Positions 1 through 64,000 of a stretch of 64,000 nucleotides of DNA are shown one piece after another. Every line of letters begins with the position of its first letter. The stretch's first letter is position 1. Location: positions 4,154,001 to 4,218,000 of the forward strand of contig JAHWDD010000001.1 of assembly GCA_023897205.1 (NCBI GenBank), written 5' to 3'. Both the position numbers and the translations under genes were made by a program. The stretch comes from Exophiala sp. HKRS030 (taxonomy: Eukaryota; Ascomycota; Eurotiomycetes; Chaetothyriales; Herpotrichiellaceae). Below the pieces are notes generated by a model. It saw only the letters and a program-made list of their open reading frames with translations. It was not told where the DNA came from and made no database searches.

Positions 1-868
1 ATTTAGGGATGACTTGCTCTTCCGATTGATCCTCTAGCGGGATTGGCGGATGCTTAGTCAAACCGCTGTGCCGATTCTGCTCGGCAAGAAACTCTCAAAA
101 GTACGTGGCAGTATAATGGTACTTGGTCGCCTTGTGACCCTAGATGAAAGAGGTGAACAAGCATTGGAAAAGGCGTTCTCACTGGTAGTGAACGCCCACC
201 TTCGTTTGGCGCTTGCTTGCAAGTCCCTCATATCCGGCCTCGATACTCAGCAAGCCTCAGCAGCAGAAGTCACCTGCGTCATGAGTTCACAGGACAAACA
301 CTTTTGGGGCGCATCTCAAGGTTGATGCGTGGCAGTGGATAGCTTCCTGGTGTATGAAAATCCACGAGGGCATGCTGATTGCTCTGGGTAGATTAAGATT
401 CAGGAAGATGGCGAGAAGAGAGGTCAACCTGCAGAATGAGCAAGTTATCCAAAGGAAATGCTTTGGCAGGTGAGCAAGTTATAGATACCTACCTAGGCAA
501 GTTTGCCTCATACGTTTTAGTGTAATGCGGGAGTTGTCCTCCTCCCGTCAGTTCACAGCCTGAGAGCACTCTCATTTATGTGCTCACATAGACGAGGTAT
601 CAGAGGGTACCGTAGCATGGTACTCCAGAGCATGTTCAGCCCTTACTGCACAGATTCCGCGCCCAATGATATGTACAGCATGAGATGGCGATGGGCTTTC
701 AAGCAGAAAGTTTCCTTTTAGGGGACCTTTCAAGAGATTCGAGTCGTCGGTGATGACTGGATATTAAAACATTCCGGGCCTCCTCCTGTTGACAGTCGAT
801 TTACTTCCAGATATCGATCGGTGCTTTGTCTCTGTTGACATTGTTTTGGACTCTTTCCTCGTTTTGCT
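1..868. other. Upstream region of the siderophore transporter
   Basis: No convincing gene. A 91-codon open frame at 50-325 resembles nothing I recognise and has no supporting intron or domain; it could be the 3' end of a gene starting outside the window. The last ~300 bases should hold the promoter and leader of the transporter at 869. Confidence 0.4.
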
Positions 869-2662
869 ATGCGCGATAAGTCCTGGCAACCTCCTCCCAA
901 CCAAACCATGGCAATTCAGGAACAACAACCAGTCGAGGCTGCCGAAGTAACCCTAATCGAAGCTGAACCCCCCAGCGGAGTGAATTATGAAAATGAGGTT
1001 TCAGATAAGAATGTCCAAGCCAGTGTCCAAGCCGGTGTCCAAGCCGGTGTCCAAGCTATCGAAGCCACGACCATCGCCTGGACGACAAAGGCTTTGATAT
1101 TTGCCTATGTCATGCTCTGGATCACCTACTTTGTGGAGGGAATGCTTGGGGGCGTTGTGGCCGCCTTGAACCCCTATGTCACTTCAGCCTTTGCGCTACA
1201 CTCGCTGACACCGACTGTGAGCGTGTTGAGCAGCGTTATTGGCGGTGTTACCAACCTTACTCTCGCCAAAATCCTCGACGTATTCGGCCGACCCCACGGG
1301 TATCTCTTCTGTGTCTCTATCGCCACAATCGGACTCGTGATGATGGCGGCTTGCGACAACGTCGAATCTTATGCGGCTGCACAGGTATTCTATACCGTCG
1401 GCAACAACGGTCTCCAGTACAGTTTGTCCGTCTTTGTCGCCGACACATCCAATCTCCGCAATAGGGGTCTTATGCAAGCCATTGTTAGTACACCAAACCT
1501 GATCACCTGTTGGTTAGGTGGTCCAATATCAACGGGTTTCCTCAATGGTCCCGGTTGGCGTTGGGCGTTTGCCATGTTTACGATACTCGTACCGGCGGTG
1601 GCGCTTCCGCTCTGGGGCCTCCTTTTGAAGAATTACTTCAAGGCAAAGAAGCAGGGACTCATGCCGAAGAGCAACAACGAACGAAACATGTTACAGTCAC
1701 TTCTCCACTACTGTCGCGAATTTGATGCCATGGGTCTGCTTCTGGTATCTGCAGGCTTTGCGCTTTTCCTGTTGTCCTTTGACCTTTATACTTTTCAAGC
1801 AAAGGGCTGGGACTCTGCTCTTGTCATCAGCATGCTAGCTGCTGGAGTGTCTCTGATTGTTGCATTCGCGGTTTGGGAAAAGTTCTTTGCCCCGATCACA
1901 CTGCTGCCCTATTCCCTTCTGTTGGATAGGACCGCCTTCGGGGCATGTGTTCTGTCCGCCATCCTATTCTTGAGCTACTACTGTTGGTCAAGCTTTCTCG
2001 GTTCCTTCTTGCAAGTTGTGAATGGCCTGAGTATCACACACGCGAGCTATATCCAGCAAACATATACAGTTGGTTCTGTCTTATGCTCTGTGGGCGTGGG
2101 AGCTCTGATACATTATACCGGACATTTCAAGCCTGTTTGTTTGTACATTGGAGTCCCCCTGAACATTCTGGGCGTGGGTCTAATGATCAACTTTCTCGGA
2201 CCCAGCGCCAACATAGGCTTCATTGTCATGTGTCAGATATTCCTCTCAATTGGCTCCGGTGTGGTCGTCATATGCGATGAGATTGCTATTCTAGCGGCAG
2301 CTTCACACCAACATACTGCTGTCTGCATAGCCGTTTTGTCAATGTTTGCAAGTGTTGGCGGTGCCGTTGGCTTGACGATCGCCTCGGCTATTTGGCAAGA
2401 CATCCTTCCCAAGAAGTTGGCCGCTTACCTGCCGGCGAAAGAGCTGGAAAATCTACCTCTGATATACGCAGACCTCAAGACGCAATTATCGTATCCGATA
2501 GGTTCAGAAACTCGCACCGCAATCCAGCACGCGTATGCGGATACACAAAAGATGTTGTTGACTGCTGGGACCGCTGTATGGGCTGCTGGTGTTATTGGGG
2601 TATTGTTGTGGCGAAATATCAATGTGATTGGAATCAAGCAGACCAAGGGCCATGTTTGGTGA
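869..2662 (+). CDS. Siderophore-iron transporter, MFS ARN/SIT family
   Basis: A single-exon frame of 597 residues encodes a 14-helix-type major facilitator resembling fungal ferri-siderophore permeases (Sit1/Arn/Mir type), which import siderophore-bound iron at the plasma membrane. Seen: a hydrophilic N-terminus of about 70 residues; then a first helix with the family-like stretch FVEGMLGGVVAALNPYVTSA; the loop LDVFGRPHGYLF; and SVFVADTSNLRNRG after helix 4, all typical of the ARN group. About a dozen further hydrophobic segments follow. The N-terminus contains a small in-frame tandem repeat (VQAGVQAGVQA, near 1015-1055). A second in-frame ATG at 908 has a better context (aaaccATGg), so the true protein may be 584 residues. 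No biosynthetic siderophore gene lies beside it. The substrate cannot be told from sequence. Confidence 0.9.
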   Translation: MRDKSWQPPPNQTMAIQEQQPVEAAEVTLIEAEPPSGVNYENEVSDKNVQASVQAGVQAGVQAIEATTIAWTTKALIFAYVMLWITYFVEGMLGGVVAALNPYVTSAFALHSLTPTVSVLSSVIGGVTNLTLAKILDVFGRPHGYLFCVSIATIGLVMMAACDNVESYAAAQVFYTVGNNGLQYSLSVFVADTSNLRNRGLMQAIVSTPNLITCWLGGPISTGFLNGPGWRWAFAMFTILVPAVALPLWGLLLKNYFKAKKQGLMPKSNNERNMLQSLLHYCREFDAMGLLLVSAGFALFLLSFDLYTFQAKGWDSALVISMLAAGVSLIVAFAVWEKFFAPITLLPYSLLLDRTAFGACVLSAILFLSYYCWSSFLGSFLQVVNGLSITHASYIQQTYTVGSVLCSVGVGALIHYTGHFKPVCLYIGVPLNILGVGLMINFLGPSANIGFIVMCQIFLSIGSGVVVICDEIAILAAASHQHTAVCIAVLSMFASVGGAVGLTIASAIWQDILPKKLAAYLPAKELENLPLIYADLKTQLSYPIGSETRTAIQHAYADTQKMLLTAGTAVWAAGVIGVLLWRNINVIGIKQTKGHVW

Positions 2663-2977
2663 GCTTGATGCTCTCGTGAGCATCAAATGTAGTCGAGGAG
2701 AAAGGAGACTAGTAAGGATTGAGTGGTATTCGATACTCCGTAGAGTGAAGTGCATTCGGTTATTTACAAGTCGCTAATGGCCCGAGAATGACGCGCTGTG
2801 ACTGTCAATTTTCTGGGGACATAAACCCAACAGTCTCGAAGACATTTAACTGTTTGCACTTGCACTCTTCCCAACCTCTATGGTCGCATTACTCCATCCT
2901 TCAAAAAGAAATAGATCGTTATTTTCTTAGTGTGGCCATTCCCTGTTCGCGTGCGGAACTCTTATTAAAGCCGCAAC

Positions 2978-3971
2978 ATGGCCTCGCCGTCGCCTCCTCG
3001 AGGCCGTTCACCTGCGCGCTCTGCCACTCCTACATCTGCACGGCGAGTCCCATCAAGCCACCACAGTCGTTCGCCTACTGCTCGCCGGTCCCCCTCGCCG
3101 AGATCAGGCTCGCGATCCTATTCGAGATCACCGCCACTCAGAGATGGACGCAATGGTCATGGGCGAGCCAGAAGCAACGGTGTCAGTACATCTCGGAGTA
3201 GAAGTCCAAGTCGAGGTGACAGAAGGTCATATCGCGATCGCAGCTACACGCGCAGCCCGAGCAGAGAGAGCCGTCGAGCCCAGAGCTCTAAAATCGTGGT
3301 GGAAAAATTGACAAAGAACGTCACCGAAGCACACCTGCGCGAGATCTTTGGGTCGTATGGCCGCATCGAGTCAATAGACCTCCCCCTGAACAAGCAATGT
3401 ATGTATAATGCCGATCTGGAAATGGCAAGATTGAAATTGACCAGCAATAGTCATGACAAATCGCGGTACAGCTTATATTCTCTACGATCATCCAACTGGA
3501 TCAGAAGCTGCAATAGCACACATGCACGAAGCACAGTTGGATGGCATGGTCATCTCGGTCAGCATTGTTCTACCCCGTCGTGCCTTTTCTCGATCTCCTC
3601 CACCAGCCCGGTCCTCAAGACCAGCTCCACCACCTCCGAGCTACAGACCTCCTCCACGGGGACCACCTGGTGCACGATATCGCAGCCCACCACCAAGAAG
3701 AGGAGGCTTTGGAGGAGGTAGGAGAGGCCCAGATGACGACAGCTACATGCCACGGACGGCATATTCCAGGTCACCTTCGCCACCGAGACGACGGAGGCGG
3801 TCTCCGTCCTATTCAAGATCACCATCGAGAAGCCCTCCAAGACGTCGCCAACCATCGGGTCGGAGTCCACCACGCAGAAGGAGAAGAAGTCCAAGCTACA
3901 GTTCCAGGAGCAGCTATAGTCGAAGCCCAAGCAGATCGAGGAGTCGGCCAAGATATCGAGGACGGAGGTAA
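2978..3971 (+). CDS. SR-rich RNA-binding protein, RNPS1-like
   Basis: Two exons, 2978-3398 and 3451-3971, with a 52-bp GT-AG intron (gtatgt...caatag), give 313 residues. Order of domains: an Arg/Ser-rich N-terminus (1-100), one RRM (about 105-183, starting KIVVEKLTKNVTEAHLREIF and resuming after the intron with TNRGTAYILYDHPTGSEAA), then a long RS/RP-rich tail. The RS-RRM-RS layout and the VTEAHLREIFGSYG helix match RNPS1, an exon-junction-complex and splicing-activator protein of the nucleus. The codon split over the intron (T|TC) keeps the RRM intact, which supports the splice. It could instead be another small SR protein, but the single central RRM favours RNPS1. Confidence 0.85.
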
Positions 3972-4994
3972 AGCCGAGATGCATCTGGAGGCTGGCGGAC
4001 GATACCCCAAGAGAGCCTAGTATGCGCCACGAAGCTAAGGGAAGGGAGGAAAGCGAGGTTGATGGATATCAATTGGGCACCAAGGGCAGACACACGCGTC
4101 ACTGCTACTTATCCTCGTTTATGCCGTCAAAGAAGTGTGTGGTTATCACGGAATGGATGCTGCCTGAGATACTTACCCAGGGCTGGATTCGCAGCTAGAC
4201 GCCTTCTTGCAATCTTCGCCTCTTGAGATTATTCATAGTATTGTACGAATAAGAAATAACCCTACGCATGAAGAGTCTATACGAGTACTTGTCCCGCATC
4301 CGTGGAGAGGGATCTAGGTGGAATCGCTCCATCCACTCACTCCAATACCGAGGGTTCGTTAGTGACAGTGTCCCTTGCATGCCGCAATCTTGGCGGAGAT
4401 GTCGATCGAATACGATGGCCCTGTAGCTGGTGATATATAGTACGGAGAACTCAGATGTAGCTCGGGACGATACAGTATGGAGTAGCCTATGTTTACTCCG
4501 TAGATAGGTACCTAATGGCTGGTAGATATTAGCTTGATTCGTGGACTTGTAGCTTATTATTATTCTCCGGAGCTTGAGTACCTATCTGGGTATCTCTACT
4601 GCCCAAAGAACAATGCTTTCCAGGGACTAAAATAATAAAAGGAATTTAGTGGACGTCGGCACGCGCATCGACACTTTCCTCGATACTGTCTTCACCCAAA
4701 TTTCAGGCTGACCGCGACTGCAAAACATTTCTCAATTTCTTCTACTGATTGTTCCGTAATCTTTGAGCGTTCTCACACGACTTGCGCCTGTCTTTGTCTT
4801 TGGACAGACAGTGTCTTACCAGCCTCTCACACAGTTCCCACTCTTAGACCTAAAAGTGCATCCTCCTCCCATGACCAGCGCGTCTGCGCCGAACTTTTTT
4901 CTCCTCGGAGCATCCCTTGGGTCACAGTTTGGCTACTTCCTTGCGCCTGCATGTCCAGAGTTGATCACCACCTCTTCTGTTACCGCAGGTTACC
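3972..4994. other. Intergenic region before RIB7 fusion gene
   Basis: No gene supported. Contains short direct repeats of the type cctacct/ggtacct, common in these spacers. The last ~300 bases are pyrimidine-rich and probably promoter plus leader of the gene at 4995; a short frame at 4763-5002 overlaps that start and could be an upstream ORF, but nothing shows it is translated. Confidence 0.4.
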
Positions 4995-7007
4995 ATGAGT
5001 AGTGGCCCACAAACCCCAATGACCCCCGATGGCACAGGCACAGACCGTCCTGAGGATGACCAACTTGAGACTGAAGATGAAGGTCAAAATGACACTACAA
5101 TGCAAGATGGTGAAGATGGAGGCGAACAACGAACCTTGCAGAATGGAAAGTCATACACCATGTCCGACGAGCCTACAGATTACAGTATCTTCTCAAATCC
5201 TCCAGATCTTGGTCAGATGAGACAAAGACTTCACGACCTGGAAGAGCCCATTGAGATCCCAGCTGCAGACTTCGAGACATACTTCCCCTTCGTCGATAAT
5301 ATCTGGCGCAAAATGAGAACTGGCGAACAGCCTGAGACCAGTATTAGAACCGAGTACTATGCTTGCCGACTACGTAAGGTTGCCAATCAGAAACCTCACG
5401 TTCCTCGTCCCACACCCGAGGGAAAACAGTCGAGGAAGAAAAGAATCCGAGATGACAAGACCTGCTCGATGACTATGAAGGTTGTCTATAATTCGGGCCC
5501 AGTGGATTCTTGCACAATTTCGAGAGTTGCCGACGTCTTTCAGAAACACACACACGACCTGGACTACATCGATTCTACCAAACGCAACTCTGGCATCATG
5601 GATACTGCTCGTCGAGAGGCGGCTCGAGGGTTTTTGCCGGCTTCGATCTACTGGAAAATGTGGGAAGAACCTGAGAAGATGTACGCTGCCGGAGGAAAAT
5701 TCATGAAGGTCTCAGACGTCAGAAATGTCCAATATGCTTGGAGACAGAATAATCAGCAGCTGGTGCTCAAGGCACATACTGGTTTTAATCCCACTCGCGT
5801 TCCGCGGCAGCATCATGCCACACCACCAAAGCCACTCCCACCTCCTCCTGCTCAACCTGGTGTTTTTGGTAGACTGGAACCGAGCAACACGGACCTCCCC
5901 AGACCTGATGCCCCTCTAGCGCCCATGGACACATTGCAATATCCCCAACACGCGAGGTCTTTTCTGGAGCGATACATTCCAGATCAAAATGCCATTGCAA
6001 ATCGAGCCCGTCCTCACGTTACCCTCACCTGGGCAAGCAGCCTTGACAGTAAGATCACCCAGGCAGTCGGCACTTCAACCGCCATTTCTGGTCCAGAAAC
6101 CAAGGCTATGACGCACTATCTCCGAAGTCAGCATGATGCCATTCTCGTTGGAGTCACCACTGCCATAGTCGATGATCCTGCCTTGAATTGTCGACTCGCC
6201 AGTCCCAACGGATATGGTGGTCTACCCCGGGAGCAGCAGCCTAGACCTATCATCATCGACCCACATGCTCGTCTGATCATTCGCCCTGAACTCAAGGTCC
6301 TGAAAACAGCGTCTGAGGGTCGAGGCAAAGCACCTTGGGTTGTAGTAGCTCCAGGAGCGATGCTACATCCTGTGGCTGTTAGCACTTTGAAAGCTCATGG
6401 TGGTGAGTACCTCATGATCAACGATTACAGTCCTCAAGCTGGTGGTTTGAATTGGGAAGGACTCTTCAATGTGCTCTACCGCGAGGGCATCAGGAGTGTG
6501 ATGATAGAAGGTGGTGGAATCGTCCTTTCCGAACTTTTAAAAGTGCGATATTCTCACCTGATCGATTCAGTCATTATGACCATCGCACCCACATTCTTTG
6601 GCAAGGGAGGAGTGCCAGTCTCGCCTGATCCCACGTTTGACTACTCTGGCAGACCTATTGCGACACGGCTAAGAAATGTTCGATGGCAGCCCATGGGTGA
6701 ATCTGACGTTGTCCTCTGTGGTCAGATGGCGCTGGATCGACCCGGTAATGGCATCTTACCCGGTATTGAGGAATTCTCCAGGGCTACGCCGGATGGGCCG
6801 AATCAACATCAGAAACATCCACCAATCCAAGCTCAACCACCGCCATCGCAACAGAATCCACCACCAAACCAGCAGATTCAGCAGCCGCCACAGCCGGGAG
6901 TGCCTCACACTCTTGCGCAACAAGCTCTTCCTCCCCAGCCACAGGGACCTTCACCACAACCCGGCCCGACACCGTCCACCCCATCCCTAGCCTCACCTGC
7001 TCGGTAG
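4995..7007 (+). CDS. RIB7: RIB7-type riboflavin reductase fused to FAR1/MULE-like DNA-binding domain
   Basis: One uninterrupted frame of 670 residues with two unrelated halves. Residues about 338-580 are a RibD C-terminal reductase: RPHVTLTWASSLDSKIT, the segment ILVGVTTAIVDDPALNCR, and VMIEGGGIVLSELL are typical of fungal Rib7, the NADPH-dependent 2,5-diamino-6-ribosylamino-pyrimidinone phosphate reductase of riboflavin synthesis. Residues about 70-280 are different: C124, C157 and the pair H185-x-H187 have the C-x32-C-x27-H-x-H spacing of FAR1/WRKY-GCM1-like fingers, followed by a helix resembling the DNA-binding N-terminus of MULE transposases (ARGFLPASIYWKMW). The C-terminal 80 residues are Pro/Gln-rich. 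Known Rib7 proteins are about 250 residues. An internal ATG at 5925 (residue 311) would give a normal stand-alone Rib7, so separate transcripts are possible. Confidence 0.8.
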   Translation: MSSGPQTPMTPDGTGTDRPEDDQLETEDEGQNDTTMQDGEDGGEQRTLQNGKSYTMSDEPTDYSIFSNPPDLGQMRQRLHDLEEPIEIPAADFETYFPFVDNIWRKMRTGEQPETSIRTEYYACRLRKVANQKPHVPRPTPEGKQSRKKRIRDDKTCSMTMKVVYNSGPVDSCTISRVADVFQKHTHDLDYIDSTKRNSGIMDTARREAARGFLPASIYWKMWEEPEKMYAAGGKFMKVSDVRNVQYAWRQNNQQLVLKAHTGFNPTRVPRQHHATPPKPLPPPPAQPGVFGRLEPSNTDLPRPDAPLAPMDTLQYPQHARSFLERYIPDQNAIANRARPHVTLTWASSLDSKITQAVGTSTAISGPETKAMTHYLRSQHDAILVGVTTAIVDDPALNCRLASPNGYGGLPREQQPRPIIIDPHARLIIRPELKVLKTASEGRGKAPWVVVAPGAMLHPVAVSTLKAHGGEYLMINDYSPQAGGLNWEGLFNVLYREGIRSVMIEGGGIVLSELLKVRYSHLIDSVIMTIAPTFFGKGGVPVSPDPTFDYSGRPIATRLRNVRWQPMGESDVVLCGQMALDRPGNGILPGIEEFSRATPDGPNQHQKHPPIQAQPPPSQQNPPPNQQIQQPPQPGVPHTLAQQALPPQPQGPSPQPGPTPSTPSLASPAR

Positions 7008-7976
7008 ACGCTTGATTATGACTGCAGGCATGAGTCTGGAAAGAATTACATGTGACGATGTAGACGCAACGAATCAACCCACAGATCTTAACGCACCCAG
7101 AGATACCACATGTTAACGGCCGAACGGAAAGGCTTTGCGATTGGGGCTCAGCAAGCAGTAATAACTCGACGAGTTACGATTATCACGAATGAAATTAATA
7201 GCACAAAATGGGATTCAGCCTTAGACGATGTTTTGCTAGCGACGGAGCAGGAAAAAATATTGGGCTGCGGAAAACGCGGGCAGTAAAAGTTGATGCATGA
7301 AGAGGAGATGATTTTCAGATTTGCAGGTGAGGACTGGTGTTTGCTCTCGCAATCTGCCAGCTACCATTTTGGGAGGATGGACCAGCTCACCTGAAATGTT
7401 CTTAGACGATTGCTAGCGTCCTATGAAGTGGTCTATCGGGTCGAGGCATAGATATGAGCTGAGCCCTAAAATCATGTTAGGGCCTAGAACGCCTCTCTTT
7501 TTCTGACATATGAGTCTTGTGAGGCTCTCTTTACTGGCCTTAGAATATCAGAAATGACTTTGATACTCAAATTGGAACAAGATGCCACGTGATGCTTTCT
7601 ACAGACTAGGTAGGAATTTCGTCCACTTTCGAATCTGATGGTCGACATTCGCCCCAGGCACCAACGTCATCTGCAGGATGAATGGGTTACAACGTTGACA
7701 ATCCCACGACGGAACAGCCTTTCCGGGTGAATGGTGCATAGGCTGGTAAATTGTCTCGTCGCCGATCACGTCGCTTCCCCGCAAGGATGTGTTGGTACAA
7801 CACGGGGATTCTGCGACAATGGAGCGGCCAAAGATGTGCCGAATGTTACATGGACGCGGAGTGCTGGACTGAGATAGAGTGACGATGGACGATATATCGA
7901 TCATCAAGAGCTAAAACGCCTGTCGACTCAATAAGCACTCTTCTCAGGTCAAGTCAAGGTGGTTGTAACTCTCACG
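7008..7976. other. Intergenic region upstream of the GH79 gene
   Basis: No gene supported. A 102-codon antisense frame at 7599-7907 shows no domain and is probably chance. The interval should contain the RIB7 terminator and the GH79 promoter. Confidence 0.4.
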
Positions 7977-9714
7977 ATGTTGACTCTCTTCGCGGTCCTG
8001 TGCTTGCTGCTCGTTCGACGGGCTAACTGCTCCATCACCGTGTCTTTGACGCCGCCTTCCAATGCCAGTAAACAAATCCTCGAATCCTTTGTTTCATACT
8101 CGATTGAATTTTCTTCGTTTCCAGAGTTTGCCGGTAGGTAATGAGTAATGAGATTTTCGAGCCTGGGTGAGATGAATAATGGATGGTTCCAGGCAATTCA
8201 AGCAATCCGAACTCGTTCTCTTATCATCTCCTGGAGAATCTCAATCAACTTCAAGGTTCATATCCTATCATTCGAGTTGGAGGAAACACACAGTGAGTAA
8301 GTCCTTGTTGGGTTCTAAGGCCGAAGCTAAACATGATGAGGGACTATGCTACATTCGACGCCTCACAAAAGATAGCATTGATAGGGTCCTTCAACTTCAA
8401 CAGGTCTAAAGACTACCCGACAACAATATCGATAGGGCCATCTTATTTCGATTCATACTCGACGTGGCCAAATGTTACGTTTCTCCATGGCTTCAACCTG
8501 GGAAAGAACGGTACCATTGGACATGACACGCTTGTCGGTACTGTACCACTGGCCTGCAAAGCATTGAGCAATAGTAAACTTGCCTATTGGCAACTAGGCA
8601 ATGAACCAGATCTCTACAAGACAAGCTCTCAAGGTCCAGTCAGGCCGAGCTGGTGGAATGAAACGGATTATGTCGAAGAATGGCTTAACAAGACTCGGAC
8701 CATGAAACAGGTGATCCAGCAGAACTGTCCAGAGGTAATCACCCAGAACAAATTTCAATTCTATGCGCCTTCTTTCGGAGGCACGGGTAACAGTCTCAAC
8801 CTGATCAGAACATGGGCCGCTGGTTTGGACACGGACAGGGACATTGCCTTTATCGACAGTCATAAGTAAGTCAGCTCCCTCACCGTACACGATCTTTGCT
8901 GATCAGTACCAGTTACATTGGTGGCGCAACACAACCCGGGGTTACGCTCCAAGGAACCCTCATGAACCACACGTCGACCGTCTTGTCCGTGGCCAAGCAT
9001 CTGAACGAATCGAATCTGCTCGCCGCCAAAACCGACCTCCCATATATCCTCGGCGAAACGAACAGTCTGTACAACGAAGGCGCTCCCGGTCTGTCCAATT
9101 CCTTTGGCGCGGCGCTCTGGGGTGTCGATTTCAACTTGTACTGTGCGGCTACCGGCATTAGGCGAGTGCACATGCACCAGGGTACAAATTACAGGTACGC
9201 ATCGTGGCAACCGGTGCAGACCGTGAACGAGACCTTGGGGACCAAAGCACCTTATTACGGCAACATCATGGTTGCCACGTTCCTCGGCGACCTCACTTCG
9301 AACAATGTGAGTGTGTCGGATATCGAGCTGGGAAGTACATATCAAAATGCTTACGCTGCATACGTCAATGGTCTTCTGCAACGTATTGCCATTATTCAAA
9401 TGAGAGCATTCAACAGTACGACAGGAACGACAACGAGTGGACCTAGGCCAAGCGAGACCTTCAGCTTTAGACTGCCTTCGAATCAGAACGCCAATGTCAA
9501 GGGAGTCAGTGTCCAGCGATTGATGGCGAATGGAAGCGACGCCATTACCGGCATCACTTTTGACGGATACTCTTATAATTGGGAGCTCGAGCAGGGGAAA
9601 CCAGTTTTGCTACAGAACGTTACCAGAAATGAAGTTGTTCAAGTGACTCAGAATGGGGAGGTGTCGGTGGATGTTCCATGGTCGAGTGCCGCAATACTGA
9701 ACCTGGAATGGTGA
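7977..9714 (+). CDS. Secreted glycoside hydrolase family 79 (beta-glucuronidase-like)
   Basis: Four exons: 7977-8133, 8193-8292, 8341-8865, 8913-9714 (introns 59, 48, 47 bp), giving 527 residues with all phases consistent. An N-terminal signal peptide (MLTLFAVLCLLLVRRANCS) sends it to the secretory path. Family features: NPNSFSYHLLENL and YPIIRVGGNTQDY near the N-terminus, the probable acid/base Glu in WQLGNEPD, and the nucleophile Glu in PYILGETNSLYN; the C-terminal ~100 residues form the beta-sandwich GH79 C-domain. Many N-x-S/T sites fit a secreted glycoprotein. Fungal GH79 enzymes remove glucuronic acid or 4-O-methyl-glucuronic acid, for example from arabinogalactan; the exact substrate is unknown. 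The stop codon lies only 56 bases before the left 46-bp repeat of the island. Confidence 0.9.
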
Positions 9715-9770
9715 TGTGTTTGGTTGGTTCCTCTACTACTTCTTACGGAATGGTCGCAAAAGGCCCGTCA

Positions 9771-9816
9771 AGTATTGTGCTTTGCAAAATTCCGTAAAAA
9801 CCTTATTTTTTTGCAA
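9771..9816 (+). repeat. Left copy of 46-bp inverted repeat
   Basis: Starts agtattgtgctttgcaaaat and ends ttttttgcaa. It is the exact reverse complement of 31659-31704. The match stops sharply at both edges. Confidence 0.95.
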
Positions 9817-10036
9817 GTTGTATGAAATCTGCACACCGCCATATGGCCTGTATCAACAAACTCATCCTGCAGCCGCAATAGCCCTAGATAGCACTGTAAT
9901 TTACTGCAATATATCGTAACTACATACAAACATGATGTCGAATCGTACAAGGCGCACAATAACTCTATCCCGTTGACTCCAGGAGTCATTGGCCTCTCAA
10001 TCACTCCGCGAGACCCTTATTACTCGTAACGCTCGC

Positions 10037-10318
10037 ATGAAGCGCAAAAGCGACGGCGATAGCCTTACAACGAGGGCTAATAGGGCAAGTTCAAAGCGTC
10101 GCGCTGTGTCTCTAAGCCCTCGTCCCTCTCGAACGGCTAGTCCTGACCTGCCAGAGTCATCAGAGTCGCCAGAGTTACCGCCGAGACTAAGTATTGAGGA
10201 GGACATTATGTCGCAAGCACAGGAAGCGTTAAATCTTCTTAATGAGGATAATAAAGTCTTATCTATATCTAGCAATGCTAGAGAAGACAATAAAGAGAAG
10301 AGAGAGATATTAATGTAA
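10037..10318 (+). pseudogene. Short basic Ser/Pro-rich frame inside the outer transposon
   Basis: A 93-residue frame from an ATG at 10037 encodes a Lys/Arg-rich then Ser/Pro-rich peptide, ending where the DNA turns AT-rich. It is not recognisable. It may be the surviving 5' end of a transposon gene whose remainder has been lost to RIP; base composition here is normal, unlike the DNA that follows. Confidence 0.35.
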
Positions 10319-10861
10319 GCCCCTCTATTAGCGCAACCTAGTTATCAATCAAATACTTCGCTATATACTGCAGAGAATAACTTAAGCCTAACTAATATAG
10401 ACTCTATTAAATTAGTATTTAAGATTAATAAACTTTTCTATAATATCGCTATAGAAATCTTTATTAAGAAGGTTAAGATTCTTAGTATAGAAGTATTTAA
10501 GATTAATAAACTTTTCTATGATATCACTATAGAAATCTTTATTAAAAAGGTTAAGATCCTTAGTACGGAAGTATTATATTAGGGTTTTAATATTATTAAT
10601 ATACTCCTTAAGTATAAAGGTTAACTTAAGTATTAATATAATAACTATAATTAAAAGACTTATGAATTACGCCCCCCTATCTTTAGGAGTGAGTTCATAA
10701 TTAAATAAGGTAATAAAAAGCTTTATTCCTTAATTATAAAGACTTAAAAACACTTTAAGAAGGCCTATTAAAAGTGATAGAAGCTTTATTATGCTTAAAA
10801 AGATGGCTATAAGAGTAGGACTAAACTTAGTGCGCATTTAGTACTAGTATACTTCTATACT
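10319..10861. other. AT-rich RIP-like block, left half of the outer transposon
   Basis: About 540 bases of AT-rich sequence with the 78-bp tandem repeat and no coding frame. It ends exactly at the left 14-bp repeat of the inner element. Confidence 0.75.
10414..10569. repeat. 78-bp tandem duplication with transition-only differences
   Basis: Two adjacent 78-bp copies (10414-10491 and 10492-10569) both begin agtatttaagattaataaac, and a third partial copy starts at 10570. By eye the two differ at six positions, all C/T or G/A transitions, which is the pattern left by RIP on duplicated DNA. Confidence 0.85.
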
Positions 10862-10862
10862 A

Positions 10863-10876
10863 CGTCCCAGATTCTT
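10863..10876 (+). repeat. Left 14-bp terminal inverted repeat of inner element
   Basis: cgtcccagattctt; exact reverse complement at 29308-29321. It sits at the switch from AT-rich to GC-rich sequence. Confidence 0.7.
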
Positions 10877-10917
10877 CGAACTTCAATTCCCCTTCCCGAT
10901 CTAGCGGGGGAGCTGCG

Positions 10918-11060
10918 CCGCTCTAACTCACCCCGAGCTCAGCCTAGCTTAGCCTAGCTCACCCTTAGCTCAGTTTCACCTCACCCTAGCGCCCAGGTCA
11001 GAGTGAGTTAGGGGGTGAGTCACAGGTGCGCACAGGCTGCGCCCAAGGTGAGCCGAAATT
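10918..11060. repeat. Subterminal CTCACC/GGTGAG motif cluster, left end
   Basis: Several CTCACCC motifs (near 10927, 10958, 10979) plus GGGGTGAG near 11014 and AGGTGAG near 11046, with a small agcctagctt tandem. The first three read GGGTGAG when the end is read outward, the same orientation as at the right end. Confidence 0.6.
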
Positions 11061-11257
11061 GGACTAAGAGACGGGCGAAGGGTGGCGAGGGTCGGCGATG
11101 GCCTTTGATTGGTCTATGTCTATGGGGCCCATGAGCGACTTTTCGACGACAGGAAATCCAACCCTTCCCCCTTTCCCTCCTTCTCTCCCTCCCGCACATA
11201 CATTCTTCCAAGTGCAACCAAAGTTCTTTGACCACTCGAATGTTTTTCAGCAACGAC

Positions 11258-11357
11258 NNNNNNNNNNNNNNNNNNNNNNNNNNNNNNNNNNNNNNNNNNN
11301 NNNNNNNNNNNNNNNNNNNNNNNNNNNNNNNNNNNNNNNNNNNNNNNNNNNNNNNNN
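11258..11357. other. Assembly gap (100 N)
   Basis: Exactly 100 Ns, the usual placeholder for a gap of unknown length. It removes the 5' end of the Zn2Cys6 regulator and means that the join between the left terminal region and the cargo is an assembly inference. Confidence 1.
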
Positions 11358-13778
11358 CCTACAAGACTGACCAAGGACAAACAGTGCGATGGTGGGCGTC
11401 CAAGCTGCATGCGATGTACTGAAACGAAGGCTATGTGTGTATACGAAGAAACGATTGTTCGCAAGTCAAACTCCTCGTCCGGGTACGTGACCAAGACACC
11501 ACGCTCCTATTCTCCCCAGGGATTCCAAGACCTAACTGGCGTTCAGGGAAAAATTTCAAGTCCTGGACCGGCTGAAAGCCATTGAGGAAAAGCTAGAACA
11601 TGTCCAGTGGACTTACACACGCAACCCACCTCAGCTTCCTATCGAGCCTTCATCCATGCACAGGTGTCATTTACCGCATAATCCGTCTACCGGGCCCTCT
11701 ATAAGTCCGCAAGAGGACATGCCTCCTTGCGACGTCTTCGAAGACTCCGTGGACGGTATTGGGACTATTCGCTCAAGCGACAGCCAGGATGATTCTGCAC
11801 ACTTCGGGGCATCGTCCAACATCGCTTTCCTGCTCCGCATCACCCAGGCTCTGGCCAATTCGGCTGGTTGCGGTAACTCAAGAGATCTGCTAAAACCTTA
11901 TCATCGTTGTCCGTCTTCTGCTACGTCTTCGAACGTTCCTGGGCCTGAACCGGGCCTTTCCGGCGCCCTATCCTGGCCGAAATCTTGCCAAGCTACTATC
12001 CTTGATATTCCACCGGATGCCATGGACATAATACAGGAGTACTTTGCAACCGTGGCGCTGTTCATGCCCTTCTTGCATGAAGAATCATTCATTGCTGTTT
12101 TCGAGCGAGGGCGTACGCAATGTTTCAGGAACGTTCGAAAATCATGGCTGTCCTTGCTTTACATGATTTTGGCCCACGTCTACCTAACTCAGACAGCAAT
12201 GTCCCCTAGCACAGAGTCAGCTGAACGTTCCGAAAACTTCTTCCAAAATGCCTTGGCTTTGGCGGTGCCGGAAGTCATCTTGGGCCCGACTAGCCTGGAA
12301 CATGGTATGATACGCCCTACATCTGCCTAATCAGTCCCAGTGTTCTAATAACTTAACATCATGCAGTCCAACTCTTCTGTTCGATTTGTGCGTACCTGCA
12401 AGGCTCATCGCACTCTTCGCGTGTATGGACATTCCACGGCCTGGCTGTTAAGTCCGCCCTGCAGCTCGATCTGTGCTCCACTGAGTCTTGCTCTCATCTA
12501 ACGCCTTTGGACCAAGAGATGCGGAGACGAACTTGGTATATGTGTCTCATAAACGATGCGTGGGTGACCTCCCATTCTCGCCTTATTCGTCTACCCTAAA
12601 CTAATTTTTGGGGTCTAGGATATTTAGTGTCAAGTTTGGTCGACCACCCTTAGTGGCAGAGTCCTTGTGGAAGGCGAGCACCCCAAGCAAGATCACCGAT
12701 TTACCTCCGTCCGTTGCCAGGAGCCCCTCGGTGATGGCTACGAGCCTGTCCTATTACCGGGCTATGTTGTAAATGACTCTTCACCGTTCCCCGGAAATAT
12801 AGCACCACGAGCTGATCTCACGCTGAACAGATCACTGTCATTCATCATACGCGACATCACGAAGAGACTATACTATGATAATGTCGGATCCCCTCCACCC
12901 CTAAGCTGCGCTGAGACGTTGACGGAAACCTTTAATCTCTCATACAAACTTTCCGAGTGGCATGGGAATGTGCCTCGAGCTCTGCGTCCCGGCGAAGGAC
13001 TTGAGAAGCAGTACACTAGACACCAGCCTCTCGAGACACGCAGACTCCAAGTGGCCCTGTCCTTTCGATACTCTGGTGCCTGTATCCTTCTTCATCGCCC
13101 AATATTACAGAAGCTTTGGGATTTCAATAGTGATTCAACCAGCCTGGAGCTGACTCTGCTCAAAGGGACAGGCTTTCTTTCTTTGAGAAGCTGTATGGAT
13201 ACTTGTAGAGACGCAATTCAAGTGGGAACAAGCATCGTCAAAGAGATCAATAGGCAAACGAATTTACTGGGAGCATGGTGGTTCACGACCTATTACAGTG
13301 AGTTTGTTCAATCCTTGCCTCTCCTAAGCCCGGGCTAATGAACCAAGCTTTCAATGCCTCCCTCATGATCTTGGGCGTCCTCCTGGCCTCAATGGAACCG
13401 TCCTTCAATGAATTGCTCTCGCTCAAAGCCACCACGTCTCTCCATTCTAGTCTGAATGACGCTGTTACACTATTGGCTCAACTTGACGGAGGCAGTCCAA
13501 TGATCAAACAGTGTCGCGAATGTCTACAACGCTTGCTTAAAATATACTACTCAATCGCCCAAGCATCCATTACTGAAGACGGCAGTAACAAGAGAGAGCA
13601 AATTGAAGTCGACCAATTAACGTCGAGCTGTACCTCTAGCGGAGACATCGATCTGAGCTGGCTACCTCCGAAGGATTCCGGCTCTTTCACTCTAGGCCAT
13701 GGGCCGGGTGTTACAGACACAGACCTCAATCTGTTTGAAGGCCTCTTCAGCTCCAACTTTGAGTTCCTGTACGGATAA
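11358..13778 (+). CDS. Zn2Cys6 fungal transcription factor, 5' end lost in gap
   Basis: The frame after the gap reads KDKQCDGGRPSCMRC...MCVY, giving cysteines 3-6 of a Gal4-type zinc cluster with the right C-x6-C-x2-C-x6-C spacing. The first two cysteines are absent at the expected spacing, so they probably lie in an upstream exon within the gap (possible acceptor at 11375). Exons: up to 11482, 11547-12304, 12367-12559, 12619-12768, 12831-13297, 13348-13778; introns of 64, 62, 59, 62 and 50 bp restore one frame. After a short coiled linker comes the fungal-specific middle-homology domain: RRRTWYMCLINDA then FGRPPLV, with a late WWFTTYY segment. Such proteins are nuclear regulators, often of neighbouring pathway genes. 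The oxygenase and aldehyde dehydrogenase follow at once, so they are the obvious targets. Confidence 0.85.
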
Positions 13779-13862
13779 GGCTAGTTGGGCTTTTTCTCGA
13801 CGCCGCGACGAAAAATTGCCCGTCTGCCAGCATCAGTCCACATCGTTTCGTTTACACATCCT

Positions 13863-15895
13863 TCATTCTGCTACTGGAATTGCCTGTGGATGGCCATCAA
13901 TATCGCTGCTATCCACCCAGTTTCCATGGAGTCCCGCCCGGAGACGAACAGGCAACTTTATCAGAGCAATCTGGGCCATTGTTCTTGTATCCATAATTAC
14001 CATTTCACTGCACATTTCGTCATAGTTGTTCAGCAGTGCAATCAGGTAGCCGTCTCCCTCGAGAGCGTTGGGACTACGCGGCACGAAGACGCATTCTTGA
14101 CAGAACTTCCGAGGACCCGCGAAATACTTTTTGTACTCTTTAGTATCGACATCGAAGGAAGCAAGGCCGTTGAACAACGGATACCCAGCTACAATCAAGC
14201 ATCATTGATCAGCAGTCGACCATGTAACACCCAAGAGGGCTTGATGGAGGTGATCAGATCCGATGGATCTTACTTACCTCCCATACGAGGAAGGATAAAC
14301 GGAAAATCCGTGCCGGCCGTCTTATCCATGACGCAAACAAAGATTCGCGAATGGCGAGCCATGGCTAAGCGATCGTCGATTCTGGGGAATTCGGTTTCTT
14401 CCTCCTTGATGAAATACTCGGGCATGCCGAGCTCCAGGTTGTCGCTCCTGTAGTCAATCTCAAACTTGCATAGGAGCGATTCGGTCTCCCCAGGCCTCGG
14501 GCCCTTCCCGTTCTTGTCTGGCCACCAGAAGAAGACATTGTCGGGTGCATATGTCATGTGAAGGTGAATCTTACCGTGCTCTTCGAACGCGTTGGCTGTG
14601 TGTCCGGCGAAACCAGGAGGTGCACGAAACCACTGACAGAGTTAGCGACTGTTTATTCGCCACGGGCCCCTCCAAGCTGAGCCGAGGGCTGAAGATGGTT
14701 TACCTTGACATCACTTCCCTTGGCTTGTCTCCGAGGCAGGACTCCAATGTACATGGGGATACTGTAGTCCCATTGCCAGTGCTCTCCACCATTCTTGAGG
14801 CGTTCCAGGTCGCATGTGAGGGAAATAATGGGAAAGAGGACCTATGAATATTCTGTTAGGACGACATTGGGAAGGCAAAGGGAAAGAAAACGCCAGTCTT
14901 ACGTAGTTTTCCGTGACGGCGAAGTCATGGATCATGCCACAAATGGGAGAGACGAGCCACACTAGCTCTCCCAATTTCCCATCCTTGTCGAAGGTATAGT
15001 AACAGATGTCGTTCGTTGCGTCCCCCTGAGCCTCATAGCCAAAGCACACCATCTCACGACTGACTGGGTCAAACTTCGGATGGGCCGTGAAAGTTAGACA
15101 AGGCAATTGCCCGTCAAAGTCATACAGACCGAGGGTCTCGAGGGTATCGGGATCCATTGCATAGGGAGGTGAGTCTTCCTTGAGCGCTAGGAGTTTACCG
15201 TTCCAAAATACAATGTTGGTATTAGCCGTCGACCGGACTTTGAAGTCGACCAAATCTGTATATCTGTTTCTATACTTTCCTGTATGCGGGGTTAGCCCTC
15301 AGGTTATTTCCATCTCTTACGAGGGTAAAGGCCAACCTAGAAGAGCTCTCCTTGCCTTTGCTTCTCGTACAAACTTCTCGGTCCGAACATAGCGTTGCTT
15401 AAAATCAACGTGGCCGTTAGAGATGCGAAATGCGCTGATGTTACCGTCGCCGTTAAACCACTAACCTCGGTAAGTGATTGATCAGGCATCCCAGACAAAT
15501 GCCAAGGTCCAAATAGAACGTACCACATCATTTCCAGTGAAGGAGGGAAATTGAGGCTCAGGCATCACCCGGTAGAATGTGCCATTGATTCCCTTTGGGA
15601 TTTCCCCAAAAACTTCGAGATTGCCTATATCACCCTCGAATCTCGTTGGCCTATGAAAGCCTGCTACTTGGGGATCCTCCAGTGAGAAGTGTGCGGGTGC
15701 CGGTGGCCATTCGTCTTGGTGATTCGAACATCCAGTTGAACCTCCAGTTGAACCATTGAGTCCCTTGGGCTTTAAAGCTTCCTTGAAATGGCCTGCCATG
15801 GAGCTGTCCGTTGGCCTGATACTTGGCACCTGGCTCAGAAGCTGAGGAGAATGTCTTCGGACGAGGTACTTCGGAAAGTCTGCTTTCGACGCCAC
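13863..15895 (-). CDS. Carotenoid-cleavage-type oxygenase (lignostilbene/isoeugenol-like)
   Basis: Six exons on the minus strand: 15524-15895, 15337-15460, 14903-15279, 14704-14841, 14278-14632, 13863-14188; introns 57-89 bp, phases consistent, 563 residues. This is a non-haem iron dioxygenase of the RPE65/CCO fold. The four iron-binding histidines are visible as H232 (AHPKF), H283 (MIHDFAV), H348 (GHTANAFEE, with second-shell E354) and H543 (GLHGNWVD). The N-terminal part ([30 protein letters not shown]) looks like the group that cleaves stilbenes and phenylpropenes (lignostilbene dioxygenase, Cao-1, isoeugenol monooxygenase) rather than plant carotenoids. Products would be aromatic aldehydes. 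It is transcribed divergently from the aldehyde dehydrogenase at 16435, which fits oxidation of that product. There is no signal peptide, so it is probably cytosolic. Confidence 0.85.
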
Positions 15896-16434
15896 CGCTG
15901 CTATTTGGCTAGTCTACCATCTGGCTTCGGAAAGGCTCCGACTTGAGCGGACCAATGAAACAGGCTCGGGGGTACCGGCAGGGATGAAGAATAACAAATG
16001 TCGGCCGGGGGGGTGGATGATACGAGGTCAGGTTGCACCCGACTGGCCCAGCCCGCATGCGCTGACAATTTTGGCTCCCTATGATGCTGAGTAATGCTTT
16101 AGTATCAATCAAAAGCTTGATACCGTCTTGCGGTGGTAGTGGCAGTAGAGGCCATGGTACTACGGGCTGATGACGACGAGGTATCGGCATCGGCAACGAC
16201 AACGGAGGAGGAAAAAGAACGAGTCCAGCGTTGACGGCTTCTTTGCTGAAAGCTCCTGTAACCCTTTTGCATCCCGCCTCTACTCATTATTGCCTGATCT
16301 ACTTGCCGGACCCAGGTCAATTATTCCCCCCTCTTTTTGCCTTTTGCAACGGGATCGTGGGCGCGACAGGCCGCTAACATAAAGATACCTGCGCAAACTA
16401 CACTTACCATCTAGATACTTGTACACAGCTACGA
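15896..16434. promoter_or_regulatory. Shared divergent promoter of oxygenase and aldehyde dehydrogenase
   Basis: 539 bases separate two divergently transcribed cargo genes with linked predicted chemistry, so co-regulation is likely. I see no unambiguous CGG(N)CCG Zn2Cys6 site pair; isolated cgg and ccg triplets occur (near 15995-16020 and 16200). Confidence 0.5.
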
Positions 16435-18138
16435 ATGAGGAAACATCACATAATAGCACCAGATACAGAGAGAAAGCCCTCAACTACCCTCAGCCCTCAA
16501 AAAACGCCTGGAACCCCCTCCACCCGCAACGCCATGACTTCCAACGGTGACAGCGTCAATGGAATGTCCCTTTCAGCCTTCGACTCCTCCTCCACGATTC
16601 CTCTATGGCTCGACGGCAAAGAAGTGAAGCTCTCGTCGACCTTCGACGTGATTTCCCCGCTGGACCAAAAGACATTGTACAAAGCCTCGGCGGCGAATGA
16701 ACAAGACGCTTTGAAGGCGATCGCCTCGGCAGAGAAGGCACTCAAGTCATGGTCCAAAACGAAACCGTCGTTTCGACGAGACGTCTTCCTTCGCGCTGCC
16801 GAAGGGTTCAAAAAGAGAAATGATGAACAGAAACATTACTCATACACCGAGACTGGGGCAGCCGAGTCCATGTTCGCATTTGAACACAACCTCGCGTACG
16901 AAGCTTGCCTGAGCGTCGCAGGACTCGTTCATACTGCAAGTATATCGACCATGCCCGTCGCTGGCGAAGAAGGCTTCAACGCCATGGTGCTCAAGGAACC
17001 ATACGGTGTAGTCCTGGGGATTGCACCGTGGAACGCCCCCAACGTGCTGGGTTTGCGCGCCTTTTTGCAACCTCTTGCCATGTACGTCTGCTTTCTCCCC
17101 GAATACCTCCTCCCTCCAGGCTGCCCGTCTTGCCCAACCTGCCCATGTAGCTTTCCATTCCGCTGTGCTCGAACGCATGCTGACGAGAACAAAAGGGGGA
17201 ACACCGTGATTCTCAAAGGCCCCGAGTTCGCCCCTGCAACATACTGGGCCCTCTCGTCCATCCTCCACGAGGCAGGCCTCCCAGCGGGATGCCTCAACAC
17301 ACTGTACCACCGACCAGCCGACGCGGCCAGCGTGACGTCGACACTTATCTCGCACCCATCCATCAAGAAGATCAACTTTACGGGCTCCACGGCCGTGGGA
17401 TCCATCATTGCCTCGCAGGCTGGCAAGTTCCTCAAACCGTGCGTGATGGAACTGGGCGGCAAGGCGCCCGCCATTGTCTGCGAGGACGCCGACATACAGA
17501 CAGCGGCGCTACAGTGCGCGCTCGGCGCCTTCCTGCATGCTGGCCAGATCTGCATGGCCACCGAGCGCATCCTGGTGCACGCCAAGGTAGCCAACGCCTT
17601 CCGCTCGGCGCTCCACCAGACCATGGACCAGGTCTTCGCGTCCGACGCACAGGGCGGCTTGGGGGTGCCGCAGCTCGTGACGGCGCTGCCCGTGACCAAG
17701 AACAAGGCCCTGTTGGCTGACGCCGTGTCCAAGGGCGCCACTGCCATCTACGGCGACCCGCACCACTCCGAGGCCAGCACGACCAAGATGAGGCCCGTCG
17801 TCATCGAGAACGTCAAGCCGGACATGGACATTTACCACACGGAGTCCTTCGGCCCTACCGTGTCGCTATACGTCGTGCAGTCGGACGACGAGGCCGTCGG
17901 CATCGCCAACGACACCGATTACGGCCTCTCGAGCTCCGTCTACACCGAGGACCTGCGTAGGGGACTCAAGATCGCCCGCCAGATCGAGAGCGGCGCGGTC
18001 CACATCAACACCATGACCGTCCACGACGAGGCCGCCCTGCCGCACGGCGGCGTCAAGAAGTCGGGCTTTGGTCGCTTCAACGGCATTCCTGGTCTGGAGG
18101 AGTGGGTGAGGACCAAGGTCATTACGTGGAAGGATTGA
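16435..18138 (+). CDS. Aldehyde dehydrogenase, salicylaldehyde/vanillin dehydrogenase-like
   Basis: NAD(P)-dependent aldehyde dehydrogenase. The frame is open throughout, but 17082-17195 (gtacgt...aaaag, 114 bp) is an intron of 38 codons without a stop: removing it joins LRAFLQPLAM to GNTVILKGPEFAP, the normal family sequence. The spliced protein has 529 residues from the first ATG, or 496 from the ATG at 16534, which is the usual family length and the likelier start. Motifs: GIAPWNAPN (cofactor), NFTGSTAVG, the base Glu in VMELGGKAP, the catalytic Cys in HAGQICMATER, and ESFGPTVSLYV near the end. The sequence looks like the salicylaldehyde/benzaldehyde/vanillin dehydrogenase branch, matching an aromatic aldehyde made by the divergent oxygenase. 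Intron retention would insert 38 residues before the catalytic domain and probably inactivate it. Confidence 0.85.
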   Translation: MRKHHIIAPDTERKPSTTLSPQKTPGTPSTRNAMTSNGDSVNGMSLSAFDSSSTIPLWLDGKEVKLSSTFDVISPLDQKTLYKASAANEQDALKAIASAEKALKSWSKTKPSFRRDVFLRAAEGFKKRNDEQKHYSYTETGAAESMFAFEHNLAYEACLSVAGLVHTASISTMPVAGEEGFNAMVLKEPYGVVLGIAPWNAPNVLGLRAFLQPLAMYVCFLPEYLLPPGCPSCPTCPCSFPFRCARTHADENKRGNTVILKGPEFAPATYWALSSILHEAGLPAGCLNTLYHRPADAASVTSTLISHPSIKKINFTGSTAVGSIIASQAGKFLKPCVMELGGKAPAIVCEDADIQTAALQCALGAFLHAGQICMATERILVHAKVANAFRSALHQTMDQVFASDAQGGLGVPQLVTALPVTKNKALLADAVSKGATAIYGDPHHSEASTTKMRPVVIENVKPDMDIYHTESFGPTVSLYVVQSDDEAVGIANDTDYGLSSSVYTEDLRRGLKIARQIESGAVHINTMTVHDEAALPHGGVKKSGFGRFNGIPGLEEWVRTKVITWKD

Positions 18139-20113
18139 GTGGTCTTGACCAATGAAAGACAAAAAGTACCACGAGAATGGCAGGCAAGGAGCATTACTCA
18201 GTGTAAATAGGATTCACAGATCCAGTACCTAAGTAGTACCTAAGAAGGATCAGTAGAAAACCAAACACAGCCAGCCAAAAGCACAAATCAAATTCAAAAT
18301 TGACACGTTTCGTTATATCTCCCTAGCTAGGTAGACGTTGCTTCCCTAATGTATACTGTACAATTACGGAGGCCTTTCCGCGAACCTTGCAAACTAGTGT
18401 CTAAGCTGGTACGGATTATACTGTTTTCATTACGACCACCACACAAGCGCAAAGCACTGTTTATAGAGTGCTGTACTGTTACCAGTCATAGGTCCAAACG
18501 TATTCAAACCCACGTCAAGCCAGCTAGCCAGCCAACCTTTTTTCATCCCAGAACTACCTTACATCATTAACTTCCACGTCGTTTAAAGATATCAGTCCCG
18601 GTATTCAAGACATAATTATCCTCAATAAAAATAATCCTGCAGAGTTGAAGAATTACATTATCACAGCGAAGTTTTGAGCCAAAAGACCGCAGCGAGTGTT
18701 TTGAGAAAAGCATGATCTTGTAAAGAGATAATGAGGAACCCACTCACAATCATATACTCAAAATCTTGATCCCATAGATATAATACCATGTCTGATTCAA
18801 ATTCATAAGCCCAGAGAATTCTCTCCGCTATCTTTTGTGCCAATCTATCATTGTCTGGTGTTGATAATGTCTCTTCTGATCACTTATTCCATCTGGCAAA
18901 TCTCTGTACTCCAAGCTCAGCGGGTCCTTGGGGCAAAAATCTTCCTCAATTATCATTTGCTCAAATTCAACGAGATGAAGCCTCAAGAACTTGTAAAACG
19001 GACAGCAGTCTGTCTTTACCTGGATAGTGGTGATGGTTTCGAACAGTGCGTGTCTCTTCAACCAAATGAACAAGTGGCCACTTGTGCAACTGGGAGAATT
19101 TCAAGGTGCTATTCTGAAGACTCCCATTATCTCTACGAAGCAATCAAAACTAGTCCGCCATCTACCATTCAACTCTAACTGAGACACTAAGTCCGAATCT
19201 TGTAGCCAGCCAGCACGCCATTCGAGAACTACTCGACTTTGCCAAATCGTTTATCCTTCTAATTGTTGAGATCGAATTCTGTCCTTCTCATATCTGCGGT
19301 TGATGCTGGAGAAACAGCTATGTTCAGATTCGACTGTCTTTGGCGAAGAATACTCCAAGAAAGATTCAGTCAGTCATGTCTTCAATTTTCTGCACAGAGG
19401 CCTATCCGAGGTGTTAAATTATATTCCACAACCAAGATGGAAATCGCAACGCCGTCCAAAGACGAGCACTTAAAAGGCTTTTCAAGGGGAGTGACACTTA
19501 GAAGCAGTAGAACAATTGTTAACGATGGTAGAGTCTTAGAACATGAAATTCGACATACCGACATACGATGACTGGCCCACTGATGGAAGAACGGGCATGT
19601 GTAGAAATTTAGAGCGTCGACCTTGAGAAGTGGTCTTTACTGTCTATCCTGAAGTTCACTAACGTAGAAATCCCTGCGTCGTCACTGCGGCTTCTACCTC
19701 TCATGCGTAGAAAACGGATTCGTACACGACGCAAGTGACATTTATTGCTTAAATTTAAAAGGTCACTTGGTCTGGATCCCCACAGTTACGTTGTGCTCCA
19801 GCTCGCGGCTTGAATACCGACAAGCCGCGAATAGTCTGAGGTGATCTGAGGCTAAACCCGCCGAATGCAAGGATGATTTACAACCTTGCAGACCTCAATC
19901 CATCATATAGGGCCTCTCATGAAACATGGCATTGATTCTCGGACACGTCTGATCCGGATGCGGCACTTGTCTTGATTCGACACACCTGTCGTGCAATGAC
20001 CACCGCCATCTATATATGACGTCTACGGCAGCCCTACATCATGCGATAATGTCTCCCCAAATCGACCTCTGTCAGTTGATTCTACATCTCTTAATTCTCC
20101 CTAAGTACCTGTG
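18139..20113. other. 2-kb cargo stretch without an intact gene
   Basis: No complete gene. It holds a broken minus-strand frame (18661-19073, listed separately) and a 102-codon plus frame at 19263-19571 that I do not recognise. The last ~200 bases should be the promoter of the coiled-coil gene at 20114. Composition is ordinary, so this looks like decayed cargo and not RIP. Confidence 0.5.
18661..19073 (-). pseudogene. Broken hypothetical gene, unrecognised
   Basis: Two minus-strand frames meet near 18835 with a one-frame offset: the first ends ...TMIDWHKR-stop, the second continues KIAERILWAYEFESDMVLYL. Read together they look like one protein rich in aromatic and acidic residues (DFCPKDPLSLEYRDLPDGIS upstream), which suggests a frameshifted relic. 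There is a possible acceptor-like or donor-like site upstream (CAG|GTAAAG near 19020). I do not recognise the family. Confidence 0.35.
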
Positions 20114-21318
20114 ATGGCCAACAACTTCCCCGATGAAAGGGTTGTGTACCTCGCGCTGAAAGAAATCTTCAAAGGAGCCGACGCGCAGGTTCGCAAGGCC
20201 AAAAAGGTGCGCGAGATCGTCCAGAAGGCGCGAAACAGCATCGATGTGAGAGATCTGATCCAACAACACAATATTGAAAATGTCTGCAGTGTAATAAAAA
20301 CACTTCTCGAAAAGCAGATCTTTGAATCTACTCTGAAGGCGAAGATTCGCTTCCCTGAAGTTTTCGAGATTTCTCCCGCCCAGAGCGCTGAACGGTCTGC
20401 TTCGGAGGCAGAGGCCGCAAGATTAGAGGCCGACGCCATCAAATCTGCTTCCGTATACCAGAATGGCAACACGGCCACTGGAGACAGCCACCATGTGCAC
20501 TTGTTCGGCGACAAAGCATCGCGGACTGGTTGGTCGCTCTCATGCAATTCTTCTAGCTTTGAAAGTAATATTCAGCAGATCTCCACGAGGCGCGAACGGC
20601 TCTTCGCAAGCGGCCATTTCCACAGACCAGCGTCCAAGTCCCCCCCCTCTATCCAGTATATCTGCCATATCAAACACAGCATCGGTTGCTATCAAAGGTG
20701 CAGGGTATTCTCGAAAATGCCTGCTACGACTTTGGGTCACGAGAAATGAAGGACATCATTGAAAAAGAAGGTTGGGATTGCCCGGAATGTGTCGAATTGA
20801 ACGTGTGGGCCCGCACGCTTCTCGTCAAGAAGGATCTTTTTCCTCCTGTGGATCTAGAAAACTTGGGACAACAATTCTCCGAGCTCACCAACTCTATCAG
20901 TCAACTCCGTCATACAGTGGTTCATCGGCTTCGGATTAATGCTAACGGACTGGAGCGGTTTCTGGCCGATGCCGAAGCTCTCACGAAATTACTTCACGAT
21001 GACAACAGCACAAGATCATTAGCACGACTCCGGAGGGATACGCAAACTAGCATCGATGAACTGAAACGGAACAAGGATCTCCTTGAATCGAGACTCAATT
21101 TGAAATTGAAACAAATTTCGGATCAGAGGCTCGAACTGGATCGGCATGAGCAATCGGTTGTGGACGAGATGTTGAAGGCAGACAAAGAGTATTATCTTCT
21201 GGCCGGTGGTACCTTGGACGAAGCTATACAATCCTGTGATACGGCAATACGAATTTCTGCGCCGGCAGAGATTGCATCGAGGTCTGAAAGCGATTGCGAG
21301 GATGATCTCTCCACTTGA
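20114..21318 (+). CDS. Coiled-coil protein of fungal GTPase-associated type, function unknown
   Basis: Two exons, 20114-20528 and 20579-21318, joined by a 50-bp intron (acceptor could also be 20575), give 384 residues. The splice was inferred because the frame continuing into ENACYDFGSREMKDIIEKEGWDCPE is open only from 20569 and reads naturally upstream (DLHEARTALRKRPFP). The first 100 residues are helical; the middle carries the ENACYDFG/EKEGW segment; residues about 230-350 are coiled coil with LRHTVVHRLR and then ELKRNKDLLESRLNLKLKQI. Similar fungal proteins are often labelled 'cytochrome c1' in databases, a label the sequence does not support (no CxxCH haem site). It is first of three co-directional genes ending in a dynamin-like GTPase, so it may be a partner of that GTPase. 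Confidence 0.7.
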
Positions 21319-21762
21319 TGGCTCTCATGATTCTGTGGGATCAGGGACTGCGGTTCGATCCAACTTGCACTTCATGCACCTCGAGAAACCTGTGAACGGC
21401 GTCAACACCTCGCTCATCCGCAGTGTGACATCACCAAGAATTACAGCACACAGCAAGAGAACGTACATCCGGATCGGCAGTTCCAAGACAGCAAGGGGAG
21501 TTGAATTGCTATCAGGTAGGTCTGGCTTCTCACGTTAGCTTGCCCAGTAGTACAGAAAGTGTGGCGGTAGTCCGTCCTAAGCAATTTTACTTTCTGCACG
21601 GTTGCACGGAGATCTTTGATTTTCATCTATATTGGATACTCTCTCGGCAAGGCCCACAAAATCTACTCCGACTGCTGCCTAGGCTGCTCAATATCATTAG
21701 CATTGTTCACAGACCATCTTTGTGAGGCATGATTCCAGTGATCGACTGCACCATCAAGGAAG

Positions 21763-22644
21763 ATGGCCTCTACGTTCCTCAACATGAATCGTGTTGTGCA
21801 ACAGTTTGATTACACTGACGTTGGAGAGCTTGAAGCAGCGTTGAGCTTGCTCATCGTCGTCCCAGATACCTCGATCGCCACCACTAAGGAACATCTCAGA
21901 CTCATCAAAGCTTACGCGGGCAATTACTCTCTTCCTTCTTGGACTCTGAGTAATGCAGAGATTCTGGCAACAGGGTTTCGAGACATGATTGTCATCCTCA
22001 CAGAACCAACCGATAAAGCAGATACCCTGCCATTTGAGCCCATGATGGAGGGGTCGAGAACTATTCGCAGCCTGGACCGTGCTCTGCAGTGGGCTAGTAA
22101 AGGCCAAAGAAGCGTCCAAAACACAATTATACTTGATGGAAGATTGCTTCGCAGCCGAGCTTTCCAGCAAAGAGAATCTCGATCACTGCGACGTCATCGC
22201 GACAGCCAAGGCTTTGGTGTGATCGACGACATCTGCAAGTTAGTCGAACCCAGCGTGGTACTTGTTTGCAATTGTTGTCGATTTGAGACTCTCAATTCGC
22301 GGACGACCGACTTGCTTGTTTCTAGGATCCCGGAGGCTGGGAATATCGAGATGTTGACCTGGCCATCCGGAGCGCAAGGGAGCATCGTGAAGAGTTTCCA
22401 TCCAGAGTTTATCTACAAATGCGAACAACCCGACCAACGCGCCTTGCGCGAATCCCTCTGGAAGTTGACCATTGCAACAGCGACGAATATCATCCTGAAG
22501 AGCAACTTGCGAGGATCTGGTATTTCGAAACTCCGTTCCACGGTCTTGAGAGGCATGGACACGTTTGCGGAAAGCCGTCGGAATGGTCAAAATACCCAAG
22601 GCACGTCCAAGGCAGGGACTCTAAGGGGTAGGATAGGAAGGTGA
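21763..22644 (+). CDS. Hypothetical protein, middle gene of the GTPase trio
   Basis: Single exon, 293 residues, from the ATG at 21763. It starts 444 bases after the coiled-coil gene and ends 367 bases before the GTPase, in the same direction. No signal peptide or membrane helix. The core has alternating beta/alpha character: NTIILDGRLLRSRAF, then CKLVEPSVVLVCNCCRF, then a conserved-looking SFHPEF followed by a helix RALRESLWKLTIATATNIIL. The arrangement (hydrophobic strand before a cysteine pair, then H-P near the C-terminus) is loosely like uracil-DNA-glycosylase-fold proteins of fungi; this is a weak impression. The basic tail (RNGQNTQGTSKAGTLRGRIGR) may bind nucleic acid. No function is assigned. 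Confidence 0.6.
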   Translation: MASTFLNMNRVVQQFDYTDVGELEAALSLLIVVPDTSIATTKEHLRLIKAYAGNYSLPSWTLSNAEILATGFRDMIVILTEPTDKADTLPFEPMMEGSRTIRSLDRALQWASKGQRSVQNTIILDGRLLRSRAFQQRESRSLRRHRDSQGFGVIDDICKLVEPSVVLVCNCCRFETLNSRTTDLLVSRIPEAGNIEMLTWPSGAQGSIVKSFHPEFIYKCEQPDQRALRESLWKLTIATATNIILKSNLRGSGISKLRSTVLRGMDTFAESRRNGQNTQGTSKAGTLRGRIGR

Positions 22645-23011
22645 GGCGCAAAACTTGGGCGAAAACGACCCTTTTCAGCGGCAGTGTGGACATAATCACG
22701 TCAATGCTTCCTATAAAAAGAATTAATATTTGTAGATATTGATACCACTCCGGTATACCTTAGTTTCCCAAGGCTGGACAGGTCCAGTGCACGGGCTGTG
22801 TCGTTTGACCTACGTGCTGAAAGCGTCAATTATCATGTCGATGCTCACAAGCAAACACGGGCACCCGCTCGCTATGCCCGAGCCACACAATTCAAATGAG
22901 CCAAAGGAGAAGGACGAGATGGAAGAAGATTGAAGCCTATAAAGGTGGTCGTCGACGCGAAATTGAGTGCAGCACTTCAAGAGCTTGTCCACAATAATCG
23001 ATCCGCCAATC

Positions 23012-25057
23012 ATGGTCAAGAAGCCGACTTCTCTCAATCTGGAGGCTTTCCACACCCTCGACAAAGATAAACGTCAAGCTTATCTGGCTGTTGTGGATCA
23101 GCTTCGAGAGCTAGGCGTTGGAGAAGACTTGTCGCTTCCTCAGGTACTTGTAAAAGACATCTTTACTGGTATGTGATAATAATTCAAGCCAGCTTGTGGT
23201 CGTTGGAGATCAATCCAGTGGCAAATCCTCTCTTCTCGAAGGACTCACGGGGTTGTCTTTTCCCGTCGCAAGTGACTTGTGTACCCGGCATGCGACACAG
23301 ATTGTTCTACGACGAGTGCCTGCTCATGAAGCCGCAATACGCATCTCCATCATCCCGGGACCTAGCAGCATCGATAATGCTGATGAAAAAGAACGCTTGG
23401 GCAAATTCGCCCGTTGTATCAAGACCACCGCCTTTGGCGCCGATGAATTTGCTAGTATTCTCGATGAGGTGAGAAGAGCAAGCAGACTATGCTGTGAGTG
23501 AGTGGAATCTAACTCTATCAGGCTTCGGAGATTATGGGACTTCCACGTGCCGGAGCAACAGGTCTTGACAATATCGAGAAGAGGTTCTCCGACAACGTTC
23601 TGAAGGTCGAGCTGTCCGGTCCGGAGCACAATCACCTGAGTGTTGTTGACGTCCCTGGGCTTTTTCACAGTATGTTGACTGAAAAGATGCATCGTACAGT
23701 CGCTTATCGAGAAATAGATCCAGCCATTTATCAGACCAATGAGGACCTCGAAATCATCCGCAAGCTGATCATGGACTATATCTCGGACGCCCGTACCATT
23801 ATCTTGTAAGGGCTGAACTCGAACAGCATGATAAAAGCACTAATTTCTTCAAAGGGCGGTCATAGATGCGAGGAACAACTTGGCCAACCAAGAGGTGTTC
23901 AAGATGGCACGTGGAATTGATCCACGGGGTGATAGGACTGTGGGAATCATTACAAAGTGCGACGTCGTCCAAAGTGGCGATGAAGCTGGGGTCGGTGATT
24001 CTTTGGACTTTCATCGAGCCTTGACCCAAACTGACCCCTCCAGGTGATTCGCATCGCGCAAAATTTGGTGGAGAAATTGCAACATGGATGGTTTGCCGTT
24101 CGCAATCGTTCACCTTCCGAGATCAAAGCCGGAGTTTCGTTGAAAGATCGTCATGCAACAGAGCGGGAGTTCTTCATGACCAGCCCATGGAGCGAACTTC
24201 GCAAGGATCGAACCGGAATACCTGCACTCAGTGCATTTCTGGCCCAGCTTCTCTATGAACACATTCGTCGCGAGTTCCCTTCCGTGGTCGATGAGATCGA
24301 GAAACATTGCAAACAGCTCCTGGCCGATATCGAAGACTTGGGACCACCCCGTCAGTCGTCCATCGAACAGCGACAATACTTGACGCAAGTAGCTAGTCGG
24401 TATCAGAAAAAATTGGCTGATTATCTCAGAGGAGTCTACGATGCTGACTTATCCTCTGACCACCCGCTCAAGCTACGCATGCACATCAAGGATCTCAATG
24501 ATGCTTTTGCTAAAACGACGTCGAAACAAGGCCATACCCGGGCATTTCGAAATACGGATGATGAAGAAGATTCGGAATACCACTTCAAAGGCTCCGAAAA
24601 GAGTAGCATCTATGACTGTATTCGAACTTCATATCTTGAAGCCCGCGGTAGTGAGTTACCTGGATGCGTCAATCCGGCCGTCCTCGAGAATTTGTTTCGG
24701 CAACAGACATTCAAACGGCAGGAAATTGCAGAACAGCACCTGGAAAAAGTGCAGTCAACCATTCAGGATTTCCTCATCGCTATTATCGAAATCTTAATTC
24801 TTGATACCACAGTTCAAGATCGCCTTAGAGGTCGTCTGGTTCCGCTATTGGACGACTCGGCCAGTCAAGCTTATCACACCCTCGGACTTTTTCTGAAAGA
24901 CGAGAGAGAGGGTATACTACAAACTGTGAATCATTACTTTGCTGACTCTCTCGCTGCGGCACGCGAAGACCGTGTGGTTTCACGGTTGCGGAAGCTGGGC
25001 ATCGAGCCATTGGGGGACAGGGCGGTCCCAGCAGCGTTCGGCCAGAGGATCGGGTGA
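23012..25057 (+). CDS. Dynamin-like GTPase, short C-terminus (no GED)
   Basis: Six exons: 23012-23143, 23193-23468, 23522-23669, 23724-23805, 23855-23990, 24044-25057; introns 49-54 bp; 595 residues. Large GTPase of the dynamin/Mx family: P-loop GDQSSGKSS (residues 49-57), DVPG (about 180), TKCD (246-249), then EVFKMARGIDPRGDRTVGII typical of fungal dynamin-related proteins, and a helical stalk/middle domain (HGWFAVRNRSPSEI onward). The frame stops soon after REDRVVSRLRKLGI, where family members continue for some 100-200 residues into the GTPase effector domain; that domain is absent. The last 78 bases overlap the 3' end of the captain gene on the other strand. Mx-like members act in antiviral defence and others in membrane fission; the role here is unknown. 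Confidence 0.85.
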
Positions 25058-28000
25058 GCCAAGAATTGATAGCACCCGAGGGGAAATCGTTGGATTCGTG
25101 GTGGGAATCTTGGTGCGAAGGCCGACGTAGATAGATGACATGCCCCCGGATGGAATTGACAGTGAGTCACGCTGTGAAGTTGGTCTCGAAGTCCCATCTT
25201 GGTCAGAAATATTCCACTCTCGGGTCATTGTAGAACTTGCGGATTCGTCCTGATCAGGCTGATCGCTCAGAATCGCAGTGGCAGCTTTTCGGGCTCGGTT
25301 TCGGAAGCGCACCGGGTTCAGACAATGATCATCGACAGAAGGAGGCTGACAAGGCTTGGGAAGGTCCCGAACGCGGCGAGTTTTTCCTCTCGGCCTTCCT
25401 CTCGGCCTCCCTCTTGGCCTCTGAGTAGGTTGTGTTTTTGCCCGCTTCTTGGACGGATACTTCTTCGGCAACGGCAGCTCTACTCGTCCCCGTGTACGCC
25501 GGGTCAAGATATGTCCTTTGACCATCGAGGGTGAATTGTGTCCTTTTTCTTCCGAGGTCCACCAATCGATCGGTAGGGGCGGAATCTCGACGGTAATGTT
25601 GACCTGCCGCTTGCGGCATGATGTCTCTGAGAGCTCAAGAGACTTCGCTTTCTTTCTGGCAAAAGCCGAAGAGGAGTCCAAGACCTGTCTTTTCTTTCCT
25701 CCTGCTTGAGCAGATTGGAGAGGGACTACCACAGCGTCAAGTGTTTGCCTCTCCCTGTTATCACTTTCTGCTCGAGGTGGCATGATGCGGCCTGATCCGC
25801 GCAAGGAAGTATCGTCTTGACGACTCAATCCCGGTTCTGAACGATTTTGGGGTGCTCTTGTTTCTTCAGACGCGAGCTCCGAATGTCGCGTCGTCTGTGG
25901 AGAAGGTTTATCACCTCTGACGAGCATTTTGTTGTAGTCTGCCATCGATGCTCTCATGAAACCTTTCTCGTCGGAGTCGCGTGCTTCAAGTCGCTTCCCT
26001 TGTGTCACCTCTAAAGGCGGGCCTCCGCTGCGTGGAATTTTCAACTCGAAGGTCGATCTTCGAGTGACCTGATTATTAATAAGTTGCTTCATTGAGGCCG
26101 AGGTTCGGTGTATAAAGCCATCATCTCCCTTCGCACGGGTTGTACTTTTCCTTTTGGAAGCATACCGATATACTCGCTTCTTCTGTCCTTCTCCTTGAGT
26201 CGATTGGTCTCGTTTCACCTGCTCTCTTTCTGTGACAGTGAAAGAGATCTGGTGGATGTCTGAGAGGTGTTCAAAGAGCTCCTCCCAAGATGTCTGTGCC
26301 GCAAGATTGGTGCAGCGTGGATGGGAACAAGCCCACCGCCCACGCTCGCGGAGGCTCATGTGATGACGAACATGCATTTTCCACTCGCTCACGTTCGTGT
26401 ACTGCCGGAACCTAACTTCGGGGTCGGCAGTCTTGTCACCGAGGCATTCTGGGCAGAATCCCGGCCGCAGGAGGGTATGGCGAAACTGCGCAATGTTGCA
26501 TTTCAGCGGCAGAGGACGCATTTCCTCACTGGGTTGGAGATGTTCAGACGCGTGATGCTTCCAAGAGGCGAGACTGCCAAACCACCTGGAGCATGGGAAA
26601 CAGAATTCTTGAAATTGCCCGACTTTCTTGGCCGCTGCCTTTCGGCATCGATACACGTGTGACCACCATGTAGATGGGTTAGACCTGCCGTACAAAAGTT
26701 AGTGGCGTCCATTAGTCGTTGACAATGGCAATCTGGCCACGTACCCAATGCGTTGTTGATGGCAAGTATCGCATACGTCGAGAGAACTATTGAGCCCGCG
26801 GCAGTACGTTTGCGACTTCTTCGCCTGAAGAAGTCGGACCAGATCGTCCATGATCATCATCCCGATCCGGTCACGGAGACTTCCTTCCTTGAATAAATTT
26901 TCGGCTAGCCGATCCCGCTCAGGCATCAACTTTCTCGTGTAGACAAAGTCCGACTCGTACGGAAAATCATCAGATATCATGAACTCTGCAGGTGGGCAGG
27001 TCTGGTGATTCCTCAGAGCCCGGTCGCGTGTCTGGCGTTTCTGATCGTAGAGTCTCTGTCGCATTTTCATGTCACATCCGCGTTCGTCCACGGGCGAAAC
27101 TGCCTTCTGGTCAGCCGCAGCCGTCCCAGACTCTTCAAGTTGCTGCCTTCGATATTCAGGCAAAGTCGGCCAATGGTTGTAGTTTCGACGCAGAGAGTAC
27201 CCGCGGAAGAGCTCATGGAGCCGTTGGTTTTGACGGTCAAGTTCGAAAAAAGTGGCCTGGCCGTCAACCGTGCTGATCGTCGATTGGTACGCTGCCGGGT
27301 AGGTGCCTTGATGGCGGTGGGCGCCGAATCGCATACGCTCATTGATGGAATATCCATAATCTGGTCGGTCAGCGCCCATGATTTGGCCAAACGCTGGCAA
27401 TGTCTGCACTTACTGTCCACTTTGAACAGAGCCTCTCGACGGGATGCGTGAAATGTGAGGCTTTCGCGAAAGCCTGTCCGGTAACCTGCGTCCGGGAGCG
27501 CGTGATCGGCCAGAGACGTAGAGGTCAAACTTTCATCGACTGAACCGTCCGCATAACACCGTGGGAAAATAGGCATGTCCAGACAGTGATACTCGTAGCC
27601 TAGAGAAAGATGGGCCCGCCCGCGGGGTTTCCTCATAGAGCAAATGTCGGCCCATGTCTTGTAATGTCGCAACGCTCCCGCTGAGAGAACCCGCGCCATT
27701 ATAAACAGGACGACGTTGTAGTAGAATGGTTGACCGACCAATTCGTAGGGTATATGTTCAGGCCTCGGCTCAGTCAGTATTCCTGAAAAATCCCCTAGAC
27801 CCAGGAGGAACCTACTGCTCTCGAGGTAGATCTTGAAGGCCCTTAGCCTTGTCTCGCCGGAGGTCAAACACGATCTGTGGCTGATCGGTCATCCAGACTT
27901 GATAAATCCCAATATCCTATAGAAGGCGGTCAGTATGTCTCGGCATTTCGTAAAGATGTTTTCCCCTACACGGAAACGAAGATTCATTTCGAACTCGCCG

Positions 28001-28703
28001 GCACGAGCAGATGTCCCACAGTGGAGAAGTTGAAGGCAGTGCAACCCCCACCGGTATAACTCGTGGTGGTAATCATGCCAGTCGTTCTGCCACAGCTGAC
28101 GAGAAACGGCCTCGAAGTCGAGAAGAGTGTAGTTTTTAGTCGGTCTCCTCTCTTTAGACAGATCCAGAACGTTATCATCGCCTCCGTCGATGAGCTGCGA
28201 ACTTTGTCAGAATTAACTTGCTCAATAGCCCAGGAACCTCCACGTACGTTTAGAATCGTGGAACGTAGGGGCTTCGAGAAATGGTCGCCCGTCTTCCGCT
28301 GCCACGCGGTCATGAAATTTTTCCAGAACGTCTCCGCGGTTGAGTCTAAGATCTTGCGGTCCCTGTCTACTCGACCTTTACCTTGCCTTCCTCTTCTATA
28401 GAAGATGAGAAAGTCCTTCGCCGTCTTGGCCTGCGTGGGGCTCGGCCTACATCCAGGAAAGAGTTCCGAGTACTCTTGGACGAACCTGTCGAAGCATTAG
28501 AGGAAATCGCCTCAAACCCGAAGACGTTGAGACGACACATACAGGTCCCATTCGTGCAAGACGGTCTTGTAGTTGTTCGCTGTCCCGTCCCTGACGGGTT
28601 TCAGAGTGAGGGAATCATCAGTCGTCCGTACGGCGTCAACGAATCCGTTGGAGTCCCGGAGCTTCTTGCGCTCCAGGTCTCGCGGTGTCAGAGAGATAGC
28701 CAT
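24980..28703 (-). CDS. DUF3435/FluG-type tyrosine recombinase (Starship captain family), one frameshift
   Basis: Minus-strand gene, probable exons 28526-28703, 28248-28474, 27970-28194, 27414-27916, 26745-27360, 24980-26684 (introns 51-60 bp), about 1150 residues. N-terminus GTANNYKTVLHEWDLYVSS is the core-binding region of such recombinases; then QLWQNDWHDYHHE and the first catalytic Arg in CGTSARAGEFEM. The second box is LTFHASRREALFKVD (H-x-x-R), then FGAHRHQGTYPAAYQ with the third His and candidate nucleophile Tyr, so an R-H-R-H-Y set is present. Exon 6 adds Cys/His clusters (FCFPCSRWFGSLASWKHHASEH; WACSHPRC) and a triple AT-hook (RPRGRPRGRPRG, near 25380-25425). Exon 4 reads through only if one base is skipped between about 27812 and 27860: a frameshift, sequencing error or odd intron. 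The gene points into the element from its right end. Confidence 0.8.
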
Positions 28704-29143
28704 ATGACGCGAATATCTTCGTCAGTCTCAAGGAAACATAAGATTCCCAGAGGTCACTAGGACAGGGGAACAAGAAATCCCAGGCTTCCCGTGGAAGAGA
28801 GGGCCTGTCTGTTGTATTAATACCATTGCGTGTCCTCTCGGGCAGGCAGGGGGAAAGGAGGGCGACATAAAACCACGACTGCGTGGCCACGTCGGCGCAA
28901 CAGGGGCCCAACGGTGCTAGGATTTTCAGGAGCATGATGCCTGCCCCCTTTGACTGTGTGTCGCTTCATGCTGTGCTGTACCGTAGACGGCGCCATTCTG
29001 CCCTTCGGTCCCACGTCGACTCTCACATCACACACGGCCGCCGCGGATTGGCCCACGCTGCCAGCAAGGGGGACACAGCCTGGCGCACCCCGCCGACCCA
29101 GATTGACCTATCAGGGCGGCCGGCGCCCGGTGGCTGCGTGGTT

Positions 29144-29199
29144 GAGTCGAGGGTGAGTCGAGGGTGAGTCGAGGGTGAGTCGAGGGTGAGTCGGGTGAG
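29144..29199 (+). repeat. Tandem 11-bp repeat gagtcgagggt, right subterminal region
   Basis: Four full copies of gagtcgagggt followed by a shortened one, then further GGTGAG motifs near 29240 and 29258. It lies between the captain start and the right 14-bp repeat. A role as recombinase binding sites is inference. Confidence 0.8.
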
Positions 29200-29307
29200 G
29201 TCGAGGTGCGCGTCGGATGAGCCGTCGAGCGCGTTGACGGTGAGGGGGGTGTGATTGGGGTGAGTAAACGGGCGAGCGAGACCGTCGAAAGCGGCAATCG
29301 AGGTCCT

Positions 29308-29321
29308 AAGAATCTGGGACG
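29308..29321 (-). repeat. Right 14-bp terminal inverted repeat of inner element
   Basis: aagaatctgggacg; reverse complement of 10863-10876. The GC-rich side is inside and the AT-rich block begins immediately outside. Confidence 0.7.
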
Positions 29322-29323
29322 AA

Positions 29324-31658
29324 ATACTTAATTATTAAGAAGCTAAAACGATATTAACTAACTAGTTAATATAACTTATTTAGTGAGAATGTTTTAATAT
29401 TGTTATTATCTTATAATAATGTCTCCTTAAGTCATTATCTTAACTTAACCTAAATATATCATTATCGTAAGGAAAAGACTAGAAATAAAAGGTTAAAGGG
29501 TAAGGTAATCTCTATAACATAATAATAGCGAGAAGAAAAATAACTCTAGGCATAAAAAGAGGCCGCCACTAAAGTAAGCTTCCTTAATATCTTAAAGAGA
29601 CATTATTATAAGTTAAAGAATTATAAGAATTACTCTTATCTATACGTTAATTATGGAGGATAGTATTTTTCTCTATTTACGTTATTAGTTTAGTGTTAGA
29701 GCGATATAATTATAAAGAAGGCTCTTAGTGTGATAGTTAACTAGGTACTAAATATAATTATGGTGACCCTTCTCTCAGAATGGAATAGGAATAAGAAACG
29801 CTATAATACTATGTATTAATCTCCGCCTATTTACTCACTAAACTATATGTATTTATTTATGCTTAATATTAGAGGAATCCTATTAATAAGTTACTTAGTA
29901 TAACCTTCCGCACACATTTATTAACCTTTACTGTTAATAGCTACTATCGCTATCGCCATCACTAGACCTTAATTAAGCCCTTCATAATAAGAGGGTAACA
30001 ATAATCAGAATATGTAGGAGTACTTTAATTAGCTAGTGACTAAATATTTTATTTATGCGTTTAAGTTACTAGAGATTAAGCTCTCTATTACGGATTATAG
30101 ATAGGGCTTCTCTAATCTATAAATATATATAAATAAACATTAAAAGGCTATAACTATTCTGGCTAGTTTTGTGACTAAAATCCATAATAATCTTAAGGAA
30201 TTTGCGCGTTTAGCTATAATAAGTAAAGATAGTTTTAATGATAGTATAAATAAATATCTAGTGAGTATTATATTATTAGGGAATAGCAGTTAATAAGGGC
30301 TTATTATATAACTTAATATGGTGTTAAAATTATTTTATGTATTACTATCTCACACTATATTTATTATGATATATAGCTTAACTAATTATAGTTAGCATGA
30401 TTATGTGATAGCTATATTTATATAACCTTAAGAATAAATAGATTAAGGTATATAGACTAGGCTTATTATTATAGGATAAAATACCTATAGCCCCTTCTTT
30501 TTTTATCTATTCTCTACTAGTTACTATGTCTCATTAAATATAGTTATATCTATAGAAGTAATTATGAGCTATCTTAACCTTATAGACACTAGTTATTACT
30601 AAATAAATAAAGGTATTAAAGCTATTCTTATAATAATAGCTTAGTTCTCTATTCTTTTACATTCACTCCTTTAACTTATAAAATAATATCTTAATTAGAT
30701 TGAGCTCTAGAGTATATAGAGATAAGTACTTAAGAATAATACTCTACTCCTCGCATATTCGCTTAACTCTATTAAATCAGTAAATAGTTACATTATTTAT
30801 GATTAGAACGGAATGATTTCCTAGGAAGGGGTTTATCTTATTAAGCACTCCTTAAAGAAATGTTTTAAATCGTTTAGTGTTAAAAGAGCCTTAATAGATC
30901 TTATAAGTGAGTTATCTATCTATTATTATCGTAGATAAAATGCTTTAATTAGTAGATTAGTTACCTAGTAGTTACACTTAGTATGAAGTATTATAGGCTA
31001 ACTAGCTAAACTTTCTATCCATAGTTCTATTATTTATAGTGCTTTTATTAAGTGTTACTAGCTAGTTACTAGTGTAATTAGCTATCTATACTATATAGAA
31101 AGCGATAAGTTTATTGTCTCACCTAGTGTTAACTTTAGTTACCTGTTTATACGTAATATTTATAGAGTTAAGTGCCTAAGGGACTATTAATATATAAGCG
31201 TTAATACTAAACTTATCGCGGAGAAAATTGTAGCACTTATCTAGTTATATTATTAGTTAATCTAGTATAAAATCATAAAGTCCTTTCATTATAGCATAAT
31301 GAATTAACTTTAGATAACCTTTAATAGGTACTATATCATTTGTTTTAATGTCTTAATAGTGTAAATCCCGTTAAACTTTAGAAATATAGGCATTAGAAAC
31401 CCCTTAAGCCTTTATAATGGCTATGCCTTTCACTTCTACCCGAAGTGCAATTAACATAGTCACTTTTACCGCAGGATTAAACTTTAGCTATGACGGCATC
31501 ATAATCACGCCTTTTTATATAGTAAAATTTAGATACTTAGATAGAGAATTTGCTCTGGAGTAAGATTATCATATAATATTTATGAAATTATAGGGTGGTT
31601 GTTGAGAAATATGGCGTTGTGTTCTCACCGCTTTTATGATTGTTGAATGTTTTGCATG
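29324..31658. other. AT-rich RIP-like block, right half of the outer transposon
   Basis: About 2.3 kb dominated by A and T, dense in TA dinucleotides and in stop codons in every frame, with no surviving gene. The last ~200 bases (from about 31400) return toward normal composition. Boundaries are the inner element on the left and the 46-bp repeat on the right. Confidence 0.8.
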
Positions 31659-31704
31659 TTGCAAAAAAATAAGGTTTTTACGGAATTTTGCAAAGCACAA
31701 TACT
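31659..31704 (-). repeat. Right copy of 46-bp inverted repeat
   Basis: Exact reverse complement of 9771-9816, ending ...gcaaagcacaatact. Identity over 46 of 46 bases at a distance of 21.9 kb cannot be chance. Confidence 0.95.
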
Positions 31705-32408
31705 GGATGCCGATCATACGTTTTCTGTGAGCAGCCGACAGAGAGTTCGATAAGTGCGAGCAGTGGATCAACAGATCAGGTCGTACTATTTGATATGGGA
31801 TGCTGTCGATATTGGGCATTATGGAGCTTTGCAACCTCCTCCTACTTTTGGCTGGCCCATTAAAAAACACACAGGATACTCGTCGATCACTTACGACTCG
31901 CAATCCAAATCCTCGCATGAATACAATCGCGGCTCTTCTCTTCTTGAGGTGATTATGGTGGTGATGACGACCACTTTTACACACGCCTCTCTCTCATTTC
32001 ACAAAAAGTCTCCGAATATTCCCCCTTTTCTCGGAGACATTTCTGAATACAAAAGGTCGCCTTAAAAAATTTCCGTTGGATTGGATCGCAAGGCCTTCCA
32101 CACTACGCACGCGCATTCGTATTACGGGGAGTAATAAACGAGGGTATCTCGCATAGCGAATGACTTCAGTGTACTTCTTCATTCTTACGAAAGTACGAAA
32201 CGTACGTATTCCTTGTTCTTACTTGTTCCGTGGATTCCTTTGGATCATCACAACGATACCAGTCCTTGGTCTATGTTATAAGTAGGCAGAGGTGAGTCTT
32301 ACGGTAAGCTGCTGCCACCTTCGGATTCCATTGACTCTTCTTTTTCCCCGTTCATACACATATCGCATATCGTTACGACGTGTCTCTGGGATCTACACAT
32401 TGTCAGAA
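31705..32408. other. Spacer between island and P450 gene
   Basis: No gene supported; short frames on both strands lack domains. The final ~150 bases are pyrimidine-rich and likely P450 promoter and leader. Confidence 0.4.
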
Positions 32409-34423
32409 ATGCTCGTCGAATCTCTACAACCTCGAAACTGGGATGTCTCAGCTCTTGGAGCTTTTCTGTTGTTGTTCCTTGCATGGTTTACATCGCAAGC
32501 TCTTTTGTTCCTCTATCGTATAACGATACATCCTCTCGCAAGGTTTCCTGGACCCATCATCGCCGGACTTACTTATTGGTATGAATACTATTACGACGTG
32601 AGTAAGGAAGGTCGCTATTTGTGGAAGATAATTGAACTACACGAGAAGTATGGTACGTTTTGTATATACTTGACACGACGCCCTCACTACATCACTCCCC
32701 ATTGTTCCAGAGGCTCTTTTCGAAGGGCTTTTCAAGCAACGGCCAGTCACCCTCGTCGTCAACGCAAGAACGAATGGCTTATCACTGACCTGACTGGCGC
32801 TCCTGTCGAGGAAGTACCGACTAACAGATCTCGTCGACATAGGTCCCATAGTCCGAATCAACCCCAATGAGATACACGCGAGCGACCCTTCCTGGTTTGC
32901 CGAAATCTACCACGGTACCAACACCGTCACCGATCGTGATGGATGGTACAATTTGGATTTTCTGGGTGACGGGCTGGCTTTCACGCTCGGCCATGAACTC
33001 CACGCGACCCGCCGGGCACCTCTCGCCCCGTACTTTAGTGCTCAGTCGATCAGGGCACTCGAACCTCGAATCACCGGCGTCGTGGCTCGTATGGTGCGAC
33101 GTCTCGAAGAATTCCACGCCTCCGGACACATTGTCAATCTGTACCACATGTTCGCCGCCTACGCTCTTGACATCGTGTCCGAATACGCCCTCGGCGAAGA
33201 CGGTTCGACAAATCTCATGGGGCTCCCCGAGATGGGTCGTGCTTGGAGTGAAATGACCACGGCCCAGATCCGAAACAACCCGTTGGGTCGACACTTTAAG
33301 AGCACGATGAGGGTCATGCTTTTCATGCCGGAGTGGGTCCTCGTCAGGCTCGTACCCGGCCTGGACGGGTTCGTCAAGTATCAAGACTCTCTGTTGAGAC
33401 AGACGCAGCGGGTGTTGACGCAGAACGACACGGGGGAGGGCGTCTTGCCCGACAAACGCACCATCTTGCACGAGTTGGCGGCCAGTCCGACCTTGCCTCC
33501 CCGCGAAAAGTCCCTGGTGAGACTCAAGGACGAGATGAACATGGTGATCGGGGCCGGAGGGGAGACCACCGCCCAAACTCTCACCAGGACATGTTATCAC
33601 CTGGTCACCACCCCGGATGTGCTGGCGAGGTTGAAACGCGAGTTGACCACCACGCTCAAAGATCCGGACAAGATTCCATCCATCGACCTTTTGCAGAACC
33701 TGCGATACTTGACGGCCGTGGTGGAAGAAGGACTGAGGATTTCGTTCCCCGTCCTGGCGAGGAGCCCCAGGGTGTTTAGACGTCACGCGTTGCAGTTGGG
33801 CGATTGGACCGTACCGGCTGGGGTGAGTCGCCATTTGCACTTTTCCCAATCCTTCAACCCTCTTGTGTCCTTCTTAGCTCGTACCTACCCGTCTCCTTAA
33901 CGCCGTGTCCTGCCCCTGCTTCCTGTATTTCCGGAATACTTTTGCTCACTTTTGTTGTCGTCTATAACTCGTAGTCCGCAATATCAATGTCACCTTATAT
34001 CGTTCTGACGAACCCAGAAATCTTTCCGGACCCGTTCAAATTCAACCCGGACCGATGGATCGATAACCCGGACATACAAAAGTACAGAGTCACATTCGGT
34101 AGAGGGAAAAGAGGTTGTTTGGGAAAGACGTGAGTATACAAGCCCTTTGCACACTTCCTGGGATTCTTATCTCAGTCCTTTATCATATGGAAACATTCTG
34201 CCCTACCGCTACCGTCTGAGAATTACTGGGACTGAGGCGTTGATCCGAAAACAGTCTGGCGTATACTGAATTATACTTCGCCATCGCCATGATATTTAGA
34301 AAGTTCGAACTCGAATTGTTCGACACGACAAGCGAGGATGTCGAGGTTGTGCACGACTTTTTCATGGGGACGGCAAGGAACGAATCGAAAGGCGTCAGGG
34401 CCAGGGTTGTCGGGTCGGTGTGA
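32409..34423 (+). CDS. Cytochrome P450 monooxygenase (trichodiene-oxygenase-like)
   Basis: Four exons: 32409-32652, 32843-33822, 33975-34129, 34255-34423, giving 515 residues; the introns (190, 152, 125 bp) are longer than those of its neighbours. An N-terminal membrane anchor (about residues 13-35) precedes the proline-rich HPLARFPGP hinge. Then come the I-helix GAGGETTAQ (about 317), the E-x-x-R in VVEEGLRISF (about 375), the N-P-D-R-W segment and the haem loop TFGRGKRGCLGK with the ligand Cys near 456. The early part (KYGPIVRINPNEIHASD, YHGTNTVTDRD) resembles fungal CYP58/trichodiene-oxygenase-type enzymes. It would act at the ER. No synthase gene for a secondary metabolite is nearby, so the substrate is open. 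It lies outside the mobile island. Confidence 0.9.
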
Positions 34424-34756
34424 AAAGTGAACACTCTGAGCGCGCACCCCCCCCGAGATAGATCAAATCATCAGCGTACCATGTATGTTTGGGATTGAGA
34501 AATTAATGAATTTGTATCGTTTCACATCACCGACGTGTGTGATTCATCGGGAACACTGGAAAGATACCTGAAAGATGAAAACTTGTTTGTGATTGTATTC
34601 AATGTCTGTAATAATCTTCAATGTCGGAACGTCCCAATTGGAAAGTTCGACTCCGCGAACTTGAGCGGTTCAGCCCCTAGGATGCCTGTAGAGGACTTTC
34701 CAACCTTTTCACCTGGGTGGCTATTTAAACTTGAACAGTCGGTCATCGACCAGAGG
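34424..34756. other. Convergent 3' spacer between P450 and permease
   Basis: 333 bases between two convergent stop codons; should hold both terminators. No gene seen. Confidence 0.5.
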
Positions 34757-36681
34757 TTAAATAAAGGCTCTCAGTGCCTTTCGCCATCCGCTCTGTCGTG
34801 GCTGCAAGGCAATGTCCAAACTACCTCTTCTGATTCCAGTGGTGACGTTCATGTCACGCGCCCGGATGAACATCTTCCAGTCCCTCGACCAGAGTTTCCA
34901 AGAGATGTACAGACCCAACACTATCGGGGCCGCGAGGTAGTTTTCGAAAAACACCTCTGCGTCGGGACTCGCGCCCAGCGGGAAGAGGGAGGTGTAAAAG
35001 GTGGCGATCATGGCGAGGGCGTTCAAAGTGACTCCGATGTACGAGCCGGCGACACCGAACGCGGCGCGGTAGGGGAGTTGGTCCTTGGTGAAGCCGTGGG
35101 CGGCCCATCCGCGTCGGAAGCGAATGTGAGCCAGGTTGATGCTGAACCACACGAAGAAGAAACTCAACCCGGACAGCGCGAGGAGCCACGCGAAGATTTC
35201 CCCGGACGCGTGAGCTTCCCCGATGTAGGCGAGACAGCCAAACAACAGCTGGATCACGATGCACCAGACCGGACGACCTTTCTTGTCCACGTACATCAGG
35301 AACCTCGGCCCCATGCCTCTCGCGGCGAGCGCCTGCATGGTCCTCGAAGATCCATAGGTGCAGCTGTTCGCCACGCTGATGACGGAGATGGTGATGACGG
35401 CGTTCATCACACTCGGCAGACCTTTCACACCCGCGTACTTGATGGCGAGGACAAAAGGCGAAGCTTTTGTGTTGGCACCGCTCGCTCCGAGAAGGTCCGG
35501 GCTGTCGGAGGGGACGATCAGGCCGACGATGAACAAGGACAGGATGTAGAAGGTCGCGATGCGCCAAAAGACTTGTCGGGTCGCCTTGGGGAGAGAACGA
35601 TGTGGGTCTTCTGCTTCAGCTGCGGCGAGACCGACGAGTTCTGTGCCTCCGAAGGCGAAAGCGGCCGTGACAAACACCGAGCAGAAACCCTTGAACCCGT
35701 TTCGAAAAGCGCCAGGGTCCTGAGGGAGAGAGACGTGTTAGCCCACCCAGAAACCCCTGGACAGAATAAGAACAAAAAGAAAGTACTTACATGCCAATAA
35801 TGAGCACCGATATAGCCACGATTGTCGGAAGGAACACCACCGCAATCAACGACGATGCCAAATATGATGAAGCCGACACAAGCCAGGATCTTGATCAAGG
35901 CGAGGACAAATTCCACTTCACCATAGCCTCGAACACCGAAGATTTGTATTCCCGCGAGAAAGACCAGGAAAATGGAGATCCAGACGCTGACGTGAATGTC
36001 GTCTCTCCAGTACTCGATAGTGATCGACGCGGCTGTGAGTTCGAACGGCAATACTGTCAACCAGCCAATGGCATAGTCCCAGCCGACAGCGAAGCCCCAG
36101 GAGGGATCGACGAATCGGACAATGTAAGTGTAAAAGGCACCGTTGACGGGGTAGAGGACAGTGAGTTCACCGAGGGCTTGCATGGTGCAGAGTAACATGA
36201 AGCCGACAATGAGGAAGCCGAGGAGAACGCTTGCAGGACCACCAGTTCGCAGTGCGCCGCCAGAGCCGACGAAAAGACCTGCACCTATAGAACCGCCTGG
36301 GCGAAGGTTAGCAGCTGTCTATCACCACCGGGTGTTCTTTGTGTAACGTGTTGCAAGTGAGGCCAGAGTCAATGTCATCATGCCCATGTTGTCCGATGGT
36401 GAACAACCCACTGGAAGTACAACAGCAAAAGGTAGCCACTCACCAATTGCAATCATCTGCATATGACGCGAACGCAGCTTCTGCGCCAAAGGGTTGTGCT
36501 GTCTATTGACCGGATCTTCCTCGTCGGCATACGACACTTCTTGAGCTAGATGTTGAAGTTTTGGGTCGCCAGAGAAGTTCTCTGGGTCGGAAGAACGAGG
36601 AGAGGCGGCATCACGGGCAACTCCCTCGCTAGCTTTGAGGTGTTTCTCGCCGACTGGCGGCTCATTCCGGGGGCCAGCCAT
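34757..36681 (-). CDS. Amino-acid permease, YAT/Gap1-Dip5 family
   Basis: Minus strand, three exons: 36444-36681, 35791-36296, 34757-35719 (introns 147 and 71 bp), 568 residues. It is a 12-helix plasma-membrane amino-acid/H+ symporter of the APC superfamily. The cytosolic N-terminus of about 80 residues ends in LAQKLRSRHMQMIAIGGSIGAGLFVGSG, the family hallmark spanning helix 1 and split cleanly by intron 1; then LGELTVLYPVNGAFYTY, then FGGTELVGLAAAEAEDP in helix 6, and SCTYGSSRTMQALAARGMGP. Together these place it with general/dicarboxylic amino-acid permeases (Gap1, Dip5 and relatives). Substrate range is not predictable. It is convergent with the P450 and has no obvious functional link to it. 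Confidence 0.92.
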
Positions 36682-38130
36682 CGTGTCAAGGTTGCGAGGG
36701 TGTCAAGATGTTTGGAAGGTGGAAGTTGGAAGAGAAAAAGATGGGAAGAGCGAGAAGTGACGGGGTTATATGAAGCAGAGGCAGTGCAAAGTACCGTGAA
36801 TGGGCACGAGCAGTGAAGTCAAGGATTTCTGTCCGGACAGCACTTCCATTTTTGACTGGCACATGCAGTGACCATCACTGCAATGGGCTCCTTTGTCTCG
36901 TTACCTGTGATATGTCATGGTGACTGCCACAACGTCGCTAGTGAAGCGGATCGATGCACACAACATTCTTTTCAGACGGTGGATCGCCACAAGCCAGCAG
37001 CAGGTGGACAATGGAGAGGGAGCCAAGAGACGAAGGAGGCCAAGATGACACACATGATCTGAAAATCCATGGCCTGATGCAGGGGGGTAGCAGAGATTTT
37101 TCTGTTTTCTTCCAGCGGAGGATTCATGAACCCATACAGAACATCACACGATGAGCTGGAGAATTGGTGGAGGAGTCGAGACACTGCGGGGGAAGGGCAG
37201 GGGATGTTGTTGGTGTTGCCACTGAAACAAGATCAACAAGACAAGGCATTGAGAAGCTGGTGAAGAATAAGACCAATTGTGGCGTTCGATTCTTCCTGGC
37301 CTCCGCGTCGTGAAAGTCGATTGTTCACCGTGGTCGAACTGCAGTGTAACATTAATGCTGGTCGTTTTCAACGCCGGTTACGTAACTGGCCCCTTTTACA
37401 AGCATGGAAATGATCCAGAAGCAATCAATAGCTTCTATGGATACGAGAAAATCTGGGGAGATTTGCTGGAAGCCATCGGTTATTCCAGGATGTCTTCGGG
37501 CAGACTGTATCCCATCGGGAGTTTGCGTGGGTTTTGTTCGGTCGCTCTGACGGAGAATTTCTTGAAGCCCATGAAAGGGAAGCAAAGAGACACACACACA
37601 ATGTCCGCCCTGAGACACGAAGATTGGCGTCGGAAGAAGCACCATGACACCAAAGATATCAGAAGATGAAGAAAAGAAACCAAGAAAAGAATTTGGCTCG
37701 GCCAAGTCTTTTTAGCTTGAGAGGCACTTGAATCCTTGGATCAACATCCTCGACTGGGTATCTCAAAATACAGGGATCAATTTAAAGACAGTAAATTATG
37801 GCAAGCATCTACATTCGACTCGAACAAAGCATCAAAACATCAAAACATCAAAACATCTGGTCGGCCGTAAATAATTGTATTCGTTCTTCTCGCTATCAAA
37901 ATCGTAAGTCTGGGTCTGAGTTGCTCTCCTTGATATACAATACACTGCGAGTTCAAAGCACGCAAAAGATCTTCCATTTCACAAATCCCAATTGCTGCAT
38001 TTCAGCATCCAGAGAGAACCATATCAGAGTAACTCCCAAACACCATGCAGACCTCAATTCCGCAGTCCAGTATCAGCCCTCAAAACCCAGCGATGCTCCA
38101 ACGCCAACAATGCACGGGTTCTCTGACACA
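36682..38130. other. Intergenic region between permease and Rab gene
   Basis: About 1.4 kb with no supported gene. A 130-codon frame at 37277-37669 and a 252-codon plus frame from 37798 (mostly antisense to the Rab gene) show no domain and are rejected. Confidence 0.4.
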
Positions 38131-39090
38131 TCAACAACATCGTCCTTTTCGCCGTGCTTCCTCGGGATCACGAGTCCCATATCCCGGACCACCGCTATCA
38201 GATTCACCTATACCCAATCCTACGCTGGGCAGACCCAACCAGCTTCGTCTCTTATCTCCATAGCCAACCCTGAAGCTCCCGTTGTGTCCATGAAGTCCTC
38301 CGAAATAATCATCACCAGTCTCACTGCGAGATTTGGAACCTTGCAGTTTGGTGAACTCGGCAGCGTCCCTCTGGTGTTTCTGCTCAACCAGCTTGCGCGC
38401 AATAACTCGAAACACCTCTTCCACGCCTTCTCCGTCCTTTGCGTTGACTTCATGGCAGCTATCCCAACCGATGTCTTGGTTCCAAAATCCCGAGCTGCGT
38501 TTCGAGTCCGGACTTTGAACGTTATGACCAGATCTCATGGCCAAAGGAGGGGTTGAGGCAGTACTCTCAGCAGCCACGGCTCCTAATTGCTGTGCCACAT
38601 AGGTAATGGTACGCTCAAAGGTGACCTGCCGGCATGATGGATCGTCCGCAACAATATCGCTCTTGGTGCCCACCACGTGTATTATTGGCATGGCCTCGCC
38701 ATCCTCGCAATTCTCCTTCATTTCTTCCAGCCATGTCTTCATCTCTTCGAAACTTTGTTCATTTGTGATATCATAGCATAGCAGCCCAGCATTTGCTCCT
38801 CGGTAGTAGAGTCGAGATATGCTTCTGAACCGCTCCTGCCCCGCCGTGTCCCATATCTGTAACCGAACGGTTGTAGATGTGTCAGGGTCGGTAATCCGTT
38901 TCGTGACAAAAGAAGCGCCAATCGTTGATTGAATATTCTTTGACAACTGTGCAGATGGATTGATAAAGCGTGATACCAGGGATGTTTTCCCCACGCCTTG
39001 CGCACCAAGAACTACCAACTTTGCCTCGATCGAGGTAGCCGGGATCGGCTGAGGAGCTGTGGTCGTGATTAGAGGAGGAGCCGTATTCAT
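38131..39090 (-). CDS. Rab-family small GTPase with long C-terminal insert
   Basis: Single exon, 319 residues if translation starts at 39090 (an upstream in-frame ATG at 39219 would add 43 residues unlike any Rab, so it is disfavoured). Rab signatures: P-loop GAQGVGKTS, switch I TIGASFVTK, switch II WDTAGQERF followed by RLYYRGANAGLLCYD, and a C-terminal RCC for double prenylation. The NKxD guanine-specificity motif reads TKSD, and the SAK motif reads NAK. A low-complexity insert (about 60 residues, AAESTASTPPLAMRSGHN onward) separates the two. Overall it is closest to the Rab5/Rab21/Ypt-type endocytic Rabs, but with an unusual insert and tail. It acts in membrane traffic; which compartment is uncertain. 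Confidence 0.85.
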   Translation of the reverse strand: MNTAPPLITTTAPQPIPATSIEAKLVVLGAQGVGKTSLVSRFINPSAQLSKNIQSTIGASFVTKRITDPDTSTTVRLQIWDTAGQERFRSISRLYYRGANAGLLCYDITNEQSFEEMKTWLEEMKENCEDGEAMPIIHVVGTKSDIVADDPSCRQVTFERTITYVAQQLGAVAAESTASTPPLAMRSGHNVQSPDSKRSSGFWNQDIGWDSCHEVNAKDGEGVEEVFRVIARKLVEQKHQRDAAEFTKLQGSKSRSETGDDYFGGLHGHNGSFRVGYGDKRRSWLGLPSVGLGIGESDSGGPGYGTRDPEEARRKGRCC

Positions 39091-40465
39091 TTTGACCCAG
39101 ATCCAAAGTAGAATAGGAAGCAGAGAGAATGTGGGAGGGGAAGAATGTGGTGGTTGTGTATCTCTTTTTTCTATCTCATATTTTCTTTTCCTTTCTTCTC
39201 TTCGTAGGCGGTGCAACAAGAGGAGGCCTTGAAGCGCGGCAGCCTGTGGCTTATTGAGTCACACTCTCTGAGTCGGGAGGTCAGCTGCTGGTGTGAATGA
39301 AAAGGTCCTGGATGACGGAGTCAGCTTTCATCACCGCGATCCAAGACACAAGGAAACAAGGCAAGAAAAATGAAAACAGAAGAGGGCGAAGAAGATGAAC
39401 GTCGCGTTGTGTGATGAGGCTCGAAAGGTATTTTGAGACGCGAATCTCGAGTTGTCGAGGTGTAGAACCGCAATCGCAGTTTCACGTACGAGAAAGCATT
39501 TCACGTAGAAAGATCCCCGTCTCGCCCCCAGAAAAAAGATTCCAACGGCCAGTAGAGCCTCTTTACAACCCCGCCATGCCTCACTGCAATCTCTCGGGCG
39601 CAATAACAATCTGCATCCATCATAGAGTCATCAACAACATGACTGGACAGGCACGAGCCCATTGATGAACAAGCCTTATCGATATGTGCATCACGCGGTC
39701 ATCCAGCATAAATTGCTGACACGAAGAAGTGCAAGGCTTCACCCCCCATCACCACCACCATTACGGCACAGACAGGTCTATTTATTTATTTATTGTCCCA
39801 TCTCGAGGCACGTCTAAAGTCCCTTAGTTACACCCACTGAGACCGTGCTTCGGATACCTCTTTCCGTTTCGCCTACCTAGGTACATATGGTTGACCGATG
39901 AGAGGACAGAAAGAGGTGGGACAAGAATGCACGGTGAGGATGTGTGGACAAATGGTTCTACAGTGCTACAGTCTTGCCAACAAATAAATACACAGAGCGA
40001 CACGTCGTGGATCTGCAAGGCCCTACTCGCAAGTACTGTACCTAGACGAGTCGCAGTCAGTGGGTGAGCACCGGCATGACATCCCATCCCTCGCTCTGTC
40101 ACTCCCAACCCACTTCAAACCGGCACTTGACCTGTTTTTCTGCGGCGGCGCGAACTCCGTCTAGGATCAGATCGTTCTTATCCCCGCCTCCTCCAGATTT
40201 GTCGTCAATGCGAGTCTCGAATGACTATCCGTCCAATTAACAGCAAGATGCTTCTCCATTACGCTATCCATCTGTCTACTATTTTCCCCCGAGGTGTACA
40301 GTCCGGAGGCATTGCTCCAGCTTTTATAATTCTGTTCGCTTTTCTCGTTGTGCTTTCTTTTTTCATCGTCTTATTTTCTTCGCAAGGTAGACGCACCCCC
40401 TCTCTCGCCCTAGATTCCGAAAGACAGCCCATTCTCCCTGCCACCAGAACTGAACCTCAATCAAG
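39091..40465. other. Divergent promoter region, Rab gene / CYB2-like gene
   Basis: About 1.4 kb between divergent starts. No gene supported. A short tandem tttatttatttatt run lies near 39780. An 82-codon frame at 40221-40469 ends at the CYB2 start; it has a hydrophobic stretch but is probably leader sequence. Confidence 0.4.
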
Positions 40466-42046
40466 ATGAACCGCAGCAAGGAAGAAAGACCAGACGTTGG
40501 CACTCTGACTGGGGAAGATGTGGCAAAGCATAACTCCAGAGAATCATGCTGGGTGATCGTACATGGAAAGGCGTACGACGTAACAGACTTTTTACCTGGT
40601 CAGTATTCTTGGGGAGGTTTGTGTTTCAATTCACTGCTAACTGTCCACCTTCCAGAGCACCCTGGCGGTCCCAAGATCATACTCAAGTATGCTGGTAAAG
40701 ATGCCACCGAAGAATATGAGCCCATCCACCCCCCAGATACACTTGACAAGTATCTGCCAAAAGAAAAACACTTGGGGCCTGTCAATATGGAGACTGTAGA
40801 GAAAGAGGTGAAAGAGGAGAGCCCTGAAGAAAAGGAAAGGCAAGAGCGGATCAAGAACATGCCCCCTCTAGAAGCCTGCTACAACCTCATGGACTTTGAG
40901 AGCGTCGCTAGGAGTGTAATGAAGAAGACCGCGTGGGCATACTACAGCTCCGGTGCAGATGACGAGATCACAATGCGAGAAAACCACTCTGCATTCCACA
41001 AGATCTGGTTCAGACCAAGGATATTGGTCGATGTGGAGAACGTGGACATCAGCACGACAATGCTCGGGACGAAGTGTGACATACCCTTCTATGTCACAGC
41101 TACCGCCCTTGGAAAACTAGGACACCCCGAGGGGGAAGTGGTTCTGACGAGAGGTGCGAAGAAACACAATGTCATTCAGATGATCCCTACCCTGGCGTCA
41201 TGTAGTTTCGACGAGATCTGCGACGCCAAAGAGGGTGACCAGTGTCAATGGCTACAGTTATATGTCAACAAGGATCGAAGCATCACGAAAAAGATTGTCC
41301 AGCATGCCGAGTCTCGAGGTTGCAAGGGTCTCTTCATCACTGTCGATGCTCCTCAGTTGGGACGAAGAGAAAAAGACATGCGCAGCAAATTTGACGACAC
41401 CGGTTCAAACGTCCAAAATACCAGTGGTGACAACGTCGACCGATCCCAAGGTGCCGCCAGAGCAATCTCCAGTTTCATCGATCCCAGCCTCAACTGGAAG
41501 GATATACCCTGGTTCTTGAGCATCACCAAAATGCCCATCATCCTCAAAGGTGTACAGAGGGTCGAGGACGTTCTGAAAGCCATCGAAGTCGGCGCACATG
41601 GCGTTGTCCTTTCCAACCACGGAGGTCGTCAGCTCGATACTGCACCTTCAGGCATCGAAGTTCTCGCCGAAGTCATGCCTGTTCTAAGAGAGCGTGGTCT
41701 CCAAGACAAGATTGAGATCTTCGTCGACGGCGGTGTTCGACGAGCGACCGACATCATCAAGGCCTTGTGTCTGGGAGCCAAGGGAGTTGGTATTGGTCGA
41801 CCTTTCCTGTTCGCCATGTCCTCCTACGGTCTACCCGGAGTCGACAGAGCGATGCAGTTACTCAAAGACGAGATGGTGATGAATATGAGGTTGATTGGCG
41901 CATCCAAGGTCGAAGAATTGACCCCTGACTTGGTCGACACGCGCGGGTTGGCGACCCATACTGTTCCTGTGCCTAAGGACACGCTGGGTTTGCGATCCTA
42001 CGACCCCCTGATCACCGCACATCAAATGATCAAATCAAAGCTTTAA
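40466..42046 (+). CDS. CYB2: Cytochrome b5-FMN L-lactate dehydrogenase (flavocytochrome b2-like)
   Basis: A cytochrome b5 domain (residues about 10-90) is joined to an FMN-dependent alpha-hydroxyacid dehydrogenase. A 57-bp intron at 40599-40655 has no stop and stays in frame; removing it restores the haem motif DFLPEHPGGPKIIL, which proves the splice. The spliced protein has 507 residues. Dehydrogenase marks: YYSSGADDEIT near its start, PFYVTATALGKLGHPEGE, DAPQLGRREKD, and the active-site SNHGGRQLD, followed by the FMN phosphate site DGGVRRATD and GIGRPFLFA. The reaction would be L-lactate (or a related 2-hydroxyacid) to pyruvate. No mitochondrial presequence is evident from the short N-terminus MNRSKEERPDVGTL, so it may be cytosolic, unlike yeast Cyb2. 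Confidence 0.9.
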   Translation: MNRSKEERPDVGTLTGEDVAKHNSRESCWVIVHGKAYDVTDFLPGQYSWGGLCFNSLLTVHLPEHPGGPKIILKYAGKDATEEYEPIHPPDTLDKYLPKEKHLGPVNMETVEKEVKEESPEEKERQERIKNMPPLEACYNLMDFESVARSVMKKTAWAYYSSGADDEITMRENHSAFHKIWFRPRILVDVENVDISTTMLGTKCDIPFYVTATALGKLGHPEGEVVLTRGAKKHNVIQMIPTLASCSFDEICDAKEGDQCQWLQLYVNKDRSITKKIVQHAESRGCKGLFITVDAPQLGRREKDMRSKFDDTGSNVQNTSGDNVDRSQGAARAISSFIDPSLNWKDIPWFLSITKMPIILKGVQRVEDVLKAIEVGAHGVVLSNHGGRQLDTAPSGIEVLAEVMPVLRERGLQDKIEIFVDGGVRRATDIIKALCLGAKGVGIGRPFLFAMSSYGLPGVDRAMQLLKDEMVMNMRLIGASKVEELTPDLVDTRGLATHTVPVPKDTLGLRSYDPLITAHQMIKSKL

Positions 42047-42800
42047 ATTTCCGTAAAACATTGTTTTGAGCGAGACTTTTTTTGGTTCGTGTTGGTCAGG
42101 CGTGTTTCTGTACATACCTAGCTAGTTTGCAAGAACTTAAGCTATCATGAGTAGAGGAAAAGACTTTCCTGGGTATACAGTTACATGTACGGACGGGATA
42201 GGTAAAATGGTACCATTTGGAGGATACGCTCCCTTGTGTATGTATGGCCTCGATGCCCCCGTACTCAGCAACGAGACTTTCAAATCAAACTTGGATGGTC
42301 TTCGCTTCGAATTTCCGTCATCCTTGACACCTCGAGCCTCGTAGTTTCTGCGATTGATTACCAGACTCAATCTACATGTATTTCGCCTTGTTCGTGGGGG
42401 TTTGGTACAAAAGCTTGCGTTGGATTGTCGTCGAGGTTTTGAAAGCATTTTCGTTCCGTCTTGCCGGGTATTATGTCTACTGTACCTGTAGACTCGTAAC
42501 TCTTCTTATTCGGTTTTGAGAATGCACTCCACCGTTTTTTCCTTTTCGCTTGCAAAAAAGCCGACAACATCGATCTTCCAGAGAAAAAAAAAGAGAAATG
42601 TGCCTTGCCTGCAACATGACACTGAAGTGTCGGTCGAAAAAAAAACGGTAGGAGTAAGGGAACTTTCAGGATCGTTCACGCAGAAGTTTGGGCAGAAGCT
42701 ACCCCAGTTTCATCGGCGACAACCTCGACGTTCTTTTCTCTTCCAGCACCATCATTGTCGTACCTTGGTTATACCTTGGTTGATCAAGTCCTTTCTTTTT
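42047..42800. other. Convergent 3' spacer, CYB2-like / stress-protein genes
   Basis: About 750 bases between convergent genes. Contains several A-runs (near 42585 and 42638). No gene supported. Confidence 0.4.
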
Positions 42801-44146
42801 TTAATAATGGATTTGAGACTTTCGATTGTGACCACGAGGGTTCGTTCTGGTCGGACCCAAGATACTCGCTAGCCAAGGTGTGGTTTCTCTCACCGATGGT
42901 CGTCTTTCAGCCAGAATCTTCATCGGTTTCAAGTCGTCGTCCGTGTCATCGGAGACGGCGGGATCGTCGTCGTCGTCATCGTCATCGGCGTCTTTTTCTT
43001 CTTCGTTTTGGACTTTGAGTTGCTGCTGCTGCTGCTTCTTACCCTTGTTTTTGTCTTGCTCCTTCTCCTCATCCTCCCAATCCTCCTCCAATGCCGCAAT
43101 GCTTGGACTCTTCATGGCGAGGTCAGCCTGAGGGCCACTCTCCGTGCTCAAGAACCCAATTGGAAGGGTGAACCCTTGTTCCCCCAAAGTTTCGTTTGTG
43201 TCTGCGTCACATTTGTCTGAATCGGACTGTTTTATAAACAACTTTTCGTGTTTGTTTTTCAAGATGCCCCTTTTTTGAGGAGTTTGGCAACCACCCGCCT
43301 TGGTCGTGCCGCCTTTGGTGGTGGTGAGGAAATCCTGAGTCGAAAGAGAGCCGTTGTCCCGTGGGCTGCTTGAACGGTGAGAGATGGATGACCTCTGGTC
43401 GGACAGTCGACGTTGTCCCTGGTCCTGCTGCTGCTGCTGTTGGTGATGATGATTCGATTTGTGGGGTCTTCTTGCCATCATTCCGGCTCGAACGACAATC
43501 ACTGGTATCTCTGGCTGTTGCCAACAACAAGTAGAAACGGAACCGGATAGCATCTTTTGAACACTCGACGAATTCCCGTCGCTTGCAGCCACGACGAGCG
43601 CAGTGGGTTCATAAAGATCAATCTGTACCGGGTACGTAGTTAGTGTCAATCCTTTTTATAATGTGGCAGAACGACTCCATTCTTAAGCTCACTCACTATT
43701 GATTGAACGACGATGGAGGAGCTCTTCCCAACTCCCACTATCTCGAGGACGATTTTGATGACCTTTCCACTCGTGTTCTTGTTGATCACACTCTCCAAGA
43801 GTTTCTCTGCTTCGATGCGATGGTGCCGGCCACGTTTCGAGCGGGAGGGCCAACCGGTCAAGATCGATTCCTTCTCAACCCCGTAGACACAGACGATCTC
43901 GTCGCCGTCGTCGACCAACTCTCCCAGAGCCCATCTCAGGACGAGATCAGAAGACTCGGTGCCATCCAAACCACAAAGGAAGACCCGACCCGGTCTGGCG
44001 GTGGTGGTAGCGGTGGCGATGTCGTAGTAACCACCATGTGCGAAACTGAGTGTGAACAGTTTAAATGGTGCATCTTCGGCGTCGAAAGTGTCAAATGATA
44101 CACCACGTCTGTAAAGCGGTGATGATGGCAGGGTCGTAGGCGGCAT
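42801..44146 (-). CDS. Universal stress protein (UspA) family with long disordered tail
   Basis: Minus strand, two exons 43697-44146 and 42801-43622 with a 74-bp intron, 423 residues. The Usp fold is split by the intron: RVFLCGLDGTESSDLVLRWAL and DDGDEIVCVYGVE in exon 1, then DLYEPTALVVAASDGN and PEIPVIVVRAG in exon 2. The usual G-x2-G-x9-GS nucleotide loop is degenerate here (ASDGN...LSGS). The 230-residue tail is disordered, with runs of Gln (HHHQQQQQQ and QQQQQ) and Asp (DDDDDDDD). Fungal proteins of this layout are common and linked to stress response only by family; no biochemical role is assigned. Confidence 0.8.
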
Positions 44147-45286
44147 TCCCCCTTTGTCGAGGTACGGGAAAGGATGGGAAACGAGGCGATCAAGTGCTCA
44201 CACGTTTCCCTTTATTAGATACTTCGACATGTGTGTGGCGTGGGATGAGATGAGAGTCGAGACTGATGATCCACACGTCCTTATTTCCCAATGCTTGCAT
44301 CTTATTGCTCCTTTCAGCATGCTTGAGGACCTGTAGTGACGACCACCATGCCAAGCTCACGAGCCAACACCAACAGAGGCAGGATAGCCCGCTGGAATTC
44401 GCGAGAGGGGGGTGGTGAGCTGATGTCAATCCAATTACGAGTGATGATTTTGGCGTAGTCTGGAGCTTGCCAAGGCAATCCCTTGCCCCTCCCATGTCGA
44501 GCGATGCTGTTCCGATTTGAAGCTTCAAGAAACTCGGTTGATTCGTTCGCTCAGCCTCAAAAAGGGGGCTGTGTTGTAGTCGAGTAAATTTGAGTGCACG
44601 TGCCTGGGAGGTGGAGGGAGGTAAGGCTCCCTTCATTGATATTCAGGACCGCCATTACCCTTGACGTTCTCACAGAGACAACACGAGTAGATGCTACAAA
44701 CGTGTGTACAGGTGCAAGGATATCCTTACCTGGGGCCCCCTGTTAAGCGAGGAGCGATGAATTACAAGTATGTTAAAATGGTGGAGTGGAGTTGTAAGGT
44801 CGTTGAGGGGTTTGCTGTACTTTCGCACATGTCACTCGTAGACCTCGTCCATTCAGCGAACCGTAACTCGTCCTATACGGGGTATTCGTACTTGACTTTT
44901 AAGGCGACTCGCTAACAAGTACTGTAAGCTTGCCCCGCGACAAATACGAGATTTACAAAGTCTGAGCTTTGGTGGCCCGAATCCCGATCGAATGATCGTA
45001 GGACGTACTTTGTGTCTAGGCCCTCGTACTCGTTACCCGCATTTGTCTTTGCTGACTCACGATGGTGTCGACTTTACCGGCAATCTTACAATATGTGCCT
45101 TTGCTGAGTCGAGCTTAGTTAGCCGACTGTAATATTGAGCTTCTTCTTGTCGATCTAATGATCGAGTTTCCTCAGACAAGGTCCTTCAAGGGGCCCCAAT
45201 TACTTCCCCGTGAGGTACATAGGTAGTAAGTCAAGGTAAGCAAAGCTGTATCAGCTCCCCTCGGAGGAACTTATCGTCATCAAGCA
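44147..45286. other. Intergenic region upstream of the unknown 597-residue protein
   Basis: About 1.1 kb, divergent promoters. Frames at 44190-44636 and 44691-44915 show no domain. Nothing else seen. Confidence 0.4.
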
Positions 45287-47080
45287 ATGCCTTCCTCATT
45301 CGGAGCTGATGACATCCCTGCGAGCATCTCACTGTCCTCGACGACATTGCGGAGGTTCGCTGGAGACAAAGTTGATCCTTACGTTCGCTATGTGGCCTTC
45401 TTACTCCTCCGCGATCTGAAAATCGGTGTCGCAGGCCAGCGGAACATGAACAATGCTCTTAGCAACCTTCCGGTCCATATGTCCGTCGCACCGGCTGACA
45501 AGTTATCTCTCGGTTGGGGTCCTTCGCACGTCATCTACGACCGAGCTGTCCATGAGGACGAAGGATCCTACGATCATCTGGCTGTGATGCTTGCCTTGAC
45601 CGAGACTTTCCACGAGACCTATGGGGCGTTGGTGCTGATGGAATTATCGGCAGCAGCAACAGCAGCAACTCCGGGCGAGGCAACCACACCTCATTTCGTT
45701 CAGTGGAAAGCCGCCTTACACGGGTGCAACGGCGCGCTTGCTTCGACGGATTTCGGGCTCCTTGTAGAAGATTACATCCAGCTGTATCCCTACAACATCA
45801 TCAATGTGGATCACGTGGAATCTCTAATCCCGCCCAGAGTGGTCGCTAAAGCCATATCTGCCCTGCTTGAAGTTACGAGCGGGCGTCAGAAGCAGGCCAC
45901 ATTTACCGGCAGCGCAATCACTAGCTGGATAGGGGCAGTGGCCGAATGGCTCTGTGATCTGCCGCTTGCCGTGTATCAGACTGGTGGACAACAGTTGCGC
46001 AGAACACACGCAGATCAAGACCCTCAGATAACGTTGGTCTTTGTCAAGAACCCGGGACTCTCGGTTTCCTTCGAAAAGGGAGATTTGGATATATCTGGAG
46101 TTGCTGACTTGTCGCTCGTGGACAGAACTTACTCTTCGGCAGTGCACGCGACTCCGTTCGGAGGTCGAGTGGCATGGCAGTCACTTCTCCCAAAAGTGTT
46201 TGGCAAGAGTTTTCGTTATCTAGACCACGAAGAGTCAAAGGCATTCGCGACCATGATGGGAAGTGCTGCCAAAATGTTTGAGGGCCTCGCTCTCGGCAGA
46301 GGGCATGAAGAACACAATGAGCTCGTTTCAACCCAGAATCAGAACAACGACGCATCCTATGGTGCCGGACTAATCGTGACTTTGACCAATTGGCTCCCTG
46401 AACTTCGGCGCTTCGAAGGGCGGATGGAAAAACAGCTGAAGTTGTCCCATGAGGACGCGGCAGCGAATTATGTCGAACAACTGACACGGGTTAGGAAGGC
46501 CTGCCATTGTGGGATCTGCACTGCCAAAGAACACCTTGCAGATGGACAGGAAGGTGTGCCGCCGCCTCATGGCTATTGTCTCGCTGTACTGGTCGAAACC
46601 ATTATCGCTCTCGGGTTATCCTTGTCCAGAATGACAGTGTCATCGCGATTGTATCCCACACGATCAGGAATCCAAAGCTTCTATCTTGGTCAAGTCTCGA
46701 AGCGACTGGAAGCCCGGGGCAAGCACTGGAAAGAACATTTCAAGATTGTGTATGGGAACGAGTGGAATGCGCCTGATGTCCGTCGTCTTCAAAATGCCAT
46801 CCAGATCTTCACGGGTTCCAGGCCGACGAAGAACATCACCGAGAACCTTGTGGCCATCTCACACGAAGGGATCTGTGCGTACTTTGTGGCCATGGAGAAG
46901 GGGTATCCATCGGAAAAAGTCCACCAAGTGCAGTTGATCCGCGTCGTCAGTGGGAGCATCAACGTCGGCGAGAAGCTGTTTGACAGAGCGTGCCTTGGAT
47001 CCCTCCCAAGAGCTGATTATGATGACCCGTGGGAGCAGCTGGAGTATGACCACTTGCCTAAGCCCTTGTTCTGCAAATGA
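45287..47080 (+). CDS. Large conserved-looking fungal protein of unknown function
   Basis: Single exon, 597 residues from the ATG at 45287. No signal peptide; a hydrophobic helix may lie at about 440-455 (YCLAVLVETIIALGLSLSRM). A small Cys cluster CHCGIC near residue 407 could bind a metal or form disulphides. It is followed by the aromatic block SGIQSFYLGQVSKRLE and a C-terminal domain ending in HLPKPLFCK. The body is rich in Leu and Ala and looks mostly helical. The overall layout (helical N-half, CxCxxC, hydrophobic helix, conserved C-half) resembles a widely expanded, unnamed family of filamentous ascomycetes. I do not assign a function. Confidence 0.7.
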   Translation: MPSSFGADDIPASISLSSTTLRRFAGDKVDPYVRYVAFLLLRDLKIGVAGQRNMNNALSNLPVHMSVAPADKLSLGWGPSHVIYDRAVHEDEGSYDHLAVMLALTETFHETYGALVLMELSAAATAATPGEATTPHFVQWKAALHGCNGALASTDFGLLVEDYIQLYPYNIINVDHVESLIPPRVVAKAISALLEVTSGRQKQATFTGSAITSWIGAVAEWLCDLPLAVYQTGGQQLRRTHADQDPQITLVFVKNPGLSVSFEKGDLDISGVADLSLVDRTYSSAVHATPFGGRVAWQSLLPKVFGKSFRYLDHEESKAFATMMGSAAKMFEGLALGRGHEEHNELVSTQNQNNDASYGAGLIVTLTNWLPELRRFEGRMEKQLKLSHEDAAANYVEQLTRVRKACHCGICTAKEHLADGQEGVPPPHGYCLAVLVETIIALGLSLSRMTVSSRLYPTRSGIQSFYLGQVSKRLEARGKHWKEHFKIVYGNEWNAPDVRRLQNAIQIFTGSRPTKNITENLVAISHEGICAYFVAMEKGYPSEKVHQVQLIRVVSGSINVGEKLFDRACLGSLPRADYDDPWEQLEYDHLPKPLFCK

Positions 47081-47728
47081 GACGTACATTACGGAGTGAC
47101 TACTCTAGAATAGTCATCGGCGTCGGAAGTATAGGAAGCTGGCAAATCTTGTTGATTCCTGTCGTTTGGAACACGGACGAAGGGCTTCAAGCCACAATGG
47201 GTAGGGTCAGCCAAGGTGGCCATGCGTTTTATTAGTATTTATTACGGAGTAGAAGTCGAGTGCGTTCCATTCGAGTGTGTCCCAGGGGAAAGTGGTGGAT
47301 ATTAGTAGTAAGTAGCTGTTGTTGGTTGTTTGTGGGTATGAAGCCCGGAGAAGACTCGGGCTCCAAAGAGGCTTAAGCGGGTTCTGTTTATAACGAGGGA
47401 AATAGGTGAAGTAAGCTGAATTAATTGGCCGTCAGAGAATCGTCTGATACTGGATCCCGCTGTGGCCCCTGTGATTCGCCCTGTACAGCTCCGCCCCTGG
47501 CCGGAGGAGGGCACAGGGAGGGGTACGCCCGCCAATCCAGACCCAGTGACAAAGCTCGCATGCTGTTCACATCGGCTCACAACGCGCTTCCTCTTTTGCT
47601 TTTTTCTGGAACTTGACATTCCTCGAGACGACAAAGTTGTTGGTCAATCCTTACCTCAGCGACAGCATCTCGAGATTCATTCTCTGGTCTGCTCCTGTGC
47701 AGCCTGGTAATTCTGGTGTGAGTGGATC
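47081..47728. other. Intergenic region upstream of acetyl-CoA hydrolase
   Basis: About 650 bases, no gene supported; should hold the ACH1 promoter. Confidence 0.4.
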
Positions 47729-49633
47729 ATGGCGGCCTCAGCCTTGCTCAAAAGCCGGTGTCGACGAGCTTCATACCTAAATAAACTTGCAAAGGCAGAG
47801 GATCTTATCGACCTTTTCCCCCATGGCTCGTACATCGGCTGGTCAGGCTTTACAGGAGTAGGATATCCAAAGTGAGTAACTCCAGATCTCAAGCTGTGAC
47901 TGTCGCACAGCTCTGACCCGGCTCGATAGGAAAGTCCCGACGGCCTTGGCCGACCATGTTGAGAAGAATGGACTCCAGGGGAAGCTCAAGTACAATCTCT
48001 TTGTGGGTGCTTCGTCCGGCGCAGAGACGGAGAACCGATGGGCAAGACTCAACATGATCGAACGACGAGCTCCTCACCAGGTCGGCAAGGAGATCGCCAA
48101 AGGTATCAACAACGGTAACATCAAATTTTTCGACAAGCATCTCAGTATGTTCCCTGTAGACTTGATGTACGGTTACTATACCATGCACAAGGAGAACAAC
48201 AAACTGGATGTTGCAATCGTCGAGGCTTCTGCCATCACGGAGGACGGCGGCATCATTCCCGGCGCCAGTGTGGGAGCATCACCTGAGATTATACAGATGG
48301 CCGACAAGGTATCTTTGAATTGAGTAACTTGTCGAAACAGTTAGAAGGCGATCTGACGTTTTTCGAAGGTCATTATCGAAGTCAATACGGCTGCTCCCAG
48401 TTTCGAGGGCTTGCACGATATCACTATGACTGACTTGCCGCCACGAAGAAAGGTGAGTTTGCCGTGGATGTGGTTTTTTGTTTCCAGGCTGACGGGTTTC
48501 CAAGCCATACCTGATCATGGCGCCTGAGGATCGTATCGGTACACCACATATCCCCGTTGACCCAGAGCGGGTAGTCGCCATTGTCGAATCAGACTATCCC
48601 GATCAGACCAGCGAAAATGCGCCCGAGGACGACTGTTCGAGAGCCATTGCATCCAACCTCATCGAATTTCTCCAACACGAGGTCAAACATGGTCGATTGC
48701 CGCCCAACTTGCTTCCAATCCAGTCCGGTATTGGAAACATCGCGAATGCCGTGATTGGTGGATTGGCCAAGGGAGGTGCAAACTTCAAGAACCTCAAGGT
48801 GTGGACTGAAGTTTTGCAAGATTCATTCCTCGATCTGTTCGACAGTGGGAACCTGGACTTTGCGACAGCCACATCCATCCGATTCTCGCCGGGCGGTTTC
48901 AAGCGTTTCTACGATGGGGTAAGTCGCGCGTGCCCTCTCTTTCCCTCTCCCTTGCCATTATGGCCACTGACAGTTTCATCCAGTGGGAAGCATATCACAC
49001 TAAGCTGCTGCTCAGATCTCAACAAGTTTCAAACTCACCTGAGATCATCCGACGATTGGGCGTCATCGGAATGAACACGCCAGTTGAAGTCGACATTTAT
49101 GCCCATGCAAACAGCACATGCGTCATGGGATCTCGTATGCTCAACGGTCTCGGCGGCTCGGCCGATTTCTTGCGTTCTTCCAAGTACTCGATCATGCACA
49201 CGCCCAGTGCGCGACCCACGAAGACCGACCCTACCGGTATCAGCTGTATCGTGCCGATGTGTACTCACGTCGATCAAACTGAGCACGACTTGGATGTTGT
49301 GGTTACCGAAGTCGTATGTTTTCCCCTGTCTCTTGTTCTCTTCTGTCCTCTCTGAGCACTCACATCATGGACAAAAACTAACTTGATTTTTCAATAACCA
49401 AACAGGGCCTGGCCGATGTTCGAGGACTGTCTCCACGAGAGAGAGCCCGAGTCATCATCAAGAACTGTGCACACCCAGACTATCGACCGATTTTGGAGGA
49501 TTATTTCAACAAAGCAGAATTCGAGTGTTTAAGGAAAGGAATGGGTCACGAACCCCATCTACTCTTCCAGGCATTCGACATGCATAAAAACCTGGTTGAG
49601 AATGGCACCATGAAAATCAACGGATGGAAATGA
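47729..49633 (+). CDS. ACH1: Acetyl-CoA hydrolase / CoA-transferase
   Basis: Six exons: 47729-47871, 47930-48308, 48369-48452, 48505-48918, 48984-49313, 49406-49633 (introns 52-92 bp), giving 525 residues, almost the length of yeast Ach1. It belongs to the class of CoA transferases that move CoA between succinyl-CoA, propionyl-CoA and acetate in mitochondria, detoxifying acetate and propionyl-CoA. Marks: the N-terminal [35 protein letters not shown], the glycine-rich [35 protein letters not shown] at the end, and [19 protein letters not shown] over the last intron. The short basic N-terminus ([19 protein letters not shown]) could serve as a mitochondrial signal. Every intron join keeps known family sequence, so the model is secure. 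Confidence 0.95.
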
Positions 49634-51229
49634 GTACCACGAGGTCCCTCGAATGAAGGTCTCTGAGAGTATATGTATATACATCGATGGAAAGATGCAA
49701 GTGGGCTTAGGGGTACTTAGAAAGATTTGGGTGCATCATGTCTTTCGGATCTGAGTCAGTTGAATTATACTGAGTCAGCAGCAAATTTGCGCACAGTGTC
49801 ATGTAAAACAATAGGAGTCGAATCCGACAGTGGGAAGGAATCATCCAGCCTAGGCTGAAGTTCAATCCATGTCGACTTCTTGAGAATCCCGTTCTCAATC
49901 TTGCCTTTGGTGCTCTTTTGTCAAGGACTATACAACTCCCTCTCATTACTTTGCTCCGTCCCTGATGCCCTGCCATCTGTCCTAGGCGAAGTGCACATTC
50001 GACGCTTGCCTAGATCTTTGTGTTCCAGAGACAAGTCGCAGATGGCGCACCCTGTTGATCGTTGTATTGTGCTCCTATCTCACGAGCTTTTGCACACTCA
50101 CGGAATACCCAAAGTAGCAAGACCAAGGATAAGAGGGGAAAAGGTACCTACTGTATCGTACTGTTGTAATGCGTAGGTACGAGCAAGCGCCGGTCTCGGT
50201 CGGGCATCATGCCGTCGCCAAGTGGGCGCTATATACGGACTTCAAGCCCTCGATCGTTTGCCTCGTCCAGTACTAAATCTACGGGTACAGCACTTCATCG
50301 AAAGCGTGATGCTTGTCAACGTCAAGTTTGCCCCCCATTGCGTCCACTGAGGTGCAGATCCCCAGGGTCCCAACATCATTTCTCTCGCTTGATCCTTGCT
50401 GCAGTGTAACCATGTACGCAAAGACTCATTGTCCAACATCCACTTCCACCGTACACAACACCTTTGTATGGTTATCAGAGCCGACAGCCAACATCCCACT
50501 GCTTCGAAGTCCAATAGGATGCGTGAAGAATTTTCTATGACCTACGAACTAATGAAGAGCTAGCAGACGTTTGCTGCTTCGAACGAATCCGGGTGAGACA
50601 ATTCTGTGTCATTTCCTCAATGCTCGCTTCCCTCAGTCGCTCTCAGACGGACAAAACTCGGCGCATCTGTGTAACATGTCCGATTCAACGTCCTATTGTC
50701 CGGAAAGATCGCAATAGAAGCTGTTGCCAGGAAGAAAGAACACTTCCAATCATCTATAAATCATGCTGAGGCGATATTGATCTTCTAGCTAGACGGGGGG
50801 GGGTGGGCCGAATGCCCCCGCGCGGAGACGTCTTCATCAATTAGCCAACATCCCATGCTCCGTACACCTTCTGGGAGTTCCAGCCAGACCAATGGCAGCA
50901 CACAACGTGAAGAAAATTCCTCCCAAAGTGGTAGTCCGACGGCCATACGGAGGCAAGGATTGCAACGACGCTTCTATATAGTCATAGGCTATGACAATCA
51001 TGCCTGCATTCAGCATACGTTTTTCGCCGGTCTATATGCCGATGGCGACTGGTGCGCCCATGGAGCTATCGGTAAAGCGATCGGCGACAAGAGGCCAGCG
51101 TGTGGCACGATTGAGGTAAGTTGAAGATCCTGGTGATATAAAACCTAGTACGCTGCTCTCGTTCCCCGGTAAGTTCACCTCCGCGTTCGAGCTTGATTTA
51201 GCCCGTGAGAGTTTTGTTGTACGTTAACC
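49634..51229. other. Intergenic region upstream of the sugar transporter
   Basis: About 1.6 kb. No supported gene; frames at 49880-50176, 50209-50409 and 50855-51124 lack domains. A G-run (gggggggg) lies near 50795. The promoter of the transporter is expected near the right end. Confidence 0.4.
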
Positions 51230-53430
51230 ATGACTGCCACGAAACGGAAGTATCTAGGAGGCTCGGGCAATGCCTTGACCGTCTGGATCACGCTTGCCGC
51301 CTCGACTGTCCTCGTCTTCTATGGCTATGATCAGGTACGCTGAAGCGGAAGAAATGCCCTCTGGGCCATGAATTGCTAGCCAAAATGCTGACCGGGATTG
51401 CGCTCCTTCAGGGTGTCTTTGGAAACGTCCTCGTCGGTCAGAACTTCCTCGATCAAATGGGCAACCCGTCGGCAAAAGACCAAGGAACTATGACCAGTGT
51501 TTATAATTTGGGATGTTTCGGAGGCGCGTTATCCACGCTTTACACCGGCGACAAGCTTGGTCGTCCCAGGACGCTACTCCTGGGAAGTAGCATCATCGCC
51601 GTGGGTGCCATCATCCAGACGGCATGCTGGAGCATGGGGCAAATGGAGGCAGGAAGAGTCATTGCCGGCCTTGGAACAGGCATGAACACTGCCACAGCAG
51701 GCGTCTGGCAGGCTGAAACAAGCAAGTTCCACAGCCGTGGGAAACTAGTCATCATTCAGATGGCCAACTGCATCACCGGATTTTGCATTTCGAATTGGTT
51801 GACTCTGGGCTTTTCTTTCGCCCCCGGCAGCGTTGCCTGGCGTTTTCCATTGGCTTTTCAGTGCTGTAAGTCTTTTTCAACTCACCCAGTTCTGGCCTTC
51901 GTCCTGCCATTTCTCTCTGTCCTTCCCCCTCTCCTCAAGGGCTTTGGAATGCGAGACCAAACCGCTCACAACGAGATATCTAGTCTTCACTGCCTTAGTA
52001 TGGATGATGTGCCCGTTTCTCCCGGACTCGCCCCGTCTGTTGATTCGGAAAGGCAGATATGATGAAGCACGTGAAGTTCTCGCAGCGCTCGAGGGCAATG
52101 GCGCCACTCCCGAGTCCGCCTCCGTCCGTACCCAGTTTAACATCATCAAAGACGTCCTCGACCGAGAAACCGCCCTCCAGTATACTTGGTGGCAGCTCCT
52201 CACTGGGCGAGGACCGTCTGGTGTTGTCAGAAGAATGATTCTGGGTGCTTGGATGCAAGCTATGAATCAAGTAAGTTGGTACTTGACTTCTTTTCCGGAA
52301 CTCGAAGTACTCCTGGCTTGTATTAGAAAGAAGCCACTGGTTCATGGCATCAATCTCTGGATCTAAATTTCTAATGTTGACTTGTTCAGATTAGCGGCAT
52401 CAATGTCACATCGTACTTCCAGACGTAAGTACCATGTTGGCCCTACATATCTCGAGTTCTAGGCTAATGGAGGATTGCAGTTACATTTTTATCCATGCCA
52501 TCAATTTGAGCGAACTATTGTAAGTCCTTAGACCATGATTGGCATTCGCTCTCAGCGCAAGACTTGCCGTCTCTCAAGTAATTTCACAAAAAGTTCTCAA
52601 CTAACCTCGTTATACAGAGCCCGCATTCTCGCAGCTGCCGGTTCTGTCGATTACTTGATCTTCAGCTTCCTGGCATGGTTCCTGATTGAGCGCTTCGGCC
52701 GTCGCCGCGTCATGATGGTATCGGCCTTTGCTTGCTCAGCATGCTGGACCACCATCAGCATCTCCCTCGGGCTTTCCGAGACCGGCAAAGCGAATGCCTA
52801 CTCGATGGGCGCCCTCGCTACGACGGCGTTCTTCCTTTTTTTCGCTAGCTTCGGTTCAGGCGTCTTAGGAGTTCCCTGGCTCTATCCCACTGAGATCAAT
52901 CACATCTCGTTCCGAGCCAAGGGAGCATCTCTCGCCATGAGCACGAACTGGATCATGAATTACATGGTGAGGCCGCCCACTCTCCAATCGATGCCACAAG
53001 CTCCTACCAAGGCAGAACCAGTTGTTGAAACAGGAAATGGATGGCTGACATTGGCATCTTTCGGTTGTCTCGAATCTAGGTCGCACAAGTCACACCGCCG
53101 GGAATCGCGAACCTGGGCTACCGTTTCTGGATCATCTGGGCCGTTCTCTGCGCCAGCTTCATCCCGACGACGTACCTTTTGTATCCGGAGACGGCGAACC
53201 GTACGCTCGAGGATATCGATCGGTATTTCGAAGAGCACAGAAACATCTTTGTGTTCAACGACAAGATGGCGACGCAGCTGAAGCGGCCAGAGGTGTGGGA
53301 GAAGATGGACGAGGAGATCGCGAAGCGGGCGGACGAGGAGAAGATCAAGAATGGCGAGGTCTTCGAGGAGCACGAAGTTACGGATGGCATGACCAAGGGA
53401 GAGGACGAGGTCGTGTACCTCGAAAAGTGA
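51230..53430 (+). CDS. MFS sugar transporter (hexose/lactose-permease type)
   Basis: Seven exons: 51230-51334, 51412-51865, 51984-52270, 52390-52424, 52481-52519, 52618-52966, 53080-53430; two of them are tiny (35 and 39 bp). The spliced protein has 539 residues. Sugar-porter marks: GYDQGVFGNVL in helix 1, the DKLGRPRTL loop, PDSPRLLIRKGRYDEAREVLAAL after helix 6, the second ERFGRRRVMM loop, and YLLYPETANRTLEDIDRYF after helix 12 followed by a charged tail. It sits in the plasma membrane and imports a sugar by proton symport or facilitated diffusion. Which sugar cannot be told. The helix-7 NQISGINVTSYFQTY motif runs over three small exons and is intact, which supports the splices. Confidence 0.92.
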
Positions 53431-56400
53431 GGTGAATTGAGCGCTCAAATAGAGAAGCGGGTTGAGTCTCTTTGGATGCAGTGCTGTGACCGACCAGCTT
53501 GACCTCAGGCCCGATAGATTCGCAACGAGCACTCAATTTCTACTATACACACTATATAGAGGGAAGAGTTGCCGACAGCAAAATAGATTCAGACTTCTAC
53601 ACCAAAGAGCATGGTAGTCTCTACTACAATTTTGTGAACCAAGTTCGATGCCGTCCCTCTCTGCCTTAAGGATGCGGTTCCGGCCCTCTGAATCTGTCGT
53701 AAACATGCTCCGAAGGCAACAAGACCTAGAAGCAAACAGCCCATTGATACTGGCACACTCTCTTATGGAGCTACTGATGCCGCAGAGTCGGTGCATAACA
53801 GCCGGATTGTCCACGACACGAGGTGAGTGTCCATCGACCCCCCAAAGACCGGCTTCCTCTCGTCTACTCAAAAGTACCTTTGGTGTCCCCGGAGCACGCC
53901 CACCACCAATGCCGTCGCTACTGGTCCTCTTGTTATGCAGGTGCATGCAATTTTGCACTCATTGTCTGAGGTTTCGCAGTCAGGTCCGAGTGGTGTACCG
54001 AAGCTGCGCGATTGGAATCGGTTCAAGCAATTTTGCTGTTTATCACCCCCATCTTTCATCTTGGAACAATCGATGCCAACGGGAGGGGCGTTTGGGATCA
54101 CGTGCTTTCCACTGCTAGAGCTATTGAGTGTCTTCTTCTCACCCTCGATAGACACAATCGTCATCACCACTTCCAGACCAGCACCAAGCATTGACGAGTC
54201 TGTGTAAGAATTGCAACAATGTCGTAACCCGTAGCGAGCGACAGAATCATTCGAGGGATTTTGAGCACATAGAATTGCCAAGATATGACGAGCACAGCTT
54301 TCAGCAAGAGAGTCAAGTCAATCGAGGGCGACCGTGGGACATCGTATGCGATTTGAGGAGGGTTGCAGGAAGTAGAAACCGGTGTAGGGGAGGGGAAGAG
54401 GGTCTAGAGGAAGGTCAGCACCGCATACAGGAGGGCAGCGATAAAAAGAGAGCTCTAGGCCGAAGCATGATTGAGCCAATGTGCGGCATTAGCAGGACTG
54501 TCAGCGCGCAGAATCATGGAAACGATAAGGAAGCGAGGATGGGAAAGGTGTACACAGTGGAGGAAGAATGAGAAAGCAGGAAAGCCAGTGTGTGGACATG
54601 CATGCATCAGCCCAAGTCCAAGTCTCGAAGACGGAAGAGCAAATATCGGCGAGACGCGCATCATCTGCAGCTGCTGCCCTCGTACCCCGCTCGACGAGAC
54701 TGACTCTCACAGTACTCCGTACGAATTGGGCATCCCGATGGACCTTTTTGCCAGAGAACCATTGAGGTGGACGGGGAGAGTTCTTTAGTGCTTCGAGACG
54801 CAGTTCAGCCAAGGGCATGTTCCAAAAAGACATGTTCGATCAAGTTGTCAGTGTAGTGACAACTGGAAAAACAACCAGGAAAAGAGGCGCGTAGCAGGCG
54901 AACGGAGAACGGAGAAGAGGATGGAGGATTTTAAAGGAGGGAAAGGAAAACAAAGCACAGTGAAAATAATGAGAACGCGTGGAAGAGGAGCCCCCGGGCA
55001 GGACGAGTGAGGGTCAGAACGGTCTCCCAAGCCACTACTGTCCACACAACACAACGATCATCGTGGTCTGTACGGAATACGATTGGGAGGAGGAGTCCCC
55101 TGGAGTCCTTGTCCTAGCGGCGAGTGAGCCTTGTGCGTATGGAGGTATCTCCATACAGTAGGGCAGATACCTGGCAATTCCAGAGTTTGGCACTGAGTCA
55201 GAGTACCTTGTGCATCGGCCCGTACTCGTATTTCCTCGATGGCGATTAATCCCTCATCATGAAGGATCGAATATCTACTGTTTGTTGAAGATACCTTGGG
55301 TACCTATCTAGATAGGTAGGTAGGACCAAAGAATCAGGATTCAGGATTCAGGAATGAAACACTTGACAGTAGAATAATAACAACATTTTTTGTGCCCAGT
55401 GAATCTAGATGGCCGATGGCGTCGAGCATGGTACTCCGTCTTCTTCAATCTACGGAGTACTAGTAACAGTAACAAAGTTGGCTCTTCCTAGTGCTGCCCA
55501 TCGAGAGGCGGCTACTGGCCCATCAAGAAAGAAAAGTCCCCTAACCCTGGGTACACCAAGCCCGTCACAGCCTAGCTCCAATATCTACCGAAGTCTGTGG
55601 TCCCCTAATCATGGCCTCTACTGGACACTCACCAGCCTTGGGGGCTCCTCCCAAGACGCGCACTTGTTCGCTGTTTTCACGGCCCTGGCTCAAAATTACC
55701 AGGCCTCCGTCTAGCACACCTTGGTGTGAAGCCCGGAATCAGTCGCCCAGCCGCGCCAGGCTCTGAATTCCAGGCAGCACTGCGAAAACGAAAAGTCCAA
55801 CCCAACAGGGCAGAAACGCAGAGTTCGAAACCTCATAAAAGAGGCTCGTGCGGCTCAATGTTGCAATGATCCGCCACTTTCCCAATGGCAGGGGATGCTG
55901 CACTGTAATTATTCTTCAGACGAGAGGAAGAGTCAGTGCATGATGGTGAGCAGAAACCGGCCGTGCAGCCCCCCCGTCAGACACACAACCCGATCGTTTT
56001 TCCCTCCCAGCAACTTTGCACTTTCGCGGGCGCAGGCGCAGGCGCAAAAACACGCTCGCCCTTCAATCCGCTAAGCTAAGCACGATCCCCCCCTTCGTGG
56101 CTCGTTGGTGAGGGAAAGGCCCCTACACTGCTTCAAGTTTAGGCTGCACCTCTCGCTCTCCCTCTCTCGTCTCTCTTTGACTGTGCTCGTATGGATACCC
56201 GTTCTCTCTGTGTCCCTCCATCTCTTCCTTTCGCCATCCCATCCTCTCTTCCTTCCAGCAAGACACTTCCCATTCTCTCGACATTCTTCTCGACGCCATC
56301 TTTTCCTTTGTCACTCGCGGACCCTCTTCAAATCACTCTACTCGTCCTCTTGACTTCGATTCTCCTGTTCTTGCCTCCGACCGTCCCATCGATCTTTTCC

Positions 56401-56830
56401 GTCGCCGTGTCCCAACTCTGGTCACCAATTCTTCAACTCGACAAACACACCTTGTAATCGCCTGGAACGCCTCTCAAGTATCTCAAAACTCCTATAGAGA
56501 CCTCATTGTACATCTCAGTGCCCTTTTTGACCCTTTGCGACACCTCCTATCCCGTCTGCGCCTAGGCGACCCTTCTTCCGATCCGTCAGGACACACTTTT
56601 GACCACTTCTCGAGGGTGAAAAGAATCCGAAAAAGGCGAGAGGGCGCTCCAAAGGCCACAGACGGCATCTCCTACTCGACGCGATACGTTCTACACTTGT
56701 TTTGGGCCCCTCGGTGCTGGGTGTGTCGATACTGCCCTAGCGATGCGCGATATGCGACATACGAGTTTATGACCTGAATCACTCCAAATCATCCTCAAAA
56801 TCGATCCATGAGGACAAACCCTGCCAGATT
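53431..56830. other. 3.4-kb gene-free region upstream of the PHD-SET gene
   Basis: The longest spacer outside the island. Frames on both strands (for example 53868-54281 and 54501-54833 on minus) lack domains. 56130-56460 is strongly CT-rich and probably part of a long 5' leader; it contains a small agg/cgcaggcgcagg repeat just upstream (56030-56045). A non-coding transcript is possible but not shown. Confidence 0.45.
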
Positions 56831-59620
56831 ATGACAGAGTCCTCCCTCCTCACCACGCATCCCGCAACGAACCATTATCCGGTCACCGCCGCTCCTTCCC
56901 TGGCCTCTCCCTTGCCAAATGGCTCTCTGTCCGACACCAATCTCCAAGAAGAGGAGGAATACACCATCAAATGCATATGCATATATGCAGACGATGATGG
57001 CAACACCGTCTACTGCCCCAAATGTGACACGTGGCAGCACATTGAGTGCTACTACCACGGCAAAAAGGTTCCAGAAGAGCATTTTTGTGCAGACTGCTTC
57101 CCCCGAGATCTTGACGCGAAGAAGGCCACCGACAGACAAAAGCGGCGCAGAGAAGCTCTCGACGGCGGTGACCGGAAGGTCAAGAGACCTAACACCAAAA
57201 CCCAAAAGAAAAAGCACAAGGACAGCATCTCGGCGGCCGACCAGATCAACGGCTGGCACTCACTCGATCGCAATGATTCGGTCGGTAGCACAAAAGAAGG
57301 CCCTCCTGCGAAGAAGCCGAAAACAAACCATCGGACGACCGGTTCTGTCGTCTCCGTGAATGGTGAATCCAGGAAACGCGCAGCCTCTAATGTTCAGTCT
57401 TACCCGAGTCCTTCCAAATCCCCTCAAGACCTCTTCCGTTTTCCTGCCATTCCGACATACACCTCCGAATTCCTGGAACTCTACGACCGTGATCAAGGTA
57501 ACACAAATGCACGAGACAACGAGCAAACGATCCAAGCGGCCAACAAGCTGTCCATGTGGCGAACCGAGCCTTCCTTAGTGGTGAGTGCTCCTGGACAGCA
57601 ACCCACAGCGAAATCGCCCTTTGTACATCTCAATCATCCGTTGGACCAAAGTGCCTTGCCTCCTGTCACAGTCGAAACAATCTCGAAGAAGGACACCGAG
57701 TTCGAGGGCCGTTTTCCGACGTGGCGCTTCTTACGCCTTCAGTCCTCAGTAAAGAAGGACGAGATTGTAGGCGAAGTCCGCGGCCAAGTCGGCATGCTGG
57801 AGGAGTATTGTCAGCAGAAGTCATCATCGAATCGATGGCAGGAACTACGGCATCCGGATCCTTTTGTGTTTTTCCACCCTCACATGGACATCTACATCGA
57901 TAGCAGGAAATCGGGGACGCAATTTCGCTACATCCGGAGGTCGTGTAAGCCCAACGTGACGCTCAAAACGTTTGTCTCTGACGACGATGAGACACATCAC
58001 TGTTTTGTCGCCAGCAAAGACATCCCGGCCGGATCCGAACTGACCACGACTTGGTTTCTGGATCAGGGCATGTTTTCTGTGGATGCTGTTCAGAACGATT
58101 CGGAGCAAGCTCAAAGTCGACGCCTTGATTGGGTAAGCCGAGTTCTGGCCAACTTTGGTGATTGTGCCTGCGATTCGAACCAGCCTTGTCTACTCGCCAA
58201 CTTTGACCGAAGACTCCCAGCCAAGTCAATCGACATTGGGGCGAAGGAGAAAGGAGGGCGGAAGAAGAAAAGTAAGAGCAAACAAGCCGTTTCGCCTTTG
58301 AGCACTGGACAGGCCACCAACAGTCGGGCAGGAAGTGAACCCAAATTACTCGACGATGAAGACCAGTTTGACCGACGCTCCACGTCCGAGTCGACTCCTA
58401 GTAATCCGCAAAGTCGAGATATTACTCCAGTCAATATTGCTGCTCTGGATGCCGATCCGGTTTTGGGCAATGGACTTACAGCTCGAGAATTGCGCAAGAT
58501 TCAAATGGCGGAGCGAGCGTTTGCCCAAAAAGAGCAAGAAAAGAAAGATCAATCCGGGCAAGGACAATCACGCAAGAAGAAGAGGACCAGTGGCGGGTCG
58601 AATCTCAACACGCCTGGGGCTGCTTCGTCGAGACAACTGGGGCCCAATTCGCAACCTCCAACACCCAGCGGTCATCCCCTCAGCCGGTCTCATGACCAGG
58701 CGTTCGGATCTCCGCCGCCAGGTAAAGGTGCCTACAGACGTGCCAAGTCTTCGGATTCTGCAAGCAGAGGTGAAGTCAAGCCGGAACGACCTGTGTATGT
58801 TGATGCTGCTGTCCAGACACAGACCGAAGAATGTGAAATGGTGGCGCCGTCTCCCAAGCGCAGAAAGTTCTGCACTCCAACACAGCGCCTGCTGAAGAGA
58901 TTGTTGCACGATCGAGCGAAACATAATCAACGATCTCGGTCACCAACATCGCCCTCCACTGCCTCTATGCCTGGCCCATCCGCATCCACGGGTGTTCCTG
59001 ATGATGTCGAAATGAAGGACGTTGTAATGGCCAGCGAGATCACCTCGCCTCAGCAATCTCCAACCGATGTCAAGGTTAGTGGCAGTCCGGTTAATGTGGG
59101 AACGACAACATATCCTCTGCCTTCTCAAGCGGCTCACACGTTACCACCGCTCAAGTCTCCAGGCCCCCCTCGGCTGCATTTGTCTCCGCTGCCTCCAGTT
59201 CCAACTTTCTCCTCTATTGGCATGGGTGCTACGACGTCGACCAACACTGCCATGACTCCCGGGCCTGCGACAGTGGTGGCCCAGTCGCCTTCAGCATTGA
59301 CATCTTCTAGCCCTTTTCCGATGACGCCCAGTGCTGTTGTTACCCCAAGCCCAGCTAGGAAAAAGCTGAGTTTAGGGGACTATCTGAGTCGACGAGCGGC
59401 CTCGACGCCTTCCGTGGAAAAGCTACAGTCGGAGGGAGGTATCCATCTTCCGGCCGAACAGATCAAGGAAGGTGAGCCAGGCAGTTCTTCGCCGGTTGCC
59501 GATCCAGCAAAGACCACTGAAGAAGTTGGGGTCAAGCAAGAAGGAGACGAGAAGGAATACAGTCCTCCAGAAGACGTGCCACCGGTTGGGGCAAAATCAG
59601 AACAAGCTCGAGATGACTGA
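56831..59620 (+). CDS. SET3: PHD finger-SET domain protein, Set3/Set4-like
   Basis: Single exon, 929 residues. A PHD finger lies at about 45-92 (KCICIYADDDGNTVYCPKC, DTWQHIECYY, HFCADC, with eight metal ligands visible), then a basic linker. A SET domain spans about 290-435 (FEGRFPTWRFLRLQSSVKKDEIVGEVRG, RYIRRSCKPNVTLKTF, AGSELTTTWFLDQG), and a long disordered Ser/Pro-rich tail of about 480 residues follows. Yeast Set3, fission yeast Set3 and animal MLL5 share PHD-then-SET order and act as scaffolds of a histone-deacetylase complex. The usual N-H-S and D-Y catalytic residues of active SET enzymes are R-R-S and T-W here, so methyltransferase activity is unlikely. It would act in the nucleus, reading methylated H3K4 through the PHD finger. 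Confidence 0.85.
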   Translation: MTESSLLTTHPATNHYPVTAAPSLASPLPNGSLSDTNLQEEEEYTIKCICIYADDDGNTVYCPKCDTWQHIECYYHGKKVPEEHFCADCFPRDLDAKKATDRQKRRREALDGGDRKVKRPNTKTQKKKHKDSISAADQINGWHSLDRNDSVGSTKEGPPAKKPKTNHRTTGSVVSVNGESRKRAASNVQSYPSPSKSPQDLFRFPAIPTYTSEFLELYDRDQGNTNARDNEQTIQAANKLSMWRTEPSLVVSAPGQQPTAKSPFVHLNHPLDQSALPPVTVETISKKDTEFEGRFPTWRFLRLQSSVKKDEIVGEVRGQVGMLEEYCQQKSSSNRWQELRHPDPFVFFHPHMDIYIDSRKSGTQFRYIRRSCKPNVTLKTFVSDDDETHHCFVASKDIPAGSELTTTWFLDQGMFSVDAVQNDSEQAQSRRLDWVSRVLANFGDCACDSNQPCLLANFDRRLPAKSIDIGAKEKGGRKKKSKSKQAVSPLSTGQATNSRAGSEPKLLDDEDQFDRRSTSESTPSNPQSRDITPVNIAALDADPVLGNGLTARELRKIQMAERAFAQKEQEKKDQSGQGQSRKKKRTSGGSNLNTPGAASSRQLGPNSQPPTPSGHPLSRSHDQAFGSPPPGKGAYRRAKSSDSASRGEVKPERPVYVDAAVQTQTEECEMVAPSPKRRKFCTPTQRLLKRLLHDRAKHNQRSRSPTSPSTASMPGPSASTGVPDDVEMKDVVMASEITSPQQSPTDVKVSGSPVNVGTTTYPLPSQAAHTLPPLKSPGPPRLHLSPLPPVPTFSSIGMGATTSTNTAMTPGPATVVAQSPSALTSSSPFPMTPSAVVTPSPARKKLSLGDYLSRRAASTPSVEKLQSEGGIHLPAEQIKEGEPGSSSPVADPAKTTEEVGVKQEGDEKEYSPPEDVPPVGAKSEQARDD

Positions 59621-60987
59621 TGTCCCAAATCCACGACTTGGGTATCCTGCGATGAAGCTGGGCGTTAATTCGAGTTGCCATTTCCATGAATGAATAGACT
59701 ACTTTGGACCTTTCACGAGGCTTGGGCACACAGGGTTGATGAGGCTAGAGTGGGGCTGGGGGAATGGGAAACAGAAGCATCTTGACGACAGATGCACAAT
59801 ACTGCTCGGGGGTTGTTTTACGTGTCGGCGTTGTGGGGATGGGATTTCACAGCATGTTACGGTTGTCAAGGCAGGATGGATATGGATCCAAGAAGATCCC
59901 GACTTCAGGCAGTCCTGGAGATTGGGCTTTTGTTATGTGTATATATTATTAGTGACCCTAGTGGCGACCGTTATGTGTCATTCTGCCACCGACGAGCTTT
60001 TCTTTTCCTTGGTGGTCAATATTTGTGTATCTTGTATGAGAGAGTGTATGAAGGAGAGAAGGAATGGAGCCGAAGAGCTGAAGTACAAGGAAGAGCTTGT
60101 TACAAGAGAAACAAAACAGCATGTCGGTTTGAGAAGAGCAATGAATAACAGAAAATCCATCTCCTCAAAAAGGCCTCTCGATGTATTGTAGTAGTAACTT
60201 TGTTGTTTTTCGTGTCTCCTGTTCGTGAGTGTTGATGTAGTTTGTACTACCTTGCGAGGAGCCCATCAATTTGCCAAGGATGAAATACGTGTGCCTGTTA
60301 CTCCGTACTCTTGGATCTCCGGACTCCTAGCGACGAGCCTACATAGTAATTCCCGGGTACTTCGTATCTACCCATCCGAAATAAAGGTGTACAAGTACCT
60401 ACTCTACACGGGACTCTTTCGGGTGCTTATGTGGGAGTACAGCGCCCAAACTCGAGGGCGCCACAACCGGCTTCCCAGGCCCGTGTATCCCGACTTGCCC
60501 CCCTCCTTTTGGTGTTGCTGTTTACCTATTAGTGCCTAGTTTGAACCGTCATCAGGGTTCCCTCTCTACCCCTCCTCGAGCCTCAGGAGATACGGGTAGC
60601 ACAAAAGCTTCCCCTCCATCTTTTGACGGCAAACAGGTCCATATTTCTACCCACACAAAGCTGGCCCTGACGACGCCTAATGGGTCGCTCGGTGTTGCCA
60701 TCGCTCAGATCCTTGCTCGTTTAGGGCTTCAACAATTTTTTGGCGATCTACAGATGACATCGTTTTCACTCACAAGCTGATTAAGGTGTCGAAGCACACA
60801 CCGTACAGAGTGTCCGCGGTGATCTGTTCGCTCCATCGTCGTTGTGTCTTTGAAAGGGTTCCCTCTTCTCTTTCTGTTGTTTTCTTTCCCCCTTCGAGTC
60901 CATCTTTTTGCCCTACAGTACAAGAATCCTCCACACCAAAATACTTGTGGGATTTGCTTTCTCTGTGGTGAAACGTAGTTGGACAAA
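59621..60987. other. Intergenic region upstream of the FGGY kinase
   Basis: About 1.4 kb with no supported gene. The first part should be the SET3 terminator and the last part the promoter and leader of the kinase at 60988. Frames at 59736-60191 and 60225-60539 have no domain. Confidence 0.4.
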
Positions 60988-63043
60988 ATGGCCTCAGCAA
61001 CCATGCCCTTCCGCCCTGGGCCGAACAGTGGCATTCGCACTCCCATCCGACAGAACTCGGTCGATGACCGAAACGAGGTGCACATTCAGCAGAACCATTA
61101 CATTGGCATTGATGTTGGTACCGGTAGTGCTCGGGCGTGCATCATCAATGAAAACGGTGACATTGTCGGCCTGTCCTCTGAGAACATTGGTCTATGGCAA
61201 CCTCAGACGGGGTATTATGTACGCGGAAAAAAAAGGAAACCTCCAACGACTTGTTTGTGTGTATATCTAACGACCTTTTTGATGACAGGAACAATCCACC
61301 ACCGACATCTGGCGATGTATCTGTACCTCTGTCCACCGCGCCGTCGCTCAGAACAACATCGACCCTCACTCCATCCGGGGCATCGGCTTCGACGCGACGT
61401 GCTCGCTCGCGGTATTCACCCACGACACGGATGAGCCCGTGTCGGTGACCGGTCCCAGTTTCGACCAGGCGATGAACGATCACAATGTGGTTCTGTGGCT
61501 GGACCATCGACCCGTCGAGGAGACCAAGAAGATCAACGCAACCAAGCACAACCTCCTACGCTACGTCGGCGGAACCATGAGTATCGAGATGGAAATCCCC
61601 AAGGTCCTCTGGCTCAAGAACAACATGCCCAAGGAGCTGTTTGACCGGTGCAAGTTCTATGACCTCACGGACGCACTGGAACATCTGGCGACCGGCAACG
61701 AAAAGAGAAGCTTCTGCTCCGTCGTGTGTAAACAGGGGTACGTGCCAGTTGGGGTGGACGGAAGTGTCAAGGGTTGGCAAGAGGACTTTTTGAAAGAGAT
61801 TGGCCTTGAAGACCTTGCGGAAGATAACTTTAAGAGAATGGGTGGCGTCAACGGGGTGGTGAGCCTATTTACTTATCTCCTTTGTTTTGATTTTTTTTGC
61901 ACTTACCTCGTCCCTGCTGGACACGTCCGTATTCGTGTTGAATACAACTTCACTCTTGGAATTCATGGCATGTAAACTGACATCTAGTTCTAGAATGGCG
62001 AGTACCTCTCCGCCGGCGAACTGGCAGGCTACCTCTGTGAACGTGCGGCCGCCGACTTGGGCTTGCCCGCAGGCATTGCTGTCGGTTCAGGCGTGATCGA
62101 TGCCTATGCAGGCTGGATCGGCACCGTCGGCGCCAAAGTCAACCTTTCCGCCGACGAGCTCGACTCCTCGACCCCTGCCAACGACCAGTCTCAAGCATTC
62201 ACCCGTCTCGCCGCGGTCGCCGGTACGTCGACGTGCCATCTCGTCATGTCCAAAGATCCGGTGTTCGTACCGGGCGTATGGGGACCGTACAGGGACAGCA
62301 TCATCCCGAACTACTGGATGGCGGAAGGTGGACAATCTGCCACTGGAGAACTTCTCAAACACGTCTTGGAGACACACCCGGCCTACAACCAAGCCATTTC
62401 GATGGCGCAAGGTTCGTCGAGCAACGTCTACGACTTTTTGAACCAGCACCTGCTCGACCTCAAGGAGATGAGGAATGCGCCCAGCGTGAGCCACCTCGGC
62501 AAGCACTTCTTCTTCTACGGCGACCTGTTTGGGAACCGGAGTCCGATCGCCGACCCCACCATGGCTGGGTCGGTCGTGGGCTTGAGCAGCGACAAGAGCC
62601 TGGACGGGCTCGCGCTGTACTATTACGGCACGATGGAGTTCATCGCCCTGCAGACGTGGCAGATCATCACGGCCATGAACGAGGCCGGGCACAAGATCAG
62701 CAGCATCTTCATGAGTGGAAGTCAGTGCCAGAACGAGATCCTGATGGAGTTGATCGCCACGGCGTGCGACATGCCGGTGTTGATCCCGAGGTACGTCCAC
62801 GCCGCCGTGTGTCACGGTGCGGCCATGTTGGGAGCGAAGGCCGCCAGCGCGGACCCCTACGGCCGCACCGAGGATCTCTGGAGCATCATGGACCGAATGA
62901 GTAAGCCTGGTAAGGTGGTCAGGCCCAGCAAGGACAAGAGCATCAAGAAGTTGTTGGACGTCAAATACAAGGTGTTTTTGGAGCAGTGTGAGAGACAGAG
63001 AGATTTCCGAAAGATGGTTGACGATGTGGTCGATGCCTCTTGA
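60988..63043 (+). CDS. FGGY-family carbohydrate kinase (ribulokinase-like)
   Basis: Three exons: 60988-61218, 61289-61858, 61994-63043 (introns 70 and 135 bp), 616 residues, phases consistent. Sugar or polyol kinase of the FGGY family, which phosphorylates ribulose and related substrates using ATP. Marks: YIGIDVGTGSARACIINE (phosphate 1 loop), GIGFDATCSLAVF, LWLDHRPVEETKKIN, the substrate-side KVLWLKNNMP, then GVIDAYAGWIGTVGAK and the C-terminal ATP region (IFMSGSQCQNEILMELIA, HGAAMLGAKAA). The layout resembles fungal and human FGGY (D-ribulokinase), distinct from xylulokinase or glycerol kinase. The 54-residue N-terminal extension before the first loop is not conserved in form. Cytosolic. 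Confidence 0.9.
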
Positions 63044-63677
63044 GGATATTTATGCATACTCAATGCAGGGAGGTAAAATTTGCAATGGTGCCTTGAAAAT
63101 GACCGTGAATCTAGAGAAAACTTATGAATAAGGATATACAAAACATAGAAATAATACATCTCAACAACTACAACAGCTACCTACCTGACTGGAGTACTTT
63201 GGGGCAGTACGGACTAAGGCACCATGTATTCCGTACCGGCGGCATCTTGCCGTTCTATGACCGACGGCACGAGGATCTGGTGCCCTCCTCTCCATCTATA
63301 TCACTTTTTTTTTTTCAAACCGTTGTCTACATCATTGGAGTCTTTTTGACACACGAGCAAACCATCTCCCCTCATCGCGCGGTTCTTCCCCTCACTTGTC
63401 TTAGTAAACGTGAGTGAGTGATACGGAGAGTACTACTGTACAAGTTGTTTATAGCCGACAACCGCAATCGTTTAGGTATCCATCCCAGCGTCCCTGAGTA
63501 TATGAGTTTGTACTATTCCTTGAGCCTCGGGACTGAAAACTTTACGATTTTCACAGAGGAGGTGGGCAAAACTACACGTTCCTTTGCTAGACACTGAAAG
63601 AACGGTCGACGCACCTCACCACTCGCTCTCAGCGACACACTCACGGCCTACACACGTCACTTTTGTGTTTCCAAAAC
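63044..63677. other. Spacer between FGGY kinase and cyclase
   Basis: About 630 bases, no gene supported; promoter of the cyclase gene expected in the last 300 bases. Confidence 0.4.
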
Positions 63678-64000
63678 ATGTCAGGGCCGCCAGTCCCATT
63701 TTCCTCTCTACCCCTCAACAAGGACGACTCTTCGACCCGCCTCAACGCCTGGGGCGCCTACGGTCCCGACGACGAACTGGGCTTCTTGAACCGTCAGACA
63801 CCCGCCGTGGTCGCCGCCGCGGCGGATTCCGAGATCAAGACGGGGGTCCGGGTCCCCGTGGACGCCCCGCTCGACTTCCAAGGGGACACGCCCCTGTTCG
63901 GCCGCCAGGTGTTCAAGAAGGACGTCTACCAGAAACGTCCCCGCATCGTCCACGACGACACCTGGCACTTCAACACCCAGTCGTCGACCCAGTGGGACGG
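63678..64000 (+). CDS. Putative cyclase family protein (PF04199 type), cut by window end
   Basis: The reading frame from the ATG at 63678 runs to the window edge, 107 residues visible. The N-terminus (LNKDDSSTRLNAWGAYGPDDELGFLNRQTP) matches fungal proteins of the putative-cyclase/kynurenine-formamidase-like metal-hydrolase family, where W-G-x-D-D-x-L-G is the usual opening and a later H-x-G-T-H-x-D metal site would lie beyond the window. VHDDTWHFNTQSSTQWDG, just before the edge, fits the approach to that site. Function within the family is diverse, so I give no substrate. No signal peptide. Confidence 0.8.
   Translation, partial: MSGPPVPFSSLPLNKDDSSTRLNAWGAYGPDDELGFLNRQTPAVVAAAADSEIKTGVRVPVDAPLDFQGDTPLFGRQVFKKDVYQKRPRIVHDDTWHFNTQSSTQWD

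Follow-up and report, generated by a model that had tools for sequence, protein, structure and literature searches.

Gene content and limits of the element

The window, a 64-kb stretch of DNA from Exophiala sp. HKRS030, contains a gene-bearing element lodged within an older repeat. The captain (5') end of the element lies to the right and its 3' end to the left. The features are as follows:

9768 to 31707, no strand: host repeat, mostly AT-rich, which the element interrupts and whose inverted ends are 49 bp long (9768-9816 and 31659-31707, 98% alike)
10849 to 10853, no strand: left direct repeat, target core ATACT (repeat copies and coordinate check)
10854 to 29323, minus strand: Starship-type element (limits from unoccupied repeat copies and sibling ends)
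10863 to 10876, plus strand: terminal inverted repeat CGTCCCAGATTCTT at the left, 3' end, lying 9 bp in from the edge of the element
11258 to 11357, no strand: assembly gap of 100 N, read from the sequence
11358 to 13778, plus strand: Zn2Cys6 transcription-factor gene (Zn_clus 23 bits, cut-off 21), its start lost in the assembly gap
13863 to 15913, minus strand: RPE65 / carotenoid-cleavage-dioxygenase family gene, four exon pieces (Pfam)
16378 to 18138, plus strand: aldehyde dehydrogenase (Pfam), several of whose homologues are named vanillin dehydrogenase
20105 to 22644, plus strand: ORFs of unknown function (20105-20749, 20569-21318, 21742-22644), no Pfam match above the curated cut-off
23012 to 25057, plus strand: dynamin-like GTPase gene with Dynamin_N and Dynamin_M (Pfam and homologue alignment)
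24980 to 28703, minus strand: captain gene, encoding a DUF3435 tyrosine recombinase whose tail is rich in Cys and His; seven exons proposed by hand (28703-28543, 28485-28248, 28194-27970, 27916-27816, about 27781-27414, 27360-26745, 26684-24980)
25003 to 25006, no strand: junction of dynamin and captain homology (homology comparisons)
29308 to 29321, minus strand: terminal inverted repeat CGTCCCAGATTCTT at the captain, 5' end, lying 2 bp in from the edge of the element
29324 to 29328, no strand: right direct repeat, target core ATACT (repeat copies and coordinate check)

Base composition changed sharply at both ends of the element, as the initial annotation had reported: GC content was 0.20-0.32 outside (in 200-bp steps) and about 0.5 inside. 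That annotation had also described an ATACT shared by the two ends. The right end (29323) and its ATACT were retained, but the left end, given as 10862, proved to be 8 bp too far in, a second, internal ATACT having been taken for the direct repeat. The left end was moved to 10854 because the flanking ATACT is placed at 10849-10853 by the insertion on C6 and by two copies of the repeat that surrounds the element, one on C6 and one on C8; on both C6 and C8 the flank extends to 10853/10854, and 10862 was rejected as a boundary. The two repeat copies (C6, 2513930-2513980; C8, 25085-25135) read AGT-ATACT-TAATTATTAAG, uninterrupted and with one ATACT. The alignments that span the insertion junction measure 842 bp at 89.8% on C6 and 1024 bp at 88.9% on C8. 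The left flank and the right flank of the element complement each other as the two halves of a single repeat, and both break off precisely at this same ATACT. These unoccupied sites belong to further copies of the target repeat within the same genome, not to the same locus in another strain, and each copy bears the end of a sibling element at a different position. The element was inserted into an older, dead, AT-rich (RIP-like) transposon with inverted ends; its flanks were AT-rich and RIP-like wherever indexed. Its length is 18,470 bp with the 100-N gap counted in. The gap, present at 11258 as originally described, begins 404 bp inside the left end and leaves the true size of the element uncertain.

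The perfect 14-bp inverted repeat reported earlier, CGTCCCAGATTCTT, was confirmed at both ends. Of 197 inverted pairs in 10-30.5 kb, the 25 longest were listed; the repeat forms the core of the longest of all (43 nt, 74% complementary). In nearly 3000 random pairings of 60-bp windows (pairs less than 200 bp apart were skipped), no match reached 14 bp; the maximum was 11. The exact 14-mer occurs six times in the 59.8-Mb genome, as compared with zero occurrences of a reversed control, and all six copies sit at ends resembling those of the window element. With one mismatch allowed, 25 matches were found, six of them exact, and the reversed control gave 13. The inexact matches, accordingly mostly due to chance, include three captain ends (C8, C18, and C39). 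One match with a single mismatch falls within the window's own captain gene. ATACT directly precedes all three 3' ends that were read with the exact repeat (C1, C6, and C18:46691), and it follows the captain end in five of seven related copies, the others having ATACC (C18) and TTACT (C39).

Captain recombinase

The recombinase gene had been placed about 600 bp from the right end, pointing inward. It is the first gene at that end, with its ATG at 28703 on the minus strand, 620 bp from the edge, and it does point inward. The suggested comparison with the captain profile, PF11917 (DUF3435; cut-off 25.8 bits), gave modest scores above the cut-off, with the sibling captain on C23 reaching 42.4 bits and the window copy 31.1 bits in its second half. 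The first half of the window captain alone gave no PF11917 match, its single exons each fell below the DUF3435 cut-off in the Pfam scan, and it was not among the matches listed in a genome-wide search for DUF3435 exons. PF11917 was the sole Pfam family above cut-off in the captain and was present in 11 of 12 homologues.

In a 12-row captain alignment, the R of TS[AG]R and the K before GL were conserved in all 10 rows extending to that point. R363 of HxxR (its H missing in two of the 12 rows), H386, and Y392/Y396 were also conserved. These residues stand in the order expected for the active site of a tyrosine recombinase and are putative active-site residues. No solved structure matched the captain by sequence.

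Cargo genes

The cargo had been described as catabolic genes with three dynamin-like GTPases. Exons of an RPE65/carotenoid oxygenase, an aldehyde dehydrogenase, a Zn2Cys6 fragment, and a dynamin gene were found, but the dynamin-like trio was not: a single Dynamin_N/Dynamin_M gene was present, and the upstream ORFs that were scanned had no Pfam match above cut-off. The two ORFs scanned after the Zn2Cys6 fragment likewise had no Pfam match. The aldehyde dehydrogenase has a paralogue on C12 (87% aa). No other transposase was detected among the element ORFs scanned with Pfam, a set that left out some short ORFs.

Related captain ends in the same genome

The captain-end DNA (25006-29337) matches C26, C23, and C8 at 89-92% nucleotide identity and C2 at about 69%. 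In the stretches fetched next to the captain ends of C26, C23, and C8, the cargo of the window element was not detected. No 3' end with two or fewer mismatches to the terminal repeat was present in the stretches fetched for C26, C23, C8, C2, and C39, nor was a fitting one found for the C18 captain at the same threshold. Two candidate pairings on C18 found no support. The captain at C18:161511-162439 was considered as partner of the 3' end at 46691, but the best terminal repeat in 162001-164500 had four mismatches; a two-mismatch repeat at C18:20492(-) was considered as partner of the C18 captain, but its orientation does not fit. Both ends were located for the window element only, and since the sibling 3' ends were not located, the apparent cargo of the siblings can be described only as adjoining DNA.

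Four captain ends are free of RIP and lie near heavily RIP-like repeats. The copies show 8-11% DNA divergence, and the changes run in all directions, which disfavours recent duplication of the captain within the genome. A captain homologue outside this genome, Exophiala oligosperma PV06_11714, has 90.2-92.6% amino acid identity to the four captains here (exons 5-6) and also bears PF11917 (33.6 bits); the annotated protein is without the N-terminal part.

Identity of the element

Starships occur in Pezizomycotina (PMC12134995, PMC12153272, PMC12257634) and are at least 15 kb long (PMC12153272, PMC12134995). At 18,470 bp as assembled, its gap counted as 100 N, the window element is above that limit and near it. 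It is flanked by direct repeats of ATACT, with two other target-repeat copies in the same genome carrying the unoccupied, single-copy site. Terminal inverted repeats, which are frequent in Starships and not universal, are here 14 bp and perfect. With repeat copies unoccupied at the insertion position and sibling captain ends at other loci, the interpretation first offered for this locus gains support: the segment is, very probably, a Starship, whose captain, a DUF3435 tyrosine recombinase encoded by the DNA element itself, moved it and inserted it at ATACT. It is a well-supported new member of the group, and the same genome has sister elements with very similar ends and, apparently, other neighbouring genes.

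By analogy with known tyrosine recombinases, the captain would bind the inverted CTGGGACG/CGTCCCAG arms at both element ends and recombine the two ends, passing through an excised form and strand exchange. The excision or circle junction would be expected to read CTGGGACGAA-ATACT-TCTATACTACG, and insertion at ATACT would leave one ATACT on each side. The element would have landed in the older AT-rich, RIP-like repeat and would have been shrunk by an internal deletion.

The 100-N gap so close to the left end, and the close C12 paralogue of the aldehyde dehydrogenase, could instead mean that the segment is no single mobile unit. In that case ordinary host genes, or else a scaffolding error at the gap, would have split an AT-rich repeat, and a captain relic would lie at one edge by chance. 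We consider this highly improbable, given flanks that are halves of one repeat, cut at the same ATACT and matching uninterrupted copies, and a 14-mer shared by both edges whose six genomic copies occur only at such ends. Equally slight is the chance that the segment represents a different, Crypton-like type of tyrosine-recombinase element, or that it was moved passively by an unrelated transposase that acts on terminal inverted repeats. The modest DUF3435 scores and a size close to the Starship minimum would suit such an origin; however, no Pfam family other than PF11917 was above cut-off in the captain, and no other transposase matched among the ORFs scanned. Cryptons are very distantly related, and Starships, unlike Cryptons, sometimes have terminal inverted repeats and variable cargo (passages of PMC12134995). 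A Crypton would have a Crypton-type recombinase and neither terminal inverted repeats nor large variable cargo, whereas this element has terminal inverted repeats, several cargo genes, and only DUF3435 above cut-off.

As a Starship, the element differs from Starships generally in being small (18.5 kb) and in having a truncated captain. A dynamin gene is present in a table of Gaeumannomyces Starship cargo (PMC12134995); the combination of carotenoid oxygenase, vanillin-dehydrogenase-like enzyme, and dynamin does not appear in the Starship passages of PMC12134995, PMC12153272, and PMC12257634. Passages on Sanctuary and the Serenity family (PMC12506042, PMC12257634) offer a tentative, partial likeness. 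The captain lies about 350 bp from the edge in Sanctuary as compared with 620 bp here, and Sanctuary measures 170-196 kb as compared with 18.5 kb. The direct repeat is ATWHCT/ATACCT as compared with ATACT, a 5-bp likeness that is weak evidence of family membership. No Starship papers on Chaetothyriales were found in open-licence PubMed Central full text. The present element adds, for this order, a clean, base-resolved Starship with captain relatives, and it illustrates that an insertion site can be fixed within a single genome by means of other copies of the target repeat.

Present state of the element

Dynamin homology, followed from the left, and captain homology, followed from the right, end no more than about 3 bp apart, tail to tail. 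Because both genes are truncated at this one sharp junction, comparison of the sequences suggests an internal deletion that made the element small; the junction illustrates concretely one way in which Starships may become smaller. The dynamin gene is without about its last 110 residues relative to six aligned homologues (678-696 aa), and the C-terminus of the window captain is at least about 100 aa shorter than those of its siblings. The acceptor before exon 5 of the window captain is out of phase relative to C23 and C8 (by script) and also to C26 (by eye in the alignment, the script having missed the C26 exon). From the junction and the acceptor together, the window copy has probably lost the capacity for autonomous movement; in principle, the siblings could act on its ends.

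We lean towards a former Starship reduced by internal deletion to a remnant that is immobile or non-autonomous, with a captain that gives no working protein and with movement that would need a sibling captain. This refines the Starship interpretation and is not opposed to it. The out-of-phase acceptor and the shared end of captain and dynamin homology argue for a remnant, as do the captain models of C23 and C8, which are open for 1235 and 1269 residues, up to the end of the translated stretch, with no stop met. On the other side, the exon pieces of the window captain are still open and the copy is not RIP-mutated, the captain may be spliced in another way, and the missing tail may be dispensable.

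Possible preference for dead transposons

Within the 64-kb window, the density of ATACT was about five times higher in RIP-burnt DNA, which would favour landing in dead transposons. A tentative and rather doubtful extension is that a Chaetothyriales Starship lineage with an ATACT core lands in dead transposons as a safe harbour, and that the co-resident copies arrived separately from other fungi and were not copied within the genome. With RIP-free captain ends beside RIP-like repeats, escape from RIP by horizontal arrival becomes testable. The idea of separate arrival draws on the observation that the copies, which are without RIP, are nearly as different from one another as from the Exophiala oligosperma copy.

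Boundaries and insertion site

The Starship-type element spans 18,470 bp. This extent follows from the arrangement of its ends, ...AGT-ATACT-[ TCTATACTACGTCCCAG ... CTGGGACGAA ]-ATACT-TAATTATT... (square brackets enclose the element), and from copies of the interrupted host repeat, an older AT-rich repeat, on contigs C6 and C8 of the same 59.8-Mb genome, which run uninterrupted through the insertion point with a single ATACT. Two alignments span that point, one of 842 bp (89.8% identity) and one of 1024 bp (88.9%). Each copy carries the end of a sibling element at another position; the copies are thus unoccupied at the insertion point but not intact. The main features are as follows:

10854-29323: element, captain (5') end right, 3' end left
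10863-10876 (+) and 29308-29321 (-): perfect inverted repeat, CGTCCCAGATTCTT
28703, minus strand: captain start, 620 bp from the right end
11258: assembly gap of 100 N
9768-9816 and 31659-31707: 49-bp inverted ends of the host repeat

Both the inverted repeat and the composition change claimed in the initial annotation were borne out. The longest inverted pair within 10-30.5 kb has this 14-bp repeat as its core, while the longest match among nearly 3000 pairs of 60-bp windows drawn at random was 11 bp, and none attained 14; GC is about 0.5 within the element as compared to 0.20-0.32 immediately beyond its ends. The left ATACT proposed there (10857-10861) proved to lie inside the element, at a position where other 3' ends differ (TTTACTACG on C6, CTTACTACG on C18). 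From the window locus by itself, the direct repeat can be read as ATACT or ATACTT. The C6 insertion occupies another position of the host repeat, where C26 has ATACT followed by A; this splits the T from the target, and the direct repeat is therefore 5 bp. The left and right flanks together make up a single repeat, divided at one base; on this ground the scaffolding across the 11258 gap looks right, with the element's true length uncertain.

The AT-rich part of the host repeat has RIP-type composition (TA/AT 1.5 left and 1.36 right, versus 0.62 in the element). TA/AT is 1.4-1.62 in the flanks of related ends on C26, C23, C8, C6, C18 (both places), and C39, and the C2 flank has GC of 0.27-0.30. 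ATACT occurs at 8.5 per kb in the AT-rich flanks of the window and 1.6 per kb in the rest, so a good deal of the preference for AT-rich DNA could follow from motif density by itself. The host repeat begins with ~0.5 kb (9768-10330) that has GC of about 0.43-0.55 and an open frame, the remainder being AT-rich; this contrast would reflect uneven RIP or a composite repeat.

According to excerpts of the Starship literature, these elements measure 15 to about 700 kb (one place names a possible Starship of 989 kb), have their DUF3435 captain at the 5' end and TIRs that are asymmetric, and often insert into TEs and AT-rich DNA; among high-confidence A. fumigatus elements, direct repeats of 2-12 bp were present in 19/20 and TIRs in 18/20 (PMC12134995, PMC12153272, PMC12257634). 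As excerpted, the direct repeat of Sanctuary (ATWHCT/ATACCT) is similar to ATACT, a likeness of repeats only and not a family assignment. In open-licence PubMed Central full text, no Starship papers were found on Chaetothyriales, Exophiala, or Herpotrichiellaceae, and none of the ten Starship matches listed, of 19 in total, contained the word 'vanillin'.

Captain gene

Exons of the captain were proposed by hand, aided by sibling copies. The suggested check against the captain profile (PF11917, DUF3435; cut-off 25.8 bits) was passed by the C23 sibling model (42.4 bits) and, for the window copy, by its second half (31.1 bits). Taken by themselves, its first half and individual exons did not pass, and the window was absent from the 36 matches listed in a genome-wide PF11917 exon search. 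Twelve homologues below E 0.001 were recovered from 8000 scored candidates, 11 of them carrying PF11917; the eight with names came from Exophiala, Knufia, Lithohypha, and Cyphellophora, and the species looked up, one per genus, were all Chaetothyriales (4/4). In a 12-row alignment, the R of TS[AG]R and the K before GL were kept in the 10 rows extending there; R363 of HxxR was conserved (its H missing in two rows), as were H386 and Y392/Y396. We take this order of residues to be that of a putative tyrosine-recombinase active site.

The window copy looks damaged. Its splice acceptor ahead of exon 5 is out of phase relative to C23 and C8 (by script) and C26 (by eye). Captain homology stops at 25006, while the C23 and C8 frames remain open for at least about 100 residues more, to the end of the translated stretch. 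Dynamin homology stops near 25003, so that roughly the last 110 residues are missing in comparison with six aligned homologues (678-696 aa). The two genes, arranged tail to tail, are thus truncated at a single point, and we infer that this junction may reflect the loss of internal sequence from a larger ancestor. The captains of the window, C26, C23, and C8 lack RIP mutation (TA/AT 0.55-0.57); the captain-end copy at C2:19759-24384 is strongly RIP-mutated (GC 0.32, TA/AT 1.54), has an insertion of roughly 310 bp, and was read as a dead relative.

Cargo

The element's cargo comprises:

Zn2Cys6 fragment
RPE65-family exons
aldehyde dehydrogenase, several homologues of which are named vanillin dehydrogenase
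one dynamin gene
ORFs with no Pfam match above cut-off

A trio of dynamin-like GTPases had been proposed; a single gene was found. By analogy only, joint degradation of stilbene- or phenylpropene-like aromatics by oxygenase and dehydrogenase is plausible. Black-yeast species (e.g. Exophiala, Rhinocladiella, Cladophialophora), which belong to Chaetothyriales, supplied the three top hits for dynamin and the top named ones for the dehydrogenase. A dehydrogenase paralogue at C12:453373-455274 (87% aa, 81% DNA over the gene; surroundings read to 3.5 kb) is a possible source or recipient of the element's gene. Oxygenase paralogues in the genome reached 56-66%, and the best dynamin paralogue at most 37% over a short stretch. 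At C2:262687-266431, a carotenoid-oxygenase-family match lies close to an aldehyde dehydrogenase match.

Related copies in the genome

The exact TIR occurred six times genome-wide, versus zero for the reversed control, and all six sites are element ends: the window holds two, C26 and C23 one captain end each, and C6 and C18 one 3' end each (98% and 80% identical to the window 3' end). The window shares 4.3 kb of captain-end DNA with C26, C23, and C8 at 89-92%, and with C2 at about 69%. ATACT follows the captain end in 5/7 cases and precedes the 3' end in 3/3 read (C1, C6, C18:46691). The exceptions, C18:26235-30009 (ATACC) and C39:28587-32412 (TTACT), are captain-end copies with 87% identity between them; their protein identity to the window captain is 46-53%. 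Three weaker matches to the 3' end lie at C8:809733, C16:248162, and C21:33832.

None of the window cargo was found in the stretches retrieved next to the captain ends of C26, C23, C8, and C2 (that of C26 being partly N), and a search of the adjoining DNA for the 3' ends of the C26, C23, and C8 siblings did not find them; the genes beside these captain ends are accordingly listed as neighbouring DNA.

Genes adjoining sibling captain ends (part of the ORFs of at least 200 aa; 3' ends not located)
C26: alpha/beta-hydrolase
C23: OTT_1508-like deaminase, Tc3-type transposase
C8: P450, cutinase, aspartyl protease, and FMO genes

Across exons 5-6, identity is 92.0-96.3% among the four captains and 90.2-92.6% between them and an Exophiala oligosperma protein. 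With mutual identity so near that to another species, long-separated lineages or separate arrivals would fit these sequences better than recent copying inside the genome.

The 3' end at C6:2512951-2514435 and the captain end at C26:34981-36877 bear complementary halves of the host repeat, which both break at one and the same ATACT; a 100-N gap follows the former, at C6:2518966. The two may be one insertion separated by assembly, or two at the same site. About 4 kb past the C26 captain end is a second, different DUF3435 gene (C26:38982-40282), situated beyond the AT-rich host repeat, which is itself there as two opposed copies.
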